A DNA stretch of 64,000 bases from Farysia itapuensis (lineage: Eukaryota > Basidiomycota > Ustilaginomycetes > Ustilaginales > Ustilaginaceae): contig JALBYC010000033.1 of assembly GCA_023212645.1 (NCBI GenBank), positions 1 through 64,000 on the forward strand. The letters are read 5' to 3'. How positions within the stretch are numbered: position 1 is the stretch's first letter; each line of letters begins with the position of its first letter. Below the pieces are notes generated by a model. That model ran no database searches. It was not told the DNA's origin and worked only from the letters and a program-made list of their open reading frames with translations. Of this stretch, positions 1-64,000 are shown piece after piece. The position numbers were made by a program, and so were the translations under genes.

Positions 1-37
1 GGACAAGGGGGGGGGGGGGGGGGGGGGGGGGGCGGGG

Positions 38-97
<60 letters not shown>

Positions 98-100
98 GGA
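1..100. repeat. Near-pure poly-G tract (poly-C on the minus strand)
   Basis: From about base 7 to 96 the plus strand is almost only G, with single C and A interruptions near 33 and 40. It lies inside a MOB1 intron and reads as poly-C on the coding strand, just after the donor site at 113. It does not resemble a telomere repeat. It may be a real mononucleotide tract or a sequencing or assembly artefact at a contig end. Confidence 0.85.
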
Positions 101-661
101 AGCGATGACTCACCGATGCGGCTGGGGAAGATGGCTTCGTCGTCGAGCTGGGACTGGACCCAGTTCATGAGACAGTCGACGTACTCGGGTGCTGGCATCT
201 TTGTCGGTCGTCGGTACAATGCCGAGTTGGCATCCTGCCAGTGATACTCGAATCGAGGACCAGCGCACATCACGGGACACTGCGCACAGGAAAGGTGTGA
301 CTATGTCAGGACTGTAACCGGTTGTGACGTTACGTGATGCCAGACTTACCTCGGACGGTGTGCAGAATTCGGTCACAGTTCCGTACAGCATATTGACATG
401 GTTGAAGAAATCCACAGCTGAAGCCAGCACACAGTCAGCAGCTTGATGCGCGCATTCAGGACCACTGCAATTCTACCTACTGTTTACGGCTAGCCATTCG
501 TTCAGGTCTTCGCCCTCGGGCAGAATGACAGCAAGACGCAGATTGCCGCTACCTAGAGTGGCTTCCGCATACCGTTTGAGCTGGTACTGTTTCGTGCCCT
601 CGGGAATATTACGCTTAGGCTTGAATGTGCGCGTCTTTGACAGACCAAAGAAGGACGACAT
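1..661 (-). CDS. MOB1: MOB1 kinase activator, 5' part (cut by the window edge)
   Basis: MOB1 is the small zinc-binding coactivator of NDR/LATS kinases in the mitotic exit/septation (Hippo-like) pathway. Three exons are visible. Exon 1 is 661-481 ([20 protein letters not shown], ending NEWLAVN). Exon 2 is 417-350 ([20 protein letters not shown]). Exon 3 is 279-114 ([16 protein letters not shown] through AIFPSRIG). Introns at 480-418 and 349-280 have GT-AG borders and restore the conserved reading NTVDFFN and TPSE-CPVM. The Cys of CPVMCAG and the Glu/Tyr/His stretch match the MOB zinc-binding region. A third intron starts at 113 (GTGAGT) and runs into the poly-C tract; the last ~80 residues lie outside the window. 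Identification is near certain from the N-terminal identity to animal MOB1. Confidence 0.95.
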
Positions 662-846
662 GTTGGGGAGGTTTGTTGAGAGAGAGAGCGAGAGACGGTG
701 GTCGTGTAACAGGCGTGGCCTGCCAACAAACAACCAAAAACACGCCGAGCCAACGCACACCTACACGGCTACACCACTCACACGGCTGAGAGAACAACAC
801 CAGATTTCAAATTTACGCGTCTTTTCGTGCAAAATGCTGTTAGACC

Positions 847-1941
847 CTACTTTTTGCCCAGAGCAAGGATATCGGCGCTGGGGACACCCTTCCAACCTCT
901 CTTCTCTTGGTCGACAAAGCTCTTGGCCATGTCCTCAATGATTTGCTTGAGCGGGATGTACTTTAAGCCGAGATCGCGCTCCGCTTTGGATCCGTCAAAC
1001 AAGCTCTGTGTGACGTTCTGTCCTTCGCCCTTCTTGCCAACGGGCGTAGCCTTCTTCCATTCTTCAGGGATGCTGGCATCACTGTGGACGATATCGGCAA
1101 CCTCTTGCCAAGTGTATCGACCAAGCGAAGCGCCATACCGCTGTCCACCAGCTTCCTCGCGCAGAAGACATTCGATGTGGGTGTATGCCACGTCACGCAC
1201 ATCAACGGCGTTGCCAGCTGGCTTAAGCAGATCTTCCTCCTTCTTGGCGCCGTGTAGCAAGCCCCAGACGGCAGCAGCAGACGTGTTGAGACTATCGGGA
1301 GAGCTCACTTGGTGCGCAACAGGACCCAGGACGAAAGGAGGGTTCACCGTAGCCAAATCCCACTTGGGCTTGTTCTTCTCTACAAACTCCCAGGCAGCTC
1401 GTTCGGCCAATGTCTTAGATGCTCGATAGGCATCCAAGCCATCCTGGTCGTTGCCCTTCTTCTCGGCATTGGCTACACTCGATTCGTTCCAGTCCTTTTC
1501 CGTGTAAGTGTAAGGCACTGGCTTGCTTGCATCCAGGATAGAGGCAAAGGACGAAGTGACTACGACACGCTTCACCTTGTCACCATGTTCGTGGATGGAC
1601 TTGAGCACATTCTTGGTGCCATTGACAGCAGGGTTGATCAGCTTGCCCTGTGGGTCACCCTCGACATTAAAATGGAAAGGCGACGCTGTGTGAAGCACAC
1701 CATCTACACCCTTGACTGCATCGTTGAAAGCTCCTTCCTTTTCGAGATCCGAGGCGATCACGTAGCTGAACTTGTCGCCAAAGTCGCTGAACAGCTTGGT
1801 CAGGTAGTCACCCTTCTCGTTGGATCGTACAGTAGCTCGAACACTGTGGCCTCTCTCCAGCAGCTGGTAGCAGCACCAGACAGCAATGAAGCCAGAGCCT
1901 CCAGTGACGAGAACGTGTGCGTTGGATCCGATTGCAGGCAT
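847..1941 (-). CDS. NAD(P)-dependent extended-SDR ketoreductase (GRE2 / dihydroflavonol reductase-like)
   Basis: A 364-residue single-exon protein of the extended short-chain dehydrogenase family. The N-terminal Rossmann motif VTGGSGFIA (residues ~11-19) binds NAD(P). The catalytic pair is in YRASK near residue 169, preceded by TSSFAS, which carries the active-site Ser. Length and motifs match yeast Gre2-like methylglyoxal/aldehyde reductases and cinnamoyl-alcohol/dihydroflavonol reductases. The substrate cannot be read from sequence; cytosolic reduction of aldehydes or ketones is the family norm. No targeting signal is seen. A TATATAA element lies about 50 nt upstream of the ATG. The gene is divergent from ATG1. 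Confidence 0.88.
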   Translation of the reverse strand: MPAIGSNAHVLVTGGSGFIAVWCCYQLLERGHSVRATVRSNEKGDYLTKLFSDFGDKFSYVIASDLEKEGAFNDAVKGVDGVLHTASPFHFNVEGDPQGKLINPAVNGTKNVLKSIHEHGDKVKRVVVTSSFASILDASKPVPYTYTEKDWNESSVANAEKKGNDQDGLDAYRASKTLAERAAWEFVEKNKPKWDLATVNPPFVLGPVAHQVSSPDSLNTSAAAVWGLLHGAKKEEDLLKPAGNAVDVRDVAYTHIECLLREEAGGQRYGASLGRYTWQEVADIVHSDASIPEEWKKATPVGKKGEGQNVTQSLFDGSKAERDLGLKYIPLKQIIEDMAKSFVDQEKRGWKGVPSADILALGKK

Positions 1942-2308
1942 CTTGTTTTGTTCAGGGGGAAGAAGCGAACGTCATCTCGGCAATGTATTATATACACCCG
2001 CACCCCCAACGGCATTTCGGCGAACGACAACCAACAGAAAAGTGGAGGTGGCGAGTTGCCACGAGTATCGGCCGAATCAAGACCAGACGCGCTTTAAGGC
2101 GTAAAAATTGGACCCTGACAAGCTCGGCTGAAAGTCACAAGTGTGAGTGCGCAGCAGTAATCAGCTACACCACCACCACCCAACACCCTCCCAACACCCT
2201 TATCAATAGCTAAATACCCCCACCCCCTTGACCTCGCAGCCCCATCTGCAGGGCTTGGCGTCTGCTCGCCCACTTCTCTCTTTTCGTGCTCTCAAAACCC
2301 CCCTTTCA
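1942..2308. promoter_or_regulatory. Divergent promoter between the ketoreductase gene and ATG1
   Basis: A 367-bp non-coding interval. A TATATAA box on the minus strand (plus 1988-1994) fits the ketoreductase start. The ATG1 side is C-rich, with CACC/CCCC runs typical of 5' leaders in this window. An in-frame TTG-initiated extension of ATG1 from 2228 lies here and is not accepted as coding. Confidence 0.5.
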
Positions 2309-5164
2309 ATGTCCAAGAATGTCGCTCGAGAGGAATCGCGTATCGGTGACTTTGTGGTAGAGAATGAGATCGGCAAGGGCTCCTTTGCCGTTGTCCACAA
2401 AGGCTATCGAGTCTCACCACGTGAAACAGTGGCCATCAAGATCGTCACCCGCAAAAAGCTCACGCCGAAGTTGCTCGACAATCTCGAGGGGGAAATCGCC
2501 ATTCTCAAAGCTATCCATCACCCCAACATTGTCGAGCTAAAAGAATGCCTCAAGACCGACACGCAAATCTACCTGGTCATGCCCTTTTGTGCATCCGGAG
2601 ATCTTTCACAGTACATCAAGAAGCGCTACGACATCTTTGAGCGTGCTGGTCTAGCTCAACCGGTCAGATCCACTGCAAGTCTCTACCCGCATCCCGCAGA
2701 TGGTGGTCTCAACGAGACCATTGTGCGCTCCATCTTGGCACAGCTCGCTGCCGCGCTCGAGTTTATGCGCGCTAGAGATATTGTTCATCGAGATATCAAG
2801 CCTCAGAACTTGCTCCTTCAACCGCCAGACTCATCCTTCCTCGCGCTGGGCAATCCCAAGGAGATTCCCCAGGTCAAGGTAGCCGACTTTGGCTTTGCTC
2901 GTCACCTTAGCGCCAATGTGCTGGCCGAGACCCTGTGCGGATCTCCGCTCTACATGGCTCCCGAAATCTTGCGCTATGAAAAGTACGATGCCAAGGCTGA
3001 CTTGTGGTCTGTCGGCGCTGTCTTGTTCGAAATGACGGTGGGCAAGCCGCCGTTCAAAGCTAGCAATCACGTCGAGTTACTCAAACGCATCGAAAAGGGC
3101 CAAGACAAGATCAAATTTCCAGACGAACGCTCCGCCGGCTCCATTGCACGAGAGGCTGCCCGTCGTGACGAACTCGGCGAAGCACCTTTGCCACCCCCGC
3201 ACCCTGTCTCGGAAGACATCAAGACCCTCATCCGGCAGCTACTCCGTCAAAAACCTGTTGGTCGAATGAGCTTTGACGAATTCTTCGGTAACTCGGTGAT
3301 TGAGCACTTCAATGCCTTGATTCGTCCCCAAGCACAGCCTGATGCTGCAGAACAGTACGCCGATCTGCAGCGCACTGAACGAAGTACCCTGATTGCATCC
3401 TCGTCTGGCATTCAGGAGGCTTCCGTCACATCGATTGGATCTGCAAGTGGACATCAAGCTACCGTGATTACTGCAGCCCCTAGCCCGACAAGGACAGATA
3501 TGCCGCCCATGCGACGTCAAGCCAGCTCGTCTTCGGACGTGAAAACGCGCACTCTACCCCGTGCATTTGCTTCCCGCTATGTCACGGGCGATGCTGTCGC
3601 CGCGAGCCCTGAGCTGGTCAAGATCGGTTCTGCAGCAAGCACGCCGGGTGAGAAGCTCAACATCAATCGTCAGGCTGACTCTCCCAGTCCCACCGGCGGC
3701 TCGCAGCCTGCAGAGGACAGCTTGCTGGGCAAAGAGTATGTTATGGTGGAGAAGCGTAGTGTCGAGGTCAACGCGCTTGCAGATGAACTGGCGGCTTTTC
3801 CACAGGCACGTCCATCGACGGTCGCGCGCAGGCCGTCGCGGCTGTCGCGTCTAAGCTCGGGCGCAGGTATTGGCTCCACAGCTGTGGCATCGACCTTGCC
3901 GGAAGCCAGCCCTATTCGGATCGCCGGGGCTCCTGGTAGTCCATGGCCTGCGGCAGGTCCTTTTGCTCTGCCTCTTGGTGCGAGACCTTCAAGTTTGCCG
4001 CGCCGAACCAGTCTGTCTTCTTCAGGCTCGCCATCGCCGCGCGTCAGCGGTCAGGTGATTACTGCGTTTGAAGCCAATGCATCATCGCGCAAAGACACTG
4101 TCAACCCGCACGACGATGTTGGCATTCTTGGTGCCAAGCAGGGGTATCCGACGCTGCCATCCACAGGCGCGTCGAGTGCTCTGTCTAGGGCTATCAGCAT
4201 GACTTCGCTGCGACTATTTGGGGTGCCGTCCGGGATGTCGCTTCGGGATGCTGCTGCACTCATTCGAACACGCGCGCAACGACGTGCTGGGCTACTCCGG
4301 TCGAGCGAAAGCATGGATGAGGCAGAGACACAGTTACTGTCAAGCCTCGAGGATCTAGGGCAAAAGTCATTTGTGCTCTCGGAATTTGCTGACTCCAAGA
4401 TGGCGAGTTATTTCCCGGAAGGGCCGCATCAAACGTCGGTTGACTTCGATTCGTTCATTTCGACCGGAGTGTCGCCGGGACGGGGAAGCGGCTACCATGG
4501 TACAGCTGTACGCACCGGGTCAACGTCGTCCTCGTCTTCTGCATTGGATCCGATGGCGGCGGAAGCTGCAGCTGCCGAAGCTCTGGTCATTTATGTACGC
4601 TGCCTACTCTTTCTTCAACGCGCTATAGGTTTGACTAGGACGTTTTTGGAATCGCGCTCGCGACCGGGACTGCCTGCGATGGCGAGTGCGGAGCTGAACG
4701 AGGTGGTGCAGTGGCTGCGTGCACGCTTCAACGAAGGATACGACAAGGCCGACTTTGCTCGCTCCAAGTGCGGCGAGATACCGGAGAGTGCGCAGCAGGT
4801 GGACAAGCTGATCTTTGACAAAGCCGTCGAGGTGGCCAAAGCGGCTGCGACGGACGAGCTGGAAAACAACCGGGACGGAAGCGGATGGGATGCGGGACAC
4901 TGTCTCTTGGCCTACGAGACCGCCAGTTCGATGCTCTCTTCGCTGCTCGATCCGGGGGAAGACGCAATGAGCTTGAGCGAAGGCAGCATTCTAATGATTG
5001 AAAAGTACGTCAAGAGCATCAACAAGCGTCTGGCTGCTCTTCAGCATCAATTTGGCGGCTCGACGATAGATGCCCGCGGCCACTCACCTGGGCCACTTGG
5101 CAGTAATGAGACTGCATCATCGCCCAGACTGCAACACACGCTAACTCAAGACCGAACCACTTGA
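2309..5164 (+). CDS. ATG1: Autophagy-initiating serine/threonine kinase ATG1
   Basis: A 951-residue protein kinase (ATG1/ULK family) that starts autophagosome formation in complex with Atg13 and Atg17. The kinase domain fills residues ~13-330: glycine loop IGKGSFAVVHKG, VAIK lysine, HRDIKPQNLLL catalytic loop, DFGFAR, and GSPLYMAPE at the activation segment end. A Ser/Pro/Ala-rich linker follows and contains KEYVMVEK (near residue 480), a Tyr-x-x-Val Atg8-interacting motif at the place where yeast Atg1 and ULK1 carry theirs. The C-terminal ~250 residues (ALVIYVRCLLFLQRAI onwards) are helical and fit the tandem MIT module that binds Atg13. The start is the first ATG (2309); the frame is open upstream to a TTG at 2228, but the 27 added residues look like leader. 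Confidence 0.95.
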   Translation: MSKNVAREESRIGDFVVENEIGKGSFAVVHKGYRVSPRETVAIKIVTRKKLTPKLLDNLEGEIAILKAIHHPNIVELKECLKTDTQIYLVMPFCASGDLSQYIKKRYDIFERAGLAQPVRSTASLYPHPADGGLNETIVRSILAQLAAALEFMRARDIVHRDIKPQNLLLQPPDSSFLALGNPKEIPQVKVADFGFARHLSANVLAETLCGSPLYMAPEILRYEKYDAKADLWSVGAVLFEMTVGKPPFKASNHVELLKRIEKGQDKIKFPDERSAGSIAREAARRDELGEAPLPPPHPVSEDIKTLIRQLLRQKPVGRMSFDEFFGNSVIEHFNALIRPQAQPDAAEQYADLQRTERSTLIASSSGIQEASVTSIGSASGHQATVITAAPSPTRTDMPPMRRQASSSSDVKTRTLPRAFASRYVTGDAVAASPELVKIGSAASTPGEKLNINRQADSPSPTGGSQPAEDSLLGKEYVMVEKRSVEVNALADELAAFPQARPSTVARRPSRLSRLSSGAGIGSTAVASTLPEASPIRIAGAPGSPWPAAGPFALPLGARPSSLPRRTSLSSSGSPSPRVSGQVITAFEANASSRKDTVNPHDDVGILGAKQGYPTLPSTGASSALSRAISMTSLRLFGVPSGMSLRDAAALIRTRAQRRAGLLRSSESMDEAETQLLSSLEDLGQKSFVLSEFADSKMASYFPEGPHQTSVDFDSFISTGVSPGRGSGYHGTAVRTGSTSSSSSALDPMAAEAAAAEALVIYVRCLLFLQRAIGLTRTFLESRSRPGLPAMASAELNEVVQWLRARFNEGYDKADFARSKCGEIPESAQQVDKLIFDKAVEVAKAAATDELENNRDGSGWDAGHCLLAYETASSMLSSLLDPGEDAMSLSEGSILMIEKYVKSINKRLAALQHQFGGSTIDARGHSPGPLGSNETASSPRLQHTLTQDRTT

Positions 5165-5272
5165 ACAATTTTATATATACCCCTTTTTCCCCCCTCAGCC
5201 AGCAATCGCAAAACATAACCCGCACACAGTCTTCTCCTCTCTATTCTTTGGCAAATGTATTTATTGACAGCG

Positions 5273-5962
5273 TCAGCGTCGACCGCCTCTTTTTGCGTTG
5301 GCAGCGGCTGTTTTTTCAGCTTCACGGGTACGGTGAGTTCGAATCAGGCTGTTGATACCTGCCAGTCGACGATCATCGTTGCGGAGATAGTAGAGTTTGG
5401 CACGACGAGTTCGACGTAGTGCGCCCGACTTGTTGTCCTTTCCAGCGGTCGCACGTTGGACGACCTTGATGTCTTTGAGCAGAGGCGAGTAGATGCGGAA
5501 CGTCATCTCTACGCCCAACTTCTCCACCAAGTTGCGGAGAACGAAAGAAGTGCTGACGCCACGACGACGAATGGCAATCACGATACCGGAGAAGCTGGTG
5601 AAGTTGGTCTTGGCCATCGAGGTCCATGTCTCGACGACGAGAACCGAGCCAGGCGGGATGGTCGTACTCGACCTACGATCGAACAGATCGGTGAACTTGT
5701 TCTCTGGATCAAATCGAGCTCGCAAATCGCGATGCACACCTGGCATGACACCGGCGTAGATCGACTTGGGCTCTGGTGGTGGTGTAAGCCCTGGTCTGCT
5801 GACCACAACTGGTGTTGCTTTGGGTAGATGTACCTGTGATGAAAAGGGATACGTTGGCTGTGGCTTTGCCGTTGTGGATGCGCATCTTTTTGCTGAAGGT
5901 CCAGCTAGTCCAATTGAGCGGAATACCTCCGTCAAGGGCCGCTGTGGCCATCTTGTCGCCAT
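5273..5962 (-). CDS. IMG1: Mitochondrial large-subunit ribosomal protein bL19m
   Basis: A 229-residue protein of the bacterial L19 family, a component of the mitochondrial 54S subunit. The N-terminal ~50 residues are Arg/Ser/Ala-rich without acidic clusters, as expected for a mitochondrial presequence. The L19 fold follows, with PPGSVLVVETW, FSGIVIAIRRRGVSTSFVLRN and VEMTFRIYSPLLKDIKVV matching the conserved beta-barrel core and the loop at the subunit interface. The Lys/Arg-rich C-terminal tail (AKLYYLRNDDRR) fits the family. Single exon; divergent from NOT3. Confidence 0.93.
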   Translation of the reverse strand: MATRWPQRPLTEVFRSIGLAGPSAKRCASTTAKPQPTYPFSSQVHLPKATPVVVSRPGLTPPPEPKSIYAGVMPGVHRDLRARFDPENKFTDLFDRRSSTTIPPGSVLVVETWTSMAKTNFTSFSGIVIAIRRRGVSTSFVLRNLVEKLGVEMTFRIYSPLLKDIKVVQRATAGKDNKSGALRRTRRAKLYYLRNDDRRLAGINSLIRTHRTREAEKTAAANAKRGGRR

Positions 5963-6157
5963 GCTTTGTGAATGTATGCTGTGTGTATGGTTGAGAAGAA
6001 GTGAGTGAAAACGAGGCGATTTTGATGGGATTTGTGATTGTGATTATATCGGCGCACTTTTTCTATCGTACGAGAGAGCGAAAGGTCCTTTGGGCTTTGG
6101 CTTTTCGTCGCTCTCTCTCGTTTCACTACCACCATCTTTCCCTCCCTTTTCCCCATC

Positions 6158-8260
6158 ATGGCGGCGAGAAAGTTACAGACAGAGATCGACAAGACCTTGA
6201 AAAAGGTCGCAGAAGGCGTCGAGATCTTTGAAGACATGTACGACCTACTGCAACGCTCCACCAACTCGACCCAAAAGGAAAAGATGGAGTCCGACCTCAA
6301 GACACAGATCAAGAAGCTGCAACGTTTGCGAGATCAGATCAAGACCTGGCTGCAGAGCAACGACATCAAGGACAAGAAACCTCTGCTTGACAACCGCAAA
6401 CTTATCGAGACGCAGATGGAAAAGTTCAAGGCATGCGAAAAGGAGATGAAGACCAAAGCTTTTTCCAAAGAAGGCCTCATAGCCGCCGCCAAGATGAATC
6501 CCACAGAAAAGGCCAAAGCAGAGATCTCAGACTGGCTCTCGACCCAGGTCGACGAACTTGCACGTCAAGTAGAGACGGCCGAAGCAGAAATCGAGACCCT
6601 CGCAGGTTCTGGCAAGAAGAAGAAGGGCTCCGCCAAAGACGAGAGAGGCAGCGCACTCGAAGAAGCAAACGACCGCAGAAACTGGCACATTTCACGCCTC
6701 GAACTCGTTCTGCGCATGCTCGAGAACGGCAATCTCGAAACAGATCGCGTGACTGACATCAAGGAGGACATTGCCTACTTTGTCGAAAGCAATGCCGACG
6801 AAGACTTTGAGGAGGACGAAGGCATTTACGACGACCTCAACCTCGACGACGGAGAAGAAGCCTTTGGTCTGCGCGACAATGAGGATGCCAACAGTAACCC
6901 AGACAGTTCACAGGATGCCGATGATATGAGCACGAGGGACACGCCCCTGAAAACGCGTCGTGACAGCACCATTGACACAAAGCACGACGACACTGCCGCG
7001 CCACAACCACCATCCTCTCCCTCACCCGCTCCTCCCACTTCCACAACAGCAGCAGCAGCAGCAGCACCATCATTATCATCACAGCCGCCAGCAACCGCTT
7101 CAGCGCCACCTGCACCGAAAAAGACGCCGAAAAAGGCATCGCAAGATCCCATCCTTTCAGTGCCAAAGGAGAAAGTGGTGCCTACGGCCAACTTTGCTCA
7201 GGCCAAGCAGCCACCTGTCACGCAAGCTTCGGTTGCCTCTCCACCTCGACCGCCAGCCGCTTCGCTGCCGCCCATCCGGTACGCTGCTGCAGCAGCTGCT
7301 GCCGTTGTCGCAGCCGCCGCTTCTGCTGGCACTACTGCAGCGCCGACCATTGCGACAGATGCGCCCTCACCGCCGTCCGCATCGGCAGCCAGCAGCAACG
7401 ATCCACCGGAAGCATCCTCCGTGTTGTCTCCCACAGCTGCATCCTCTGCACGCTTGGCACCCCGCTCGCAACCTATCCCACATCCACCCACCGCCGAGCC
7501 GGAAAGTGGCCGGGATGTAGAGCGCATCTCGCCAGCACCACCGGGTTTGGGCGCTGTCGAGCCGCCGGTCAATGGTACAGCTGCTGGCGGTGCTCCCAAG
7601 GACACATCCGCAGCGTCGGAAGCTGCTGGCTCGGCGTTCCAGCCAGCACAGTTAGCGGCCAGTTCGGCGGCCGCGAGTGTGGTGCAGCCCTCGGGCGGCG
7701 GTGCTGGCACACTGGCTCAGCAGGCCGCCGCACAGAAGCAGGCCGGCACAGAAGCTCGTCTCCCCAGTTCCCTCACCGACCTCGTCACCTCGTTCGAATC
7801 AGCCAAGCAGAAATCCCTCCAACGCGACTCCAACCTGGCCACTGTCCACTCCTCGCTCCAATCCAGCTTCATCAACCTCCCCGAACCAAGCGATACCGAC
7901 AAACCCCGCTACTATGTCGTCAAAAATCCCCTCCCCACGCCCACATACTACCCGCAATCGCCAGCGTCGGTGTTCGACAACCCCGCCCTCTACGCAAAAT
8001 TCGACGTAGACACCCTCTTCTACATCTTCTACTACCAACAAGGCACCTTTCATCAGTACTTGGCCGCAAAGGAACTCAAAAAACAGTCATGGCGATTCCA
8101 CAAGCAGTACCTAACCTGGTTCCAGCGCCATTCAGAACCACAGGCTATCACCGACGAGTACGAACAGGGTGTATACGTCTACTTTGATTGGGAAGGTTCT
8201 TGGTGTCAGCGCAAAAAAAGCGATTTCAGATTCGAGTATCGGTGGTTAGAAGACAACTAA
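6158..8260 (+). CDS. NOT3: CCR4-NOT complex subunit NOT3/NOT5
   Basis: A 700-residue subunit of the CCR4-NOT deadenylase complex, which shortens mRNA poly(A) tails and monitors codon optimality. The N-terminal Not3 domain (residues 1-~235) is coiled coil, beginning MAARKLQTEIDKTLKKVAEG, very close to human CNOT3, and including KDKKPL, EKFKACEKEMKTKAFSKEGL and the YFVESN segment. A long Ala/Pro/Ser linker (~240-560) contains polyalanine stretches encoded by CAG/GCT-type triplets. The C-terminal NOT box (~600-700) has TPTYYPQSP, FDVDTLFYIFYYQQGTFHQYLAAKELKKQSWRFH and FDWEGSWCQRKK, which dock to NOT1/NOT2. One NOT3/5 gene is usual in basidiomycetes, whereas yeast has two. Confidence 0.96.
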   Translation: MAARKLQTEIDKTLKKVAEGVEIFEDMYDLLQRSTNSTQKEKMESDLKTQIKKLQRLRDQIKTWLQSNDIKDKKPLLDNRKLIETQMEKFKACEKEMKTKAFSKEGLIAAAKMNPTEKAKAEISDWLSTQVDELARQVETAEAEIETLAGSGKKKKGSAKDERGSALEEANDRRNWHISRLELVLRMLENGNLETDRVTDIKEDIAYFVESNADEDFEEDEGIYDDLNLDDGEEAFGLRDNEDANSNPDSSQDADDMSTRDTPLKTRRDSTIDTKHDDTAAPQPPSSPSPAPPTSTTAAAAAAPSLSSQPPATASAPPAPKKTPKKASQDPILSVPKEKVVPTANFAQAKQPPVTQASVASPPRPPAASLPPIRYAAAAAAAVVAAAASAGTTAAPTIATDAPSPPSASAASSNDPPEASSVLSPTAASSARLAPRSQPIPHPPTAEPESGRDVERISPAPPGLGAVEPPVNGTAAGGAPKDTSAASEAAGSAFQPAQLAASSAAASVVQPSGGGAGTLAQQAAAQKQAGTEARLPSSLTDLVTSFESAKQKSLQRDSNLATVHSSLQSSFINLPEPSDTDKPRYYVVKNPLPTPTYYPQSPASVFDNPALYAKFDVDTLFYIFYYQQGTFHQYLAAKELKKQSWRFHKQYLTWFQRHSEPQAITDEYEQGVYVYFDWEGSWCQRKKSDFRFEYRWLEDN

Positions 8261-8323
8261 ACCCGCCTCACCGCTGCAAACCCACCCCCCCCCCAGTTAA
8301 TACCATTAATCTTTCGTGTATTT

Positions 8324-11300
8324 CTAGAGTGAGGAGCAGGTACACAGGTCCATGAGGTTACCGAGTGTAGAAGTTGGGGTGGTGGGAGTTTGGGCGGGGA
8401 ATTGGAGTTGGGAGGCCGCGCGTTTTTGCGCGAGGGTTTGGGGTTGAGCGGCCGCCGCCGCGGTGGTGGTGGTGGCGGAAGGGAGGGGTGGTTGGAAGGG
8501 CGTGCGCCAGCTGAGGTACTGGACGAACTTGCGCAGTGCTTTGGCGTGCACCATTTCCAGCCCGACGAGTGGCATTCTGATGCTCGGCGAGGTTGGGTGT
8601 TCCCCCCTGCGGCCCGCGACGGCGGCCTTGGTGGAGGAGGAGGGGTCAGAGGATTGTCGCTGGTGGCGGTGGTCGTGGTAGCGTGGTTTCCTCGGCACGG
8701 GATCGAGCGAGACCAGCTCATCGCCATCGTCGTCGTCGTCGTTGTCGTCGTCGTCATCCTCCTCGTCGTCGTCCTCGTCGTCAGAACCAGAGTGGGGAGT
8801 GCCGGCTTTCTCCGCCCCGACCCCAAGTCGTGCCAAGTCCTTGTCCTCGTCCGGGTCAAAGTCCAGGATGTCAAGCACCTCGCTGCTCCCCTTGGCCCTG
8901 CCTTCTGGGGAGAGGAAGCGCACAATCGCACGCACCGCCACCAGCTGCTCCGGACTATCAGGCAGCATCACCAACTTGGCCACCGTCACCGTATGCAGCT
9001 TCAGCTCGACTGTAAACTCGGTCAGCAGATCTTCCTGTGTGTTCTCCGCCTCGTTACTGCCATCCGCCGCGACGAGGTTCGTCGCAAGCTCTAGGCGCTG
9101 ACACTTGCGACCAATCAGGAAATTCATCACTGCCGGCGTGTCAGCAACCACTGTGTGCTCCGGTCGACAGTACTGGTCGTAAAACGGCACAAACAGATCC
9201 TCAAAGATCCTTTGCGTCACTGCAAGATCGAAGCCGGCATCAATCGTAATCGCCGCAACGGAAGCTTCAACGACATCAGCAACGCACTTGGGCGCTTTGA
9301 GTCCGATCCAGTACTGCACTTTATCGGCGCTTGCGTCGCCCTCACCGACTCGGTCGGCTGCAAGAGCTTTTGCGGCAGCCAGGTTTTCGCCATACGCCTG
9401 AATACTGGTGATCAACACTTTGCTGTTGGACGCAATGAAGCGTGACAGACCCCAGACGTCTCCCATTGCGGAAAGGGTGCTGTTGGACACAAGTAGACCC
9501 TTGAGCGCCGTCAACTCTCCCGGACCGAGCTGTGGGTACCTGCGATAAATCCACATGACGGTGACATAGTCGATGAATGCATCACCCAAGAATTCCAGCC
9601 GCTGATACGATGGCAGAACCGAGGCTAGCAGTGAAGGATGTGTGAAAGCCTCGAGCCCCAAGTGTGGGTACTGGAACTCGTACTTGAACAGCGCTTGAAT
9701 GTGGTGCAGCGACGACAGACTGACTCGCGAATGCCAGTCTTCGGCAATCGACTGCTGCTTGAGCTTCTTAAGCTGGTTGTTGAAGTCGGTCAACGTCGTG
9801 ATTGTCGCTGGGATCAGGCCAAAGACACCTGCCACGTACAGCGCCAAGTCTGGGCCGCCGCTCGAAAGACCCGCGCCAACCAGGGCTTCCACCATATCAC
9901 TCAAGCCTTTCTCGCCGACCTTGTCGATAGCACGTGCGCTCGCCGTAGCCGTCGCACCATCGACAAACGTTCCTTTGACAGTCCTCTCCCAACAGTCCCC
10001 TTGGCCGTACTCGAGCGAGGCGTCCAGCGCCGCGCCCAAGTGCTTGCCCGGCGGCAGAAATCGCTTCGGATGGATATAGGTGCACGAGAAATGGCCGTAA
10101 CGCCATAGCTTGAGCCGTCTGGCCTCGCGGAAGAGCCGCGAATTGGTGAGAATTGCCTTGTTAGCAAGATGCAGTTCTGCTTCCGAATGCGATAGTTCGG
10201 TGGTGAATGTATGGCACGTGGCAGAGAGTTTGAGGAACGTGTCGCCGAGGAACTCGAGTCGTTCATAGCTGTAAGCAGTAGCCACGGATGGAGCTGTCAG
10301 TGCCTGTGCGACTTCATCGACGTGCAGCCTGTTGTCAAAGAGATCCCTGTTGCACGTTGCTGCGATCAGGAGCTGGTCATAACGGGCCAGAAGGGAGGGG
10401 AGCAACAAGGCACTGCTTCCAACTTTGGCCGACACAGGAAGCACGCGGAAGAACTGGGGCACGATGACGCGCTTCTTGGTCTCTGTTGTCTCGATCTGCT
10501 CTGAATGGACGAGCAGGTCGCGAATGCCGGGAAGCTTGGCCACTTCGAGCAGCGACTGATCGTAGTCGCACGCCTGATACACGGTCTGGTCGCGGGTATA
10601 GCGCGAGCCAAACTTTTTGGCGTGTTGGTGCAGGTAGGTTGTGGTGCCATACGAAATGCTTTTGGGTCTGAGTTCGGGTCGGACACGATGTACTCTGTAG
10701 GTCGAGTAAGTCTGTCGACCACCGACACGTTCGATGAGGCGACCGGGGAGCTCGTCCAGGCAGGTCACGTTGATGTCGCGCGCCGGACCAAACGTGTTTA
10801 GCTCGTCAAATGCAACCTCGCCCGGTGCGGTGGCAGACACGCGGGCAGGGGCGATGAGTACGTCCCAGACATAGTCCGTAGGAATTTTCTTGTGACAGAC
10901 CAGTTCAAACACTTGGCGCGTAAACTTCTTGATCAAATCCTCCTGCTCTTCGCGGATAGGAGCAAGCATGCCACAGGAACGCACATTGACGGGCTTGAAG
11001 ACTGAGCCGTCCGATAGCGACATCAGCTTTGTTTCTGGCAGCGGTGCGCGGGTCAGTAGCATCAAAGGCTCGCAATCGTCGCTAAACTCGTCCAGCGGCA
11101 AGAAGGTCGCATAGTATGTCGGCGCAGGCGGGGTGTAGGTAATCATCCTTTTCCAGCCTTGCATGACTTTGGCCGGGATAAACACGGGCTGGCCCGAGAC
11201 GGCCCAGCTCTTGTGGTGTGGATTATTGATCTTGACCGCGGCTTTTTGCTCGGCGGTCTTGACGATGAGTCTGGGCATGAGATACTCGTCCAGTTCTCCA

Positions 11301-13456
11301 AGTTCTCGGAGCTGCTTGCATGCCTGGAATGCCGACATGCGCTTTGCCTGTTTCTTGGAAGACCACGCGCCGCTCTCGACTTGGCGCAGGATCGAGTTGC
11401 TGGGCAGCTCAAGGGTGCATTTGTACCGCGGTGCAACACCGAGCGCAAGCACATCGCTCTCGTTGCTCACTTCGAGCTTGCAGTTCATGGGTGCATCTTT
11501 GGGTGTCTCGCCCTGCAGGGTGGCAACATAGTGTGCAGCAACCGAGGGCGCGTCTTCCGGGAACAGACGAGCACCGGTACTCGGCTCCCATAGACTGACA
11601 TTGCTGAGGAGATCGCGTTCCTCTTCGGTCTCGATCTGCAGCTTTTGTCGCCAGGCATCCAAGTCTGTGTCTGCGTCCGACGTTTCCGACATCTGTCCGA
11701 GCCAGCGTTCTCGAGACTCTTCTGTGCGAAAAGCGTTAAAGATGACACGCTGCTGATCGAGGTTGTTGCGCTCCACCAAGAGGATCAGACGGCTGTCTCT
11801 GGCACGCGCGCGCCCTCGAGACTGTAAAAAGCTGATGTGACGATTGAAGAGGTCGAAGCGTACGACCAGGTTGGCTGCCTGGATGTCGAGTCCCTCTTCG
11901 GCGATGGCAGTTGCGACTAGCAAGTTGGTTGGCGCACGATGCCTGAATCTGTTGAGCACTTGCACCTGTTCGTGCCAGTCCATGCCCATGGTGGTGTTAC
12001 CGCTGTTATCGTGGCCGATGATACACTCTGGCTGGATGAATTCGAGGCCAGGCACACGCTTGATCAATTCAACCAGCATGTATGCCGTCTGTCTGCGCTC
12101 GACAAAGACAATGCCACAAAAGGACTCGGCTTCGTGTGTAAAGCACTGGAGCAGTTGTACGAAGCGGAGAATCTTGGAGGAGCTGTTTTCGGAAGAGAGT
12201 TGTAGCACGTCGGGCAGGGGCGGTTGATCCTTGAGATGCTGCAGGATACGTTTGTTGAGCTCGGTGTTGGAGGACATGTGAGCTGCGCCTGTGAGTGAGC
12301 GTGACTCTCTCCCACTCCCGCCAAGGAGCCATGCGATGTCGAGCAGACTCTGTTGGTTGGATCCAGACGCCCAGCGCTTGAGTTTCTGTTTGTGATCGAG
12401 CAAGGAGCTGTGCCACACGAGATCGCACATCAGTGGACCGTACTGATGCAGCGTATGATCGATTTTGGGCTGAATCTCATCGTTGTACTCGGGAAATTCT
12501 TGCGCAAACTGGGCCTGCATCGTCAGAGTCAACTGGGAATGCTGGACGTGGTCGAGATGGTAGGGATCGTACTGAACGACGAGTTCCTCAGGTCGTTGTT
12601 TGACTTGCTCGAGTTCTTTGATGGACTCGCCGGTAGCGGTATAGATGCGTGCGTCCATGGTTCGCTGAAGGTAGGCCGACGCCTCAGCAAATTCTCCGGA
12701 TGCGGAAAAGATGGGACTGGCAGTCATGCCAAACACTTTGGGCAGCTGCTCACGGTTACCAGAGTCGGCGAGGGCCAAATGGTAGTACTTCATGATGCGG
12801 AAAAAGGGGTGATTCTTGACGGCGTGGTGCACTTCGTCAAAGATGAGAAGCTTGATGTCGGACATTTTGACAAAGCCATGGATCAGGGCATCCAGCATGA
12901 CCTGCGCAGTGGATACAATGACGTCGTGCGACTCCAGAAGAGCCTGCCATTCGTGTAGCCTCCATGTTTCCAGCTCACCCTTTCTGGTGCGGAGTGTGCC
13001 CTTTAGTTCGCCGTACAGTTTGCCGACCATGAGCTCCGAGTTGCCAGCAATGACACTCGACTGCTGGTGAACGAGCGGCACCAGATTGACGAGGAAAAAC
13101 GACACTTTTCTCTTGTGCGCCAAGGGATTGGGTGCTGCGTTTATTGCGGCGAGCTGCAGGTCATGGACATGCTTGAGCAGGAGGACCGAGATGAGCGTCT
13201 TGCCGCTTCCCGTATCGAGACAGACGAGAACATTTTCTTCTTTGGCCAAGTTGAGCAGCTCAACCTGGTACGAGCGGGGGATGTAATGGATCTGATCGTT
13301 GCGCAGCTGGTCTTCAAGAGTGACGGCTGTATGCGCCTGTAGAATCTCTGCAATGCGCAGAAGGTAGGCTCTATGATGGTCCTCCTTTACATCGCCAGCA
13401 GGCTCGATCGGTTCGAGGACCAGGCCTGCAAGCTTGTTATCTATCTCGTGTGCCAT
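8324..13456 (-). CDS. dcl1: Dicer-like ribonuclease III
   Basis: A 1710-residue single-exon Dicer, which cuts long double-stranded RNA into small RNAs for silencing. The DExD/H helicase has a Walker A motif DTGSGKT (residues 81-87) and a DEVH box (207-210). The helicase C-terminal domain ends with QSRGRARARDSR near residue 555. A Dicer dimerisation domain (~650-750) follows. RNase IIIa has ERLEFLGDTFLK (~1065) with the second acidic motif SDMVEALVGA. RNase IIIb has QRLEFLGDAFIDY (~1285) with VADVVEASVAA. All acidic catalytic residues expected in both RNase III domains are visible, so the enzyme looks active. A PAZ domain is not obvious; residues ~850-1010 would hold it. An almost pure Asp/Glu run (~1555-1577, from a GTC/GTT triplet repeat at 8727-8790) precedes a Ser/Pro/Ala-rich tail. 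Before it, a weak dsRBD-like stretch (~1490-1545) is possible. Confidence 0.95.
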   Translation of the reverse strand: MAHEIDNKLAGLVLEPIEPAGDVKEDHHRAYLLRIAEILQAHTAVTLEDQLRNDQIHYIPRSYQVELLNLAKEENVLVCLDTGSGKTLISVLLLKHVHDLQLAAINAAPNPLAHKRKVSFFLVNLVPLVHQQSSVIAGNSELMVGKLYGELKGTLRTRKGELETWRLHEWQALLESHDVIVSTAQVMLDALIHGFVKMSDIKLLIFDEVHHAVKNHPFFRIMKYYHLALADSGNREQLPKVFGMTASPIFSASGEFAEASAYLQRTMDARIYTATGESIKELEQVKQRPEELVVQYDPYHLDHVQHSQLTLTMQAQFAQEFPEYNDEIQPKIDHTLHQYGPLMCDLVWHSSLLDHKQKLKRWASGSNQQSLLDIAWLLGGSGRESRSLTGAAHMSSNTELNKRILQHLKDQPPLPDVLQLSSENSSSKILRFVQLLQCFTHEAESFCGIVFVERRQTAYMLVELIKRVPGLEFIQPECIIGHDNSGNTTMGMDWHEQVQVLNRFRHRAPTNLLVATAIAEEGLDIQAANLVVRFDLFNRHISFLQSRGRARARDSRLILLVERNNLDQQRVIFNAFRTEESRERWLGQMSETSDADTDLDAWRQKLQIETEEERDLLSNVSLWEPSTGARLFPEDAPSVAAHYVATLQGETPKDAPMNCKLEVSNESDVLALGVAPRYKCTLELPSNSILRQVESGAWSSKKQAKRMSAFQACKQLRELGELDEYLMPRLIVKTAEQKAAVKINNPHHKSWAVSGQPVFIPAKVMQGWKRMITYTPPAPTYYATFLPLDEFSDDCEPLMLLTRAPLPETKLMSLSDGSVFKPVNVRSCGMLAPIREEQEDLIKKFTRQVFELVCHKKIPTDYVWDVLIAPARVSATAPGEVAFDELNTFGPARDINVTCLDELPGRLIERVGGRQTYSTYRVHRVRPELRPKSISYGTTTYLHQHAKKFGSRYTRDQTVYQACDYDQSLLEVAKLPGIRDLLVHSEQIETTETKKRVIVPQFFRVLPVSAKVGSSALLLPSLLARYDQLLIAATCNRDLFDNRLHVDEVAQALTAPSVATAYSYERLEFLGDTFLKLSATCHTFTTELSHSEAELHLANKAILTNSRLFREARRLKLWRYGHFSCTYIHPKRFLPPGKHLGAALDASLEYGQGDCWERTVKGTFVDGATATASARAIDKVGEKGLSDMVEALVGAGLSSGGPDLALYVAGVFGLIPATITTLTDFNNQLKKLKQQSIAEDWHSRVSLSSLHHIQALFKYEFQYPHLGLEAFTHPSLLASVLPSYQRLEFLGDAFIDYVTVMWIYRRYPQLGPGELTALKGLLVSNSTLSAMGDVWGLSRFIASNSKVLITSIQAYGENLAAAKALAADRVGEGDASADKVQYWIGLKAPKCVADVVEASVAAITIDAGFDLAVTQRIFEDLFVPFYDQYCRPEHTVVADTPAVMNFLIGRKCQRLELATNLVAADGSNEAENTQEDLLTEFTVELKLHTVTVAKLVMLPDSPEQLVAVRAIVRFLSPEGRAKGSSEVLDILDFDPDEDKDLARLGVGAEKAGTPHSGSDDEDDDEEDDDDDNDDDDDGDELVSLDPVPRKPRYHDHRHQRQSSDPSSSTKAAVAGRRGEHPTSPSIRMPLVGLEMVHAKALRKFVQYLSWRTPFQPPLPSATTTTAAAAAQPQTLAQKRAASQLQFPAQTPTTPTSTLGNLMDLCTCSSL
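8727..8790. repeat. Trinucleotide repeat coding for the Dicer acidic tract
   Basis: A run of GTC/GTT/ATC-type triplets on the plus strand (8727-8780, partly imperfect) reads on the coding strand as GAC/GAT/GAA and encodes the Asp-rich segment of Dicer. Such a coding microsatellite can vary in length between strains. Confidence 0.75.
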
Positions 13457-13646
13457 GGTGGTGCGGAGCCAAACCTTGTTCGCGCCTTCATTGTCCAGGT
13501 GTGTGGTGGGGTCTTGTCGTCGTTGTCGAGTGTCAAAGGGGCGAAGCTGTCAATCTGCGCACAAATCGAACAAAATCGGGAGATGGAAACATGTTAGAGC
13601 AGCAGATGCGCAAACTCAGCTCCTTTTGCTTCTCACCACCATCACC

Positions 13647-14723
13647 ATGTACAACGGCATCGGCCTCAAGACAGCCAGAGGAACAGGCACCAGCGGCTAC
13701 ATACAGCGCAACATCTCCCACTTTCGTCCACGCGATACACCGTTTGACAAACGCCCAGCTCCCGCACACGAACATGTACGACACACACAGCCCGATGCTG
13801 GCATCCTCGAGCACGAGCGAAAACGCAAGATCGAAGTAGAATGTATGCACTTGCGCGTCCAGCTCGAGGATGAAGAGGTAGCCGAAGACGTGATCGAACA
13901 ACGAGTGGCTGACTTGCGAGCTAGACTCACGAGCCAGGCTGCTCCCGTCGCCGTTGATGGTGCAAAGATTGGACCGGGTGAGACACACAAGCTTCGAGCA
14001 GCCAAGAATGCAGAAGATACCCGCATGGGCAATGCGCTCAATGTCGATCGCAATTATCGCGAAGGTGATGCTTTCAACCGCGAACTGCAGCAGCAGCGAA
14101 AAGAGGAACGAGTTGAAGAACGACGTCGTGCCGATGAACAACGCAAAGCCGACTGGCAGCGCAAGAAAGACCTCGAAGACGAACGAGTGCGTGCACAAAG
14201 ACACGCCGCCGCCGCCGCCGTCGCCGCCACCAGCAGTCATCGTCGTCGGTCTCGCTCTCCTTCTCCCTACCGCCGTAGACGCGGCTCGACGCGCTCCCCC
14301 TCACGAAGTCGACGCCGTCCTTCGCGCTCTGAATCGTCGTTGAGTCGTCGAAGCATCTCGCCGCCTCAGCCTGAACGCAGACATCGTCGTTCCCGCTCCA
14401 TCACCCGCTCGCCACCAAGGCGCGGCCGCAGTGCTTCGCGCTCTGACTCATCGCTGAGTCGTCCTCGTCGAAGTTCGTCCCGCTCGCTGTCTCCTCCGCC
14501 CAAACATCTACGTCGTTCCCGCTCTCCCACGCGGTCTCGCTCTCCACCATCACGGCGCAGACGAAACCTCACCCGCTCAATCAGCCCAAGACGCAGAACA
14601 ACCCACTCACCCTCACCTCCAGCCCGAGATTCACCCACCCCACAAAACGAAAATGACGCTTTCTCCCCCCGTCCACCACCCAGACGTCCCGGCCCACCAC
14701 CTCCTCGTCCCCCCGGACTCTAA
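13647..14723 (+). CDS. CWC21: Spliceosome-associated protein CWC21 (SRRM2/SRm300 N-terminal type) with RS domain
   Basis: A 358-residue protein. The first 20 residues, MYNGIGLKTARGTGTSGYIQ, followed by RNISHFRPR, are nearly the invariant start of yeast Cwc21 and human SRRM2, which contacts Prp8 in the catalytic spliceosome. The cwf21 domain (~60-105, ILEHERKRKIEVECMHLRVQLED...) is helical and complete. A Lys/Glu/Arg coiled coil (~140-205) follows, then an Arg-Ser-rich C-terminus (~210-340) with SPSR and SRSP repeats. Yeast Cwc21 lacks this RS tail; the long RS domain is the metazoan/basidiomycete arrangement. The ATG at 13647 is chosen because it gives the conserved N-terminus; the frame is open upstream but unrelated. 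Confidence 0.95.
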   Translation: MYNGIGLKTARGTGTSGYIQRNISHFRPRDTPFDKRPAPAHEHVRHTQPDAGILEHERKRKIEVECMHLRVQLEDEEVAEDVIEQRVADLRARLTSQAAPVAVDGAKIGPGETHKLRAAKNAEDTRMGNALNVDRNYREGDAFNRELQQQRKEERVEERRRADEQRKADWQRKKDLEDERVRAQRHAAAAAVAATSSHRRRSRSPSPYRRRRGSTRSPSRSRRRPSRSESSLSRRSISPPQPERRHRRSRSITRSPPRRGRSASRSDSSLSRPRRSSSRSLSPPPKHLRRSRSPTRSRSPPSRRRRNLTRSISPRRRTTHSPSPPARDSPTPQNENDAFSPRPPPRRPGPPPPRPPGL

Positions 14724-14841
14724 ATTCCCGCAGATGCATGCAAAAGAAAAAGTCCAGGATTGACAACGGGGTTTATTTCCAAGGTAAAGTGTGCAGAAAA
14801 GTTTTGCCAGGAGAGCGAAAGTGTGTGTGTGTGCGAAGTGA

Positions 14842-17235
14842 TTATTGATAGTCGTGGTACTCGTGGTGCTGTTGTTGCTGGTGGGTGGCGGGGATGTACT
14901 GTCCACTGGGGTGCGGTTGCGGGTGGGTTGGGGGAGGGGAGAAGTGCTGGGAGAGGGAGTGGGAGTGGGAGTGGGAGTGAGAGTGGTAGACGTGCTGCTG
15001 TGGTGGTTGTTGGGCGTAGTACTGCGCAGGGGTGTGGTGGTGGGCGGCGGCGGCGGCGGCGGGGGGTTGTGGCTGTGGCTGTTGAGTGGCGTAGTAGGGT
15101 TGTGTGGGTGGTTGTGTGTGGGAAGGGTAGGCGGGGGTGTAGGGCGCGGGGGAGCTTGACGGATGTTGTGGCGGCGGTCCAGGGTAGTGCTGCTGCGGTG
15201 GGATGGGTGGTAAGGGTGACGGGGCTCGACCGGTGTGCCAGTCCTGGTTGGGCGTGGGTGCAGTTGGGTAAGTCGACGGAGCGGGTGGCTGTGACGACTG
15301 TGAGTACACGTATCCGTTCGCACCCGCACCGACTTGTGTTGGAGGCGGGCCTTGCCAGCTGGACTGCGAGTAGGAAGGTGCACGGTGGTGGTGGTGGTGC
15401 GGGGGAGGTGAGGGTTGCTGCTGCGGGTGGTAGAGGTGCGATGGATACGGAGCAGCTGCGCCTGACGCTGCCGGTGCTGGTGCTGGTGCCGGAACCGATG
15501 GCTGACTCGGCGCCTGCGTGGATGGCAACGGTCGCGACGAGGTATACTGCTGCTGGGCATACGGCGATGGAATGGGATTGTAGGACAGGGAGGCAGCAGG
15601 AGACGTAGAGCGCGGCGGGATGACCGGCGGCTGTCCAAGGTGACTGGCAGAGCTCGGCGGCATGCCTTGTTGGTGCTGCTGCTGTTGGTAGAATTGCTGT
15701 GCATTCATAGTCGTACTCGAGGTGGGATATCCGGCAGGACTGGTGCTGTACTGCGACAGAGCCGATCCGGGTCTAGCAGCCGGCGACACCGGCCTCTGCT
15801 GCTGTGGTGGTGGTGGGGGCGGACTGTACAGTGACGCTAGATGGGCAGGCGCCTGATAGACGTGCGACGGCGGAGCCCGCTCTTCGGCCAGCGGAGGTTT
15901 GCTGGCACTGGAACCAGAGTGAGAATGAGAGAAGCTCATGTGCGACATGGACTGCGTCAGCTGCTGGGTCGGATCGGTATACAGTGCTCCAAAGCTCGAA
16001 GGCGGGCTCGAAATGTGAGAGACAGACTGCGAGCGCGGAACATTGTAGCCAGTAGGGCCTGCTCGAATGGTGGCATACCGGTCATCGTGAGAGTCGGCGC
16101 CGTTGGGTGGAGAAGCAAGGTACGTGACGCTCTGCGAAGGTGTCATTGACTGCTGCGAGTAGTACGATGCAGACGGACCGACCGAATGGCCGAACTCGGA
16201 TGACGACGAGGTGGGTATGTAGCTGTTGCGTCTCGAACCGGCGGCGGGGCCGTAGGACGACATGTCGGACGGCGCAACTGAGTGATAGCTCGATGCAAAC
16301 GGTGGCGCAGGACTCGGTCCGCGCGAAGCATAGTGCTGAGGAGCAGGACTGGGACCCCGCGATGCTACAAGCGGAGCTGGACTGGTTCCACGCGAGATGC
16401 TCTGGGGAGCATAAGCTGGAGTGTATGCATCGGGATTGGCCAATGACGAACTTGGGCGGCGCAAAGAGCTGGCAATGTCGTTCATCGTGGCCGAGTGAGA
16501 CGACGAGAAGGACGCACGACTGATGGACGCCAAGCTCGACGCAGACACGGAGCTCGATAGGCGGTTGTGAGAGGAGGCGGGACGCATCGAGGCCGGGATG
16601 GGCGGGTGATCTGTTGCTGCGTTCTTGCTCTTGGAAGCGGCAGGAGAGACATCGTCCGCGCCATCGATGCGCGAAAAGGTACCTGCACCCCCGTATGTGT
16701 CTGTGCCGCTGAGCACTGGCTTGGTTTGCGGCTTCTTCTTGGGCGGTGCGGCGGAAGAGTAGAAGGTGAGTTCGAGATACACTTCGCCAGCATAACGATC
16801 TTTGGCCTTGATCGTGACCCATTCATCAAATTCGCCGGTGGACAGAGTGTCAGTGAGGTCAACGATACCTTCACCGATGAGCTCGGGCTCCTTTGTATCG
16901 TCCGCATAGCAGGCTACCTTGAGAACCTTTTTCCCTCCCTTTTTGGACGCGGCGGTGGTTGTGGTGGTCGTGGCGTTAGGGTCGGTGACTAAGGCATCTT
17001 CCATGTCCGAGTAGATCTCAAAATGCAGTTGTTCGTCCCAGCTGGGGTGTTGACCTCCGCGTTTGTCTGCCTTTGTCCGTTGAGTTTCCTGAGCGATGCT
17101 GAGGACGGTGTAGGGGTCCTGTTTGCCGATGGATTTCTTGTTGGGCAGGTTGCGAGCCTTGAGGACGACGCATACGAGCGTGCCCTTGTGGACAGGCTCA
17201 GAGGATGGTGGCATGGTGGATGTAGTTGCACTCAT
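14842..17235 (-). CDS. C2-domain protein with long Pro/Gln-rich tail (Inn1/Fic1 ingression-protein type)
   Basis: A 797-residue protein with one N-terminal C2 domain (~18-165: GTLVCVVLKARNLPNKKSIGKQDPYTV, WDEQLHFEI, LIGEGIVDLTD, YAGEVYLELTF) followed by about 600 residues of low-complexity Ser/Pro/Gln/Tyr/His sequence with many PxxP motifs. This layout matches yeast Inn1 and fission yeast Fic1, which use the C2 domain at the division-site membrane and PxxP motifs to bind SH3 proteins (Hof1, Cyk3, Cdc15) during cytokinesis. The C2 calcium-binding aspartates look incomplete, as in Inn1. The tail contains a run of alternating His and Ser near the C-terminus. The call rests on architecture. Confidence 0.8.
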   Translation of the reverse strand: MSATTSTMPPSSEPVHKGTLVCVVLKARNLPNKKSIGKQDPYTVLSIAQETQRTKADKRGGQHPSWDEQLHFEIYSDMEDALVTDPNATTTTTTAASKKGGKKVLKVACYADDTKEPELIGEGIVDLTDTLSTGEFDEWVTIKAKDRYAGEVYLELTFYSSAAPPKKKPQTKPVLSGTDTYGGAGTFSRIDGADDVSPAASKSKNAATDHPPIPASMRPASSHNRLSSSVSASSLASISRASFSSSHSATMNDIASSLRRPSSSLANPDAYTPAYAPQSISRGTSPAPLVASRGPSPAPQHYASRGPSPAPPFASSYHSVAPSDMSSYGPAAGSRRNSYIPTSSSSEFGHSVGPSASYYSQQSMTPSQSVTYLASPPNGADSHDDRYATIRAGPTGYNVPRSQSVSHISSPPSSFGALYTDPTQQLTQSMSHMSFSHSHSGSSASKPPLAEERAPPSHVYQAPAHLASLYSPPPPPPQQQRPVSPAARPGSALSQYSTSPAGYPTSSTTMNAQQFYQQQQHQQGMPPSSASHLGQPPVIPPRSTSPAASLSYNPIPSPYAQQQYTSSRPLPSTQAPSQPSVPAPAPAPAASGAAAPYPSHLYHPQQQPSPPPHHHHHRAPSYSQSSWQGPPPTQVGAGANGYVYSQSSQPPAPSTYPTAPTPNQDWHTGRAPSPLPPIPPQQHYPGPPPQHPSSSPAPYTPAYPSHTQPPTQPYYATQQPQPQPPAAAAAAHHHTPAQYYAQQPPQQHVYHSHSHSHSHSLSQHFSPPPTHPQPHPSGQYIPATHQQQQHHEYHDYQ
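14955..14990. repeat. GGGAGT hexamer repeat coding for a His-Ser run
   Basis: Near-perfect tandem GGGAGT/GAGAGT units lie on the plus strand. On the coding strand they read as alternating CAC/CAT and TCC/TCT, giving a His-Ser run in the tail of the C2-domain protein. The repeat is short and in frame, so length changes would not break the gene. Confidence 0.7.
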
Positions 17236-17456
17236 CCGATGCGCAGCAATCGATAACCCAAGAAAACACCTTCTCGCCAGTCACTGCCAAGAATGTGATA
17301 TGGCGATGCAGAAGATGCGCAATCACAATGTTGATCCGAGTCTCTCTGTCTCGCACACCCAGGTGTTGGTTGTTCTTTTTTTGAATACAAATTAACGCGA
17401 CCGGTTTTATAACAGAGCACTGCATTGTAATTAAAACGGCTTGAGGGGAGGGATAT

Positions 17457-18437
17457 CTAATGCGTAGTGCCACAACTGTCTTCGATCTCTTGGTCTTGTT
17501 TGTCAAGACGCTTCATGGTGGCGGCAAGGATGCGCTGCCGTCTCTCTTCTATTGCGGAAGCGGACATGTCGTCTGCGCCAGCTGGTTGGTAGAATTCACC
17601 GTCAACGAGGGTGTGACGTCCGTGACGTTGAGCGGCTTCGAATGCCTCGATCTGGGCATTGAGCTTGGAGTTGAGAATCTTGAACTCGGGCGGATGGTCA
17701 TTGACCTTGTTGTGGGCGAGCTCGTGCACTAGTACTCGACGGGCTGTCTTGTAGTCACGGAAGCCCTCTGCATCGTCGGTTCGAATGCGGATGGAGATTC
17801 TCTGACCCATGTTTTCGTTGAGTCCGAGCAGTTCAGGATGTTCCCACGGTAGCAGTTCGGTCAGTGTTCCGATTTTAAAGTCGTGAAGTGCACAGATGTG
17901 CAGAATGCCTGCGTCTGTGGATAAGCGGGTGAGATAGTCTAGTACCTTGGCGTGCAGTGGAGAAGAAGGGGGCGTGGTGGCGTGCGCCTCGAGTTTGCCA
18001 AAGGGAGAGACAGACGGCGTGGCTGTATTGCGTGCACGGGTGCTTTTGAGTAGACTGGGATGGTACTGTCGAGGCAGATTGCTCTTGTGCATCGCCTCTT
18101 CTTTAGCATGCAGACTCTCCACCTCGCTGCTGAATGGGCCAACTACAGTGATCTTGATACCCTGTCGCATAAGCCCGACTTGATCCAATGTGCGATCATC
18201 ATCACGATTGAGATCCGCTGCACCCATACTTCTTGGGATGAGCAGCTTCTGCTTGTCAGTCGGAACCCTTGTTGCCTGCTCAATCGCCTCTCGAAGTTCA
18301 GCCAAGGTGGTTGATGGCGGAAGTGGACCGAGCTGATGCTCTTGCTTGCGATGCACCACTGTCAGCTGCACAGAGGAGCCTGAAGACCAGGTCATGTTGA
18401 CTGTATCGCCGGGCATCTGCGCCACCTCGGCCGTCAT
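17457..18437 (-). CDS. Ubiquitin-like/WLM-domain metalloprotease (Wss1 family)
   Basis: A 326-residue protein. Residues ~15-90 form a ubiquitin-like domain (VQLTVVHRKQEHQLGPLPPSTTLAELREAI... KLLIPRSMGAADLN... ITVVGP). The C-terminal WLM domain has the zinc-protease signature HELAHNKVNDHPPEF, that is HExxH with a third His. WLM proteases of the Wss1/SPRTN group remove DNA-protein crosslinks and SUMO/ubiquitin-modified proteins. A fused N-terminal UBL matches the fission yeast ubiquitin/metalloprotease fusion proteins rather than Wss1 itself, whose SUMO-binding motifs are C-terminal. The start is the first ATG (18437); a GTG-initiated frame up to 18605 is rejected. Divergent from the acyl-CoA dehydrogenase gene. 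Confidence 0.9.
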   Translation of the reverse strand: MTAEVAQMPGDTVNMTWSSGSSVQLTVVHRKQEHQLGPLPPSTTLAELREAIEQATRVPTDKQKLLIPRSMGAADLNRDDDRTLDQVGLMRQGIKITVVGPFSSEVESLHAKEEAMHKSNLPRQYHPSLLKSTRARNTATPSVSPFGKLEAHATTPPSSPLHAKVLDYLTRLSTDAGILHICALHDFKIGTLTELLPWEHPELLGLNENMGQRISIRIRTDDAEGFRDYKTARRVLVHELAHNKVNDHPPEFKILNSKLNAQIEAFEAAQRHGRHTLVDGEFYQPAGADDMSASAIEERRQRILAATMKRLDKQDQEIEDSCGTTH

Positions 18438-18788
18438 GGTTGTTGCCCTGCAAGGCGCAGCAGTGAACCGGACATAAAACACTGAAAGGCGCTTAGGTGT
18501 CGTCTCGGTGCTTGTGGAGGACACTTCTCGGGCGAGAAGATGTATGGTCGGATAAACCTGTCCGCCAAGTCGGATCACGGTGTTCAAGCCCGCGCGCTTG
18601 GGCACATTGATTTGAATTTGGCTTGTAATTGTGATTCTGGCTTAGCAACGCTTTGACCTTGCCGGGTGGGCCGGCTTGGATAACCGACCCGGGGGAGGCT
18701 CTTGGTTCTCTTCCTCAAATACGCCAGGAAAAGCTACAAACCCCACGCTTCCCCACACTCAGTACCTTTCCCCATTTTTGCCCAAATC
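18438..18788. promoter_or_regulatory. Divergent promoter between the WLM protease and acyl-CoA dehydrogenase genes
   Basis: A 351-bp interval without a convincing gene. It contains in-frame, non-ATG extensions of both flanking genes, which I read as leader sequence. No strong TATA box or known operator stands out. Confidence 0.4.
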
Positions 18789-20174
18789 ATGTCGGTCCTT
18801 CCTGCTAGTCTCAACGGCGAAGAGCTGATTCGCACGTATGTCTCACCCGGAACATGGGCCTTTGTCGAGGACAAGTTTTCGGCATTTGCCAAAGAGACGC
18901 TCGTCAAGGTGATTCGCTTCATTGTCAACGACTGCCTGCCGGCCGAGGCGCTGTACCACGCCCAGATCTCGACGGACCCCAGTACACGTTGGAAGATTGT
19001 TCCCGAAGTGGTGGAGCAGCTCAAGAAAAAGGCAAAGTCGCAGGGACTGTGGAACTTGTTCTTGTCCAAGAAGCACTACCCCGATGTTGGGTCGCCGCTG
19101 ACCAATCTTGAGTATGCGGTGATTGCCGAGATGACAGGTCGATGCTCCCACTTTGCTTCGGAATCGCTCAACTGTGCTGCACCCGACACGGGCAACATGG
19201 AGGTGCTGGCCAAGTACGGCAACCAGCAGCAAAAGGACCAGTGGCTCAAGCCGCTGCTGGCTGGTGAGACCCGTTCGGCATTCGCCATGACGGAGCGATT
19301 CGTCGCCTCTTCGGACGCCACCAACATTCGAACCTCGATTCGACAGGAGGGCAACGAGATCGTGATTAACGGACACAAGTGGTGGATCTCTGGCGCTGGT
19401 GATCCTCGATGTGCACTGCACATTGTCATGGGCAAGTCGGACCCGGAGAACAGCAACTCACACAAGCAACAGAGTATCGTCATTGTGCCTGCCAACGCAC
19501 CCGGAGTCAAGATCATCCGACCCATGCAGGTCTTTGGCTACGACGATGCACCCGAAGGTCACTGCGAGATTATCTACGACAATGTCCGTGTACCGCTGGC
19601 CAACCTGGTCCTTGGCTGGGGTCGCGGATTTGAGATCATTCAGGGTCGATTGGGACCCGGACGTATTCACCACTGCATGCGTACGCTGGGTACGGCAGAG
19701 CGTGCGTTGGAGCTGATGCTCATCCGTGCCACCGATACGCGCAAGAAGGCGTTTGGCAAGATGCTCTCGGAGCACGGCGTGATTGTGCAGAACATTGCCT
19801 GGTCGCGCATCAAGATCGAACAGGCGCGACTTCTGGTCCTGTCTGCTGCCAACATGATTGACAAGACCAACGCCAAGGGTGCACTGCGCGAGATTGCCAT
19901 GAGCAAGGTGGCGGTGGTCAACTCGGCACTTGAAGTGGTCGACATGGCCATGCAGGCTCACGGCGCCGAAGGTATCTGCCAAGACACTCCGCTCGCCAGC
20001 TCCTACGCCCAGCTGCGAACGCTGCGATACGCCGACGGTCCAGACGAGGTGCATCTGCAGCAACTCGGCAAGCTCGAACTGCGAAAGGCCCCCGCCCTCT
20101 GGGAGATCTACAACAAGAACAAGGCCACTTCCGAGGCCCTGCTCTCCAAGAACGGCCTCAAGTCTCACCTCTAG
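18789..20174 (+). CDS. Acyl-CoA dehydrogenase, ACAD10/ACAD11 type
   Basis: A 461-residue flavoenzyme. The ACAD fold is recognised from AMTERFVASSDATNIRTSI (FAD/substrate loop), GHKWWISGAGDPRC, the central VPLANLVLGWGRGFEIIQGRLGPGRIHHCMRTLG and the C-terminal LRYADGPDEVH. In ordinary ACADs the catalytic base near this last motif is Glu; ACAD10/11 proteins carry Asp in an ADGPDEVH context, as here. Mammalian ACAD11 joins this domain to an aminoglycoside-phosphotransferase-like kinase and acts on 4-hydroxyacyl-CoAs. The matching kinase is a separate gene here (29334-30548). A C-terminal SHL resembles a weak PTS1, so peroxisomal location is possible. The start is the ATG at 18789, not the upstream TTG. 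Confidence 0.92.
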   Translation: MSVLPASLNGEELIRTYVSPGTWAFVEDKFSAFAKETLVKVIRFIVNDCLPAEALYHAQISTDPSTRWKIVPEVVEQLKKKAKSQGLWNLFLSKKHYPDVGSPLTNLEYAVIAEMTGRCSHFASESLNCAAPDTGNMEVLAKYGNQQQKDQWLKPLLAGETRSAFAMTERFVASSDATNIRTSIRQEGNEIVINGHKWWISGAGDPRCALHIVMGKSDPENSNSHKQQSIVIVPANAPGVKIIRPMQVFGYDDAPEGHCEIIYDNVRVPLANLVLGWGRGFEIIQGRLGPGRIHHCMRTLGTAERALELMLIRATDTRKKAFGKMLSEHGVIVQNIAWSRIKIEQARLLVLSAANMIDKTNAKGALREIAMSKVAVVNSALEVVDMAMQAHGAEGICQDTPLASSYAQLRTLRYADGPDEVHLQQLGKLELRKAPALWEIYNKNKATSEALLSKNGLKSHL

Positions 20175-20374
20175 GCACTCCACCCTCTCGCTCTTACACC
20201 CACACACATCTTATTTATGAAGTACACAGTTGCAGCAATGAAGCAAACGTTTTGGCAGCGGGGAAAATCTGGAAAATTGACGGGGGTTTGAGTGTTAGAG
20301 CAGTTGAAAGCGTAAAAGCGGCGTTTCCGGTACTAATTGAGCCACCAACTTCATTGTGGAGTCATCAATTGACC

Positions 20375-22015
20375 ATGATGTCGTCGTCGTCGTCGTCCTC
20401 GCGAGAGGTATATCAAAACTCGCCGGGGTTGGAGCGAGAGCCCGAGGCAGAGGTTGTGCTTCAGTCGAGAGCGCAAGATCGGGCGCAGACGCTGGATGTC
20501 GAGGCAGCTACAGGCAATGTTGCCGCTTTTGCCAATACCAGTGGCGAGGCGAGTGGGAGTGCCACTCCGTTCGAATCGTATACCAACAAGCTAAGGCGTG
20601 CACTCACGGGGCAAGACACAATACCACCGCCGCAAGAAGGCAGCGGTGGTGGTGGCGGCAGCAGCAGTAGTGCCAGCAGTGTTTCGGAACAGAGATCTCG
20701 GAGTAGAAAGTGGCTCTACCTGGCTGGACGCGGGAGACGGCGCTCTGCCAGTGCTCGTCCCAAAAAGACCTCGTCCTCTTCCCCCGCCACAAGCGAGCGT
20801 ACACGAGTACAGACGGAACCCATCCAGGTGACGGACAAGGATGGCAAGCCGATGCGTCGACAGGGCTTACGTCAGCGTATTCTGCACCTGACCCCTTCGT
20901 GGTTCTCGGTGACGATGGGCACGGGTGTAGTCGCCTCCCTGATCTATCTATTACCGTGGCAGTCGCTTCGCAGTGGTCTGCGCTGGGTGGCCCTCGTCTT
21001 TTTGCTCGGCGATATCGTCATATTTGTCCTCTTCTTTACCGCTTTCGTCTCACGGTACATTATGTATCCGCAAGTGTTCAAGCTGACCGTGACGCATCCG
21101 CAGCAGTCCATGTTTCTCGGCACGATCCCCATGGGTCTTGTCACCATTATTAGCGGTACGGCGCTACTCGGCACAAACTCGTTCGGTCTCGGGCTTGGCT
21201 TTACGCTCGCCGCTTCGGGGCTGTGGTGGGCGTCGTGCGTCATGAGTCTCATGACGGCCATCGGTATCCCGTTCAGCATGATGACCTACCAGAAACACTA
21301 CTTTGAAGGCATCACTGCTTCGCTGCTCCTGCCGATCGTGCCTCCCATTACGGTGGCAGCATCGGGCGCTGTTCTTTCTGAAACTCTCATGTATCGATAC
21401 CCGACGTACGCGTTCACCATTATGACGGCCAGCTACATGATTCTCGGCATCGGTTTGCCTCTGGCGATGCTCATCCTCGTGCTCTACTTCCAGCGTCTGC
21501 TCCTCTTCAAGAGTCCACCGCGCGACGTCATCATCTCGGTGTTCTTGCCACTAGGTCCGTGTGGGCAGGGCGGCGAGGCATTGCTGCATCTGGGCAGGGT
21601 TGCGTTACATCTCTTCCCCACCATCTCGCGCACTGATGGGACTGGTGTGCCGCAGCTGTTCAGCATCGGCCAGGCGCTGTACGGAGCAGGTCTTGTGTCG
21701 GCCATGCTGCTGTTTGGCCTGGGCGTATGGTGGCTGTGCATCGGGCTGTTTACGCTGTTGCGCGAGATGCGACGTGGCAAGCTGGGCTTCAACATGGGCT
21801 GGTGGGGTCTCACCTTTCCCTTTGCCAGTCTGGCTCTGTGCAACGGCCGCCTCGCGCAGGAACTGGACAGCATGACACTCAAAGTAACTTACACCGGCTT
21901 TGTCATCTCCAACCTCCTCCTCTGGCTCTACGTCGCCATCCCCACCATCCGCGGCGCCTATTCCGGCCGCCTGTTCAACGCACCCTGTCTCGCCGACGTT
22001 CCCATCAGCGCATAG
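20375..22015 (+). CDS. TDT-family transporter (SSU1 sulfite pump / MAE1 malate permease type)
   Basis: A 546-residue membrane protein. The first ~170 residues are hydrophilic and Ser/Gly-rich (cytosolic tail, with an RSRSRK/GRRRSAS basic patch). About ten transmembrane helices follow, beginning with HLTPSWFSVTMGTGVVASLIY, the hallmark WF-x3-MGTG motif of the tellurite-resistance/dicarboxylate transporter family. Later helices (IPMGLVTIISGTALL, FGLGVWWLCIGLF, MGWWGLTFPFASLAL) fit fungal SSU1-like proteins. SSU1 exports sulfite and MAE1 imports malate; the sequence alone does not decide. The start is the ATG at 20375; a second ATG follows directly at 20378. Confidence 0.88.
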   Translation: MMSSSSSSSREVYQNSPGLEREPEAEVVLQSRAQDRAQTLDVEAATGNVAAFANTSGEASGSATPFESYTNKLRRALTGQDTIPPPQEGSGGGGGSSSSASSVSEQRSRSRKWLYLAGRGRRRSASARPKKTSSSSPATSERTRVQTEPIQVTDKDGKPMRRQGLRQRILHLTPSWFSVTMGTGVVASLIYLLPWQSLRSGLRWVALVFLLGDIVIFVLFFTAFVSRYIMYPQVFKLTVTHPQQSMFLGTIPMGLVTIISGTALLGTNSFGLGLGFTLAASGLWWASCVMSLMTAIGIPFSMMTYQKHYFEGITASLLLPIVPPITVAASGAVLSETLMYRYPTYAFTIMTASYMILGIGLPLAMLILVLYFQRLLLFKSPPRDVIISVFLPLGPCGQGGEALLHLGRVALHLFPTISRTDGTGVPQLFSIGQALYGAGLVSAMLLFGLGVWWLCIGLFTLLREMRRGKLGFNMGWWGLTFPFASLALCNGRLAQELDSMTLKVTYTGFVISNLLLWLYVAIPTIRGAYSGRLFNAPCLADVPISA

Positions 22016-22124
22016 CATTTTTTTGGTTTCTCACTCACTCTGTCAGATTTAATTGTAACAACATCTGCGCCATCATGTAAGATCGCTGATATTCGAGAAG
22101 ACGCGCGTGGATGGCGCAAGTGAG

Positions 22125-22130
22125 ACGCGT
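22125..22130. promoter_or_regulatory. Possible MCB (ACGCGT) element upstream of MCM7
   Basis: A perfect ACGCGT hexamer lies about 107 bp before the MCM7 ATG, close to ACGCGCG and CGGTCGCG. ACGCGT is the MluI cell-cycle box bound by MBF in yeasts, which drives G1/S genes including replication factors. Use by MBF here is inferred from position and gene function. Confidence 0.4.
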
Positions 22131-22236
22131 CGGTCGCGTAAAGTGCCTGTTTTGGCAGAGAGAGAGCGCGCGCTAGTTTCCTGAATCGAATCGCTCTCTC
22201 TCTGTCTCTCTCTCTTCCACCCCAACCCCCCTCACA

Positions 22237-24717
22237 ATGGCTGCCGCACCCATTCTGCCCACCATCTCGCTCGGCATCGACTACGACGAGGAGCGGCAGA
22301 AGATCACCGACTTTCTCTGTTTCTACAAGGCGCCCTACTCACGTCTGAGTGCATTGCAGGGAGGCAACCCGGCCAATCTCGACGACGACGATGAGGACGA
22401 TGACGAGGATCAGCACGTGGAAAGGGAGCTGAGCGGGGCAGTACGGCGGCTGGATGTCGAACCAAGACGGTCAGATCGAATGGTACCGTTCTACATGCAC
22501 CAGTTGCAAAACATTGCCAACCGTGAACAGGATACACTGCTGATTGACCTCAAGGATGTCGCCGAACACCGCAATACCGAGACCGATAGCGACGGCAAAA
22601 CGCTCGTGGCTGCGATCAAGTACAATGCCAAACGCTATCTCGACCTGTTTTCCGAGTGCGTCGACAAGCTCTTGCCGGTGCCGAACAAGGACATTTCCCA
22701 CAAGGATGACGTTCTGGATGTCATTCGACACCAGCGACAGGAGCGAAACGCTCGAACCATTGAAGCCGCCGAAAACCCAGCGACGGGCGAAGACGATGCG
22801 AGCGACAACGTCTTCCCACCCATCCTGCTGCGTCGCTATACGCTCTACTTTAAGCCGGTCGTGTTCGACGCAGCGGGCGAGGAGCCGTTGGCGGTGCGTG
22901 CGGTGAAAGGCAGTCATTTGGGCAAGTTGATCACGGTGCGTGGGATTGTGACACGCGTGAGCGAAGTCAAGCCCTTTCTGCTGGTGGATGCCTACGCGTG
23001 TGACGTGTGTGGCGCTGAAGTGTTCCAGGAAGTAACCTCGCGTCAGTACATGCCGTTGACGCAGTGCAACTCGCGCAGATGCATGACCAACCAGACCCGT
23101 GGCCCACTCTACCCTCAGGTGCGCGCCAGCAAGTTTGTCCCCTTCCAAGAAATCAAGATGCAAGAAATGGCCGACCAGGTCCCCGTCGGTCACATTCCGC
23201 GCTCCATGACGATCCACGTCTACGGCCCACTGACACGGTCCATGAACCCAGGCGACGTAGTCCACATCGGCGGCATCTTCCTCCCCATGCCGTACTCAGG
23301 CTTCAAAGCCATCCGTGCCGGTCTCCTCACAGATACCTACTTGGACGCGCAACACATTCATCAGCTCAAGAAACAGTACAATGCCATGCAACGCACGCCG
23401 GAGATCGCAGCGCAGATCGCCGAGCTCAAGGACGACCCGGCGCTCTACCAAAAGCTGGCGTCGAGCATTGCGCCGGAAATCTACGGGCACGAAGACGTCA
23501 AGAAATGCCTGCTCCTGCTGCTGGTAGGCGGAGTGAGCAAAGCGGTGGGAGACGGGATGAAGATCCGTGGCGATATCAACGTTTGCCTGATGGGCGATCC
23601 GGGTGTGGCCAAGTCGCAGCTGCTCAAGTATATCAGCAAGGTAGCGCCGCGCGGGATCTACACGACGGGACGCGGCAGTAGTGGTGTGGGTCTGACGGCG
23701 GCGGTGATGCGCGATCCAGTGACGGACGAAATGGTGCTCGAAGGTGGAGCCCTCGTCCTGGCCGACAACGGAATCGCCTGCATCGACGAGTTTGACAAGA
23801 TGGAAGAAAGCGACCGCACAGCGATTCACGAAGTCATGGAGCAACAGACCATCTCGATCTCCAAGGCGGGCATTACCACGACGCTGAATGCGAGGACGAG
23901 TATCCTAGCCGCGGCCAATCCACTGTACGGCCGCTACAATCCGCGCATCTCGCCCGTGGACAACATCAATCTCCCCGCCGCGCTCCTGTCTCGATTCGAC
24001 ATTCTCTACCTCATCCTCGACACACCGACACGCGATGACGACGAACGACTTGCACAGCACGTCACCTACGTGCACATGCACAATCATCACCCTGAGCTCG
24101 AATTCGACGTCATCAGTCCAACGCTCATGCGGCACTACATTGCGCTGGCACGGCAGAAACGTCCCGTCCTCCCCCGCCACGTTTCCGACTACGTCGTTGG
24201 GGCCTACGTCAAACTCCGCTCGCAGTACAAGGAGGACGATGTGGGATCGGCCGAGAACGGTCCAGGCTCGAGCGGCGCAGGGTATATCAGCGCGCGGACG
24301 CTGTTGGGCATCATTCGTCTGTCCCAGGCCCTCGCCCGTCTACGCTTCGACGATACCGTCACAATCTTTGACGTGGATGAGGCACTCCGTCTGCTCGAAG
24401 TCTCGAAATCCTCGATTCTCAACCACCCGGCTTCCGCCGCCCACGCCCGACGGAACGGCGCCAACTCGGACACCATGAGCCAAATCTTCAACATCATCAA
24501 GGACATCGACCGCGCTCACAAACGAAACGACACATCCATGGACCAGGACGACAATGACGGTGGTGAAGACGTAGGTCTCTCCATCGCCTACCTCCGCGAG
24601 CGCATCATTGCATCAGGCTTCTTGGAAGACGACTTCCAGGCGTGTCTGGAAACCTACGCCACTTCCGAACTCAGCATCTGGCAAATCTCCGGCTCGCGTC
24701 TCATCGTCTTTGGCTAA
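22237..24717 (+). CDS. MCM7: Replicative helicase subunit MCM7
   Basis: An 826-residue subunit of the MCM2-7 helicase that unwinds DNA at replication forks. The N-terminal domain contains a zinc finger ([20 protein letters not shown]...CNSRRC), whose EIFQEV-like spacing is typical of MCM7. The AAA+ core has Walker [14 protein letters not shown] (~residue 453), Walker [16 protein letters not shown], sensor-1 [11 protein letters not shown] and the arginine finger in [11 protein letters not shown]. The N-terminus [20 protein letters not shown] matches fungal MCM7. The C-terminal winged-helix region ([27 protein letters not shown]) is present. An acidic insertion ([11 protein letters not shown]) sits near residue 50. 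Single exon. Confidence 0.97.
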
Positions 24718-24813
24718 AGAGGCCACGCGCACTCTTGTGTATAACTACTTGTTCCATTTGGTCACGATACATGATATAATTTCCGCATGAGGTCTACGTT
24801 TGGATAAGGGGGA

Positions 24814-25386
24814 TCAAAGGTCCTTGGCTTCTCGCTTGAGCTTGCCGAAGCGCGAGTTGCCGTAATTCTGCCACCAGATGCTGGCGTTGAGGTAGGTGGC
24901 ATAGAGCATCCAGCCGACGTAGGGGATGGCGAGGTAGCCAGCGCGCTCGTCGACGTCCTTGACGGTGGCTGCCCAGTATCCAACTGTGCCGGTGAGGGCG
25001 GTAATGTTGACCAGGGCCAGACCCACGTTACCGGCGCCAAAGAAGAGGGGCGACCAGAGGGCATTGAGACCCAATTGAGCCCAGTAGAGCGTCATGGCCT
25101 TTTTGGCCGTGTCGCGTCCCAAGCCGGGAGGAGTGCGGTCAAGAGCCTTGACGGTCAAGTGGGAGGCGTAACCCATGGCGGCGTACAGAGCGGGCCAGAC
25201 GATGCCATAGTAGTTGCTGGGCGGGTTCAGACTGGGCTTCTTGAGCGACTTGTACCACACCGAGTCAGCCGAGTAGTTGGAGTTCTTTGTCGCGAATCCA
25301 TTCAGCAGACCGACACCGATGGGGATGCCAACGGCGAGGATCGGGTTGCGAGGAATATCAATCAGGAGTCCTGGAAGGTTTGACAT
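24814..25386 (-). CDS. TspO/MBR family membrane protein (peripheral benzodiazepine receptor-like)
   Basis: A 190-residue protein with five predicted hydrophobic segments. The signature WYKSLKKPSLNPPSNYYGIVWP (loop 1 to helix 2) matches the TspO motif W(Y/F)xxLxKPxxxPPxxxFxxxWP. Later features such as YWAQLGLNALWSPLFFG and the terminal Leu/Tyr/Asn-rich helix ATYLNASIWWQN fit the family. TspO proteins bind porphyrins, haem and cholesterol-like ligands in the outer mitochondrial or secretory membranes; their function in fungi is poorly defined. The first ATG (25386) is the start. Divergent from the AMMECR1-domain gene across 228 bp. Confidence 0.92.
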   Translation of the reverse strand: MSNLPGLLIDIPRNPILAVGIPIGVGLLNGFATKNSNYSADSVWYKSLKKPSLNPPSNYYGIVWPALYAAMGYASHLTVKALDRTPPGLGRDTAKKAMTLYWAQLGLNALWSPLFFGAGNVGLALVNITALTGTVGYWAATVKDVDERAGYLAIPYVGWMLYATYLNASIWWQNYGNSRFGKLKREAKDL

Positions 25387-25614
25387 GGTTGTTTGGAGAT
25401 GGAGGTTTAATAGCACGCGGTCAACAGGGCTGCGCTATTTATAAGAGGTGCACGAGCCTCGGCGCGCACGACTGCGTCATTTTGACAAATCACGCTTTTT
25501 TTGGCTGTCACTGTGACTTTGTGAGTCTGTGACTGCGCCAAGTCACAAGTGTGAGTGGGCAACGCGCTTCACTCGGACGAGAAGCCAACTCCACATTCCA
25601 CAACCACCACCATC

Positions 25615-26337
25615 ATGCCATCAGCAGTACAGCCCGAGCATTGCCACTACTGCTTCCAGGTCTTGCAGGCCCAGCTGGACGGTCAACAAGAGCCAGAGCA
25701 AGCGCCGTTTGACGACACAGGCGAGTTCCCACTGTTTGTCACCTGGAACATCTGGCCATCGTCTGGCAATCAGCGCGGCACTCCCCGATTGCGAGGTTGC
25801 ATCGGCACGTTCGAGGCCCAGCCGCTGGCATCGGGTCTGGCAGAGTATGCTAGCATTGCTGCCTTTAAAGACCGCCGCTTCTCTCCCATCTCGAGCACCG
25901 AACTGCCGCGTCTACAGTGTGCAGTCTCGCTACTGACTGGCTTTGAAGAGTGTGACGACTATCTGGACTGGGAGATTGGCACGCATGGCATCTACATTCA
26001 TCTGCCCAACCCAGCTCTGGCGCCCGCAGCTTTACTACACGGTGGCAACGACGACACTTCCAGTTCCTCTTCCGGTTCCTCCACCCCTGCCAAACCTACA
26101 CGAGCATCATCATCATCGCGCACATCCTTCCTGACGGCTACTTATCTCCCAGACGTCATGCCTGCTCAGAATTGGACCAAGCAGGAAGCCATAGACAGCG
26201 CTATCCGCAAGGCAGGCTACAACGGCAAGATCACCAACGATCTCCGCCGTGCCCTGCGTGTCCAGCGCTACCGTTCGGAAAAGATAGAACAATCCTACAC
26301 CAATTACCAAGCATGGAAGTCTGCGCAGTCGCAATAG
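25615..26337 (+). CDS. AMMECR1-domain protein
   Basis: A 240-residue protein made almost wholly of the AMMECR1 domain: HCHYCFQVLQAQLDG, PLFVTWN, PRLRGCIGTFEAQPLASGLAEYASIAAFKDRRFSPI, CAVSLLTGFEECDDYLDWEIGTHGI, and the C-terminal LTATYLPDVMPAQNWTKQEAIDSAIRKAGY. LRGCIGTF is the invariant hexapeptide region. A Ser/Thr-rich insertion (~145-170) interrupts the domain. The family is conserved from archaea to humans but its molecular function is not settled. The ATG at 25615 is used; the GTG upstream is rejected. Confidence 0.93.
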   Translation: MPSAVQPEHCHYCFQVLQAQLDGQQEPEQAPFDDTGEFPLFVTWNIWPSSGNQRGTPRLRGCIGTFEAQPLASGLAEYASIAAFKDRRFSPISSTELPRLQCAVSLLTGFEECDDYLDWEIGTHGIYIHLPNPALAPAALLHGGNDDTSSSSSGSSTPAKPTRASSSSRTSFLTATYLPDVMPAQNWTKQEAIDSAIRKAGYNGKITNDLRRALRVQRYRSEKIEQSYTNYQAWKSAQSQ

Positions 26338-26394
26338 CATACAGTCTACTGTTGTTTTTTGCATTTTCCCGCGCGCGCGTGTGCGATATGCGCT

Positions 26395-27120
26395 CTAAGC
26401 CGAGGGGTCTTTGGTGAAGCGAAGGTAGGGCTTGACCGTCTCAAAGCCGGGGAAGAGCTTGTCCGCCTCGGCGCCTTGGACGGAAGGGTGAACAATGACC
26501 TTGTCGCCCTTTTGCCAGTTGACAGGTGTGGTGACACGGTACTTGTCTCCCAGCTGGAGCGAGTCGATGACACGCAGGATCTCGTCAAAGTGACGTCCAG
26601 TGCTGGCCGGGTAGGAAATCTTGAGACGGATCACTTTCTTGGGGTCAATGACAAAGACGTCGCGCACCGTCATGGGCATACCCTTTGCATCTACGTTGGT
26701 GGCGTCCAAGGCATCCAGCATATCATACTCGGTGGCCACCTTGCGGTCCTTGTCGCCAATGATGGGGAAGTTGACCGACGTCTTGCCGACATCGTTGATG
26801 TCCTTGATCCAGGCATCGTGCGAGGCAATGTCATTGGCCGACAGACCAATGACCTTGACGCCACGCTGCTTGAAATCCGCCTCCTTGCGCGCTACCTCGC
26901 CGAGTTCCGTCGTGCACACTGGCGTAAAGTCATCCGGGTGCGAAAAGAGGATCCCCCAAGAGTCACCTAGGTACTCGTGAAAGTTAATGTTGCCACTGTT
27001 GTTTGCATCAATGTTAGCCCCTTGAACTCCACCCGCTAAAGCACTCTTTTCGCAATCTACTTACTGAGTCGTCTCGGCGTTAAAGTTGGGAGCAATCGAT
27101 CCAAGGCGAAGTCCAGGCAT
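26395..27120 (-). CDS. 1-Cys peroxiredoxin (Prx6/Prx1 type)
   Basis: Two exons, 27120-27065 and 26995-26395, joined across a 69-nt GT-AG intron, give 218 residues. Exon 1 starts MPGLRLGSIAPNFNAETT; splicing continues HGNINFHEYLGDSWGILFSHPDDFTPVCTTEL, placing the peroxidatic Cys in the conserved PVCTTE motif. The C-terminal part (VIDPKKVIRLKISYPASTGRHFDEILRVIDSLQL and PVNWQKGDKVIVHPSV) is the Prx6 extension. No resolving Cys of the 2-Cys class is seen. The enzyme reduces hydrogen peroxide and lipid hydroperoxides. No strong mitochondrial presequence is present, so a cytosolic location is likely. Confidence 0.95.
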
Positions 27121-27432
27121 GTTGGGTATGTGAGATATGTGGATGAGAAGGTGTGTAGATCTTCTCGGGATTCTTCTTATGGCCACTTCTTGGTCCGTTC
27201 CTTGCCCCCCGGACTTAGTTACGCCATGACGGCACAAGATGACGTGCTTTTGTCGTGTTAGAGCAAAACAGCATTGCTTACATAATCTGGGAGGGGTGGA
27301 CAAAGGTTGCCGCTCGGCTGTCAGAAATAGCCGCCCCGCACGAACCGCACGCGCGTTCCACTTTCCACACGCAAAAGAAGATAGCAACGCCGGTAACCAC
27401 TTTACCACCATCTACTTTGCATCACGACAATC
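27121..27432. promoter_or_regulatory. Divergent promoter between the peroxiredoxin and HFD1 genes
   Basis: A 312-bp non-coding interval serving two genes whose products both deal with lipid oxidation products (hydroperoxides and aldehydes). No clear TATA box or Yap1-type TTACTAA site was seen; an oxidative-stress link would be inference only. Confidence 0.4.
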
Positions 27433-29108
27433 ATGGCTGGTGCTGCGAAGACTGTTGCCGCTGAGGCTGGCCTCGAGTATACTCCCGTTGACACGATTGC
27501 ACAGACGGTGGATGATTTGCGTGCTGCCTTTCTCACGGGCAAGACCCGCTCGATCGAGTATCGCAAGAATCAGCTCAAGCAGCTCGCTTTCATGCTCAAG
27601 GATCATCAGGAAGACTTTGTCGAGTCGCTGCGCAAGGATCTTGGTCGAGCACGATTCGAGTCGGTCTTTGCCGAAATCATGGGCACCACCAACGAGATTG
27701 TCGAGGCAGTCAAGCATCTGGACAAGTGGTCCAAGCCAACCAAGCCCTGGGCCGGTGTTGCCTGGGCCATGCACGGCGCGGCTGTGCGTCCTGAACCCAA
27801 GGGCACCGTGCTCGTCATTGGTGCATGGAACTACCCCATCACTGTCCAGGTCGGACCGGTGATTGGCGCCATTGCTGCAGGCAACACGGTCATTCTTAAG
27901 CCGAGCGAGGTCGCTGGTCACACGGCCAAACTGCTGAGCCAGCTGTGGAACAAGTATCTCGACCCCGAGTGCTACCGTCTGGTCAATGGTGGTATTCCCG
28001 AGACCACTGCTCTGCTCGACCAGCGCTTTGAACACATCTTCTACACCGGTAACGGTACCGTTGGCCGCATTATTGCCGAAAAGGCAGCAAAGTGGCTGTG
28101 CCCCACTACGCTCGAGCTGGGTGGCAAGTCGCCGGTGTACATTGACAAGAGTGCCGATCTGAGCATTGCCGCTCACCGCACGCTGTGGGGCAAGGCGGTC
28201 AACTGCGGTCAGACGTGCATCGCCCCAGACTACGTGCTGATCCAGGAGGATCTGCAAGACCAGTTTGTCGTCGAGCTGAAAAAGGCCTTTGAGCGATTCT
28301 ACCCGGATCTCAAAGGTGGTGTTGCCAGTGCAGACAGCTATGCACGCATCATTAATGGCGGACACTGGAAGCGTCTCACTTCGATGCTCTCCGGCACCAA
28401 GGGCAAGGTGGTGCTTGGTGGCGAGAGCGACGAAAAGGCCCGCTTTATGGCTCCCACGGTGGTGTCCAACGTCAAGTTTGACGACCCCGTCATGGCCGGC
28501 GAGATCTTTGGTCCCATCCTGCCTCTGGTGCCGGTCAAGAACATTGAGTCGGCTGTAGATTTCATCAACTCGCGCGACCAGCCGCTGGCCCTGTACATGT
28601 TTGCCGGCGACAAGAAGGCCAAAGACTACTTTTTCGACAACACGCGCTCGGGTGCATGCCTGCAGGGTGATACGCTGCTGCACTTTGCCGTTGATGCTCT
28701 GCCCTTTGGCGGCACAGGTCCTTCGGGTTACGGCAATTATCACGGCAAGGCCAGCTTTGACCAGTTCAGTCACCAGCGTGCCAGTCTGGACGCCCCCTCG
28801 ACCGGCATCATGGGCAAGCTGGTCGAAGTCATCATGTCGTCCCGCTACCCGCCTTACACCAACGCCAACCTGGCCAAGTTCCAGATGCTGGTAGGCGCCA
28901 ACATCAACTTCTCCCGTCCTAGCGACCCTCACTCGAGCAAGTCGACCAACTCGGTAAGTGTTTGTTTTTCACCAACCATCATGCGCGCTACAAGAGCAAC
29001 CCAGCTGAGCGCATTTCTCTTCTTTCTTTCCCTTCCTTTTGTCGCCATGATGCACCAATGTCTGACATTGTCTTTCTCCTTGACGTAAAGAGGCTGTCCA
29101 AGGTCTAA
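27433..29108 (+). CDS. HFD1: Fatty aldehyde dehydrogenase (HFD1 / ALDH3 type)
   Basis: A class-3 aldehyde dehydrogenase of 512 residues that oxidises long-chain aldehydes to acids. Key motifs are GAWNYPITVQVGP and LKPSE (cofactor), TGNGTVGR, LELGGKSP with the general-base Glu, and GQTCIAPDYVL with the catalytic Cys. Exon 1 (27433-28953) ends with a GTAAGT donor. The frame stays open to 29088, but a 137-nt intron (28954-29090) leads to a tiny last exon, AGG CTG TCC AAG GTC TAA, ending at 29108. The unspliced reading is hydrophobic and unrelated to ALDHs. The C-terminus may help membrane association, as in other ALDH3 proteins. Confidence 0.93.
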
Positions 29109-29333
29109 GGTCGCGCTTCGTCCTGCTGGTTCTCCTGGTTTCCGTCGTGCTTGGTGCTCGTTCCAGAGGTATGATCTCGATGTTCTGATTCGCCTACCCG
29201 ATTTGCCCCGATCCGCGCTATGTAATTTGTTTCTGCGTTGTTAAATCATAAAATGGTGTCGGCTGATCCGGCTTCTTGAGCGGCTGACGTGCCCCGGTTG
29301 GACCGTTCCCCACACCCACCACCATCCGTGATA

Positions 29334-30548
29334 ATGACACAGGGCAAGGAGATTGGACAGCAGTTTGGAGAGGTACGCCATCAGATTGACATTGATGCGC
29401 TCAATGCCTATCTGAAGCGCGAGGTGAGCGCTATTGCTACCCCTGTGACGGTGAAACAGTTCTCCTATGGCCAGTCCAACCCGACCTACATCCTGTTTGG
29501 CGCGGATTCGAAACGGTACGTGCTGCGCAAGAAGCCACCGGGTGGACTCATGTCGAGTACGGCGCACGCGATCGAGCGCGAATACCGTATTCTCTCGGCC
29601 CTGCACAAGTTCAACGAGTCACTCCCCTCCGATGGCAGCAGGGACCAAGACCGTGTACCCGTACCCCAGGTCTTTTGTCTGTGCGAAGACAGCAAGATTG
29701 TCGGCACCAATTTCTATATCATGGCCTTTGTCACCGGCCGCATTTTCGAGGATTATAGACTGCTCGAGTTGTCGAGCAAAGAGGAGCGCAAGCAGTGCTG
29801 GATTTCCGCCCTGACCACGCTCGCCGCCCTGCACCGTATCAAGCCAGAGTCGGTCGGTTTGGCCGACTACGGTGGGGCGAAAGCGTTTTACACACGCCAG
29901 ATGAAGTCGCTCGGCAAAGTGTCGCACGTCCAGTCGGGCGTCAAGGACAGGGAGACGGGCGAGGTGGTCGGGCCTATTCCTGGCATTGACGATTTCCTCA
30001 CCTGGTTTGGGCGCAATATGCCTGCGGATGAGAACGTGTTGGTGCACGGCGACTACAAGATTGACAACTTGATCTTCCACCCAACCGAACCACGCGTGAT
30101 TGGTCTGCTGGACTGGGAGCTGAGTACGAGGGGTCATCCACTCTCGGATTTGGCCAACTTGCTTCAGCCTTTCTCGCTGCCGTGCGAGCAGCCGGCACGC
30201 ATCAACGACCCGGCTCTGTGGAAAGACTCGCGCTCCCAAGGCTCCCTCCTCCTCACCCTCGGCGGACTCACCCCAGACCAATCTCCAGTACCAACCGAGG
30301 CATTCCTGCTCGAAACGTACTGCAAGCATGCATCCAGACCGTACCCGATCCCGCAGTGGACTGCTGCAAAGGCGTGGGCCTGGTTCCGTCTCGCCGTCAT
30401 TGCCCAGGGCATCGCAGCGCGCAACGCCCAGGGCCAGGCAAGCTCCGCCCAAGCCAAAGTCTACGGCTCCAAATTCCCCGTCTGTGCAAAAGCCATGTTC
30501 ACCGTCATACACCTCGACCAACAGACCCACGAAAAAGCCAAGCTCTAG
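29334..30548 (+). CDS. Aminoglycoside-phosphotransferase-like kinase (ACAD10/11 N-terminal type)
   Basis: A 404-residue APH/choline-kinase-fold protein. SYGQSNPTYIL and YVLRKKPPG form the nucleotide loop and Lys. VHGDYKIDNLIFHP is the catalytic HGDxxxxN motif and LLDWELSTRGHPLSDLA carries the metal-binding Asp. This version is closest to the kinase half of mammalian ACAD10/11, which is proposed to phosphorylate 4-hydroxyacyl-CoA so that the dehydrogenase half can eliminate phosphate. The dehydrogenase partner lies about 9 kb to the left. The C-terminal AKL resembles a PTS1, suggesting peroxisomal import. The start is the ATG at 29334. Confidence 0.9.
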   Translation: MTQGKEIGQQFGEVRHQIDIDALNAYLKREVSAIATPVTVKQFSYGQSNPTYILFGADSKRYVLRKKPPGGLMSSTAHAIEREYRILSALHKFNESLPSDGSRDQDRVPVPQVFCLCEDSKIVGTNFYIMAFVTGRIFEDYRLLELSSKEERKQCWISALTTLAALHRIKPESVGLADYGGAKAFYTRQMKSLGKVSHVQSGVKDRETGEVVGPIPGIDDFLTWFGRNMPADENVLVHGDYKIDNLIFHPTEPRVIGLLDWELSTRGHPLSDLANLLQPFSLPCEQPARINDPALWKDSRSQGSLLLTLGGLTPDQSPVPTEAFLLETYCKHASRPYPIPQWTAAKAWAWFRLAVIAQGIAARNAQGQASSAQAKVYGSKFPVCAKAMFTVIHLDQQTHEKAKL

Positions 30549-30591
30549 CGCGTAAGCACACCACTTTTTTGGACACCATTTGAATTGCCCC

Positions 30592-30623
<32 letters not shown>
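30592..30623. repeat. (TG)n-(AG)n microsatellite
   Basis: A pure TG run passes into an AG run in the 81-bp gap between the convergent kinase and MYG1-UreG genes. It is outside both coding regions and may lie in their 3' UTRs. Confidence 0.9.
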
Positions 30624-30629
30624 GGAATT

Positions 30630-32630
30630 TTATGCCTTGGTGGGGGGAGGGACGCCAGCCGTGTCGGCTTTGGCGATTCGTCGAGCGGCGAGGATCATGT
30701 CGACGACGCCATCGACGCCCTGATCGAGCTTGACACTGGTGAATGCGGTCGGGCCGCCATCGCGCACCTTGTCGGCGTCTCGCTTCATGACACCGAGGTC
30801 GGCACCCACCTGATCGGCCAGATCGATCTTGTTGATCACCAGCACGTCGGACTGGGTGATACTCGGCCCGCCTTTGCGCGGAACCTTGTCGCCACCGGCT
30901 ACATCAATCACGTACACGTGGAAGTCTGCCAGCTCGACACTGTACGCAGCGGCCAGGTTGTCACCCCCGGACTCGACAAAGAGGAGCTGGGTGTTGAACT
31001 CGGCCTGCAGCTGTTCGAGTGCTTCCAGGTTGGCGCTGATGTCTTCGCGGATGGCGGCGTGGGGGCATCCGCCCGTCTCAATCGCCCGAATCTTGCTCTC
31101 GGGTGTCAGAGCAGAGTGCTTGCGCAGGAACTCCTGGTCTTCGCGCGTGAAAATGTCGTTGGTCACCACGGCAATGTTGTACGTGTCGCGCAGCTTGCGG
31201 CATAGCGCGAGCAGGAGCGCTGTCTTGCCAGACCCGACCGGTCCACCGATACCAACGGTGAACGCGCGCTCAGTCCAGTTGCGGTTGTCGTAGTTGGGCA
31301 GTTGACGGTCGTTGAATTTGCCGGGGTGGTCCATAACATCGTGCGTGTGGCCATGGTCGGCAGCGGCCGCATGGCTGTGAGTATGACCAGCGTCGCCCTT
31401 TCCAACGGAACCCGAGTGGATGAACGGCACACCCGTGTGTGCCAGACCGTCTAGAGCCATACGCATCGCACCGTCTTTGGTCAGATTGCCGCCGATAAAG
31501 CCAGACTGGTGGACAAAGATGCAGCCGGGGATGCCGGTCAGATCGGAGAGGGCCTGATCGCGGATCCCGCGCCATGGCTCGGGCAGACCTTTGCGCGAGA
31601 CAAAGCTCTCGGGTGAAACAGGCACCGCCTGCACACGCCACTTGCCAGACTCGTCCGGGTAGATGACATAGATCGGACGCTCGGTCGGCGCAATGGTGAG
31701 ATCCTTCTCCAGCGTGTACAGGTGGTCCTTCCAACTGGCGTACTCGTCAAACACGAGCAAATGCGGGTGCGTACGTCGGTTGAGCGCGTCCACCACCACT
31801 TGCCGTGCAGGCAGCCATGCGTTGAACGTATAGTCCACACGTTCAAAGAACTCCTTGCCCGCGAGAGCAGAGGCGACTTGGAAGCGTGCATCGAGCTCGG
31901 TGTTGTTACTCGCCTCGTTCCAGGCCGGGTTGAGGTAACCAACGCGCGCAGACAGGTCGGTGCGCGACTTGTACTTGGCCTTCAAGTCCGAGGGATACTG
32001 CGAGATACCGTTGTCAATGCCGTCGATTGCCTCGACAAAGTCGTCGTACAGCTTGAGATGCAGCAGGTCGATGGTCGTTGCACTTGCCGTCTTGCTGCCA
32101 AAGTGGGTGGCCAGAATTTCTTTGCCGAAATGCTTCCACACCAGACCGGCCGAGGAGAGCTTCGTGGCATGTTGGGCGTCAAACGTCTCTTCAAATCCGC
32201 GCTGGTGGTGGTCGTACCTGTTGGCATTGGCGTCGTACACAGCGCCGACATCGACTACGATCGAGGCACTGTCAATTACCCCTGCATCGCGCGTCCGCGT
32301 CAAGGGCGCATCCGCAAATCGCGGCAACTTCCGCAACAAGTACACTGCCAACGCCTCGTCCGCATGGAACGTCCCACTGTGTGTAACAATATGCTCTGTC
32401 ATCGTCCAGAAAAATGGGCACAGTGTCAGTTCAGGAAGAAACATCGCAAACCCCATTTTTTTTGGGTAGAAAAATTGGAACCAAAATCGCAAAAGAAATG
32501 ATCCGAGCGCACCGCCTCTCCCGTGAATCGCGAGTACCATGTCAATCGTTCACTCACCTTGGCCGTCGACTTTTGGGCGTTTGGACAGGCTTTCCTGCTG
32601 AGCGGCCGCGTTCATGCCGGTTGTTGCCAT
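30630..32630 (-). CDS. MYG1 DHH-type nuclease fused to urease accessory GTPase UreG
   Basis: Two exons, 32630-32558 and 32395-30630, across a 162-nt GT-AG intron, give 612 residues. Splicing yields [20 protein letters not shown]...[20 protein letters not shown], the MYG1 start. Residues 1-~355 are a complete MYG1 domain: [53 protein letters not shown] and [15 protein letters not shown]. Without a stop, a His-rich stretch (GHTHSH...HGHTHD) leads into a full UreG (~365-612): [59 protein letters not shown] and [16 protein letters not shown]1 is an RNA-processing 3'-5' exonuclease of nucleus and mitochondria; UreG is the GTPase that helps load nickel into urease. The two normally come from separate genes. 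Confidence 0.93.
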
Positions 32631-32972
32631 TCTGGCGACAGGAATGTTGAATGAGATAGGGCGCGCAAATCGGGATGCAAGAGCAGTCGGGGCAGGTGAA
32701 CCACAGTGGGATGTGCGTGTTGCAATGAAGCGGCTGGATAGGGCAGAGGTAAGTGTAGCAGTGCTGGTTCCGCTCAGCCTCATACGCCGATGATGGTGGT
32801 GATGATGGTGGTGGTGGTGGACAATGGTTCAATGCAACAAAACCAACGAAACAAGGAAAAAAGAGGTGCAAACAATTCTGACCGGGGAAAATGGATCGTA
32901 AATTCAGCGTAGAGAGAGCGTGGGGGAAGGGTGCAAAAAGCAATACGATGGTGCGTGATAAATCCGGAAAGC
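32631..32972. other. Intergenic region between the VTT protein 3' end and MYG1-UreG
   Basis: A 342-bp stretch that serves as MYG1-UreG promoter and VTT-gene 3' region. It contains a GATGGT/GGT purine-rich repeat (about 32790-32820) and no reading frame that I can support. Confidence 0.5.
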
Positions 32973-35561
32973 TCAGTCTTGTTGACCGAGGAATAGCGCG
33001 CGAGGCTGGACGCGGTATGGCGGGTGGTTGGGTTGGTCGTTGTCGTCATCGTCGTCGCTGTAGCCGCCATGTCGGTGGCCGGGCATGGGAGTCCAGTAGG
33101 GCGTCGAGAAGGGCTCTGCGGGAGCGGGCGCGACGGGCGTGCCGAATTGCATCCCCTCGGCGTGTGCTTCCATCTCTGCAATACGTTCGGCGAGATCGAT
33201 CGAATGTCCGCCCGCAGATCCGCTGTGGTTGCTCTGCGAAATGCGTTCTTCCATGCATGTCGAGCCTGATCCGTTGCCCAGAGCCAAGGGCATGCCAAGA
33301 GTGCCAGGAACAGGCTGTCGCATTGTCTGCCGTAAGCGCTCTTCGGGCGAGGACGTGATGGGTGCATAGCCATTGCGGAACCCTACACTGCCCGGGCCCG
33401 CTCGCTCCTGCATGTCGACACCCTCTTGATTACGGCCCCACGTAGCTTTGCCCTCCCCTTCGGCGTCAACCTCGTCGTCCTCTTCAAAGTCGGAAAAGGA
33501 AAACAGGCCTTCATCTTCTCCGTCCAGCGTTACGTCGTCCTCGTCATCCAGCTCGTCTACCGCTTTGCGCGCAACAGACAGCAGATACACCATGATTCCG
33601 ACACAGAGGCCCAACCCCACCAGTCCCGCCCACTTCTTGACCTTTTCGGCCGTCTCGGATGCCTGAGCCTCTTCGGCACTGATCTGCGTGTCAGCAGCTC
33701 CGTTGTAAGCAGCAAAGTTCTTGATCGATGTGCCGAGAGCAGTATGGATAAGCAGCTTGGGTAGGGCAAGGGCGGTGCACGTCACATAGGTCTTGAGAGA
33801 CAGCGTTGGCGAACTTGCCAGCAGTGTGTTCATCAGGTTGTACGGATACGGTGCCAGACGCACTAAGAAAAGCAATTTTGGCTGCTTCTCAATCGCCCGC
33901 ACCACTTTCTTCAGTCCGCCGCTTTTGTTGAGCAGTCCAACCATCCACTCCTTCAGCAGCGATCGACTGAGCATGAATACCACGATGGCGCCCGTCAGCG
34001 CGGCAATATAGCTGATGATAAAGCCTTGCCAGAGCCCGAAAGTGAATCCGCAAAGCATGATCAGTGTCGAGTAGAGCGGCAATGGTGGGAATGTTGTCAA
34101 AAAGATCAGTGAGCCAAGTATCAACTTGCCCTTGAGACCAAGACCGTGTAGATACGTGGCCATGTGATCTAGCGCAATAAACACCTCGGTATGGAAGGTG
34201 ACAACCAGTGCGGTGCTCGTCAGACTGATTCCCAACCAGATGAGCAGAGGTACATATGCTTGGAGCCAAGGAGGATAATAGCTTCGCAAGCCCGTCCGAG
34301 GGTCTCGAAAAGATTCGTCGATCGCGATTCTGGTGTCGATCAGCCATTCTTTGAAGCGGTGGGCAGCTTCGACGGGCGATGCGAGCAGACGGATGAGGTG
34401 GATCACAGAGGCAGCAAAGATCAATAGTCTTTGCCGCAAAGAGACCTGAGGCTTGACTGGCCTGATTATTCTGCGACGACGTTGAGGACGTAAGCGCACA
34501 GCGCCTCGACGAGCCTGCGGCACAACAATCGGCGAGCCGATCAAGATAGAGGAGTGCGTTGAGTGATGCGAGCCGGGCAGTCGTCCTTCGATGCTGGCTC
34601 GACTGTCGTACTTTTGATCCGAGTTCATCTGTGACGGCGAGCCTGGCCGCGGTCGGTAGGCGGCTGGCGTTCCCCGTCTCGACTCGGATATGCTGGTACG
34701 CCATTCGACATTGCCACTGACACCATGAATGATCTCGCTCGGCTCGTCGACATAGTGCGCTTTGTGCTGGGAACTTATGGGGGTATATCGGCCAACGGGC
34801 TTGCGGCCGTGACCTTTGCCAGCCTCATCATCACTCAGGCTATTACGGTCCTTGACACTCTGACGAACACGGGTCGAGGCGGGAGAGGAACGCCCTGCAA
34901 CAGCTTCCATGATGGAATGAGCCGCAGATACGGCTGCGCGACCAAGGCCCTTGGGCAACAAGGATGGCGAGACCGTTCGATATTGGCCTGGACTGCGTGT
35001 AGAACGGGGGCGAGTGTCCTGCTCGTGTCCGGAGCCAGAGCGTTGGGTAGCGCCCGCGTGCGTGCCGTGACGGGCGCTGGTGGGAGTAGCCGAGGTAATG
35101 TGTGGACTTGTGGGTCGCTTTTCTCCTTCATCCCTCAGACTGTCTCTGCGCGAGAGATGGACAGTGTCGATTCGTGGAGGCATTCGTTTGTTACTAGCGT
35201 GACCAATTTGGTCATGCACCAAGATCTTGGGCGGAACAGATTGTGATCGATTCTCTTCTACCCAGTAAGATGGCTGAGAATCCAGTGGTGAGAACAGACC
35301 ATCCGCCGGCAGCTCGTAGTTGGGCGTGGTACCATAGGTTTCGTGGTGTAAGGCTGTATGATGGGTGTCTGCAGAGCCTCGATGAATTTGGTGCTGCTGA
35401 GAGCGCAGAGAGAGAGACGGAGGCTTGTTGGAATTTGACTGACGACGCAATGCGGAACCGGAAGCATGACCTGACAAGGGCGATGGGCTCCTGGAGATCC
35501 TCGGCATACCCGGCAGAGCACTGAGGTTGCCTGGATGATTGCGCTTATCCGAGCCACTCAT
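32973..35561 (-). CDS. TVP38/TMEM64 (VTT domain, SNARE-associated Golgi) membrane protein
   Basis: An 862-residue protein. A long, Ser/Arg/Pro-rich hydrophilic N-terminus (~1-360) precedes several membrane helices. The VTT domain (~470-645) has FLTTFPPLPLYSTLIMLCGFTFG, YIAALTGAIVVFMLSRSLLKEW and LVRLAPYPYNLMNTLLASSP, matching yeast Tvp38 and the DedA/VTT scramblase superfamily. A last helix (~GLVGLGLCVGIMVYLLSVA) is followed by an acidic, disordered tail. VTT proteins act as lipid scramblases or Golgi/ER organisers. The N-terminal extension is far longer than in yeast Tvp38 (337 residues) and has phosphorylation-prone low-complexity sequence. Confidence 0.9.
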   Translation of the reverse strand: MSGSDKRNHPGNLSALPGMPRISRSPSPLSGHASGSALRRQSNSNKPPSLSLRSQQHQIHRGSADTHHTALHHETYGTTPNYELPADGLFSPLDSQPSYWVEENRSQSVPPKILVHDQIGHASNKRMPPRIDTVHLSRRDSLRDEGEKRPTSPHITSATPTSARHGTHAGATQRSGSGHEQDTRPRSTRSPGQYRTVSPSLLPKGLGRAAVSAAHSIMEAVAGRSSPASTRVRQSVKDRNSLSDDEAGKGHGRKPVGRYTPISSQHKAHYVDEPSEIIHGVSGNVEWRTSISESRRGTPAAYRPRPGSPSQMNSDQKYDSRASIEGRLPGSHHSTHSSILIGSPIVVPQARRGAVRLRPQRRRRIIRPVKPQVSLRQRLLIFAASVIHLIRLLASPVEAAHRFKEWLIDTRIAIDESFRDPRTGLRSYYPPWLQAYVPLLIWLGISLTSTALVVTFHTEVFIALDHMATYLHGLGLKGKLILGSLIFLTTFPPLPLYSTLIMLCGFTFGLWQGFIISYIAALTGAIVVFMLSRSLLKEWMVGLLNKSGGLKKVVRAIEKQPKLLFLVRLAPYPYNLMNTLLASSPTLSLKTYVTCTALALPKLLIHTALGTSIKNFAAYNGAADTQISAEEAQASETAEKVKKWAGLVGLGLCVGIMVYLLSVARKAVDELDDEDDVTLDGEDEGLFSFSDFEEDDEVDAEGEGKATWGRNQEGVDMQERAGPGSVGFRNGYAPITSSPEERLRQTMRQPVPGTLGMPLALGNGSGSTCMEERISQSNHSGSAGGHSIDLAERIAEMEAHAEGMQFGTPVAPAPAEPFSTPYWTPMPGHRHGGYSDDDDDNDQPNHPPYRVQPRALFLGQQD

Positions 35562-36222
35562 GGCTGGGCTGTGGTGATGGCAAGCTCACAAGGAACACTT
35601 TCCATCAAGAGGTCAGGAGTGGGACGATTGAGATGAAGTATGGACGTGCGCCGCTTGTATGAAAATACAAGGTAGCAGCGTCCTTGCAGCGCGCGCCTTG
35701 GTCTCCTGCTGCTCCTCCTACTGGTCTGACGGCGATGGCTATCGATGTTGATATGGTGGTAGACAGGATTGGCTTAAAAAAGCGTGATGCGCCGTGCTCA
35801 GCCTTGTCTGACTTCCTTCCGAAACATGGAATGCGCCTCTTTCTCCAAATCACATCACAATTTGCAAGAAATGGGAAAAAAAAGAGTTCGGGCCATCCGC
35901 GTTCCCTCCAGAAATAAGCTCCTGAATCGGTATTTCAAATTTCGCCGTCCAATAAATCACCCTTCGGCACTTCTGGCCCCCATCTCGCTCCGGACCTTTC
36001 CCCAAGGGCCAATGTGATCGCATGAAGGCACACTGTTCGCGGCATCTCGCACTCCCATCGCAATCAGCTCATGGGGTGCAAATTCGCCTGTTCACTGAAT
36101 GTCATGATCGCTGCTCAGATTGCAGTCGTATAGCTACCTTGTGGCTCGTGTAGGCAGATCACCACGTGGTCACAAGTCCGCCTCCCCGGTTATATGCACG
36201 GCTAACAGTCAATAGTCAAAAT
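35562..36222. other. 661-bp intergenic region at the left border of the PKS locus
   Basis: No supportable gene. The short frames here lack family features. It holds the promoter of the VTT gene, the 3' flank of the FSH hydrolase gene, and a perfect ACCACGTGGT palindrome (36161-36170), an E-box core suited to bHLH factors. AT content is higher than in the neighbouring genes. Confidence 0.5.
36161..36170. promoter_or_regulatory. Palindromic E-box ACCACGTGGT
   Basis: A perfect 10-bp palindrome with a CACGTG core, the consensus for bHLH proteins. It stands about 600 bp upstream of the VTT gene and just past the hydrolase gene, so its target is unclear. Confidence 0.35.
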
Positions 36223-37111
36223 TTACAGTGACAACTCCATTATCAATGCGCGAATAGCGGACGCTACTCTTTCAACGTCGGCCGTGCGTCGAGGAGGAGC
36301 GTGTCCAATGTCGAGTTCCACCACTCTTCTGTCTGGCTCGTGATACAGCAAGGAGAGTTGTCGCGACTCTGCCAGACCGGGATCCATCTGGCCGTGCACA
36401 TGTATGCTGGGTAAGCGAATTGGCTCCACGTTGCTCGCGTCAAGGCGCTTAAAACAGCCGCCGTCAAACGGTCTTCCGCCGCAGATCAGGACGGCAAACT
36501 TGATGGGCAAACGGTCCGTCATGCTGAGAAGTAGTCCGGTCAATGCTGCGCAGCCCTGCGAAAAGCAGATCACACCGTCGAACAATGGCTGTGGCACGGC
36601 ATTGTCTAGCTCCACTGGCGTCAAGACAGGAGTCTCGAGTCCTGTGGCGGGCCAGGCCTTGCCTGTCGTGAGCGGCACTCTGGCCGAACCACTGACAGCT
36701 GATTTGGGCGTGTATGGTGGTGTATCCAATGCTAACACCTGTCCAACCAATGACTGCGGCACAGCTCGCGAAGAGGTTGACGGAACGATTCCGGATGAGA
36801 GACCCTGCCGGATTTTGTCGTGGGCAAGCGCCAAACTCTCTGGTGCTGGTGTATTGTACCAAGCCCAATACTCGTGATCCGGAAACAGAGTCTCGATACC
36901 TGTGCTGACTGTCAGCTTGCGCCCCTTGTTTGGTGAATTACGTGTGCCGCTTACCTGAATAAGGGGCCGACACAACGTCACCTTGAAGGTAATCGACTTG
37001 CACTTCGTCGTACAAAGCATTGACAAGAGGCTTGATCTGCGCACGCATGATGGCTGCAGACGTTCCTTTGCCATGCAGGGCAAGCAACCGGACCTTACGA
37101 CCCTTCGTCAT
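36223..37111 (-). CDS. FSH1-family serine hydrolase next to the PKS
   Basis: Two exons (37111-36955 and 36899-36223, 55-nt intron) give a 277-residue alpha/beta hydrolase. RKVRLLALHGKGTSAAIMRAQ is the FSH1 start; splicing gives APYSGIETLFPDHEYWAWY. The nucleophile lies in VICFSQGCAALTG and the catalytic His in DIGHAPPRR. In other fungi, FSH1-like hydrolases inside polyketide clusters (LovG type) release or edit PKS products. The gene is head-to-head with PKS-A, sharing a 610-bp region, so a role in the pathway is likely. A Ser/Thr/Pro insertion (~110-160) is longer than in yeast Fsh1. The first ATG, at 37111, is the start. Confidence 0.87.
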
Positions 37112-37721
37112 GAAACCGATACACCGCAACGCAGCAAAGGTAGATGGGGTCAATGAGCAGGAAAGAGAGGTCCCAGCATTGCACTCTTTAGTAGTCGCTC
37201 ACCGCACATATCGCTCACCTATTTGTGTACTTGGCCAGCTATCGCAGCTATGTCCGACAAAGTGCGGCCAAAGATACGCTCCCTTGGTGACGCCCATTTA
37301 TCGGCCAGCGAATTGTGATTGTCCAATAGTGCGCGCAAGAACTGCCATTTAGAGCATATCATCGGCATTTGCTCCGATAAAGAATCTTTCTGGCCCCTGT
37401 GATGGACAGAGAGTGCGACTAATGCCTCAAGCCCGCCGTGCCCCGTTCCTCAAGCCAGCTTAGCGTCCATGGAACACCAGATGGATCGATAGCGTTTCTC
37501 GAAGGACCTTTGCGCAATTCCGTTCCGATGCCAAGAATCCGCCGTCGGACAATCCGACGAGGCAGTCTACCAGTGTCCCTGGTTGGTGTCGCTAAGCGTG
37601 TTGAAATGCGGATACTCCCCTTCGATACAGTTAAGGTGGCGTGCGATTGGTTCTCATATATTTGTACAAGACATCGGCCACGGCTGCCCCTCCTTCTGAC
37701 AGTCCTCTCTTTGCACTCGTC
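37112..37721. promoter_or_regulatory. Divergent promoter of the FSH hydrolase gene and PKS-A
   Basis: A 610-bp non-coding region between two genes of the presumed pathway. A CATATATTT element (37655-37663) lies about 60 nt before the PKS-A ATG. An inverted repeat with CGG half-sites is at 37544-37558. Two CCGATA/TATCGG words occur near 37375 and 37300. Co-regulation of the two genes is inferred from the layout. Confidence 0.5.
37544..37558. promoter_or_regulatory. CGG-N5-CCG inverted repeat, candidate Zn2Cys6 operator
   Basis: GTCGGACAATCCGAC is a perfect 6+6 inverted repeat around CAA. It contains CGG(N5)CCG, the usual form of a site for dimeric Zn2Cys6 regulators, about 164 bp before PKS-A. 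A Zn2Cys6 gene is encoded between the two PKS genes. The same 11-bp core also occurs by chance in the aspartyl-tRNA synthetase coding region (~63402), which lowers the weight of the match. Confidence 0.4.
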
Positions 37722-40700
37722 ATGACTGTGACTCTCAACGCTCATTCTCGCAAGCCCGTTTTGGTCTATGCATCCCATCAGGGAGTGCTCCAGGCCGCCA
37801 CGTTCCAGCTTCTGTCCCGCAAAGCGCAGTACGACTCCGTTCTCGCATCGTTCCTAGAATCTGCCTTTAGCGGCACACAGCAGGAATTGCTCGCCATCCA
37901 GACCCAGACCCGCGAACACGTGGTTGCTGCCGGTCTTCCCGACATCCCACTGACTTTGGATGCTCTTGCATCTTCCAAAGATCATCAGGCTTTTGATCGG
38001 TGCAAAATTGCCCTGACCACGATTGCTCATGTTGCCACAGCCATCTCTTCTCGCGACGACTTCAGAAAGGCAATGAGCGGACACTTTCCAGCAGTCTGGG
38101 ATCCCGAATCGGCTCTAGCAGTACACCTGCTTCAGCACGTGGACGTCTCAAACTCTCTGCAAGTACTACAGCGTGCACTCGAAGCGATCAAATTGGCTTG
38201 TTGGCTTGACTACTTTCTGGTTCAGACAACACCAGAAGGAGCATGCAAGAGAATGCTGGCTAGCAGTTACGATAAAATTTTGGATTCTATCCGAGAAGCA
38301 GCTCACAAAGAAGGCATTCCCTGTCAGCAAACCGTCTGCGGACTCGTACTTGGTATCAGCGATCCGAGTCAGTTGCAAAAGGTCCATGCCTATTCAACCA
38401 AGGAAGGAGAGCTTTCTTTGCGCGAATTCTCTTCGCTGAGTATGATCAAAGCTGGGCAGGTGAAAAAGTCAAACTTGTTCAACAGCCTCAAAGAGGGTCT
38501 TCAGAATCATGGCGCTATATACTTTTCCGACCTCGAGCAGCTTTGCGCTCGAAGCGAGGGATGGCCCTCCGCAGACTCGCTCCTTTTGTCTTTTTTGACC
38601 GCTTTGGCAGGCGAACCTGACCATGGTCGTTCTTTGGACCATGTGCAGCAAGCCATCGACGATGTCAAGCAATTGTCTCGTCGCGCAGTCCTGTATGGGC
38701 CCCGCGTATCGCTGCTGATTCTCGGTCGTCCTTTCGCAGATTGTCACTTCGCACAGCTGGCTACCAAGCTGTCGTCCGACGGTATATGCCATAGTACCAT
38801 ACAGCTCAGCCACTTCTTGTACGTCAAAGATAACACACGCTTCGGGGATGAGCCCGTCAAGCTTTCCAAAGTCGAGGGCAACCCTTGCCAGCAGATTGCT
38901 ATCATCGGTATGTCTTGCCGCCTTCCCGGTGCCAATGACGCAAAAGAGCTCTGGGAGCTACTCCAGCGAGGAGACGATAAATGCCAGAAAATCCCTGAAG
39001 CGCTGTACAATTACAAGGATTACCACTCGAGCTCCTATCGAGACCGCAACGTCATGCGAGTGACTACAGGCAATTTTGTGACGGTTCCTCAGCTCTTTGA
39101 CCGCAGTCTACTCCCCGTTGACGGTGCAACTGTCGAAGATTGTCAGCAGATGGACCCACAGCATCGTGTCGCCCTCCTCACCGCATTCGAAGCTCTGCAG
39201 CAAGCTGGGTACGGCTTCTCTCAATACAGGCCCCCTTCTGATGCTGAACAATGGAGCTGTCATGTGGCATACTGCAGCGACGACTACAGAGAGCATTTGA
39301 GCCACGACATTCAAACGGGCTTCGTGTCGAATACTCATCGGGCTCACTTGGTCAGTCGGATCAATGAGACTTTTGGATTCCAAGGAGAGGCTTGCACGTA
39401 TGACACTGCATGCAGCTCGGCCCTCGTTGCCGTTGAGGCGGCTTGCAATAGTCTGCTGTCGGACAAATGCAGCCATGCTGTTACAGGAGGTATCAATATC
39501 CTGACGCAGCCTCAGATCACGATTGGCCTGGATCGAGGCTTCTTCCTTTCAGCCGCTTCGCAGTGCATGACGCTAGATGATGCTGGAGCCGGATACTCTC
39601 GAGCAGACGCAGTCTCCCTCATGCTTCTGAAGCGCCTGCCAGATGCGGTACGCGACGGTGATCCCATCTTAGCTCTGATATCTTCAGCAGCAACTAACCA
39701 TTCTGGCGAATCATTTTCGATTACTCATCCTCATGGTCCGACTCAGCAGCGTCTTTACCGATCAGGTATGCTTGCCAGTGCTACTTTGCCAGAAGACTTC
39801 TCCTACATTGAAATGCACGGCACTGGGACCCAGAGTGGCGATCTCGAAGAGGTGACTGGAATCATAGGCGCATTCGGCGAGGACAAAAGGGACGGCAAGC
39901 CACCTTTGGTACTAGGCTCTGTCAAAGCCAACATTGGCCATTCCGAGGCCGCATCAGGAGCCAGTAGCATGATCAAGACTCTCAAGATATACGAGAAAGG
40001 CATTGTTCCCAAGCATGTCGGCATTCGAACAAAGCTGAACAGCAAGTTGCCGTCGCTCGAAGGTTTCAAGGTTCCAATGGAGCCCGTTGCTTTGACAGAC
40101 GTAGACTGGTCCTGCACGCTTGTCGATAACTTTTCGGCAGCTGGCGGTAACTCTTCCATCGTGTTGGACAAAGGCGCTCGTTACAACACGAGACTTTTGC
40201 AGCAGCAGAACAACTCGGAAGCTGGAGCCAGCGAACAGTCGCTGCTTCTATTCGTAACAGCAGCTAGTCCTTTCTCCCTCGACGCCAAGAGACGAAGTCT
40301 GATTGCCTTTTTGGAAGAACATCCAGACATCGCGATACGAGATTTCTGCAGTACAGTCTCATTAAGCGACCCGATGTTTCAGTTCCGTTTGCTTGCAACG
40401 CCTTCCAGCATTGCAGAGGCTAAAGCCTGTCTTGGCAGTAAAGAGTCAATTACGGTTCCTCGGCGATCGAAGGAATCGAGTCCTCGCATTGGGATAGCAT
40501 TCAGTGGTCAGGGCTCACAGTATCTCGACATGGGAAGAGAGCTGTACGAACTCAGCCCCAGTTTCCGTACTCACATCGATCAATGTGGCATCATTGCTTC
40601 GAGCTTGCGCCTGCCTGATCTGGTTGAAGTGATTCGTCCATCTGCACCGGACTCGGTCTCGATGGAGCAGCGTACAGCCGACAGCTTTAGCCCAGCTCAA

Positions 40701-43556
40701 TTTCAGCTAGCGCTCATAGCCATCGAGATCGGTCTTGCCTCAATGCTGACGGACTGGGGAATTAGGCCTGTGGCCGTCATTGGCCACTCGCTAGGCGAGT
40801 ACGCAGCGCTTTGGATCGCTCAGGTGCTTTCCCTACGAGACGTTCTGAGCTTGGTGGGTGCTCGAGCGATGCTCATGATGGAGCTTTGTGAGCCACATGC
40901 TTCGTCGATGCTTGCTATTCGAGCTGGTAGCAGCGAAGTACAAAGCCTACTTGATCGATCCGGTCTGGTTGACCTTGAAATTGCGTGCCTCAACAGTCCA
41001 ACGGATACGGTCATTGCGGGAAGAACAGCTCAGATTGAAAAGCTACGAGTATTCTGCAACATGTCCGAGCCCAGGATTAAGGCTATGGCGATACCTGTAC
41101 CGTATGCTTTCCATTCACAGTCAGTCGAGGCGTTGATGCGACCCTACGCAGACGTCTTGAAAAAGCACCGACTGAAATCTCCCAAGTTGCTCATTGGATC
41201 CAACGTCTTCGGCACAGTACTTCAACCTGGCTCTCGAGAAATCGATGAGGGATATCTAGTCCGCCACCTTCGACAGCCCGTAAGGTTTAAAGAAGCTATT
41301 GAAGACCTGCAAGGAAAGGCTGGCGTTGACCAGTGGATCGACCTTGGGCCTCATCCAACCTGCATACCCATGCTCAAGGGCTGTTATACCGAGCAAGCGT
41401 CTCAACCAGCCTTCATCGCTTCCTTGCGACGTGGCAGCTCCTCGTGGCAGGCAACGCTTGATCTTGTCACCAACCTGGCCGCGTGCGGTGTCCCGCTCAA
41501 TTGGTCGAAAGTATGGAACGATCTCGGAACTTACTCCGGGAGCAGCGCCTTGGCTACAAAGCTGCCTTTGTATCCTTTCGATCTTGAAGAGTACTGGATA
41601 CCGTTCAAGGACCGAGGACTTCGTGATCATCTTGTAAACAAACAAGTTCCAGCCGCACAGCTTCCGACCAACGTCATGAAGGGCCAGCGATCTAAGCGGA
41701 CAAGGCAGACAAAGGGTGTCGACAAAAGGCCGCGTCAGCTAAGCAAGCCAAGACATGCGCTCTTATCGTCCTGCATCGAATTGAGTCTGTCGCCACCGTC
41801 TGCAAACTTTCATTCCAAGGTCAACGAGACGCCGTTTCGAGACTTCATCCGCGGTCATATCATCTTGGACGTACCTCTGGCTCCAGCCACTGTCTTTGTC
41901 GAGTTGGCTCAGGAGGCAGTCCACTACTGGTGGCGAGCCGCAAAGGCACAGAATTCGGGCAACGAAGACGAGGTCGTCATGGAAGTCCTTGATCTTTCAA
42001 TGGTCTCTTCGCTCTATCTAGACGAGCACAACCCGAGTCAGAAGGTTGAGATAACGATGCAAGGCGATCCTGGTTCATCCGATGGCTGCATTGTACAATT
42101 TTTCTCCTACAGCGAACAGCAACGTCAGCAACATCAATTCGGATCATGCCGAGTACGTGCCAACGCTGTTCAAACGGTCCAGAGGGAATGGACCAAGCTC
42201 TCGCATCTTATCAGAGCTGCAGTCAAGGGCGTAATGGCTCAAGCAGATTCTATCCTGAAGCTCGACACTATTTACTCGCAATTCGAGACGATTGTGCTGT
42301 ATCTGGGCGGCTTTCGCGGGATGAATCAGATCTGGATGACAGAGGACAGCGGCGAAGCGGTGTCTCTTGTCAAGTACAATGCACAGGCTTTGCCAGGCAA
42401 ATACCTTTGCAGTCCGATGCTATTGGACAGTCTCGGCGGGCTGACAGGCTTTATCAGTAATGTCTCGTTTGCAGAAGACAAGTGGATCTACATGGCAGAA
42501 GCAATCGGTAGAGTTGTCACTACACCGCAGCTCAGCCAGTTGCAACCAGGATCTGATACCAAAATCAGTGTATACGCTCGCATGGAGCAGCACAACGAGT
42601 TGTCCACCGGCTCGGCCTACTTCTTCACAGCAGAGGACGGCGTTTTGATGGGCATGATGGAGGGCATCGTTTTCAAGCGCATCCGACGCGACGTCCTTCG
42701 ACGATTGGTCCACATGTCCTCGAAAGCATTCGCTGAAGAGGCAAAGCGGGCCGCTAAGCCCGCCGAGACAAAACAAACTCTGACAGGCCCTGCAAAGTCT
42801 ATCATGGCTAGCGCACCATCCAGTATGGAGCCCAAGAACCATGCGGAGTACACTGTCGATTTGATGCATGCCTCCGTTCTGCCGTATCACCTTGGTGGAC
42901 CTGTCTTGAGGTCTTTTGACAAGGGACCAGCTCTGTTTCTCTTTCCAGACGGAACAGGTTCAGCCAGAAGCTATCCGCGCTTCGAAGATTCACCTGTCTC
43001 CATCTACGGTTTCGAGTCTCCGTACTTGGGACAGCCAAAGGATTGGAGTCGGGGAGTGTCGCAGTTGATCGAACGCTACGTAGACATGTTGATCAAGGTG
43101 CAGCCCAAGGGCCCATATCGCATTGGCGGGTGGAGCATCGGAGGTATTATCGCACTGCAAGTGGCACGACATTTGCTTTCAGCGGGGCACCAAGTACTGT
43201 TTCTTGCCCTCATCGACACCCCCTCAGCCGCTCAGATCAGGCCGCTGTCGACTCAAACACTGGACGGCATGCTGTCACGCATTGGATCGACAACGGTGCG
43301 TGAACACTTCCGATCGTGTGCTCTCAGTCTGCCCAACTACCGATGTCTACCATTCCAGCATGGCGACAGAAAGCCAGAGAGAATCGTCATTGTCAACGCA
43401 AGCGATCAGTCCAGGATGGAAGGCGTCATGTCAAACAAAAGCGAATGGCTCTCCTTTTGGTCAGACACAGCCAATGTGACGTACAAAGAAGTCAAAGGCG
43501 ACCATTGGAGCTGCGTCGAACCTGCCTTGGGCGAGATAGCCAAAGTAGCGCAGTAG
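37722..43556 (+). CDS. PKS-A: non-reducing polyketide synthase (degenerate SAT)-KS-MAT-PT-TE without ACP
   Basis: A single-exon, 1944-residue type I PKS. The N-terminal SAT-like region (~1-370) lacks the GxCxG active site. KS (~390-810) is intact: Cys in DTACSSALVA (~563), His in MHGTGTQSGD, His in KANIGHSEAASG. MAT (~920-1230) is intact: FSGQGSQ, nucleophile in GHSLGEYAA (~1023), and His in PYAFHSQSVEA. PT (~1350-1660) has its dyad: His in RGHIILDVPLAPATV (~1378) and Asp in LLDSLGGLTGF (~1568). TE (~1735-1944) has PDGTGSA, Ser in GGWSIGG (~1804) and His in GDHWSC. Between PT and TE there is only a ~75-residue linker, with no DSL phosphopantetheine site. The enzyme should need an ACP from elsewhere; PKS-B is the obvious donor. 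The start is the ATG at 37722, not the upstream GTG. Confidence 0.94.
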   Translation: MTVTLNAHSRKPVLVYASHQGVLQAATFQLLSRKAQYDSVLASFLESAFSGTQQELLAIQTQTREHVVAAGLPDIPLTLDALASSKDHQAFDRCKIALTTIAHVATAISSRDDFRKAMSGHFPAVWDPESALAVHLLQHVDVSNSLQVLQRALEAIKLACWLDYFLVQTTPEGACKRMLASSYDKILDSIREAAHKEGIPCQQTVCGLVLGISDPSQLQKVHAYSTKEGELSLREFSSLSMIKAGQVKKSNLFNSLKEGLQNHGAIYFSDLEQLCARSEGWPSADSLLLSFLTALAGEPDHGRSLDHVQQAIDDVKQLSRRAVLYGPRVSLLILGRPFADCHFAQLATKLSSDGICHSTIQLSHFLYVKDNTRFGDEPVKLSKVEGNPCQQIAIIGMSCRLPGANDAKELWELLQRGDDKCQKIPEALYNYKDYHSSSYRDRNVMRVTTGNFVTVPQLFDRSLLPVDGATVEDCQQMDPQHRVALLTAFEALQQAGYGFSQYRPPSDAEQWSCHVAYCSDDYREHLSHDIQTGFVSNTHRAHLVSRINETFGFQGEACTYDTACSSALVAVEAACNSLLSDKCSHAVTGGINILTQPQITIGLDRGFFLSAASQCMTLDDAGAGYSRADAVSLMLLKRLPDAVRDGDPILALISSAATNHSGESFSITHPHGPTQQRLYRSGMLASATLPEDFSYIEMHGTGTQSGDLEEVTGIIGAFGEDKRDGKPPLVLGSVKANIGHSEAASGASSMIKTLKIYEKGIVPKHVGIRTKLNSKLPSLEGFKVPMEPVALTDVDWSCTLVDNFSAAGGNSSIVLDKGARYNTRLLQQQNNSEAGASEQSLLLFVTAASPFSLDAKRRSLIAFLEEHPDIAIRDFCSTVSLSDPMFQFRLLATPSSIAEAKACLGSKESITVPRRSKESSPRIGIAFSGQGSQYLDMGRELYELSPSFRTHIDQCGIIASSLRLPDLVEVIRPSAPDSVSMEQRTADSFSPAQFQLALIAIEIGLASMLTDWGIRPVAVIGHSLGEYAALWIAQVLSLRDVLSLVGARAMLMMELCEPHASSMLAIRAGSSEVQSLLDRSGLVDLEIACLNSPTDTVIAGRTAQIEKLRVFCNMSEPRIKAMAIPVPYAFHSQSVEALMRPYADVLKKHRLKSPKLLIGSNVFGTVLQPGSREIDEGYLVRHLRQPVRFKEAIEDLQGKAGVDQWIDLGPHPTCIPMLKGCYTEQASQPAFIASLRRGSSSWQATLDLVTNLAACGVPLNWSKVWNDLGTYSGSSALATKLPLYPFDLEEYWIPFKDRGLRDHLVNKQVPAAQLPTNVMKGQRSKRTRQTKGVDKRPRQLSKPRHALLSSCIELSLSPPSANFHSKVNETPFRDFIRGHIILDVPLAPATVFVELAQEAVHYWWRAAKAQNSGNEDEVVMEVLDLSMVSSLYLDEHNPSQKVEITMQGDPGSSDGCIVQFFSYSEQQRQQHQFGSCRVRANAVQTVQREWTKLSHLIRAAVKGVMAQADSILKLDTIYSQFETIVLYLGGFRGMNQIWMTEDSGEAVSLVKYNAQALPGKYLCSPMLLDSLGGLTGFISNVSFAEDKWIYMAEAIGRVVTTPQLSQLQPGSDTKISVYARMEQHNELSTGSAYFFTAEDGVLMGMMEGIVFKRIRRDVLRRLVHMSSKAFAEEAKRAAKPAETKQTLTGPAKSIMASAPSSMEPKNHAEYTVDLMHASVLPYHLGGPVLRSFDKGPALFLFPDGTGSARSYPRFEDSPVSIYGFESPYLGQPKDWSRGVSQLIERYVDMLIKVQPKGPYRIGGWSIGGIIALQVARHLLSAGHQVLFLALIDTPSAAQIRPLSTQTLDGMLSRIGSTTVREHFRSCALSLPNYRCLPFQHGDRKPERIVIVNASDQSRMEGVMSNKSEWLSFWSDTANVTYKEVKGDHWSCVEPALGEIAKVAQ

Positions 43557-43661
43557 AAGACTTCTCGCTTCCCAACGCAGACAATACGAAAGCAACCTTT
43601 TTCCTTTTGGCGTATAAAAAGAAACAAGGATTGGATGGGTAGTGTACATGGCAGCGGTGCT

Positions 43662-44567
43662 CTAAATCAGATGGGGGGATTGGGGACAGTAGGTGTCGAA
43701 GCGCTCTTCGACCTTTTCCCAGTTGACACAATTCCAGAAGCGGGTGAGGTATTCTTCCTTACCCATGACGCCGTAGTCGTTGAGCCAGGCATGCTCATGG
43801 ACACTAATGTTGAGAAGGGGGAAGAGCTCCTTGCCGACCTGATCGGTGATGTTCATTCCGCTGAACAGCGAGCTGGACAGTCTGCCTGGACGATCATTCT
43901 GCTGTGGCTGACCGGCTGACGGGGCTGAGCCGGTGGTCTGTTCGTTGATGCTGGGCAGCGAGAAATGCTTGCCCTGCTGCATTCGATTCTGGACAATGAC
44001 GGTTCCTGCACCATAGGTGGGGACCACGCCCAAGTTTTTGTGCTGGTCCGTCACGAGCCAGACCCAGCCGGATCCAGCCATGCCAAATGCAGCCGAGGAA
44101 AAGGCCAAACACATTTCGGGGTAGCTGCTAAAGCTTTTCGAGATGGCCGTCGCCAGCTTGGGAAGAGGCGTTCTATTCCTCAACAGATCTTGGGGGCCGA
44201 GGGTGGAGAGGAAGAAGCTGTTGTTCAGCGCCTGCGATGCATAGTTGAAGGCCAAGATCTTTTCACGCTGCTTGGCCAACCCGATCACGGTCTCGACAAT
44301 GGAAGAGGTAGCAAACTCGGTATCCCTGACTTCCTCGTTCAGCATTTCCAACAGCCCTCCCTGCCATCTCTGCGAGATGAGTTCCACTGTGTCGCGAGAC
44401 ATGAAGGGAGCACATCCATCTAGCAGCAGGTCTGACGTTGGTGGACATGTATGCAAGCTACGTCGATTCCAACTCGAGCCGGATGCAACCGCGGGTGTTG
44501 ATGCCGCATTTGCTCTTACCGAGCGCAGCAGACGTGACGCTGCACGACTTGATCGAACGAGAACCAT
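43662..44567 (-). CDS. Mitochondrial small-subunit ribosomal protein of the Fe/Mn-SOD fold (mS42/mS43 type)
   Basis: A 301-residue protein with an Arg/Ser/Ala-rich mitochondrial presequence (MVLVRSSRAASRLLRSVRANAA). The body resembles Fe/Mn superoxide dismutase: NYASQALNNSFFLSTL, SSAAFGMAGSGWVWLVTD and SVHEHAWLNDYGVMGKEEYLTRFWNCVNW. The metal-binding set of true SODs is only partly kept (the first His-rich helix motif is altered), and a Gln/Pro/Ser insertion sits at ~210-235. This is the pattern of Rsm26/Mrp1, SOD-like subunits of the mitoribosome. The ATG at 44567 best fits a presequence; in-frame ATGs at 44612-44618 would add 15-17 residues. It lies between the two PKS genes but is a housekeeping type. 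Confidence 0.8.
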   Translation of the reverse strand: MVLVRSSRAASRLLRSVRANAASTPAVASGSSWNRRSLHTCPPTSDLLLDGCAPFMSRDTVELISQRWQGGLLEMLNEEVRDTEFATSSIVETVIGLAKQREKILAFNYASQALNNSFFLSTLGPQDLLRNRTPLPKLATAISKSFSSYPEMCLAFSSAAFGMAGSGWVWLVTDQHKNLGVVPTYGAGTVIVQNRMQQGKHFSLPSINEQTTGSAPSAGQPQQNDRPGRLSSSLFSGMNITDQVGKELFPLLNISVHEHAWLNDYGVMGKEEYLTRFWNCVNWEKVEERFDTYCPQSPHLI

Positions 44568-44789
44568 GGCGAGGCTGATGGAAGAACGTCTGGAAGAAAA
44601 AGCATGTACCATCATCATTGCCTGGCCTTTTTTTCCCTTTGCATGCTTCTAAGCAATCTTGCGATCACACATTCGCAACCACTTTTTGGATTCTTCTCGC
44701 GCGGAAGAAAAGAAGAAACAAAAGCAACACCAACACCCACTACCTCCCACTCACACCTCTTCCTGACAGGTTTCACCCCAGCTTCGATA

Positions 44790-46670
44790 ATGCCTGCAGG
44801 GTTGGCTGCTGTGCCACCAGCTCAGCTGCCATCTAGGTATCAGGATGTGATCAAGATTGCCCTCCGACCGCGTCAGTCGAGAGCGTTTCTGCTTGCTCTT
44901 GCAGCCTGGCACGTACTACTCTCCCTCGCTCAAATGCGTGCATTGGCCGTATTTGCGCCATTGACCCTCTTGATCAGCAGCGTCTCGTTTGCATTGGGTA
45001 TTCTGTCCTTTTTGGTGCGGAGAAAACGTGTGCTCTCCGCCACAAAGGCTAGTCCGCCTCGATTACCGACGTCGCGAGCTGCTCAGCTATCGGCTGTATT
45101 GTCAAGCTCCGGTACCTGGTCGTTGGCATACAGTCACGCGCTTGGATTCGTTGTGCTTGCATTCGCGTATGCGCTGCTTGTCACTGCTACTTCGGGCGGA
45201 TGGGGTCCGCAAGTGTGGGTCGAGTCCCACGGCTCGTACTACTTGAACGAGCGCTTTCTCTTCTTGCTGGGGCATGCCGCTGTGCTGGGTGTAGTCTACT
45301 CTATCACATTCAGAAGCTTGCCATCGATCGAAGTTGCTTCTTTGGCTACCTTTGATGCGTCCATCAGTCCGTCGGAGCCTCTCGGCTCGCTCAAGGATCA
45401 GGTGTCCAAGGCATTCCGCATCCGAGTAGCACCTGCTGCAGCAACCGGCTTCGTCTTGGGTACATCAAGTGTCGTGCTGTACAGCATGATCCGCATTCGC
45501 ATCTGGAAAGCCCTGCTGCTGCTTATGGGAACACGCAGTATGACGAGAAGGGTGCTGATCCCCTCCTTTCGTGTCGAGTTTGGCTATGTTTCCGTAACGT
45601 TGCGGTCGACACTATTCAGCATGGCTGCGATGTGCGCTGTGGAGACGGCCTACCTGCTGCTAGACGTCTACCTCTGTCACGGTCTACCGGCTGTGAGCAA
45701 GTACAGCAAAAATGCCAATCGTCTTTTGCTAGACGGCATGTGTGATCCGACGCTCTTCTTTTCCAGCCACGCTTTTGGCGAGTTGGCCAGGTTGAGCGCA
45801 ACAGACGGCGAAGCACGCCTTGCCATTTACCGCGATGTCGCAATCGATGGCGCCGCCTGGCCCAAGATTCGGGACCACTGTCTCAAAGTTGTGGAAGATC
45901 AAAAGACGTTTCTTGCGAAGAGAGGTGTGGATGCACCAAAGCCAGCTGCCACCGCAGCGAGTGCCAATACAGTCACCAAGCAGCAGCAGCAGCCGCAGCA
46001 GTCCTCACAGACAGTGTGGAACATGCTTGCAGCAGGAACAGTGCCACAGCCTGCTAATGCTCAACCGGCCTCAACGCCAGCGACGCCTGCCACCAAGACA
46101 GCGTCTGCAGCATCATCAACGCCGACAACCATACTCAACATGTGTCTCAAGCTCGCCAAAACGATGTGGACGCTGCTACCTGGAGATGCCAAACACGTCC
46201 TGTTTGGACCTCGTAGAAAGCAAGCGTGGCTTGGCGAGAGTGTTGCATCCCAGGCGCAGTCCGTTGCAGGTCGAGATGCAGCCCGAGTCACTTGGGCCAT
46301 TCTCTCGCTCAAAGAACTCTTGTGTCACAGTCTCGACCAAGACCCGTACGGCTCTGTGCAGAAAGACATCAAGCTTGTCCTCACCAGTCTGGCACAGCTC
46401 GGCACCCAGCTGCGCAAGTACGGACTCGAGCTGGAACAAAAAGCCATTCAGGCGGATCATCAACTCGCCCAATCTGAGCCAAGCAAGGAGACAGCCAGCA
46501 AGACAATCCACACTCAGAAGCAGCTGACATCAGCATGGCGTGCAAGCGGTGCCGAGACGGTCGATCTGAGCCTCACACACTCGATCAAAGCCATTCTAGA
46601 CACCTTTGGTCGCTTTGGCCTGCACTTGGGTCCAGAGCTAGAGCTCCAACTATCGCACTACTTGTCATAA
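44790..46670 (+). CDS. NDC1: Nuclear pore / spindle pole membrane protein NDC1
   Basis: A 626-residue protein with about six transmembrane helices in the first ~290 residues (for example AFLLALAAWHVLLSLA, LAVFAPLTLLISSVSFALGIL, GFVVLAFAYALLVTA) and a soluble C-terminal half. The stretch FFSSHAFGELARLSATDGEARLAIYRDVAIDGAAWPKIRDHCLKVVED matches the conserved Ndc1 soluble domain. NDC1 anchors the nuclear pore in the membrane and inserts spindle pole bodies in fungi. A Gln/Thr/Ala-rich linker (~395-450) is variable. The start is the ATG at 44790; earlier codons of the open frame have no family support and overlap the divergent promoter. Confidence 0.85.
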   Translation: MPAGLAAVPPAQLPSRYQDVIKIALRPRQSRAFLLALAAWHVLLSLAQMRALAVFAPLTLLISSVSFALGILSFLVRRKRVLSATKASPPRLPTSRAAQLSAVLSSSGTWSLAYSHALGFVVLAFAYALLVTATSGGWGPQVWVESHGSYYLNERFLFLLGHAAVLGVVYSITFRSLPSIEVASLATFDASISPSEPLGSLKDQVSKAFRIRVAPAAATGFVLGTSSVVLYSMIRIRIWKALLLLMGTRSMTRRVLIPSFRVEFGYVSVTLRSTLFSMAAMCAVETAYLLLDVYLCHGLPAVSKYSKNANRLLLDGMCDPTLFFSSHAFGELARLSATDGEARLAIYRDVAIDGAAWPKIRDHCLKVVEDQKTFLAKRGVDAPKPAATAASANTVTKQQQQPQQSSQTVWNMLAAGTVPQPANAQPASTPATPATKTASAASSTPTTILNMCLKLAKTMWTLLPGDAKHVLFGPRRKQAWLGESVASQAQSVAGRDAARVTWAILSLKELLCHSLDQDPYGSVQKDIKLVLTSLAQLGTQLRKYGLELEQKAIQADHQLAQSEPSKETASKTIHTQKQLTSAWRASGAETVDLSLTHSIKAILDTFGRFGLHLGPELELQLSHYLS

Positions 46671-46968
46671 AATTGCAATCTTACAGCTAGCGCGGAAAAG
46701 CGGAATTTCGACTTCGGCTAAAATTGAGGGGAGGAGCGGATTCGAGCCGAAATCACAATCACAATGCGTGGGTGAGTGTGGGAAAAGGTGACTGGAGAAA
46801 AAGAAGGCTTAACGCGGGGATATACGCCTGCCTGCCTCCATGTGTCACATCCATCACAAAATCACAATCTCGATCGGATCAGCATCCGACACGGCTTGAC
46901 AGACCATGCACAGCTGAGCACACACATGCGCTTCTCTTCTCCTCTCTCTCTCGCGCCAGAACATCGCC

Positions 46969-49900
46969 ATGGATCGCTCAGCCACCGCAGCAGATCTCCT
47001 CTCGTCGCCCGACCAGCGCCGTCAGCAACAGCAGCACCAGCAGCAGCAACACTACCATCATCAGCGTCAGGATCAGCAGCAGTATGCACCGTTCCAGCCG
47101 CCAGCCTCTGCATCCATACCGCAATCCTTTGGCATCCCCCCAAAGGGTATGACCGTCAATGGACGCACACCCAACAACGTCGACCCTACCTATCTCACAA
47201 CTTTTAACGATCCCATCGCCGAAGCATACATCGCAGATCAAGCCCTAGATGAGCCCTTCTACTCTCTACCACCCCCCGGAATGATTTATCTCGCTGATGG
47301 GTCACTCGTACCCATCTCATCTGCGAACGGCATTGTACCTGCGTACTCCCAGCATCCAGGTACAGTCCATCCCGCTACAGTCCACGTCGACACCCGGTTT
47401 CAAGAGCTGGCAGATGATGGCTCTTTCGGTCTCTTTGATGACTTTGGTGGTCAGGCTGACGGCACGTTTGGCGAGGAACTGTATGATGCTGTACCTGGGT
47501 CTTCCGCTCGGGCCCATGACGGCAGCGCAGACCAAGGTGTGTCACCAACAAAGGATGCACGTGCACCACGTCGTCGCACACGCAGGAGACAGAACATCAG
47601 TTGTGACCAGTGTCGAGCGTCCAAACGAGGCTGTGACTTCCAGCTTCGCCTCGACGCCGATGGAAATGACACGTCCAAGGCAGTCGGAACGGATGCAGAG
47701 CCCAGTGCGACAGCCTACACAGATGTCGAGAATCGTGTTCCACCACCACCACCAGACATTGCCATGCCGCTCCCCTTTTCGGCGCCGAGTGTTCCGGGTA
47801 CTGGCGACAAGCGCAAGCTGTCTGACGCTGGTCAGCAGAATGGCACAGCAGGTATAGGGGCCAACAAGCTGGTCTGTTCCAACTGTCAGAGAAGAGGCAT
47901 CGAATGCACCACCAACTTTGCAGACTCCGTGAGGATCAACAAGCTAGCAGCTCAGGTAGCCAAGGATGAACCCTCTTCAGAGCTGTTCTCTTCATCTCCG
48001 GTCATGGCAGGTAGCGCGACCAAAAAGCGTGCTTTACCCGAACAAGGGTCAGACAAAGGGGTGCGTTCCATGTCAGTACATAGCAGTGATACCGGCTCAA
48101 CCAGCGATCCAGATGGCAGCGAATCGCGTGCACGCTTCATCAGAAACTTTCAAGATCGAACGGAATCTTCCACATTGGCTGCCAGCGGTCCCAATGCACG
48201 CTTCACCCATCGCGCCGACTCGTTGCTGCTAACCACCAGCCGAATGCGTCTCTACGTCCACACAGTCGAGCCCAACGCCAATCTCTGGCTCTCTCGGGCA
48301 TGCTCCCCACTCCGCACCGACGGCGACTTGGGGGCGTACATCAAAAGTGCCATCGGCTTGGACGCCCTCGGTCTCTCGCAACAGCTTTGGGCTTCTTGGC
48401 ACGTCGATTCTCCCTCGTCCAAACGAGAACACCAGCCAAACCTCTTCTACCTCGTCTACGGTCTGGATCATCTGGGAGGCGAGATGGGCGTCTGGGGCGA
48501 AAAACCACAACAGGTATCCAAGATGTCGGGTAATGGCGCACCGAGCTCCAACGCCGCTCTTGATGCAGCATCGTCCGAGTTTTATCAGGGTCTTGCCGAG
48601 ATTACCGGCAGAGCTCCTGGTGGCTGGCGTCGATCAAAGCGTGATCTCATGATTGACGAAGCGGTCAAAGCCACCATGCTCGCTTATGCCTGTCAGTTCC
48701 GACTGGACGATGAGACTACGTCAAGTAGCGCTGACGCTATCTCCCGCAAGGCGCTCGACGGCAAAATGTATCGCGACGCCCATGACCGTATTGCAACAGC
48801 GGCCTGGAAGCGTGCCCGTTCTCTCATCCTCCAGCTTGCCCCACGACGCTCCTGTCGAGTCGCTTACGGTCTCTTCTTGTTCGGTGTCACAGCACCTCCC
48901 CCGGGCGCGCTGGCGGAAGGCGGTGTCACCTCAGGAGCGGACGCGGCAGAGGATGCAGCATTTGCGTTTGAGACTGCCGCACGTCATCTCGAGTGGTTCG
49001 TTAAGCGCTGCCGCAATCTGGTGCGCACTGTCGACCAAGCTTACAAAAATCCATTGCTTAGCGACAATACCGAGGTGTTGAAGCAGCGCCGTGTTGCAGG
49101 AGACCTTATGGGTCTGGCCGAATCTCTCGGCTGGTTTGGTCTTTTGATTGATACCGTAGCGCACGTCTCGCAAGGACGGAACTCCAACATGCGCGAAGAC
49201 TCGCTGGTCGATCAGTCTAGCGGAATCGGATCAGGTACTGGACCTGGCGTCAGTCATGGGCCTGTTCCCACGACTGGCTTTGCTTCGAGCCCGCCGGATC
49301 TTTCGACCGAGGCCCTATTTGCACTTCAAGACACGATCAATCTCTTGCCTTCTCGACAGGCGCCGCCCGGCGCCTTCCCTGGTACATCGGAGACGTACAT
49401 GCACGAAGAGTCGGACGTCGATGGATCGTTCCAGGTGGACACCGTCATGTCGCAGCGGATCATGGAGCGAGCTGCCTGCGCGCGCGACCTGATTCCAGCA
49501 TTGCTGCGCAACCCGGGTGCCCTTGCCAATGCCATTCCTTTCGAGACGCTAGTCGGCGGAGATCCCAATGCGCCGACAGGCGGCACGCTGCTCAACATCA
49601 ACAGTCCAGGCGGTGGTCTGAACGAGCAAGTCGTCTTGCTCGGTGTCGCATGGGGCACCGCGGTGGAGGTATACATTTGGCGTCGCGTCGGAGTGCTGCA
49701 TGCAGCAGCGCGCACCCTCCTCGCGTCGAACAATGCCTACGAGGCTCTGGTCAAAGGCTCTGGTGCAATCGTGACAGACCGCATGGAAAAGCTGGTGATG
49801 AACATTCTCGAGGCCGTTCGTCTCTTTCACAGCATTTTCGACAGCTTGATCTCTCGCGCTCTCGACGAATTCGCCCATCTTTCGCGCCAGGCTCGCACCA

Positions 49901-50640
49901 TGCTGAGTTTCTTTGTCATTCACATCCATCTGGGTGTATTGCACTTTATTCGACTGGCGAAAAAGATGGAGCAGAAAGAGCTGGAACTGGTTCAGTCGTT
50001 CAATGCTACTCAAGCGGCTTCAGCCATGCAGTCGTCCCCCAATAGCCACTCGCCAGAGACGGCCAAGTCGGCTTCGTCCAACATTGGCTCACCGCCGGCC
50101 AGCAGGTCAGCACAACAGCCGCTTCGGTCCAAGATGATTGAGTCGAGCGTCGAGCGTCGCATCGTCGGTCGTGCCGCTGCTCTGGGCATGGCGCGCGTAG
50201 CAGCGCTGATCAACGCCGAGTCCGCCCAACTGGAAACGGCAGCTCGTCTGGGAAGAATGGGACCAAAAGCATCGCCCAAGGACGGCAAAGCACGCAAAGG
50301 CTCCTTCTACGACCGAACTGGCGAAAAGGGCATCGCTAACCCGAACCCGAACCCCATCGAAGACTCAGCCAACGCACCCTGGAGACACCCATACCCCATC
50401 ATGGTCGCAGACGCCCTCAAACTAAGCGCACAGCAACTGCACGACGAAATCTGGGACCACCTCATCATCGTACCCCGCAACGACGCCGAACTGACCCTCC
50501 TCATGTCCAACTTCTCCGTCCTCCTCGAAGGATTCAGCCGTCTACTCCACGCAGTACCAGGCCTCGGTGTCTATCAACAGACTCTCTCCGATCTGGAAAA
50601 CGCACGTGATACGGCAAACTTTGTCGCGTCCCAGCCTTAA
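46969..50640 (+). CDS. Zn2Cys6 transcription factor with an 80-residue insertion inside the zinc cluster
   Basis: A 1223-residue regulator. The N-terminus is Gln/His-rich (~15-45). The zinc cluster is split: ISCDQCRASKRGC (~212-222, C-x2-C-x6-C) and LVCSNCQRRGIEC (~303-313, C-x2-C-x6-C) are separated by 80 residues, where a normal GAL4 cluster has roughly 5-12. A basic RRRTRRRQN stretch precedes it. The remainder resembles the fungal middle homology region (AFETAARHLEWFVKRCRNLVRTVDQAY, ILEAVRLFHSIFDSLISRALDEFAH). It is encoded between PKS-A and PKS-B and is the natural candidate for a pathway regulator, though it could equally be a global factor with no role in the cluster. Confidence 0.88.
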   Translation: MDRSATAADLLSSPDQRRQQQQHQQQQHYHHQRQDQQQYAPFQPPASASIPQSFGIPPKGMTVNGRTPNNVDPTYLTTFNDPIAEAYIADQALDEPFYSLPPPGMIYLADGSLVPISSANGIVPAYSQHPGTVHPATVHVDTRFQELADDGSFGLFDDFGGQADGTFGEELYDAVPGSSARAHDGSADQGVSPTKDARAPRRRTRRRQNISCDQCRASKRGCDFQLRLDADGNDTSKAVGTDAEPSATAYTDVENRVPPPPPDIAMPLPFSAPSVPGTGDKRKLSDAGQQNGTAGIGANKLVCSNCQRRGIECTTNFADSVRINKLAAQVAKDEPSSELFSSSPVMAGSATKKRALPEQGSDKGVRSMSVHSSDTGSTSDPDGSESRARFIRNFQDRTESSTLAASGPNARFTHRADSLLLTTSRMRLYVHTVEPNANLWLSRACSPLRTDGDLGAYIKSAIGLDALGLSQQLWASWHVDSPSSKREHQPNLFYLVYGLDHLGGEMGVWGEKPQQVSKMSGNGAPSSNAALDAASSEFYQGLAEITGRAPGGWRRSKRDLMIDEAVKATMLAYACQFRLDDETTSSSADAISRKALDGKMYRDAHDRIATAAWKRARSLILQLAPRRSCRVAYGLFLFGVTAPPPGALAEGGVTSGADAAEDAAFAFETAARHLEWFVKRCRNLVRTVDQAYKNPLLSDNTEVLKQRRVAGDLMGLAESLGWFGLLIDTVAHVSQGRNSNMREDSLVDQSSGIGSGTGPGVSHGPVPTTGFASSPPDLSTEALFALQDTINLLPSRQAPPGAFPGTSETYMHEESDVDGSFQVDTVMSQRIMERAACARDLIPALLRNPGALANAIPFETLVGGDPNAPTGGTLLNINSPGGGLNEQVVLLGVAWGTAVEVYIWRRVGVLHAAARTLLASNNAYEALVKGSGAIVTDRMEKLVMNILEAVRLFHSIFDSLISRALDEFAHLSRQARTMLSFFVIHIHLGVLHFIRLAKKMEQKELELVQSFNATQAASAMQSSPNSHSPETAKSASSNIGSPPASRSAQQPLRSKMIESSVERRIVGRAAALGMARVAALINAESAQLETAARLGRMGPKASPKDGKARKGSFYDRTGEKGIANPNPNPIEDSANAPWRHPYPIMVADALKLSAQQLHDEIWDHLIIVPRNDAELTLLMSNFSVLLEGFSRLLHAVPGLGVYQQTLSDLENARDTANFVASQP

Positions 50641-50756
50641 TCCCCCCCTCTCCCCCTCACCACTCTCGCGGGAAATGTCAAGCGATGTGGCAATGGCATT
50701 CATTGTAATCGGGCTGTGTTATCTAGTGTTCTGAAAGCGGTGGGCCCTGAGGTTTA

Positions 50757-53700
50757 CTAGGGCTGGGAGGCGAGGGCGGTGCGGCAGTGGGATGCGATGA
50801 TCTCGGATACGCGCGCGATGGCAGGTGGGCGGACGAGGGTAAAGTGGTTGGCGTGTGGGATGGTCTCGGTGTGTACGGTGGGTAGGAGTGTGTCCCATCC
50901 GTCTGGGCCGTGTGCTGTGGCGCCGTTCAGGTGGAAGAGCCAGTCGATTGTTGCATTAGGCTGGTCGACAGCGCCAGTTGGGTCGCCGGGCAGAGCGTCC
51001 GCGGGGACAATGTACACCGCATGCACGGCCGTGTGCATCCGCACCGCTTTGTACAGCGCCAAGTTGTCCACCGTTGCCTTGAAGTGCGCGATAAGCTTGG
51101 GCGACATGCGCGCTGGTGCAATGTCCTGCACCTCTGGAGCGGTCGTGATCCAGTCGACAAACGTCATCGGCAGCGGAGGATACTTTGCAGGACACGGCGA
51201 GTGCAGCAGAAACAGGCCCGCTACCCGTTCTCCCACCCCGGCGTCGGTGTGCTCGCCCAGCATGCGGGCGATTTCATACGCCACCATACCGCCGAAACTC
51301 CATCCGCCCACCAGGTACGGCCCCTCCGGCTGGACCAGCTTCATGCAAGCGTAGTAGTACTGTGCGATTTGTTCCACTCCGCCGTTCCACTCGCTTGCGT
51401 CGCTCAGAAACGCAGAGTTCAGCCCGTACACCGCCCGCTCCATCGCAGGCACGAATTGGTACACCGCCGACATCCCCGCCCCGTCCGGGATCAGAAAAAG
51501 GGGCGGCTGCGACTCGCTGCCCGTACCAGCACGCAGCAACACAGGCGCTTTCGCCTTGGGCACGCTGAAACGCGAAGGGCTGTGCATGGCAGCGGTGTTG
51601 ACGGCAGCTGTGATGGGCGCAGCGGAAAGCTTGCTACCGAGGAAGACTCGAATATCGCGCAGCGTGGGATATTCCAGGAACAAAGACGGTGGTAGCTCGA
51701 AACTGAGCTGTGGCGTCAGGCTGCCCAGCACGAGGAGCGACATCAGCGAGTCCATTCCGAGATCAGCCAAGTTAGCGTCTTGTCCAAGGCTACCGGCCTC
51801 CACGCCTAACTCCGTCTCGACTGTTCGAACAACAAGCTCCATCGCTTCGTCCACTTGGCTAGAATTGGACGGCGCTATGTCCGGTAGCATGGCGTTGTCG
51901 TTATGAGCCTCGATCGAATCTGTTGTTGACTGTACAATTTCAGAAAGGACGACCGGATCTGGCCCGTCATCTACTTGCGTACGGATCCAGGTGAGTAGCT
52001 CTCCCGGGCTGTCGCACTCGAGGAAAAGCGACTGCGGGATCGGAAATTCCAGGTTCAGCGATTCGAGCGTCGACAGACATACCAGGGACATCAGACTGTC
52101 GAGGCCGAGGTCGGCAAACTTGACGGCTGGCTTGATCTCGTCAGCAGACACACCCAATTCGGCTGCAAGCACGTCAATGATTTTCTCCAGCACTTGCATC
52201 GCCTTGCTTTTCCCCGCGGGAGCTGTGACTTGGACGAACGTGGCCTCCGGTGCAGAGACGATCGTAGGAGCCTGGTGCCTTGACTCAGTAGTCTTGACAA
52301 CAGGTGCAGTCTTGACAGCTGGAATGCTGGCCTTTGTCTCTTGAGCCACTAGCTTGAACTTGGCAGCATGCAATTCGCCTACAATGTTGAGCTGCGCATC
52401 AAGCACAAATACCTCGATGGTCACTGATTTGTCGTCATGGGTCGATCGAGCATTATTTTCGAGCAGCGCCATGTACACCTTGCACTCGAGCCACTCGTCT
52501 TGCACAAGGTCCTGGAACGGAAGCAAGATAGCTTTCTGTAGTTCGTATAGCTGAAAGCCGACGTCCCCAACGTCCGCAAGGGAACTGCAGAACCATGCCC
52601 CACACTGCTCGAGCACATCAAGCAGGCGTGGAAATTGACTAAAGCCCGGTCTAAAGTCAGCTGTAGACAAGCGGCACGAAAGAAGCGCAACGGCCTCTGC
52701 GCGCAGTAGTGAAGCGCTGCGAATGACTCGTACAGCAGACGAGTGTGTGTGGACCTTATCCAAGGCGCGTTGAACTAGACGCGGACCTAGCATCTCTCCG
52801 TTCTTCACAATCCTATCTAGATGATCCTTGAGCAAAGACTGGGTGGTCGCCCATGACCGCACTGCTTGCAATCGCGATATAGGATCAAGTGTGCAGCAGG
52901 CAAAGTCTTGCCCGATTCGCTCTTGAGAAACAGTAATCAGTCGGGATGCTAGACGGACGCTGGTAAAGATCGTCTCAGTCTGATCCAGTCGCAAATTATG
53001 GAATTGTACTTTGCGCAGACAGATCGGATCAGCGGCATCGGTGGTAGAAAGCGCCGCCTCCTTGATCGACTCGCACAGTAGCTCTGCAATCACCGACAAC
53101 GCAGACTGAGATTCCATCGTGTCCGTCCAGAGCTTGCCTTTCAGGTCTGATCGGTATACTCGCTCGTCTGAGTCTGTTTTGACCACCGAAGACAGCAGAG
53201 ATTGATTCAGAACACTTTCCTCTATTTCGGTACCTGCTGTATCGTCGCTTTCGTCAGTTTCGCAAACGTCAGAGCTGTCATCGTCCCCAGAAGCTGAAGC
53301 AACGTCAGCTCGGATCAGATTTCGATCATGGTAGTCCATCCAGTACTTCTGTAGATGGAAGCTGTATGTCGGCAAGTCGTGTAGCATCTTTAAATCGTAG
53401 AGGTAAGGGCGGTGAAGCTCGATCCACTTGACATTGTATCCTCTTTGATGCAGGTCTGCAAGACTTTTCAGCAAAAGACTGTAGAGGTTTGCTGGTGAAA
53501 CTTGGCCGTCCTGAGAGTCCACTGAAGTCATCAAAGAGTCACCAATGCGCAACCACGTCGTTCGTTTCGTCTCGTCGCGAATCTTGGGGAGTGCATCGGA
53601 GCCAAGGATTCTGTCTGGATGCGTCCGAACTAGGTTCAAAGCTTCCCTCTGTGAAGTGCTGCCGCGGATCGTTGTATGTTGCTCAGGCTCTGTGCCGTCC

Positions 53701-56700
53701 TGTGCTTTCAAGATCGTGATCGTATTACGAGGCATCGTTCCTGTAGCGAGCAGAGGGATAGCTGGCGCCAAAGAGCCAGAAACGTGTGCAGGGACCAGGC
53801 CAAGATCAATCAAAAAAGTGCTGAGCATCATCTGATGCGCTGTGAACTGTTCTTCCCTGGTCAATTTTTGCCCGTGCGATACGAGTGCTTGAACATCATT
53901 TTGTCTCTGCAGTAGACTCATATCGCTGGAAACAAATTCCGCGAAGGCTGCTGTGTCGGTCAGGGAGGTCTCGTTCGCGAAGAAGAAGCCCAAGTCCGGA
54001 AGATCCGTCGCGGAGGTGACCTCCTCGATTCCTGCAACAGCTAGGTGTGTCAGTAATTCGCTCTGCTCCGCTGCCACCACAGTCAGTCTGAAGGGATGAT
54101 GCGTTCTTCTGCACGTGAGGGTGTAGCTCAGATCGCTCAACTCAACGTCGCGCTGAAGATAGTTGAGGAGAGCCCTTCTCTGTCCTTCGAGCGACTCCTT
54201 CGTCCTAGCTGAAAGGGTGAACACGTACGCAGGACGAAGGTCCTGATCAGACTCCGGTGGAGCGACAGTGTGTGCTTCTTGAACCAGCAACGCTCCCTGA
54301 TGGCCTGTGCTTGCCAAGCTGTTCACAAGGATACATCTCTTGCGATCTGATTTTCCTTGGCCTTGTGGTATCTTCTGAGCCTGTACCGGCACAAAGAGAT
54401 TCGATGTCTCGCAGACGTCTGAGATTCGAGGCTGCAGCTGTAGTCCTCCCGATCCGGTCAAATGACGTGGAATCATGCCGTTTCGAAGCATCAAGACAGC
54501 CTTCATAACAGATGCCATAGCGGGGACGGCCTCACCAGCTCCCAAGTTCGGTCGTGTACTGGATACCGAGATTTTGGGAAGCGACTGGCTCGTCGAAGAG
54601 ACTAGCTGCTTGAAGGCCTCGAACTCGACAGCCTCGCCTTCTTGAGAGTGATATCCGCTCGCCTCGATATGAGTCACGTCCCGAATTTCAGGGCCGTGCT
54701 TGGAGAACAGCTTCTTCATCACTGCGGCTTGGCGAGAGGCGGATTGCGGCTGGTTTTTTGTCGGATGATGGGACGCTGTTTCTACAGCCGGCAGGCAAGC
54801 CAGGATGGTGTCTCCATCTCGCACAGCAGTCGAGCGTCGCTTAAGCAGTAAAACGCCACAGCCATCTCCTCTCGTCTTTCCATCCAGCTGCGAGGAGAAT
54901 GTAGCATTGGTACCGCTTCGAGACAGGACACCGTCTTTGTCCATGCCGATGAAGATTTGAGGCTGAGTCAACACATTGACAGCGCCAGCCAATGCCACGT
55001 CGCACTGATGGCTCAACAATGCGCGCCTGGACCACTCAATTGCAGATACAGCTGTGCATTCCAGGGTGTCAACTGAGACGCTTGGACCTTCCCATCGGAG
55101 AGAGAAAGAAACATGTCCAGGAATGAAGGCACGAATATTGCCGGTGATGAAGTAGCTACCAATATTGTGGCTAGCGTTCTCGCGATAGTCGTCCCATGAT
55201 GCACCCATACAGATCGCTATGCGTTTTCGGTCGAATGACGATGGCGAATTGGCATCATGAGAGTAGCCGGCTCTTTCAAGAGCTTCATAGGAGCACAGCA
55301 TGGTCAAACGGTGCTGCGGGTCTAGCTGTTCGATCTCCTTGGGCGACATGCTAAACAGTCGAGCGTCCATAGTCTGGGTGACGTCAGCTGGCAAAGCATG
55401 CATGTGACGAGCCAGAGTCTGATTGACACCAGAACCGTAGTATTGGTCGATATCAAACAGATGCTTTGGTATCTGCAGAATGCATCAAAGGCATGGTCAA
55501 ACATTACGTCACGTCAAAAGATGCGTGGCTACATCCTTACCTCTGAAACAGTCTGACGCCCACTTTCGAGACAGCTCCACAGCTGTTCAGGTGTTCGAAC
55601 GTCGCCAGGGAATCGACATGCCATGGAGACGATGACTACTTCATCCCCCTGGACGCTTGGATCGCTGAGGTAACGAGGCAATCTAGATTCGTTGAGCGAC
55701 TCGAGTGTCTTTGCCCAGTCACGAAGAAGGCTTGGAACATCGTAGACGTAAGTTGAGGATACCAGTTCCGGCTTAGATTGAGCATCAAAGCGCTTCTTGA
55801 TATCTGAAGCGAGACCTATGCCAGGACCGAGGCTGACGATCGCTCGCGATCTGCTGCATACACCTTCCTGTTGTTCTTCAGCTTTGAGTAAAGCGTCGAC
55901 TGTGGCATCCCGCCATGCTGGGCTGCAAAGGTTGCTCTGCGCGAGTCGATGTACATAGGCAGACGGATCTTCTTCGTGCAAGACGCCAATTTGAGCCGCA
56001 TCCCACACAGTCTTAGTAGGGCGAGGGATATCTGCTTTACACAGCAAGATGCGGCTCTCGATATCGTCTAAAATGCGCCTGGCTTCGGTTTGTAGATCTT
56101 TGTGGTGGTATGGTGAGTAGATTTCTAGATCGCACGTCCTCAAGGTGCCCTGACTCTGGTCGACGTCCTGCAGCCATTGACTGAAGATTTGCAAAAGGGC
56201 TGGAGGGCCACTGACGGAAACTTGGTCCAAAGCGTGGGCCGTGACGTATAGCTGGCTTGAGAAGTCGGGATGCTAATGCCCCAAGATTTTGGTCTCCAAG
56301 TCAATTTGTGCAATACTTCTGACGTTTTGCGCGGCAATGCTCACCTCTATCCATGTCGCATGAAAGTCATCGAGCAGGTCACGAACGCGGTCGAGGCTGC
56401 TGCTTGAGGCTGATGAGATCACCATACTCCAGCGAGCCTCTGCGCCATTCAAGGTGTGACTGTTTTTTGCCACTCGTTCTCGCGAAGCTTTGGAGCGAAG
56501 ACCTATCCAAAAGGCGACGCGAATGGAGGTGATGGCAGCCTGCATGTAGCTCCATACATTGCAGAGCTCGGCTCCACACGATTCGGCAATGTTGCCGGCT
56601 GCCCAAGCGGAGAGTGCACCAGTACAGAGCCCAAGTAGATGGGCATGTGGATGGCTGATAGCCGACCAAGTTTCTGTCAGGGCAGGATCAAGCATGTTTG

Positions 56701-57118
56701 CTCGAGCGCAGTGAACTGCCACAATGTTGGCGGCCTGCAAGAGACACAAGAGGACACTGTTGATCACAGGATCGGTGCGGTTGGTACAGACATGATAGCT
56801 GACAAGACTGCGAAGGTCTGAAAACACGTCAAAGGGTGGAAGGTGGGGCAGAAGCTCAATCTCTTTGGATCGCGGATGGTCTATGTTGGGCTGTTGACCG
56901 ATAGGGATCTTGGCGACGCTCTGCATCTCTGCACGGATTGCTTCGAGTGCAAAGGTGATGAAAGACTGAAGTTGCGGCTGGTAGCGCGCTAGCACAAAGA
57001 CGGCATCAAAGGCATGGAGAAAGTCGGAGCCTTGAGAGCCAAAGACGAGGACAGGCGAGGCTTTCGGTCCCGACAAGATTGTCGGGCTGGAAAAGGGCTC
57101 AGAGTCTGAGAAAGTCAT
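50757..57118 (-). CDS. PKS-B: non-reducing PKS-like protein SAT-(dead KS)-(dead MAT)-(dead PT)-ACP-ACP-TE
   Basis: Three exons (57118-56345, 56272-55541, 55472-50757; introns of 72 and 68 nt with clean GT-AG borders and preserved phase) give 2073 residues. SAT (~1-370) is intact: GLCTG at the active site and His in SPYHHKDL. The KS fold (~470-900) keeps its framework, but the active-site motif reads VDTLECTAVSA: Glu aligns with the catalytic Cys, with a Cys one residue later. The HGTGT His is Ser (EASGYHS) and the NIGH His is Ala (NLGAGEA). The MAT region is shortened and has SGSLAP instead of GHSLGE. The PT region lacks its His. Two ACPs follow with LGLDSLMSL (~1627) and LGMDSLMSL (~1743). 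TE is intact: GGWSFGG (~1893) and PHANHF. A TATATAA box lies ~50 nt before the ATG. Confidence 0.93.
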
Positions 57119-57300
57119 GACGAACAAAGGATCGACAGGCCGCGCAAGAGGGTGTCAGAGTCAGCGGTTATATACAGACTCTCACTGCAGCGCGACGAGA
57201 CGCCACACAGGCCACTGTTGAGTATGATCGATTACAATGTGATGCAAGTGACGAGGCACTGACGGCATGAATCCGAACCGCACCCAATTACTTTGTGTTT
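57119..57300 (-). promoter_or_regulatory. PKS-B promoter with TATA box
   Basis: A 182-bp gap that must hold the PKS-B promoter. TATATAA on the minus strand (plus 57168-57174) lies about 50 nt before the start. Farther up is CGG(N7)CCG (57263-57275), a looser form of the CGG inverted repeat near PKS-A, with extra CCG words beside it. Confidence 0.45.
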
Positions 57301-58245
57301 TTAGTTTTCTGGTGTTCGTGATACCGAACCTGTCTCTTCTGGACTGTCTATCGGCTTGGCTGTGGAATCTGGGTGTGTGCTTTGCTGCTGGCTGCGCATC
57401 TGTCGAAAGCGTTCGCGAACGACTTCCAGACCGGGCAGTTCTCCACTGACAGTGCCAAAGATGGCATCTCGGAGTCGAGCACTTCGGACGTCGAGATTCT
57501 GGCTGCCGTACCAGTCATTGCCTCCCGGCAGCATGCGTTCGAGATTCTTGGGTCTCTCTGCTCCCGAGTAGCGACTGTTGTCGAGACCAGGCAGAGGAGC
57601 ATTCAGTGCGCTTTCTGTGTGTCTGCGCTGATACATGGCGATATCCTGATCACTGAACTGAGATAGGCTGGTTTCGGAAGAGGATGAGGGGTCTGAGCTG
57701 GACAGCAGATTGGCTCTCGTAGCTTCCTGTATACTCTTTTCTCTCTCCTCACTCTCTTGTCGTTCTCGCTGGGTCATGAAGCTGGTGCTGGTGAGGTCAG
57801 AGGCGAAAGAATGCGCATTCGCCGTGTCGCGGGAAGCTGCATCTCCAGTGCGGCTGAAGGCAGGGTTGAGAGCGGATCGTTCCGACTGGTCTCGTGCATA
57901 CTCCTGCAAAGTGCGCGGAACAATGTTGGGTGTTCGACGTACTACGGTATCCGTATCAAGGATGGCAGAGAAAACGGTGCTGTCCAGATCCTTCTCCCAC
58001 TTTGCATCGCTCTTGCCCTGTACTGATGACGATGAAGACGGCGATGCTCGTTGCGGCAAGGGGAAAAAGGCGGGAGCAATGTGGTACAGTTCGACTGCCT
58101 TTCGTAAGATGGCGTCCTTGCCTCGTGCTTGTTTCTTGGCATGCTGTTGAGCATACTTTTCGTTCTTGACCGCTTTGGCTGATGACACCAATTTGCGCCC
58201 CTGCTGTGAGAGAGCGCGCGAGACACTTGCAGAGGTAGATGCCAT
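57301..58245 (-). CDS. Protein of unknown function, possibly mitochondrial
   Basis: A 314-residue single-exon protein that I do not recognise. The N-terminus (MASTSASVSRALSQQGRKLV...KNEKYAQQHAKKQARGK) is rich in Ser, Ala, Arg and Lys with almost no acidic residues for ~45 positions and could be a mitochondrial targeting or RNA-binding segment. AILRKAVELYHIAPAFFPLP looks like a conserved helix. The middle is Ser/Thr/Glu-rich with a charged helix (MTQRERQESEEREKSIQEA). A second ordered-looking block (MYQRRHTESALNAPLPGLDNSRYSGAERPKNLERML... ELPGLEVVRERFRQM) follows. A fungus-specific mitoribosome or assembly protein is one possibility, but this is a guess. Confidence 0.75.
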   Translation of the reverse strand: MASTSASVSRALSQQGRKLVSSAKAVKNEKYAQQHAKKQARGKDAILRKAVELYHIAPAFFPLPQRASPSSSSSVQGKSDAKWEKDLDSTVFSAILDTDTVVRRTPNIVPRTLQEYARDQSERSALNPAFSRTGDAASRDTANAHSFASDLTSTSFMTQRERQESEEREKSIQEATRANLLSSSDPSSSSETSLSQFSDQDIAMYQRRHTESALNAPLPGLDNSRYSGAERPKNLERMLPGGNDWYGSQNLDVRSARLRDAIFGTVSGELPGLEVVRERFRQMRSQQQSTHPDSTAKPIDSPEETGSVSRTPEN

Positions 58246-58511
58246 CTTCGGAAGGTATGTCGCTGGCTGTGTGAACGGGTAACAAGAGAGAGGAAGAAAA
58301 TATTCCTATTCGCTATCACAGGTCTCTCCCTCTCTTCAATCACGTGATGCAAATCGGAGACAGGCCCGATCAATTTTGAAAGAGTCGGGCGCGTGTGCCC
58401 AAAACTCAAAGGTGTTGTTCTCCAGAAATCTGGTGTCTTTCCCACGCTGACTGTGGCTAAGGTATCGATCAGACTTGGCAAACCCGGAAGTAACCTTTAC
58501 ACTCGCTAGCC

Positions 58512-61262
58512 ATGAGCAGTCAGGGTCACGGGAACGGCGACATGTCGGCCGCTTGGATGGCGCACGCTCCTCCGCCGCCACCGACAAGCGAAGTGCGCAA
58601 ACCACGCCGATCCTCTTCCCACGAACCGCTCAGTGTACAAAAGGGCATCTCTTCCGAGATCAGTACAAAAGGAGGATATTTGCCACCCAGTTCTCACTCT
58701 CCAGAGCCGGAGAGGCCACGGAGGACGTCCATCAGCGGCGCTCAAGATCGTCCCGCTGCTCCCTCTTCGGCTCCTGTCTCGCCAGTGAAACGGGTAAGGT
58801 CCAAAGTCGCTTCCAATCCTCCCGCACCCAGTGCATTCTACAACTATCAGCACCAGTTGCAGCAGCAACAGCACTCTTCCCAGCCGCAACAGTCATTTCA
58901 GCAACAGCCATATCAGCATCCGCAGGTACCAGCTGGGTACGCCCAGTCGGTGCCTATGGCATATACCCAGTCCGAGTCGACTTCTGGCCAGGACGCCCTT
59001 GACTATGCCAGAGACAGACGAGGAAGCGCACCCGCTAGCCACCTTCCTTACCCGCCACAGCAGACAGCGTACGACTATGGTCCGCAGTACCAGGCTGCTA
59101 CGCCCCAAGCTCCGGTCTCGTATGCTCCTCAGATGTACGCAGCGCAACAGCCGTACTATGCACCTCACCCAGCGCAGCCCAGCTACCCGGTCGTTCAGCC
59201 ACAATGGTCGCACCCGGAACAGTCGCAGCACATACCACACTACCCGACGCAAACCTATGCACCACCAGCAGTGCCTGTAGCCCCTGTTCAACACCCAGTC
59301 TCCTACGATCCACATGCATACTATGCAGCACCACCACCGTCATCTCAACATCCGTACGCTGGTCAGTTGCAACATGTTGAAAGTCAACCTTTCCCGACCT
59401 TGGAAAGCGCTCAGGTGGCGGCTCAGGCACCGTACGTGACCGATCTTAGCAGACAGTCTACCACGTCTTCCGTGGGCTCTGTCCGAAGACCGCTTCCACA
59501 GCCCACTCGCGCGTCGTCAATGTCCTCTGCGCCTGGGTCACCGGCTACTGTCGCATCGCGTGGAAGCATTCGGCGAGATCTCCCACGTCCACCGCCTGGA
59601 GCTCCTGCCACATTCTCGGCAGCCTCAACAACAGCAGCAAACGCAACAGGCCAAGGATCGCCGGTTGCAGGCTCGGTGCGATTGCCGCCAAGCGCACTCA
59701 ACAGAACAGAAAGCGTTCGCATGGCTGCCGAAGCTCTCATGGCGCGAGGCGCGCCGCAGAGGCGGTCACTCCGAAGCGCGCTAGGCAGCTCCACCTTTTC
59801 GCCGCCTAATGCATACAACAGCAGATTGCCAGGCACTCCTCCAAGCGTCATCGTCGAGGCTAATCAGACACAGCCCGCTCACGCTCTTGCAGCACATGGT
59901 CCCGCTCCTCTTCAGTACGCCTACAACCACGATCCAGCACGTTCTCTACCGTCTCCAATTCAAAACTCCAGCCCTCATCAGCCACCAGCAATACAGATTG
60001 ATGGTGCAACGAACAGCTCTGCTCCAGCTAGCTATCAAGACGCTATGTATCAAGCAGCACAGTCACCAGCTCATTCGCAGCCTGTTGCTGATTTGGCCGA
60101 ATCTTTCGGCAGAGTCACTGTTACGGATGACGCGGCCGGATCGACTCAGCCGCCGCCGCCCACTAGTAGTGTGCCCACATTCAGCTTTAGCACAGATGAG
60201 CCGTTCGAGCAGCCCCGTCGTAGACGAGGCAGCAGCGTCTCGCGCAGTACATCACCCACCAAGCCCATGGTACAGCAGACAATGCCGCCCAGTGTGCCCA
60301 CCATCAATCTGCCTGGGGGTGACGATGACGATGCCGACGATCGTGGTCCAGTCATTGCAGTCTCGGGACCTGAGCACTCAACTCCTAACGGTTCTGCACC
60401 CCAGATCTCAATCACCGCAGACGACGATGACGCACGCTCGCAAACCAGCAGCAAGGGACCCTCTATCTCGGTCTCGTTCTCAAACGAGCCCACGGCCAGG
60501 TCGCAGCGCGCAGGGACGAGTCAAGCAGCATCCAACGGTCCGTACGCGCATGTGGGCTCAGAAGCAGAACGTGCATCTTCTACGTCTGTCGGCAGCGGAG
60601 CAGGATGCTACGCTTGCCGCAAGTGGATTGCGGGCAAGGTGGTGCACGCTCTCGGCTCCACCTTCCATCCTGGGTGCTTTGTCTGCGCGCACTGCTCGGA
60701 AGGGCTTGAGCACGTCGCGTTCTACGAGCACGATGGACTGCCCTACTGCCACTTTGACTACCACGAACTGTTTTCCAAGCGTTGCTTCCACTGCCGCACG
60801 CCGATTGTTGACGAGCGCTACATTACTGTGCAGGACGAAGAACTGACAGGCCAAGACGGCGAGACAAAGGAACGGTGTTATCACGAACTGCACTTTTTCT
60901 GTGCCAATTGCGGTGATCCGTTCATGGACCCCAAAGCAGCCGGTTCAGCAGCAGGATCAGATCCGGCACTCATGACGGCCGACGAGAACGGCAAGATCCG
61001 ACACGGTGGAATGGAGTTTATTGTGCACAAGGGGTACCCTTACTGCGAAAAATGCCACATTTCCCTGCACAAACCGCGCTGCAAAGGATGCAAGAAACCC
61101 ATCGTGTACGATCTGATTTCTGCACTGGGATCCAAATTTCATCCCGAGTGCTTCCGATGTGCTGCCTGCGCACAGCCCTTTTCACAGACCCAGTTCTTTG
61201 TCAAGGACGGCAAACCGTACGATCAGGAATGCTACAAAGTGCTGTTGCGCAACATGGTATAG
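58512..61262 (+). CDS. Three-LIM-domain protein, paxillin-like (Pxl1 type)
   Basis: A 916-residue protein. The first ~690 residues are low-complexity Ser/Pro/Gln/Tyr sequence with PxxP motifs. Three LIM zinc fingers fill the C-terminus: LIM1 from CYACRKWIAGKVVHALGS (~698), LIM2 from CFHCRTPIVDERYITV (~758) with inserted loops and a second half ending CEKCHISLH, and LIM3 from CKGCKKPIVYDLISALGS (~858) to DQECYKVL. Cys/His spacings fit double zinc fingers. This layout matches fungal paxillin-like proteins (yeast and fission yeast Pxl1), which act in polarity and contractile-ring integrity together with Rho GTPases and formins. Smut fungi depend on polarised growth, which fits. Convergent with MSD1, with only 17 bp between the stops. 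Confidence 0.9.
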   Translation: MSSQGHGNGDMSAAWMAHAPPPPPTSEVRKPRRSSSHEPLSVQKGISSEISTKGGYLPPSSHSPEPERPRRTSISGAQDRPAAPSSAPVSPVKRVRSKVASNPPAPSAFYNYQHQLQQQQHSSQPQQSFQQQPYQHPQVPAGYAQSVPMAYTQSESTSGQDALDYARDRRGSAPASHLPYPPQQTAYDYGPQYQAATPQAPVSYAPQMYAAQQPYYAPHPAQPSYPVVQPQWSHPEQSQHIPHYPTQTYAPPAVPVAPVQHPVSYDPHAYYAAPPPSSQHPYAGQLQHVESQPFPTLESAQVAAQAPYVTDLSRQSTTSSVGSVRRPLPQPTRASSMSSAPGSPATVASRGSIRRDLPRPPPGAPATFSAASTTAANATGQGSPVAGSVRLPPSALNRTESVRMAAEALMARGAPQRRSLRSALGSSTFSPPNAYNSRLPGTPPSVIVEANQTQPAHALAAHGPAPLQYAYNHDPARSLPSPIQNSSPHQPPAIQIDGATNSSAPASYQDAMYQAAQSPAHSQPVADLAESFGRVTVTDDAAGSTQPPPPTSSVPTFSFSTDEPFEQPRRRRGSSVSRSTSPTKPMVQQTMPPSVPTINLPGGDDDDADDRGPVIAVSGPEHSTPNGSAPQISITADDDDARSQTSSKGPSISVSFSNEPTARSQRAGTSQAASNGPYAHVGSEAERASSTSVGSGAGCYACRKWIAGKVVHALGSTFHPGCFVCAHCSEGLEHVAFYEHDGLPYCHFDYHELFSKRCFHCRTPIVDERYITVQDEELTGQDGETKERCYHELHFFCANCGDPFMDPKAAGSAAGSDPALMTADENGKIRHGGMEFIVHKGYPYCEKCHISLHKPRCKGCKKPIVYDLISALGSKFHPECFRCAACAQPFSQTQFFVKDGKPYDQECYKVLLRNMV

Positions 61263-61279
61263 TCCGAAGATGGCAATTT

Positions 61280-63424
61280 TCAATTCAAATTTTTCTGGGG
61301 CGCTAAGCCGTAGATGTGCAGTACATCGCTCTGGTCTTGTGCGTCGAGCTGGGCGGGTGAGTTGAAGAGGGGATCGATGCCGGACGATTGTTTGGGGAAG
61401 GCAATGACGTCTCGAATAGAAGAGGCGTTGCAGAGGATGGCCATTAAGCGGTCGAAACCGAGAGCGATCCCCGCATGAGGGGGTGCACCGCAATGAAGCG
61501 CATGTAGCAAGTGTTCAAAGCGTGCACACTCTTGTTCACTCAACTGCAGCACATCGCGCAGAACAGTGAGCTGCAGATGGTGCGAGTGGATACGCACCGA
61601 GCCGCCGCCAATCTCCTGGCCGTTGAGGACGAGGTCGTAATGCTGGCCTCTGACCGAAGCAATCGTCGAGGGGGACAATGCTGCAGGGTGATCCGAGAGA
61701 AGTGGAATTTGGTCAGCGATGGGAGCCGTGAATGGATGATGGCTTGACTGCCACCGTGCAGATGCGGAAGCGGAGAGTGCGTTCTTATCCTCGTCGGCCA
61801 TGGTGAAGAGTGGGAATTCCGTGATCCAGACAGCTGCATCGTTGGGCAGTTTGAGCAGGTCGTGCTGCACCAGTGACGCCGCTAGCGCTTTGCGCAGATC
61901 GCCGAGCGACGTACCGCCCCCTGTTGGTGGATCTGGCCGGAGTGAAACAAACACGTCCATCGCGCCACTCTGCGCATCGGCGTTTGCGGCAAGCGTTTCC
62001 CGCAGCCGCTCACCCAGACGGTCAACATCCACATCCGACGGCGAAACTTCTGCGTCGAGCCGATGGAGAAAGTCGCGCACCAAATTGCTCTTTTTAAGTA
62101 GAAGCGCGGCGAGTTCATGCACGCTTTCCGACGAGTTTACGCGGAACCGTTCTACCGTACCTTTGAACGGGAGCATGAGAGCATCGAGCTGCTTGTTGGA
62201 AAGACGCCCGCTAGGCGAGTGTACGTGGGGCAAGATCTCGAGACTGTAGTCGCGTTCCGTCTCCAGCGGCGAGTCCGTGGTGGATACAAAGGCGTCTGAA
62301 ATGTCGTGCAGCCGCAAGTCGTAGCGCAAGTCAGGCTTGTCAGATCCATACATGGTCATAGCAGTCCAGTACGACATGACAGGGATGGACTCGGCAAGAG
62401 TCTTGCGACCGGCTACCTTCCATATGCTGCGGAGCAGACCTTCTACTGCATCTCTGACCTGTTGTCCACCAATCCTCCACTGTCCCTGCGCGTCTCTTGG
62501 ATCTTTGGTAGTGTCGATACTATGCTTGAGGTTGGGGTCGGGTGCTCCGCTGACAAAGCCCATTTCAATGTCGATCTGGGTGAATTCAGGTTGTCGGTCT
62601 TTTCGACCGTCTTCGTCGCGGAAGCACTTTGCAATCTGGAAGTACTTATCGGTAACACCGGAAGCTATCAGGAGCTGCTTGGGCTGCTGGGGTGATTGAG
62701 GCAAAGCGTAGAACGCGGGGGTGCCGGTAGATATGCGCGTGGGGACAAGGAATTCGCGTGCACCTTCGGGCGTGGATCGCAGCAAGACAGGCGTTTCGAT
62801 TTCGAGAAAGCCTTGATCGTACAGATGGTTGCGCACAGTATGTGTGACGTGGCTTCGTAGGCGGATGTTTTGGGCAAGTGAGGCTCGCCGTAAGTCGAGG
62901 TACCTGTACTTGGCTCGCACAGTGTCTGGCGTGCGGTCTGCATGTATGGAGTCGGAAGGCTGAAACGGCAAGTCTTCTGTCGCTGCGTTTAGCAGAGTCA
63001 AGCCTGTGACATCCACTTCGACATCTCCCAGCTCCTGCGCCTCATTTACGTCCGTACTTGGTCGACGTTGAACGACACCGTGTACCAACACCGAGCTCTG
63101 GAAGGGAATTGTATCAAACGCGTCCACCGTCTCGCTGGTCGTCAGCTTGAGCTGGACTGATCCTGAGTGGTCAAACAGGGTGGCAAATCCCAACTGTTTG
63201 GATACGAGACGAGAGGACTGCAGCCAACCAGTGAGGACCACTTGCTGCGCTGGTTGCGTGCTGCTCAGCTCTCGACATGTATGCGTTCTTGGGGTGAAGT
63301 AGCCATAATGCGGTCGTATTGTTGGGGCGACACTGGACGAACAGCGACGCACCACTGGCACTAGAGCAGTCGGAGCATAGGGACGAGCGCCAAGTGCTGT
63401 TCGGACAATCCGACGCAGCAGCAT
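61280..63424 (-). CDS. MSD1: Mitochondrial aspartyl-tRNA synthetase
   Basis: A 714-residue class II synthetase that charges mitochondrial tRNA-Asp. The chosen ATG (63424) gives MLLRRIVRTALGARPYAPTALVPVVRRCSSS, a typical mitochondrial presequence. The OB-fold anticodon domain (VVLTGWLQSSR..LGFATLFDHSG) comes first. Class II motif 1 region RYLDLRR, motif 2 FRDEDGRKDRQPEFTQIDIEMGF and motif 3 GIALGFDRLMAIL are complete. The bacterial-type GAD insertion domain region is present between motifs 2 and 3 (RFRVNSSESVHELAALL onward), as in Msd1. The frame is open to 63784 with further ATGs at 63505 and 63730, but the added sequence has no family support. Confidence 0.93.
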   Translation of the reverse strand: MLLRRIVRTALGARPYAPTALVPVVRRCSSSVAPTIRPHYGYFTPRTHTCRELSSTQPAQQVVLTGWLQSSRLVSKQLGFATLFDHSGSVQLKLTTSETVDAFDTIPFQSSVLVHGVVQRRPSTDVNEAQELGDVEVDVTGLTLLNAATEDLPFQPSDSIHADRTPDTVRAKYRYLDLRRASLAQNIRLRSHVTHTVRNHLYDQGFLEIETPVLLRSTPEGAREFLVPTRISTGTPAFYALPQSPQQPKQLLIASGVTDKYFQIAKCFRDEDGRKDRQPEFTQIDIEMGFVSGAPDPNLKHSIDTTKDPRDAQGQWRIGGQQVRDAVEGLLRSIWKVAGRKTLAESIPVMSYWTAMTMYGSDKPDLRYDLRLHDISDAFVSTTDSPLETERDYSLEILPHVHSPSGRLSNKQLDALMLPFKGTVERFRVNSSESVHELAALLLKKSNLVRDFLHRLDAEVSPSDVDVDRLGERLRETLAANADAQSGAMDVFVSLRPDPPTGGGTSLGDLRKALAASLVQHDLLKLPNDAAVWITEFPLFTMADEDKNALSASASARWQSSHHPFTAPIADQIPLLSDHPAALSPSTIASVRGQHYDLVLNGQEIGGGSVRIHSHHLQLTVLRDVLQLSEQECARFEHLLHALHCGAPPHAGIALGFDRLMAILCNASSIRDVIAFPKQSSGIDPLFNSPAQLDAQDQSDVLHIYGLAPQKNLN

Positions 63425-63663
63425 GCCCAGATTCACTGCCAAGTGATATCCTGTCAAAATGCAGCTGTCACAATTGCACCCGAAAATTACAGTGCGTACA
63501 GTCATGCTCACGTCATGCCTTCGCGTTGGCCCCAGAACGCGAACCCGTGGTGCACTTTTTTGAAGGTCGAAACTTGGGTATGTGTGTGTGTAGATTTCTG
63601 GCGTCTTTGTTCTCACGGCCTGCTTTCTCGACAAGACATCACACGCGCGTGCACTAAGCCAAC

Positions 63664-64000
63664 ATGATGCAGCGTCCGCGTCGGGTGGACCGACCTCCGG
63701 TGTCGATGTTGGAATCGTCGACGTCGTCATCGTCGGCGGGTGCTGCGGTGACTGTGATGCCTGTCCATGTCGCTTCGTCCGCACCGCCAGTGTCGGGCAG
63801 CTTGTTGCAGACTGGCTCCGCCCTCTTGGCGCAGCAGAGACTGGAGCAACACCATCTCACGCCGCAGTCGTTTCAGTCAGCTCAGTCGGACCAGCAGAGC
63901 CTGCAAACTCTGCCGGCAGCCTGGGTTATGGGAAAGGGAACCGCGCCCATCCCACCAGCTACACCGGCAGCTCCCCCACGACCCTTTGGATCCGCAGCCT
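63664..64000 (+). CDS. 5' end of an unrecognised Gln/Ser/Ala-rich protein (cut by the window edge)
   Basis: An open frame begins with ATG ATG at 63664 and runs without a stop to the last base, about 112 codons. It starts MMQRPRRVDRPPVSMLESST and continues through low-complexity Ser/Ala, Gln/Leu and Pro/Ala stretches. Codon choice (C- and G-ending) matches neighbouring genes, and it sits divergent from MSD1 at 239 bp, like other gene pairs here, so it is probably real. Nothing in this part tells its function. Confidence 0.65.
   Translation, partial: MMQRPRRVDRPPVSMLESSTSSSSAGAAVTVMPVHVASSAPPVSGSLLQTGSALLAQQRLEQHHLTPQSFQSAQSDQQSLQTLPAAWVMGKGTAPIPPATPAAPPRPFGSAA

Follow-up and report, generated by a model that had tools for sequence, protein, structure and literature searches.

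Two polyketide synthase (PKS) genes of Farysia itapuensis, PKS-A and PKS-B, probably encode two unlike and mutually dependent subunits of one split iterative non-reducing polyketide synthase (NR-PKS), which is itself probably heterodimeric. Both genes lie within the 64 kb stretch of DNA analysed here (hereafter the window), and their losses are reciprocal, such that PKS-A has competent KS, MAT, PT and TE domains while PKS-B has a competent SAT and two ACPs. Because the TE triad has been kept by PKS-A only, each of six activities is represented by exactly one competent copy. Since each polypeptide lacks active parts that the other has kept, the two probably function only jointly. The initial annotation of this DNA had proposed one split, heterodimeric NR-PKS. 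The joint action that this proposal entails is well supported by the domain anatomy of the pair; support for its KS-KS heterodimer is indirect, coming from the full-length but catalytically dead KS of PKS-B and from the better-kept segment that precedes the nucleophile position in that protein.

Reciprocal domain losses in PKS-A and PKS-B

PKS-A (37722..43556, plus strand) is the putative catalytic subunit, a protein of 1944 amino acids that is encoded by a single exon and organized as SAT*-KS-MAT-PT-TE, without an ACP (asterisks mark domains that we regard as inactive). Its KS (38892..40166, plus strand) retains all three catalytic residues within the motifs DTACSS (Cys564), HGTGT (His699) and NIGH (His740). 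Similarly, its MAT (40500..41459, plus strand) contains GHSLGE with Ser1023, together with His1131, and scores 136.4 bits on the Pfam acyltransferase model, and its PT (41799..42713, plus strand), which scores 197.6 bits on TIGR04532 (cut-off 168), keeps His1379 and Asp1569 in an alignment with the solved PT of the PKS from the aflatoxin pathway. The residues of these three domains are thus intact, as had first been read. The TE of PKS-A (42930..43553, plus strand) carries Ser1805, Asp1832 and His1928, with a spacing of 27 residues between Ser and Asp as in the reference TE; the histidine was placed via its motif and the alignment of the two proteins, because the PDB alignment of this TE ends before it. 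The TE and PT residues of both proteins were placed using those that we take to be catalytic in the reference domains.

The SAT of PKS-A (37722..38891, plus strand) appears vestigial. Its Pfam SAT score of 14.0 bits falls short of the 22.8-bit cut-off, and it lacks a GxCxG elbow; when aligned to the SAT of PKS-B it shows an 18-residue gap after residue 138, exactly where PKS-B has GLCTG. Both this missing motif and the missing ACP had been noticed at the outset. Indeed, a Pfam scan of PKS-A found no PP-binding domain, and the linker between its PT and TE returned zero family matches at E≤10. An ACP hidden in PKS-A was ruled out by this linker search and by a PP-binding scan of the assembly, both of which were negative.

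PKS-B (50757..57118, minus strand) is the putative loading and carrier subunit, with the architecture SAT-KS*-MAT*-PT*-ACP-ACP-TE*. Its three exons (57118-56345, 56272-55541 and 55472-50757) are separated by two GT..AG introns of 72 nt (56344-56273) and 68 nt (55540-55473), and removal of both leaves a single open frame of 2073 codons for a protein of 2073 amino acids. The start codons of the two genes, at 37722 on the plus strand and 57118 on the minus strand, agree to the base with the coordinates originally assigned. The SAT (56105..57049, minus strand) scores 70.8 bits on Pfam in the exon 1 frame and 90.5 bits with the neighbouring part included, and its catalytic residues are present as Cys165 (in GLCTG) and His314 (in PYHH). 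Both ACPs (51984..52187 and 51651..51836, minus strand) have the DSL motif, with serines 1628 and 1744, respectively. For these loading and carrier domains as well, the first reading holds.

The remaining domains of PKS-B have lost catalytic residues or are no longer recognizable. Its pseudo-KS (54300..55639, minus strand) spans the second intron and is full length, and direct alignment to norsolorinic acid synthase (8cg4) and CTB1 (6fij) places Glu640, Ser774 and Ala814 at the Cys/His/His positions, with DTACSS replaced by DTLECT, HGTGT by SGYHS and NVGH by NLGA; these are the same three substitutions that the initial annotation had listed. The following region (53316..54263, minus strand) consists of a kept KS-MAT linker and a gutted MAT core, in which about 150 residues are gone (206 residues vs 358 in PKS-A). 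As claimed, it lacks GHSxG, and no acyltransferase model of Pfam or NCBIfam matched the core. The PT region (52209..53315, minus strand) is without a recognizable PT: no PT model matched it, a single chance match to a DNA glycosylase had an E value of 0.13, the exon 3 frame gave no TIGR04532 match, and no PDB chain was found at E≤10. Structure prediction for this region from a two-row alignment gave a mean pLDDT of 34.9, too poor for use. The earlier and more specific claim that this PT lacks its His rests on an alignment of 20% identity in which the Asp equivalent is kept; what stands is that the PT is unrecognizable by models. Finally, the TE of PKS-B (50835..51503, minus strand) keeps Ser1894 and His2045, and direct alignment places His1926 at the position of the catalytic Asp. 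This TE had been recorded as present, but the Asp to His change and the TE of PKS-A had both been overlooked.

Combined, the pair has the PT, the SAT and the KS and MAT by which we recognized an NR-PKS. PKS-A alone falls short of an NR-PKS by the absence of an ACP, and PKS-B alone by the absence of the KS Cys-His-His residues (Glu640/Ser774/Ala814). The two are diverged paralogues, with KS domains that are 27.5% identical. Given two losses in PKS-A and four in PKS-B, perfect complementarity would be expected by chance with a probability of 1/15, or 1/10 if the TE is excluded.

We considered whether errors in the assembly, the sequencing or the gene models might have produced this pattern, a possibility favoured by the fragmentation of the assembly in 53 contigs. 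However, the defects of PKS-B occur in three separate KS loops as well as in the MAT, PT and TE, all with the frame intact, and the one exon of PKS-A conceals no ACP. An artefact is therefore extremely improbable.

It might also be argued that PKS-B is decaying, and that PKS-A either uses another ACP or is dead too; indeed, PKS-B is without three catalytic domains and without its TE Asp. Against this, the Cys and His of its SAT and the serines of both ACPs are kept, and its frame is open over 2073 codons. For example, the 655-codon MAT*-PT* stretch contains 0 in-frame stops, as compared to 31 and 26 when the same strand is read in its two shifted frames. Codon usage is similar in the dead domains of PKS-B (GC3 of 0.54-0.58) and the live domains of PKS-A (0.55-0.60). 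An open frame through the dead domains is expected anyway because the ACPs lie downstream of them, and the stronger argument against decay is that the length of the KS was kept while the MAT core shrank. Decay is also at odds with the lack of any other PKS-type ACP among the matches found in the assembly. We consider it highly unlikely, and with stops confined to the shifted frames a pseudogene reading of PKS-B is disfavoured.

Polyketide synthases and carrier domains in the assembly

The assembly comprises 13.7 Mb in 53 contigs and may be incomplete. It was searched by six-frame profile scans in which introns were ignored, and the figures given here cover the best candidates scored. No PKS genes other than PKS-A and PKS-B were found. 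Seven ketoacyl-synt matches scored over the cut-off: one in PKS-A, two in pieces of PKS-B, one in a fatty acid synthase (FAS)-like frame of 3710 residues on contig C51, and three in thiolase frames of 399, 423 and 584 residues. We read the C51 frame as a fatty acid synthase because it also has an acyltransferase, a SAT-like match and a PPTase domain. Apart from this SAT-like match, the only SAT in the assembly is that of PKS-B. PF00698 gave three matches, in the C51 frame, in PKS-A and, partially, in a 779-residue frame on contig C23 that has no other Pfam match; the MAT of PKS-B gave none. A third PKS was rejected, the weak KS matches being thiolases and the partial acyltransferase match lying in a frame with no other Pfam match. 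A mitochondrial ketosynthase, though expected, did not appear in these scans.

Of the 12 matches to PF00550, two are the ACPs of PKS-B and four lie in one NRPS-like frame of 4100 residues on contig C1, where the only one of the four that was domain-scanned (L011) is accompanied by AMP-binding and Condensation domains. The other six include four in frames with AMP-binding and NAD_binding_4 domains, one in a frame with AMP-binding and hexapeptide repeats, and one in a short exon for an apparent mitochondrial ACP. The carriers of fungal fatty acid synthases belong to a different Pfam family. Because the other PF00550 matches sit in non-PKS frames, the ACPs of PKS-B are the only ones found in a PKS context; in fact, apart from the pair, the assembly scans revealed no PKS and neither a SAT nor an ACP of the PKS type. 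Scans of bacterial genomes yielded no useful relatives, with 0 loci for the KS-MAT of PKS-A and, for an alignment of the two KS domains, one locus in a genome that has two KS matches.

These scans also bear on the idea that PKS-B is a SAT-ACP loading protein for the enzyme of another pathway, and that its complementarity to its neighbour arose by chance. The chance of 1/15 given above leaves some room for this, as do the three genes (43662..50640) that separate PKS-A from PKS-B, which encode, as stop-to-stop frames, a Sod_Fe_C protein (43662-44648, minus strand), an Ndc1 nucleoporin (44553-46670, plus strand) and a protein without a Pfam match (46918-50640, plus strand). However, the scans turned up no further PKS as a possible user of the ACPs of PKS-B, and PKS-A would be left without an ACP. 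We regard this explanation as very improbable.

The inactive KS of PKS-B and a proposed subunit association

Although catalytically dead, the KS of PKS-B has not shrunk: between matching landmarks it measures 416 residues, as compared to 411 in PKS-A, and it scores 149.8 bits (exon 3 frame) vs 164.9 bits on Pfam ketoacyl-synt. The KS-MAT linker (PF22621) scores higher in PKS-B than in PKS-A, at 49.1 vs 22.4 bits in the same scan and 51.6 vs 27.5 bits as fragments. Retention is uneven, since the Pfam model of the KS C-terminal half gives 55.3 bits for PKS-B vs 93.2 bits for PKS-A, and since PKS-B matches fewer of the columns that are shared by the references. To be specific, we aligned both KS domains with those of norsolorinic acid synthase and CTB1, to which PKS-A is 37.4% and 39.4% identical and PKS-B 31.4% and 28.0% identical, respectively. 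Among the 249 columns at which both references agree, PKS-A matches 129 and PKS-B 91, so that PKS-A is the closer over the whole domain.

Directly ahead of the nucleophile position the order is reversed. The segment YFITGNIRAFIPG...GPS of PKS-B (55080..55154, minus strand) is near the NR-PKS references, whereas the pre-nucleophile segment of PKS-A (39318..39386, plus strand) has diverged from them. Over the pre-nucleophile stretch (reference residues 563-600) PKS-B matches 15 of 27 reference columns and PKS-A 9; over the four catalytic loops PKS-A matches 35 of 42 and PKS-B 12. Columns matched by one protein only are divided 5 to 11 between PKS-A and PKS-B in the pre-nucleophile stretch, 24 to 1 in the loops and 41 to 20 elsewhere, giving Fisher p values for the stretch of 1.4e-5 when compared to the loops and 0.02 when compared to the remainder of the KS, for a segment that was picked after the alignment was seen and with only two references. 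In 15-column windows of the alignment, the largest lead of PKS-B over PKS-A falls at about residues 567-584 (9 vs 3); PKS-B leads slightly in a few other windows and is behind over most of the domain.

By comparison with known KS structures, the pre-nucleophile strand and the stretch preceding it would lie at the KS dimer contact and reach the tunnel of the partner. The pattern is thus as expected of a heterodimer, in which the active site of PKS-A would meet the segment of PKS-B, and it is suggestive, though not proof, of an A/B heterodimer. An alternative is that the proteins form the homodimers A2 and B2, with A2 relying in trans on B2 as a separate protein for loading and carriage; in that case the complementarity would be real and no KS/KS* pair would exist. 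It is well established that KS domains homodimerize, and the KS of PKS-A is complete in its catalytic residues. Yet homodimers leave unexplained both why PKS-B has a full-length dead KS and a linker that outscores that of PKS-A while its MAT core shrank, and why PKS-B, rather than PKS-A, resembles the references ahead of the nucleophile. We consider separate homodimers unlikely, and favour a heterodimer of the two proteins.

A proposed division of labour and its counterparts

We infer a duplication, a physical association of the two proteins, a KS/KS* heterodimer and a division of labour, which could be assembled as follows. A complete NR-PKS would have been duplicated, and reciprocal loss would then have given rise to PKS-A and PKS-B. 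The SAT of PKS-B would load the starter onto its own tandem ACPs, and the MAT of PKS-A would supply these ACPs in trans with malonyl. The chain would be extended by the KS of PKS-A, folded and cyclized by its PT and released by its TE, with the growing chain tethered to PKS-B throughout extension, cyclization and release. The dead, full-length KS of PKS-B would be retained as the dimer partner of the KS of PKS-A and may help to shape the tunnel, a role that can be likened to that of the inactive chain-length factor (CLF) in type II KS/CLF pairs.

In such type II pairs, an active and an inactive KS are obligate partners and it is at their interface that the substrate channel forms, according to the accessible text of PMC12664062. 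PKS-B would likewise be an inactive KS partner without catalytic residues, although PKS-A and PKS-B are giant multidomain type I proteins rather than discrete type II proteins. Type II chain-length factors have Gln at the nucleophile position, whereas PKS-B has Glu. We see the chances as evenly balanced that PKS-A and PKS-B are, among type I enzymes, an obligate analogue of the KS/CLF pair, with a KS/KS* heterodimer and a CLF-like role for PKS-B. Each dimer would then have one functional KS site, and the dead KS needed to complete it would come from the polypeptide with the loading domain and the sole ACPs, an arrangement to which we give about equal weight for and against. Similarly, a megasynthase would have been split by subfunctionalization into a catalytic polypeptide (including TE release) and a carrier-scaffold polypeptide, and here too the case seems to us to stand near the midpoint. 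Norsolorinic acid synthase and CTB1 have the same kinds of domains in the same order as the pair; unlike these enzymes, in which one protein has all domains, PKS-A and PKS-B divide them over two. For CTB1 we take all domains to be on one protein, of which the solved chain is presumably the SAT-KS-MAT part.

The parallel to Pks3 and Pks4 of U. maydis, drawn in the initial annotation, is confirmed in print. The accessible text of PMC10098057 describes them as heterodimers that yield both orsellinic acid and triacetic acid lactone, assigns formation of the aldehyde to Pks5, and describes an unconventional melanin cluster on chromosome 12 that also includes pks5, cyp4, vbs1, mtf1 and mtf2. Pks5 is an AMP-ACP-R protein that makes o-orsellinaldehyde (PMC10064546, accessible text). 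Compared by these partial descriptions, PKS-A and PKS-B resemble Pks3 and Pks4 as two PKSs proposed to act jointly, but differ from them in that the window contains no pks5/cyp4/vbs1/mtf1 cluster. Indeed, a Pfam scan of the 24 other frames of the window found no P450, AMP-binding reductase or GMC-type oxidoreductase. Most of these frames look like housekeeping genes, and A-T-R proteins of a pks5-like build are located on other contigs. The window also contains a Dicer-like gene, and an Argonaute is present in the genome. To our knowledge, U. maydis is without RNAi.

A second smut pair, pks1 and pks2, had gone unnamed in the initial annotation. According to the accessible parts of PMC13208730, pks1 (UMAG_06414) and pks2 (UMAG_06418) are adjacent and highly syntenic across most of 16 species of Ustilaginaceae, deleting pks1 by itself is enough to block melanin in U. 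maydis, the two genes are suggested to form together one complete PKS system, and pks3-5 are found only in U. maydis. In teliospore melanization, principal roles belong to pks1, pks2 and lac1, with ust1 as the regulator (PMC10532341, accessible text). As in that locus, the window has two PKSs with three genes between them, the smut figure being deduced from the tags 06414/06418 of the same partial source. By layout alone, the window appears to fit pks1/pks2 better than pks3/pks4, and the former is probably its nearer counterpart. By analogy with smuts, a melanin precursor is a plausible product. Within the partial texts of the literature searched, no residue-level complementarity was found for pks1/pks2.

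A pair of this kind is therefore already known from the Pks3/Pks4 heterodimer proposal and from the suggestion of a complete pks1/pks2 system. New here are the partition across all six activities, including the TE, as read at residue level from the sequences, the assembly scans without any other PKS-type carrier, and the uneven decay of PKS-B. Together they offer an explanation, at the level of single residues, for why a smut-like fungus would need both PKS genes, since neither could finish the product alone, and the heterodimer proposal becomes sharply testable. The pair would also be the equivalent, among type I enzymes, of the KS/chain-length-factor pair, in which chain length and starter choice could be studied on separate polypeptides.

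Composition and surroundings of the PKS pair

The TE part of PKS-B, the member of the proposed split PKS pair that carries both ACPs (window 50760-51521, reverse strand), has a GC3 of 0.77, above the 0.54-0.64 of the ten other segments measured across PKS-A and PKS-B, and its codon index, at 0.716, likewise exceeds their range of 0.54-0.63. From these compositional values, the TE end of the gene possibly has a history different from that of the rest. Adjoining PKS-A in divergent orientation is a fragment of an FSH1-type serine hydrolase (PF03959; 36223-37107, reverse strand). Such hydrolases are in some cases found alongside PKSs; alternatively, this one may have a housekeeping role.

Other genes of the window

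In a single open frame of 639 residues (30630-32549, reverse strand), a CobW-type GTPase domain comes after a MYG1 exonuclease domain; the frame is either a fusion or two adjacent genes read as one. A Dicer-like gene with two RNase III stretches, a Dicer dimerisation domain and a helicase occupies 8324-13549 (reverse strand), with PKS-A approximately 24 kb beyond it. Together with a single Piwi-domain match outside the window, found by the assembly scan (G000, contig C2, 304444-305361), it indicates that the F. itapuensis assembly holds RNAi genes, whereas U. maydis is not known to carry them.

Candidate reductases elsewhere in the assembly

The domain scan revealed four proteins encoded on other contigs (L009, L016, L017 and L018), each with AMP-binding, PP-binding and NAD_binding_4 domains, a build matching that of U. 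maydis Pks5 (AMP-ACP-R). While some may be reductases of primary metabolism, one among them could reduce a product of the PKS-A/PKS-B pair to an aldehyde.
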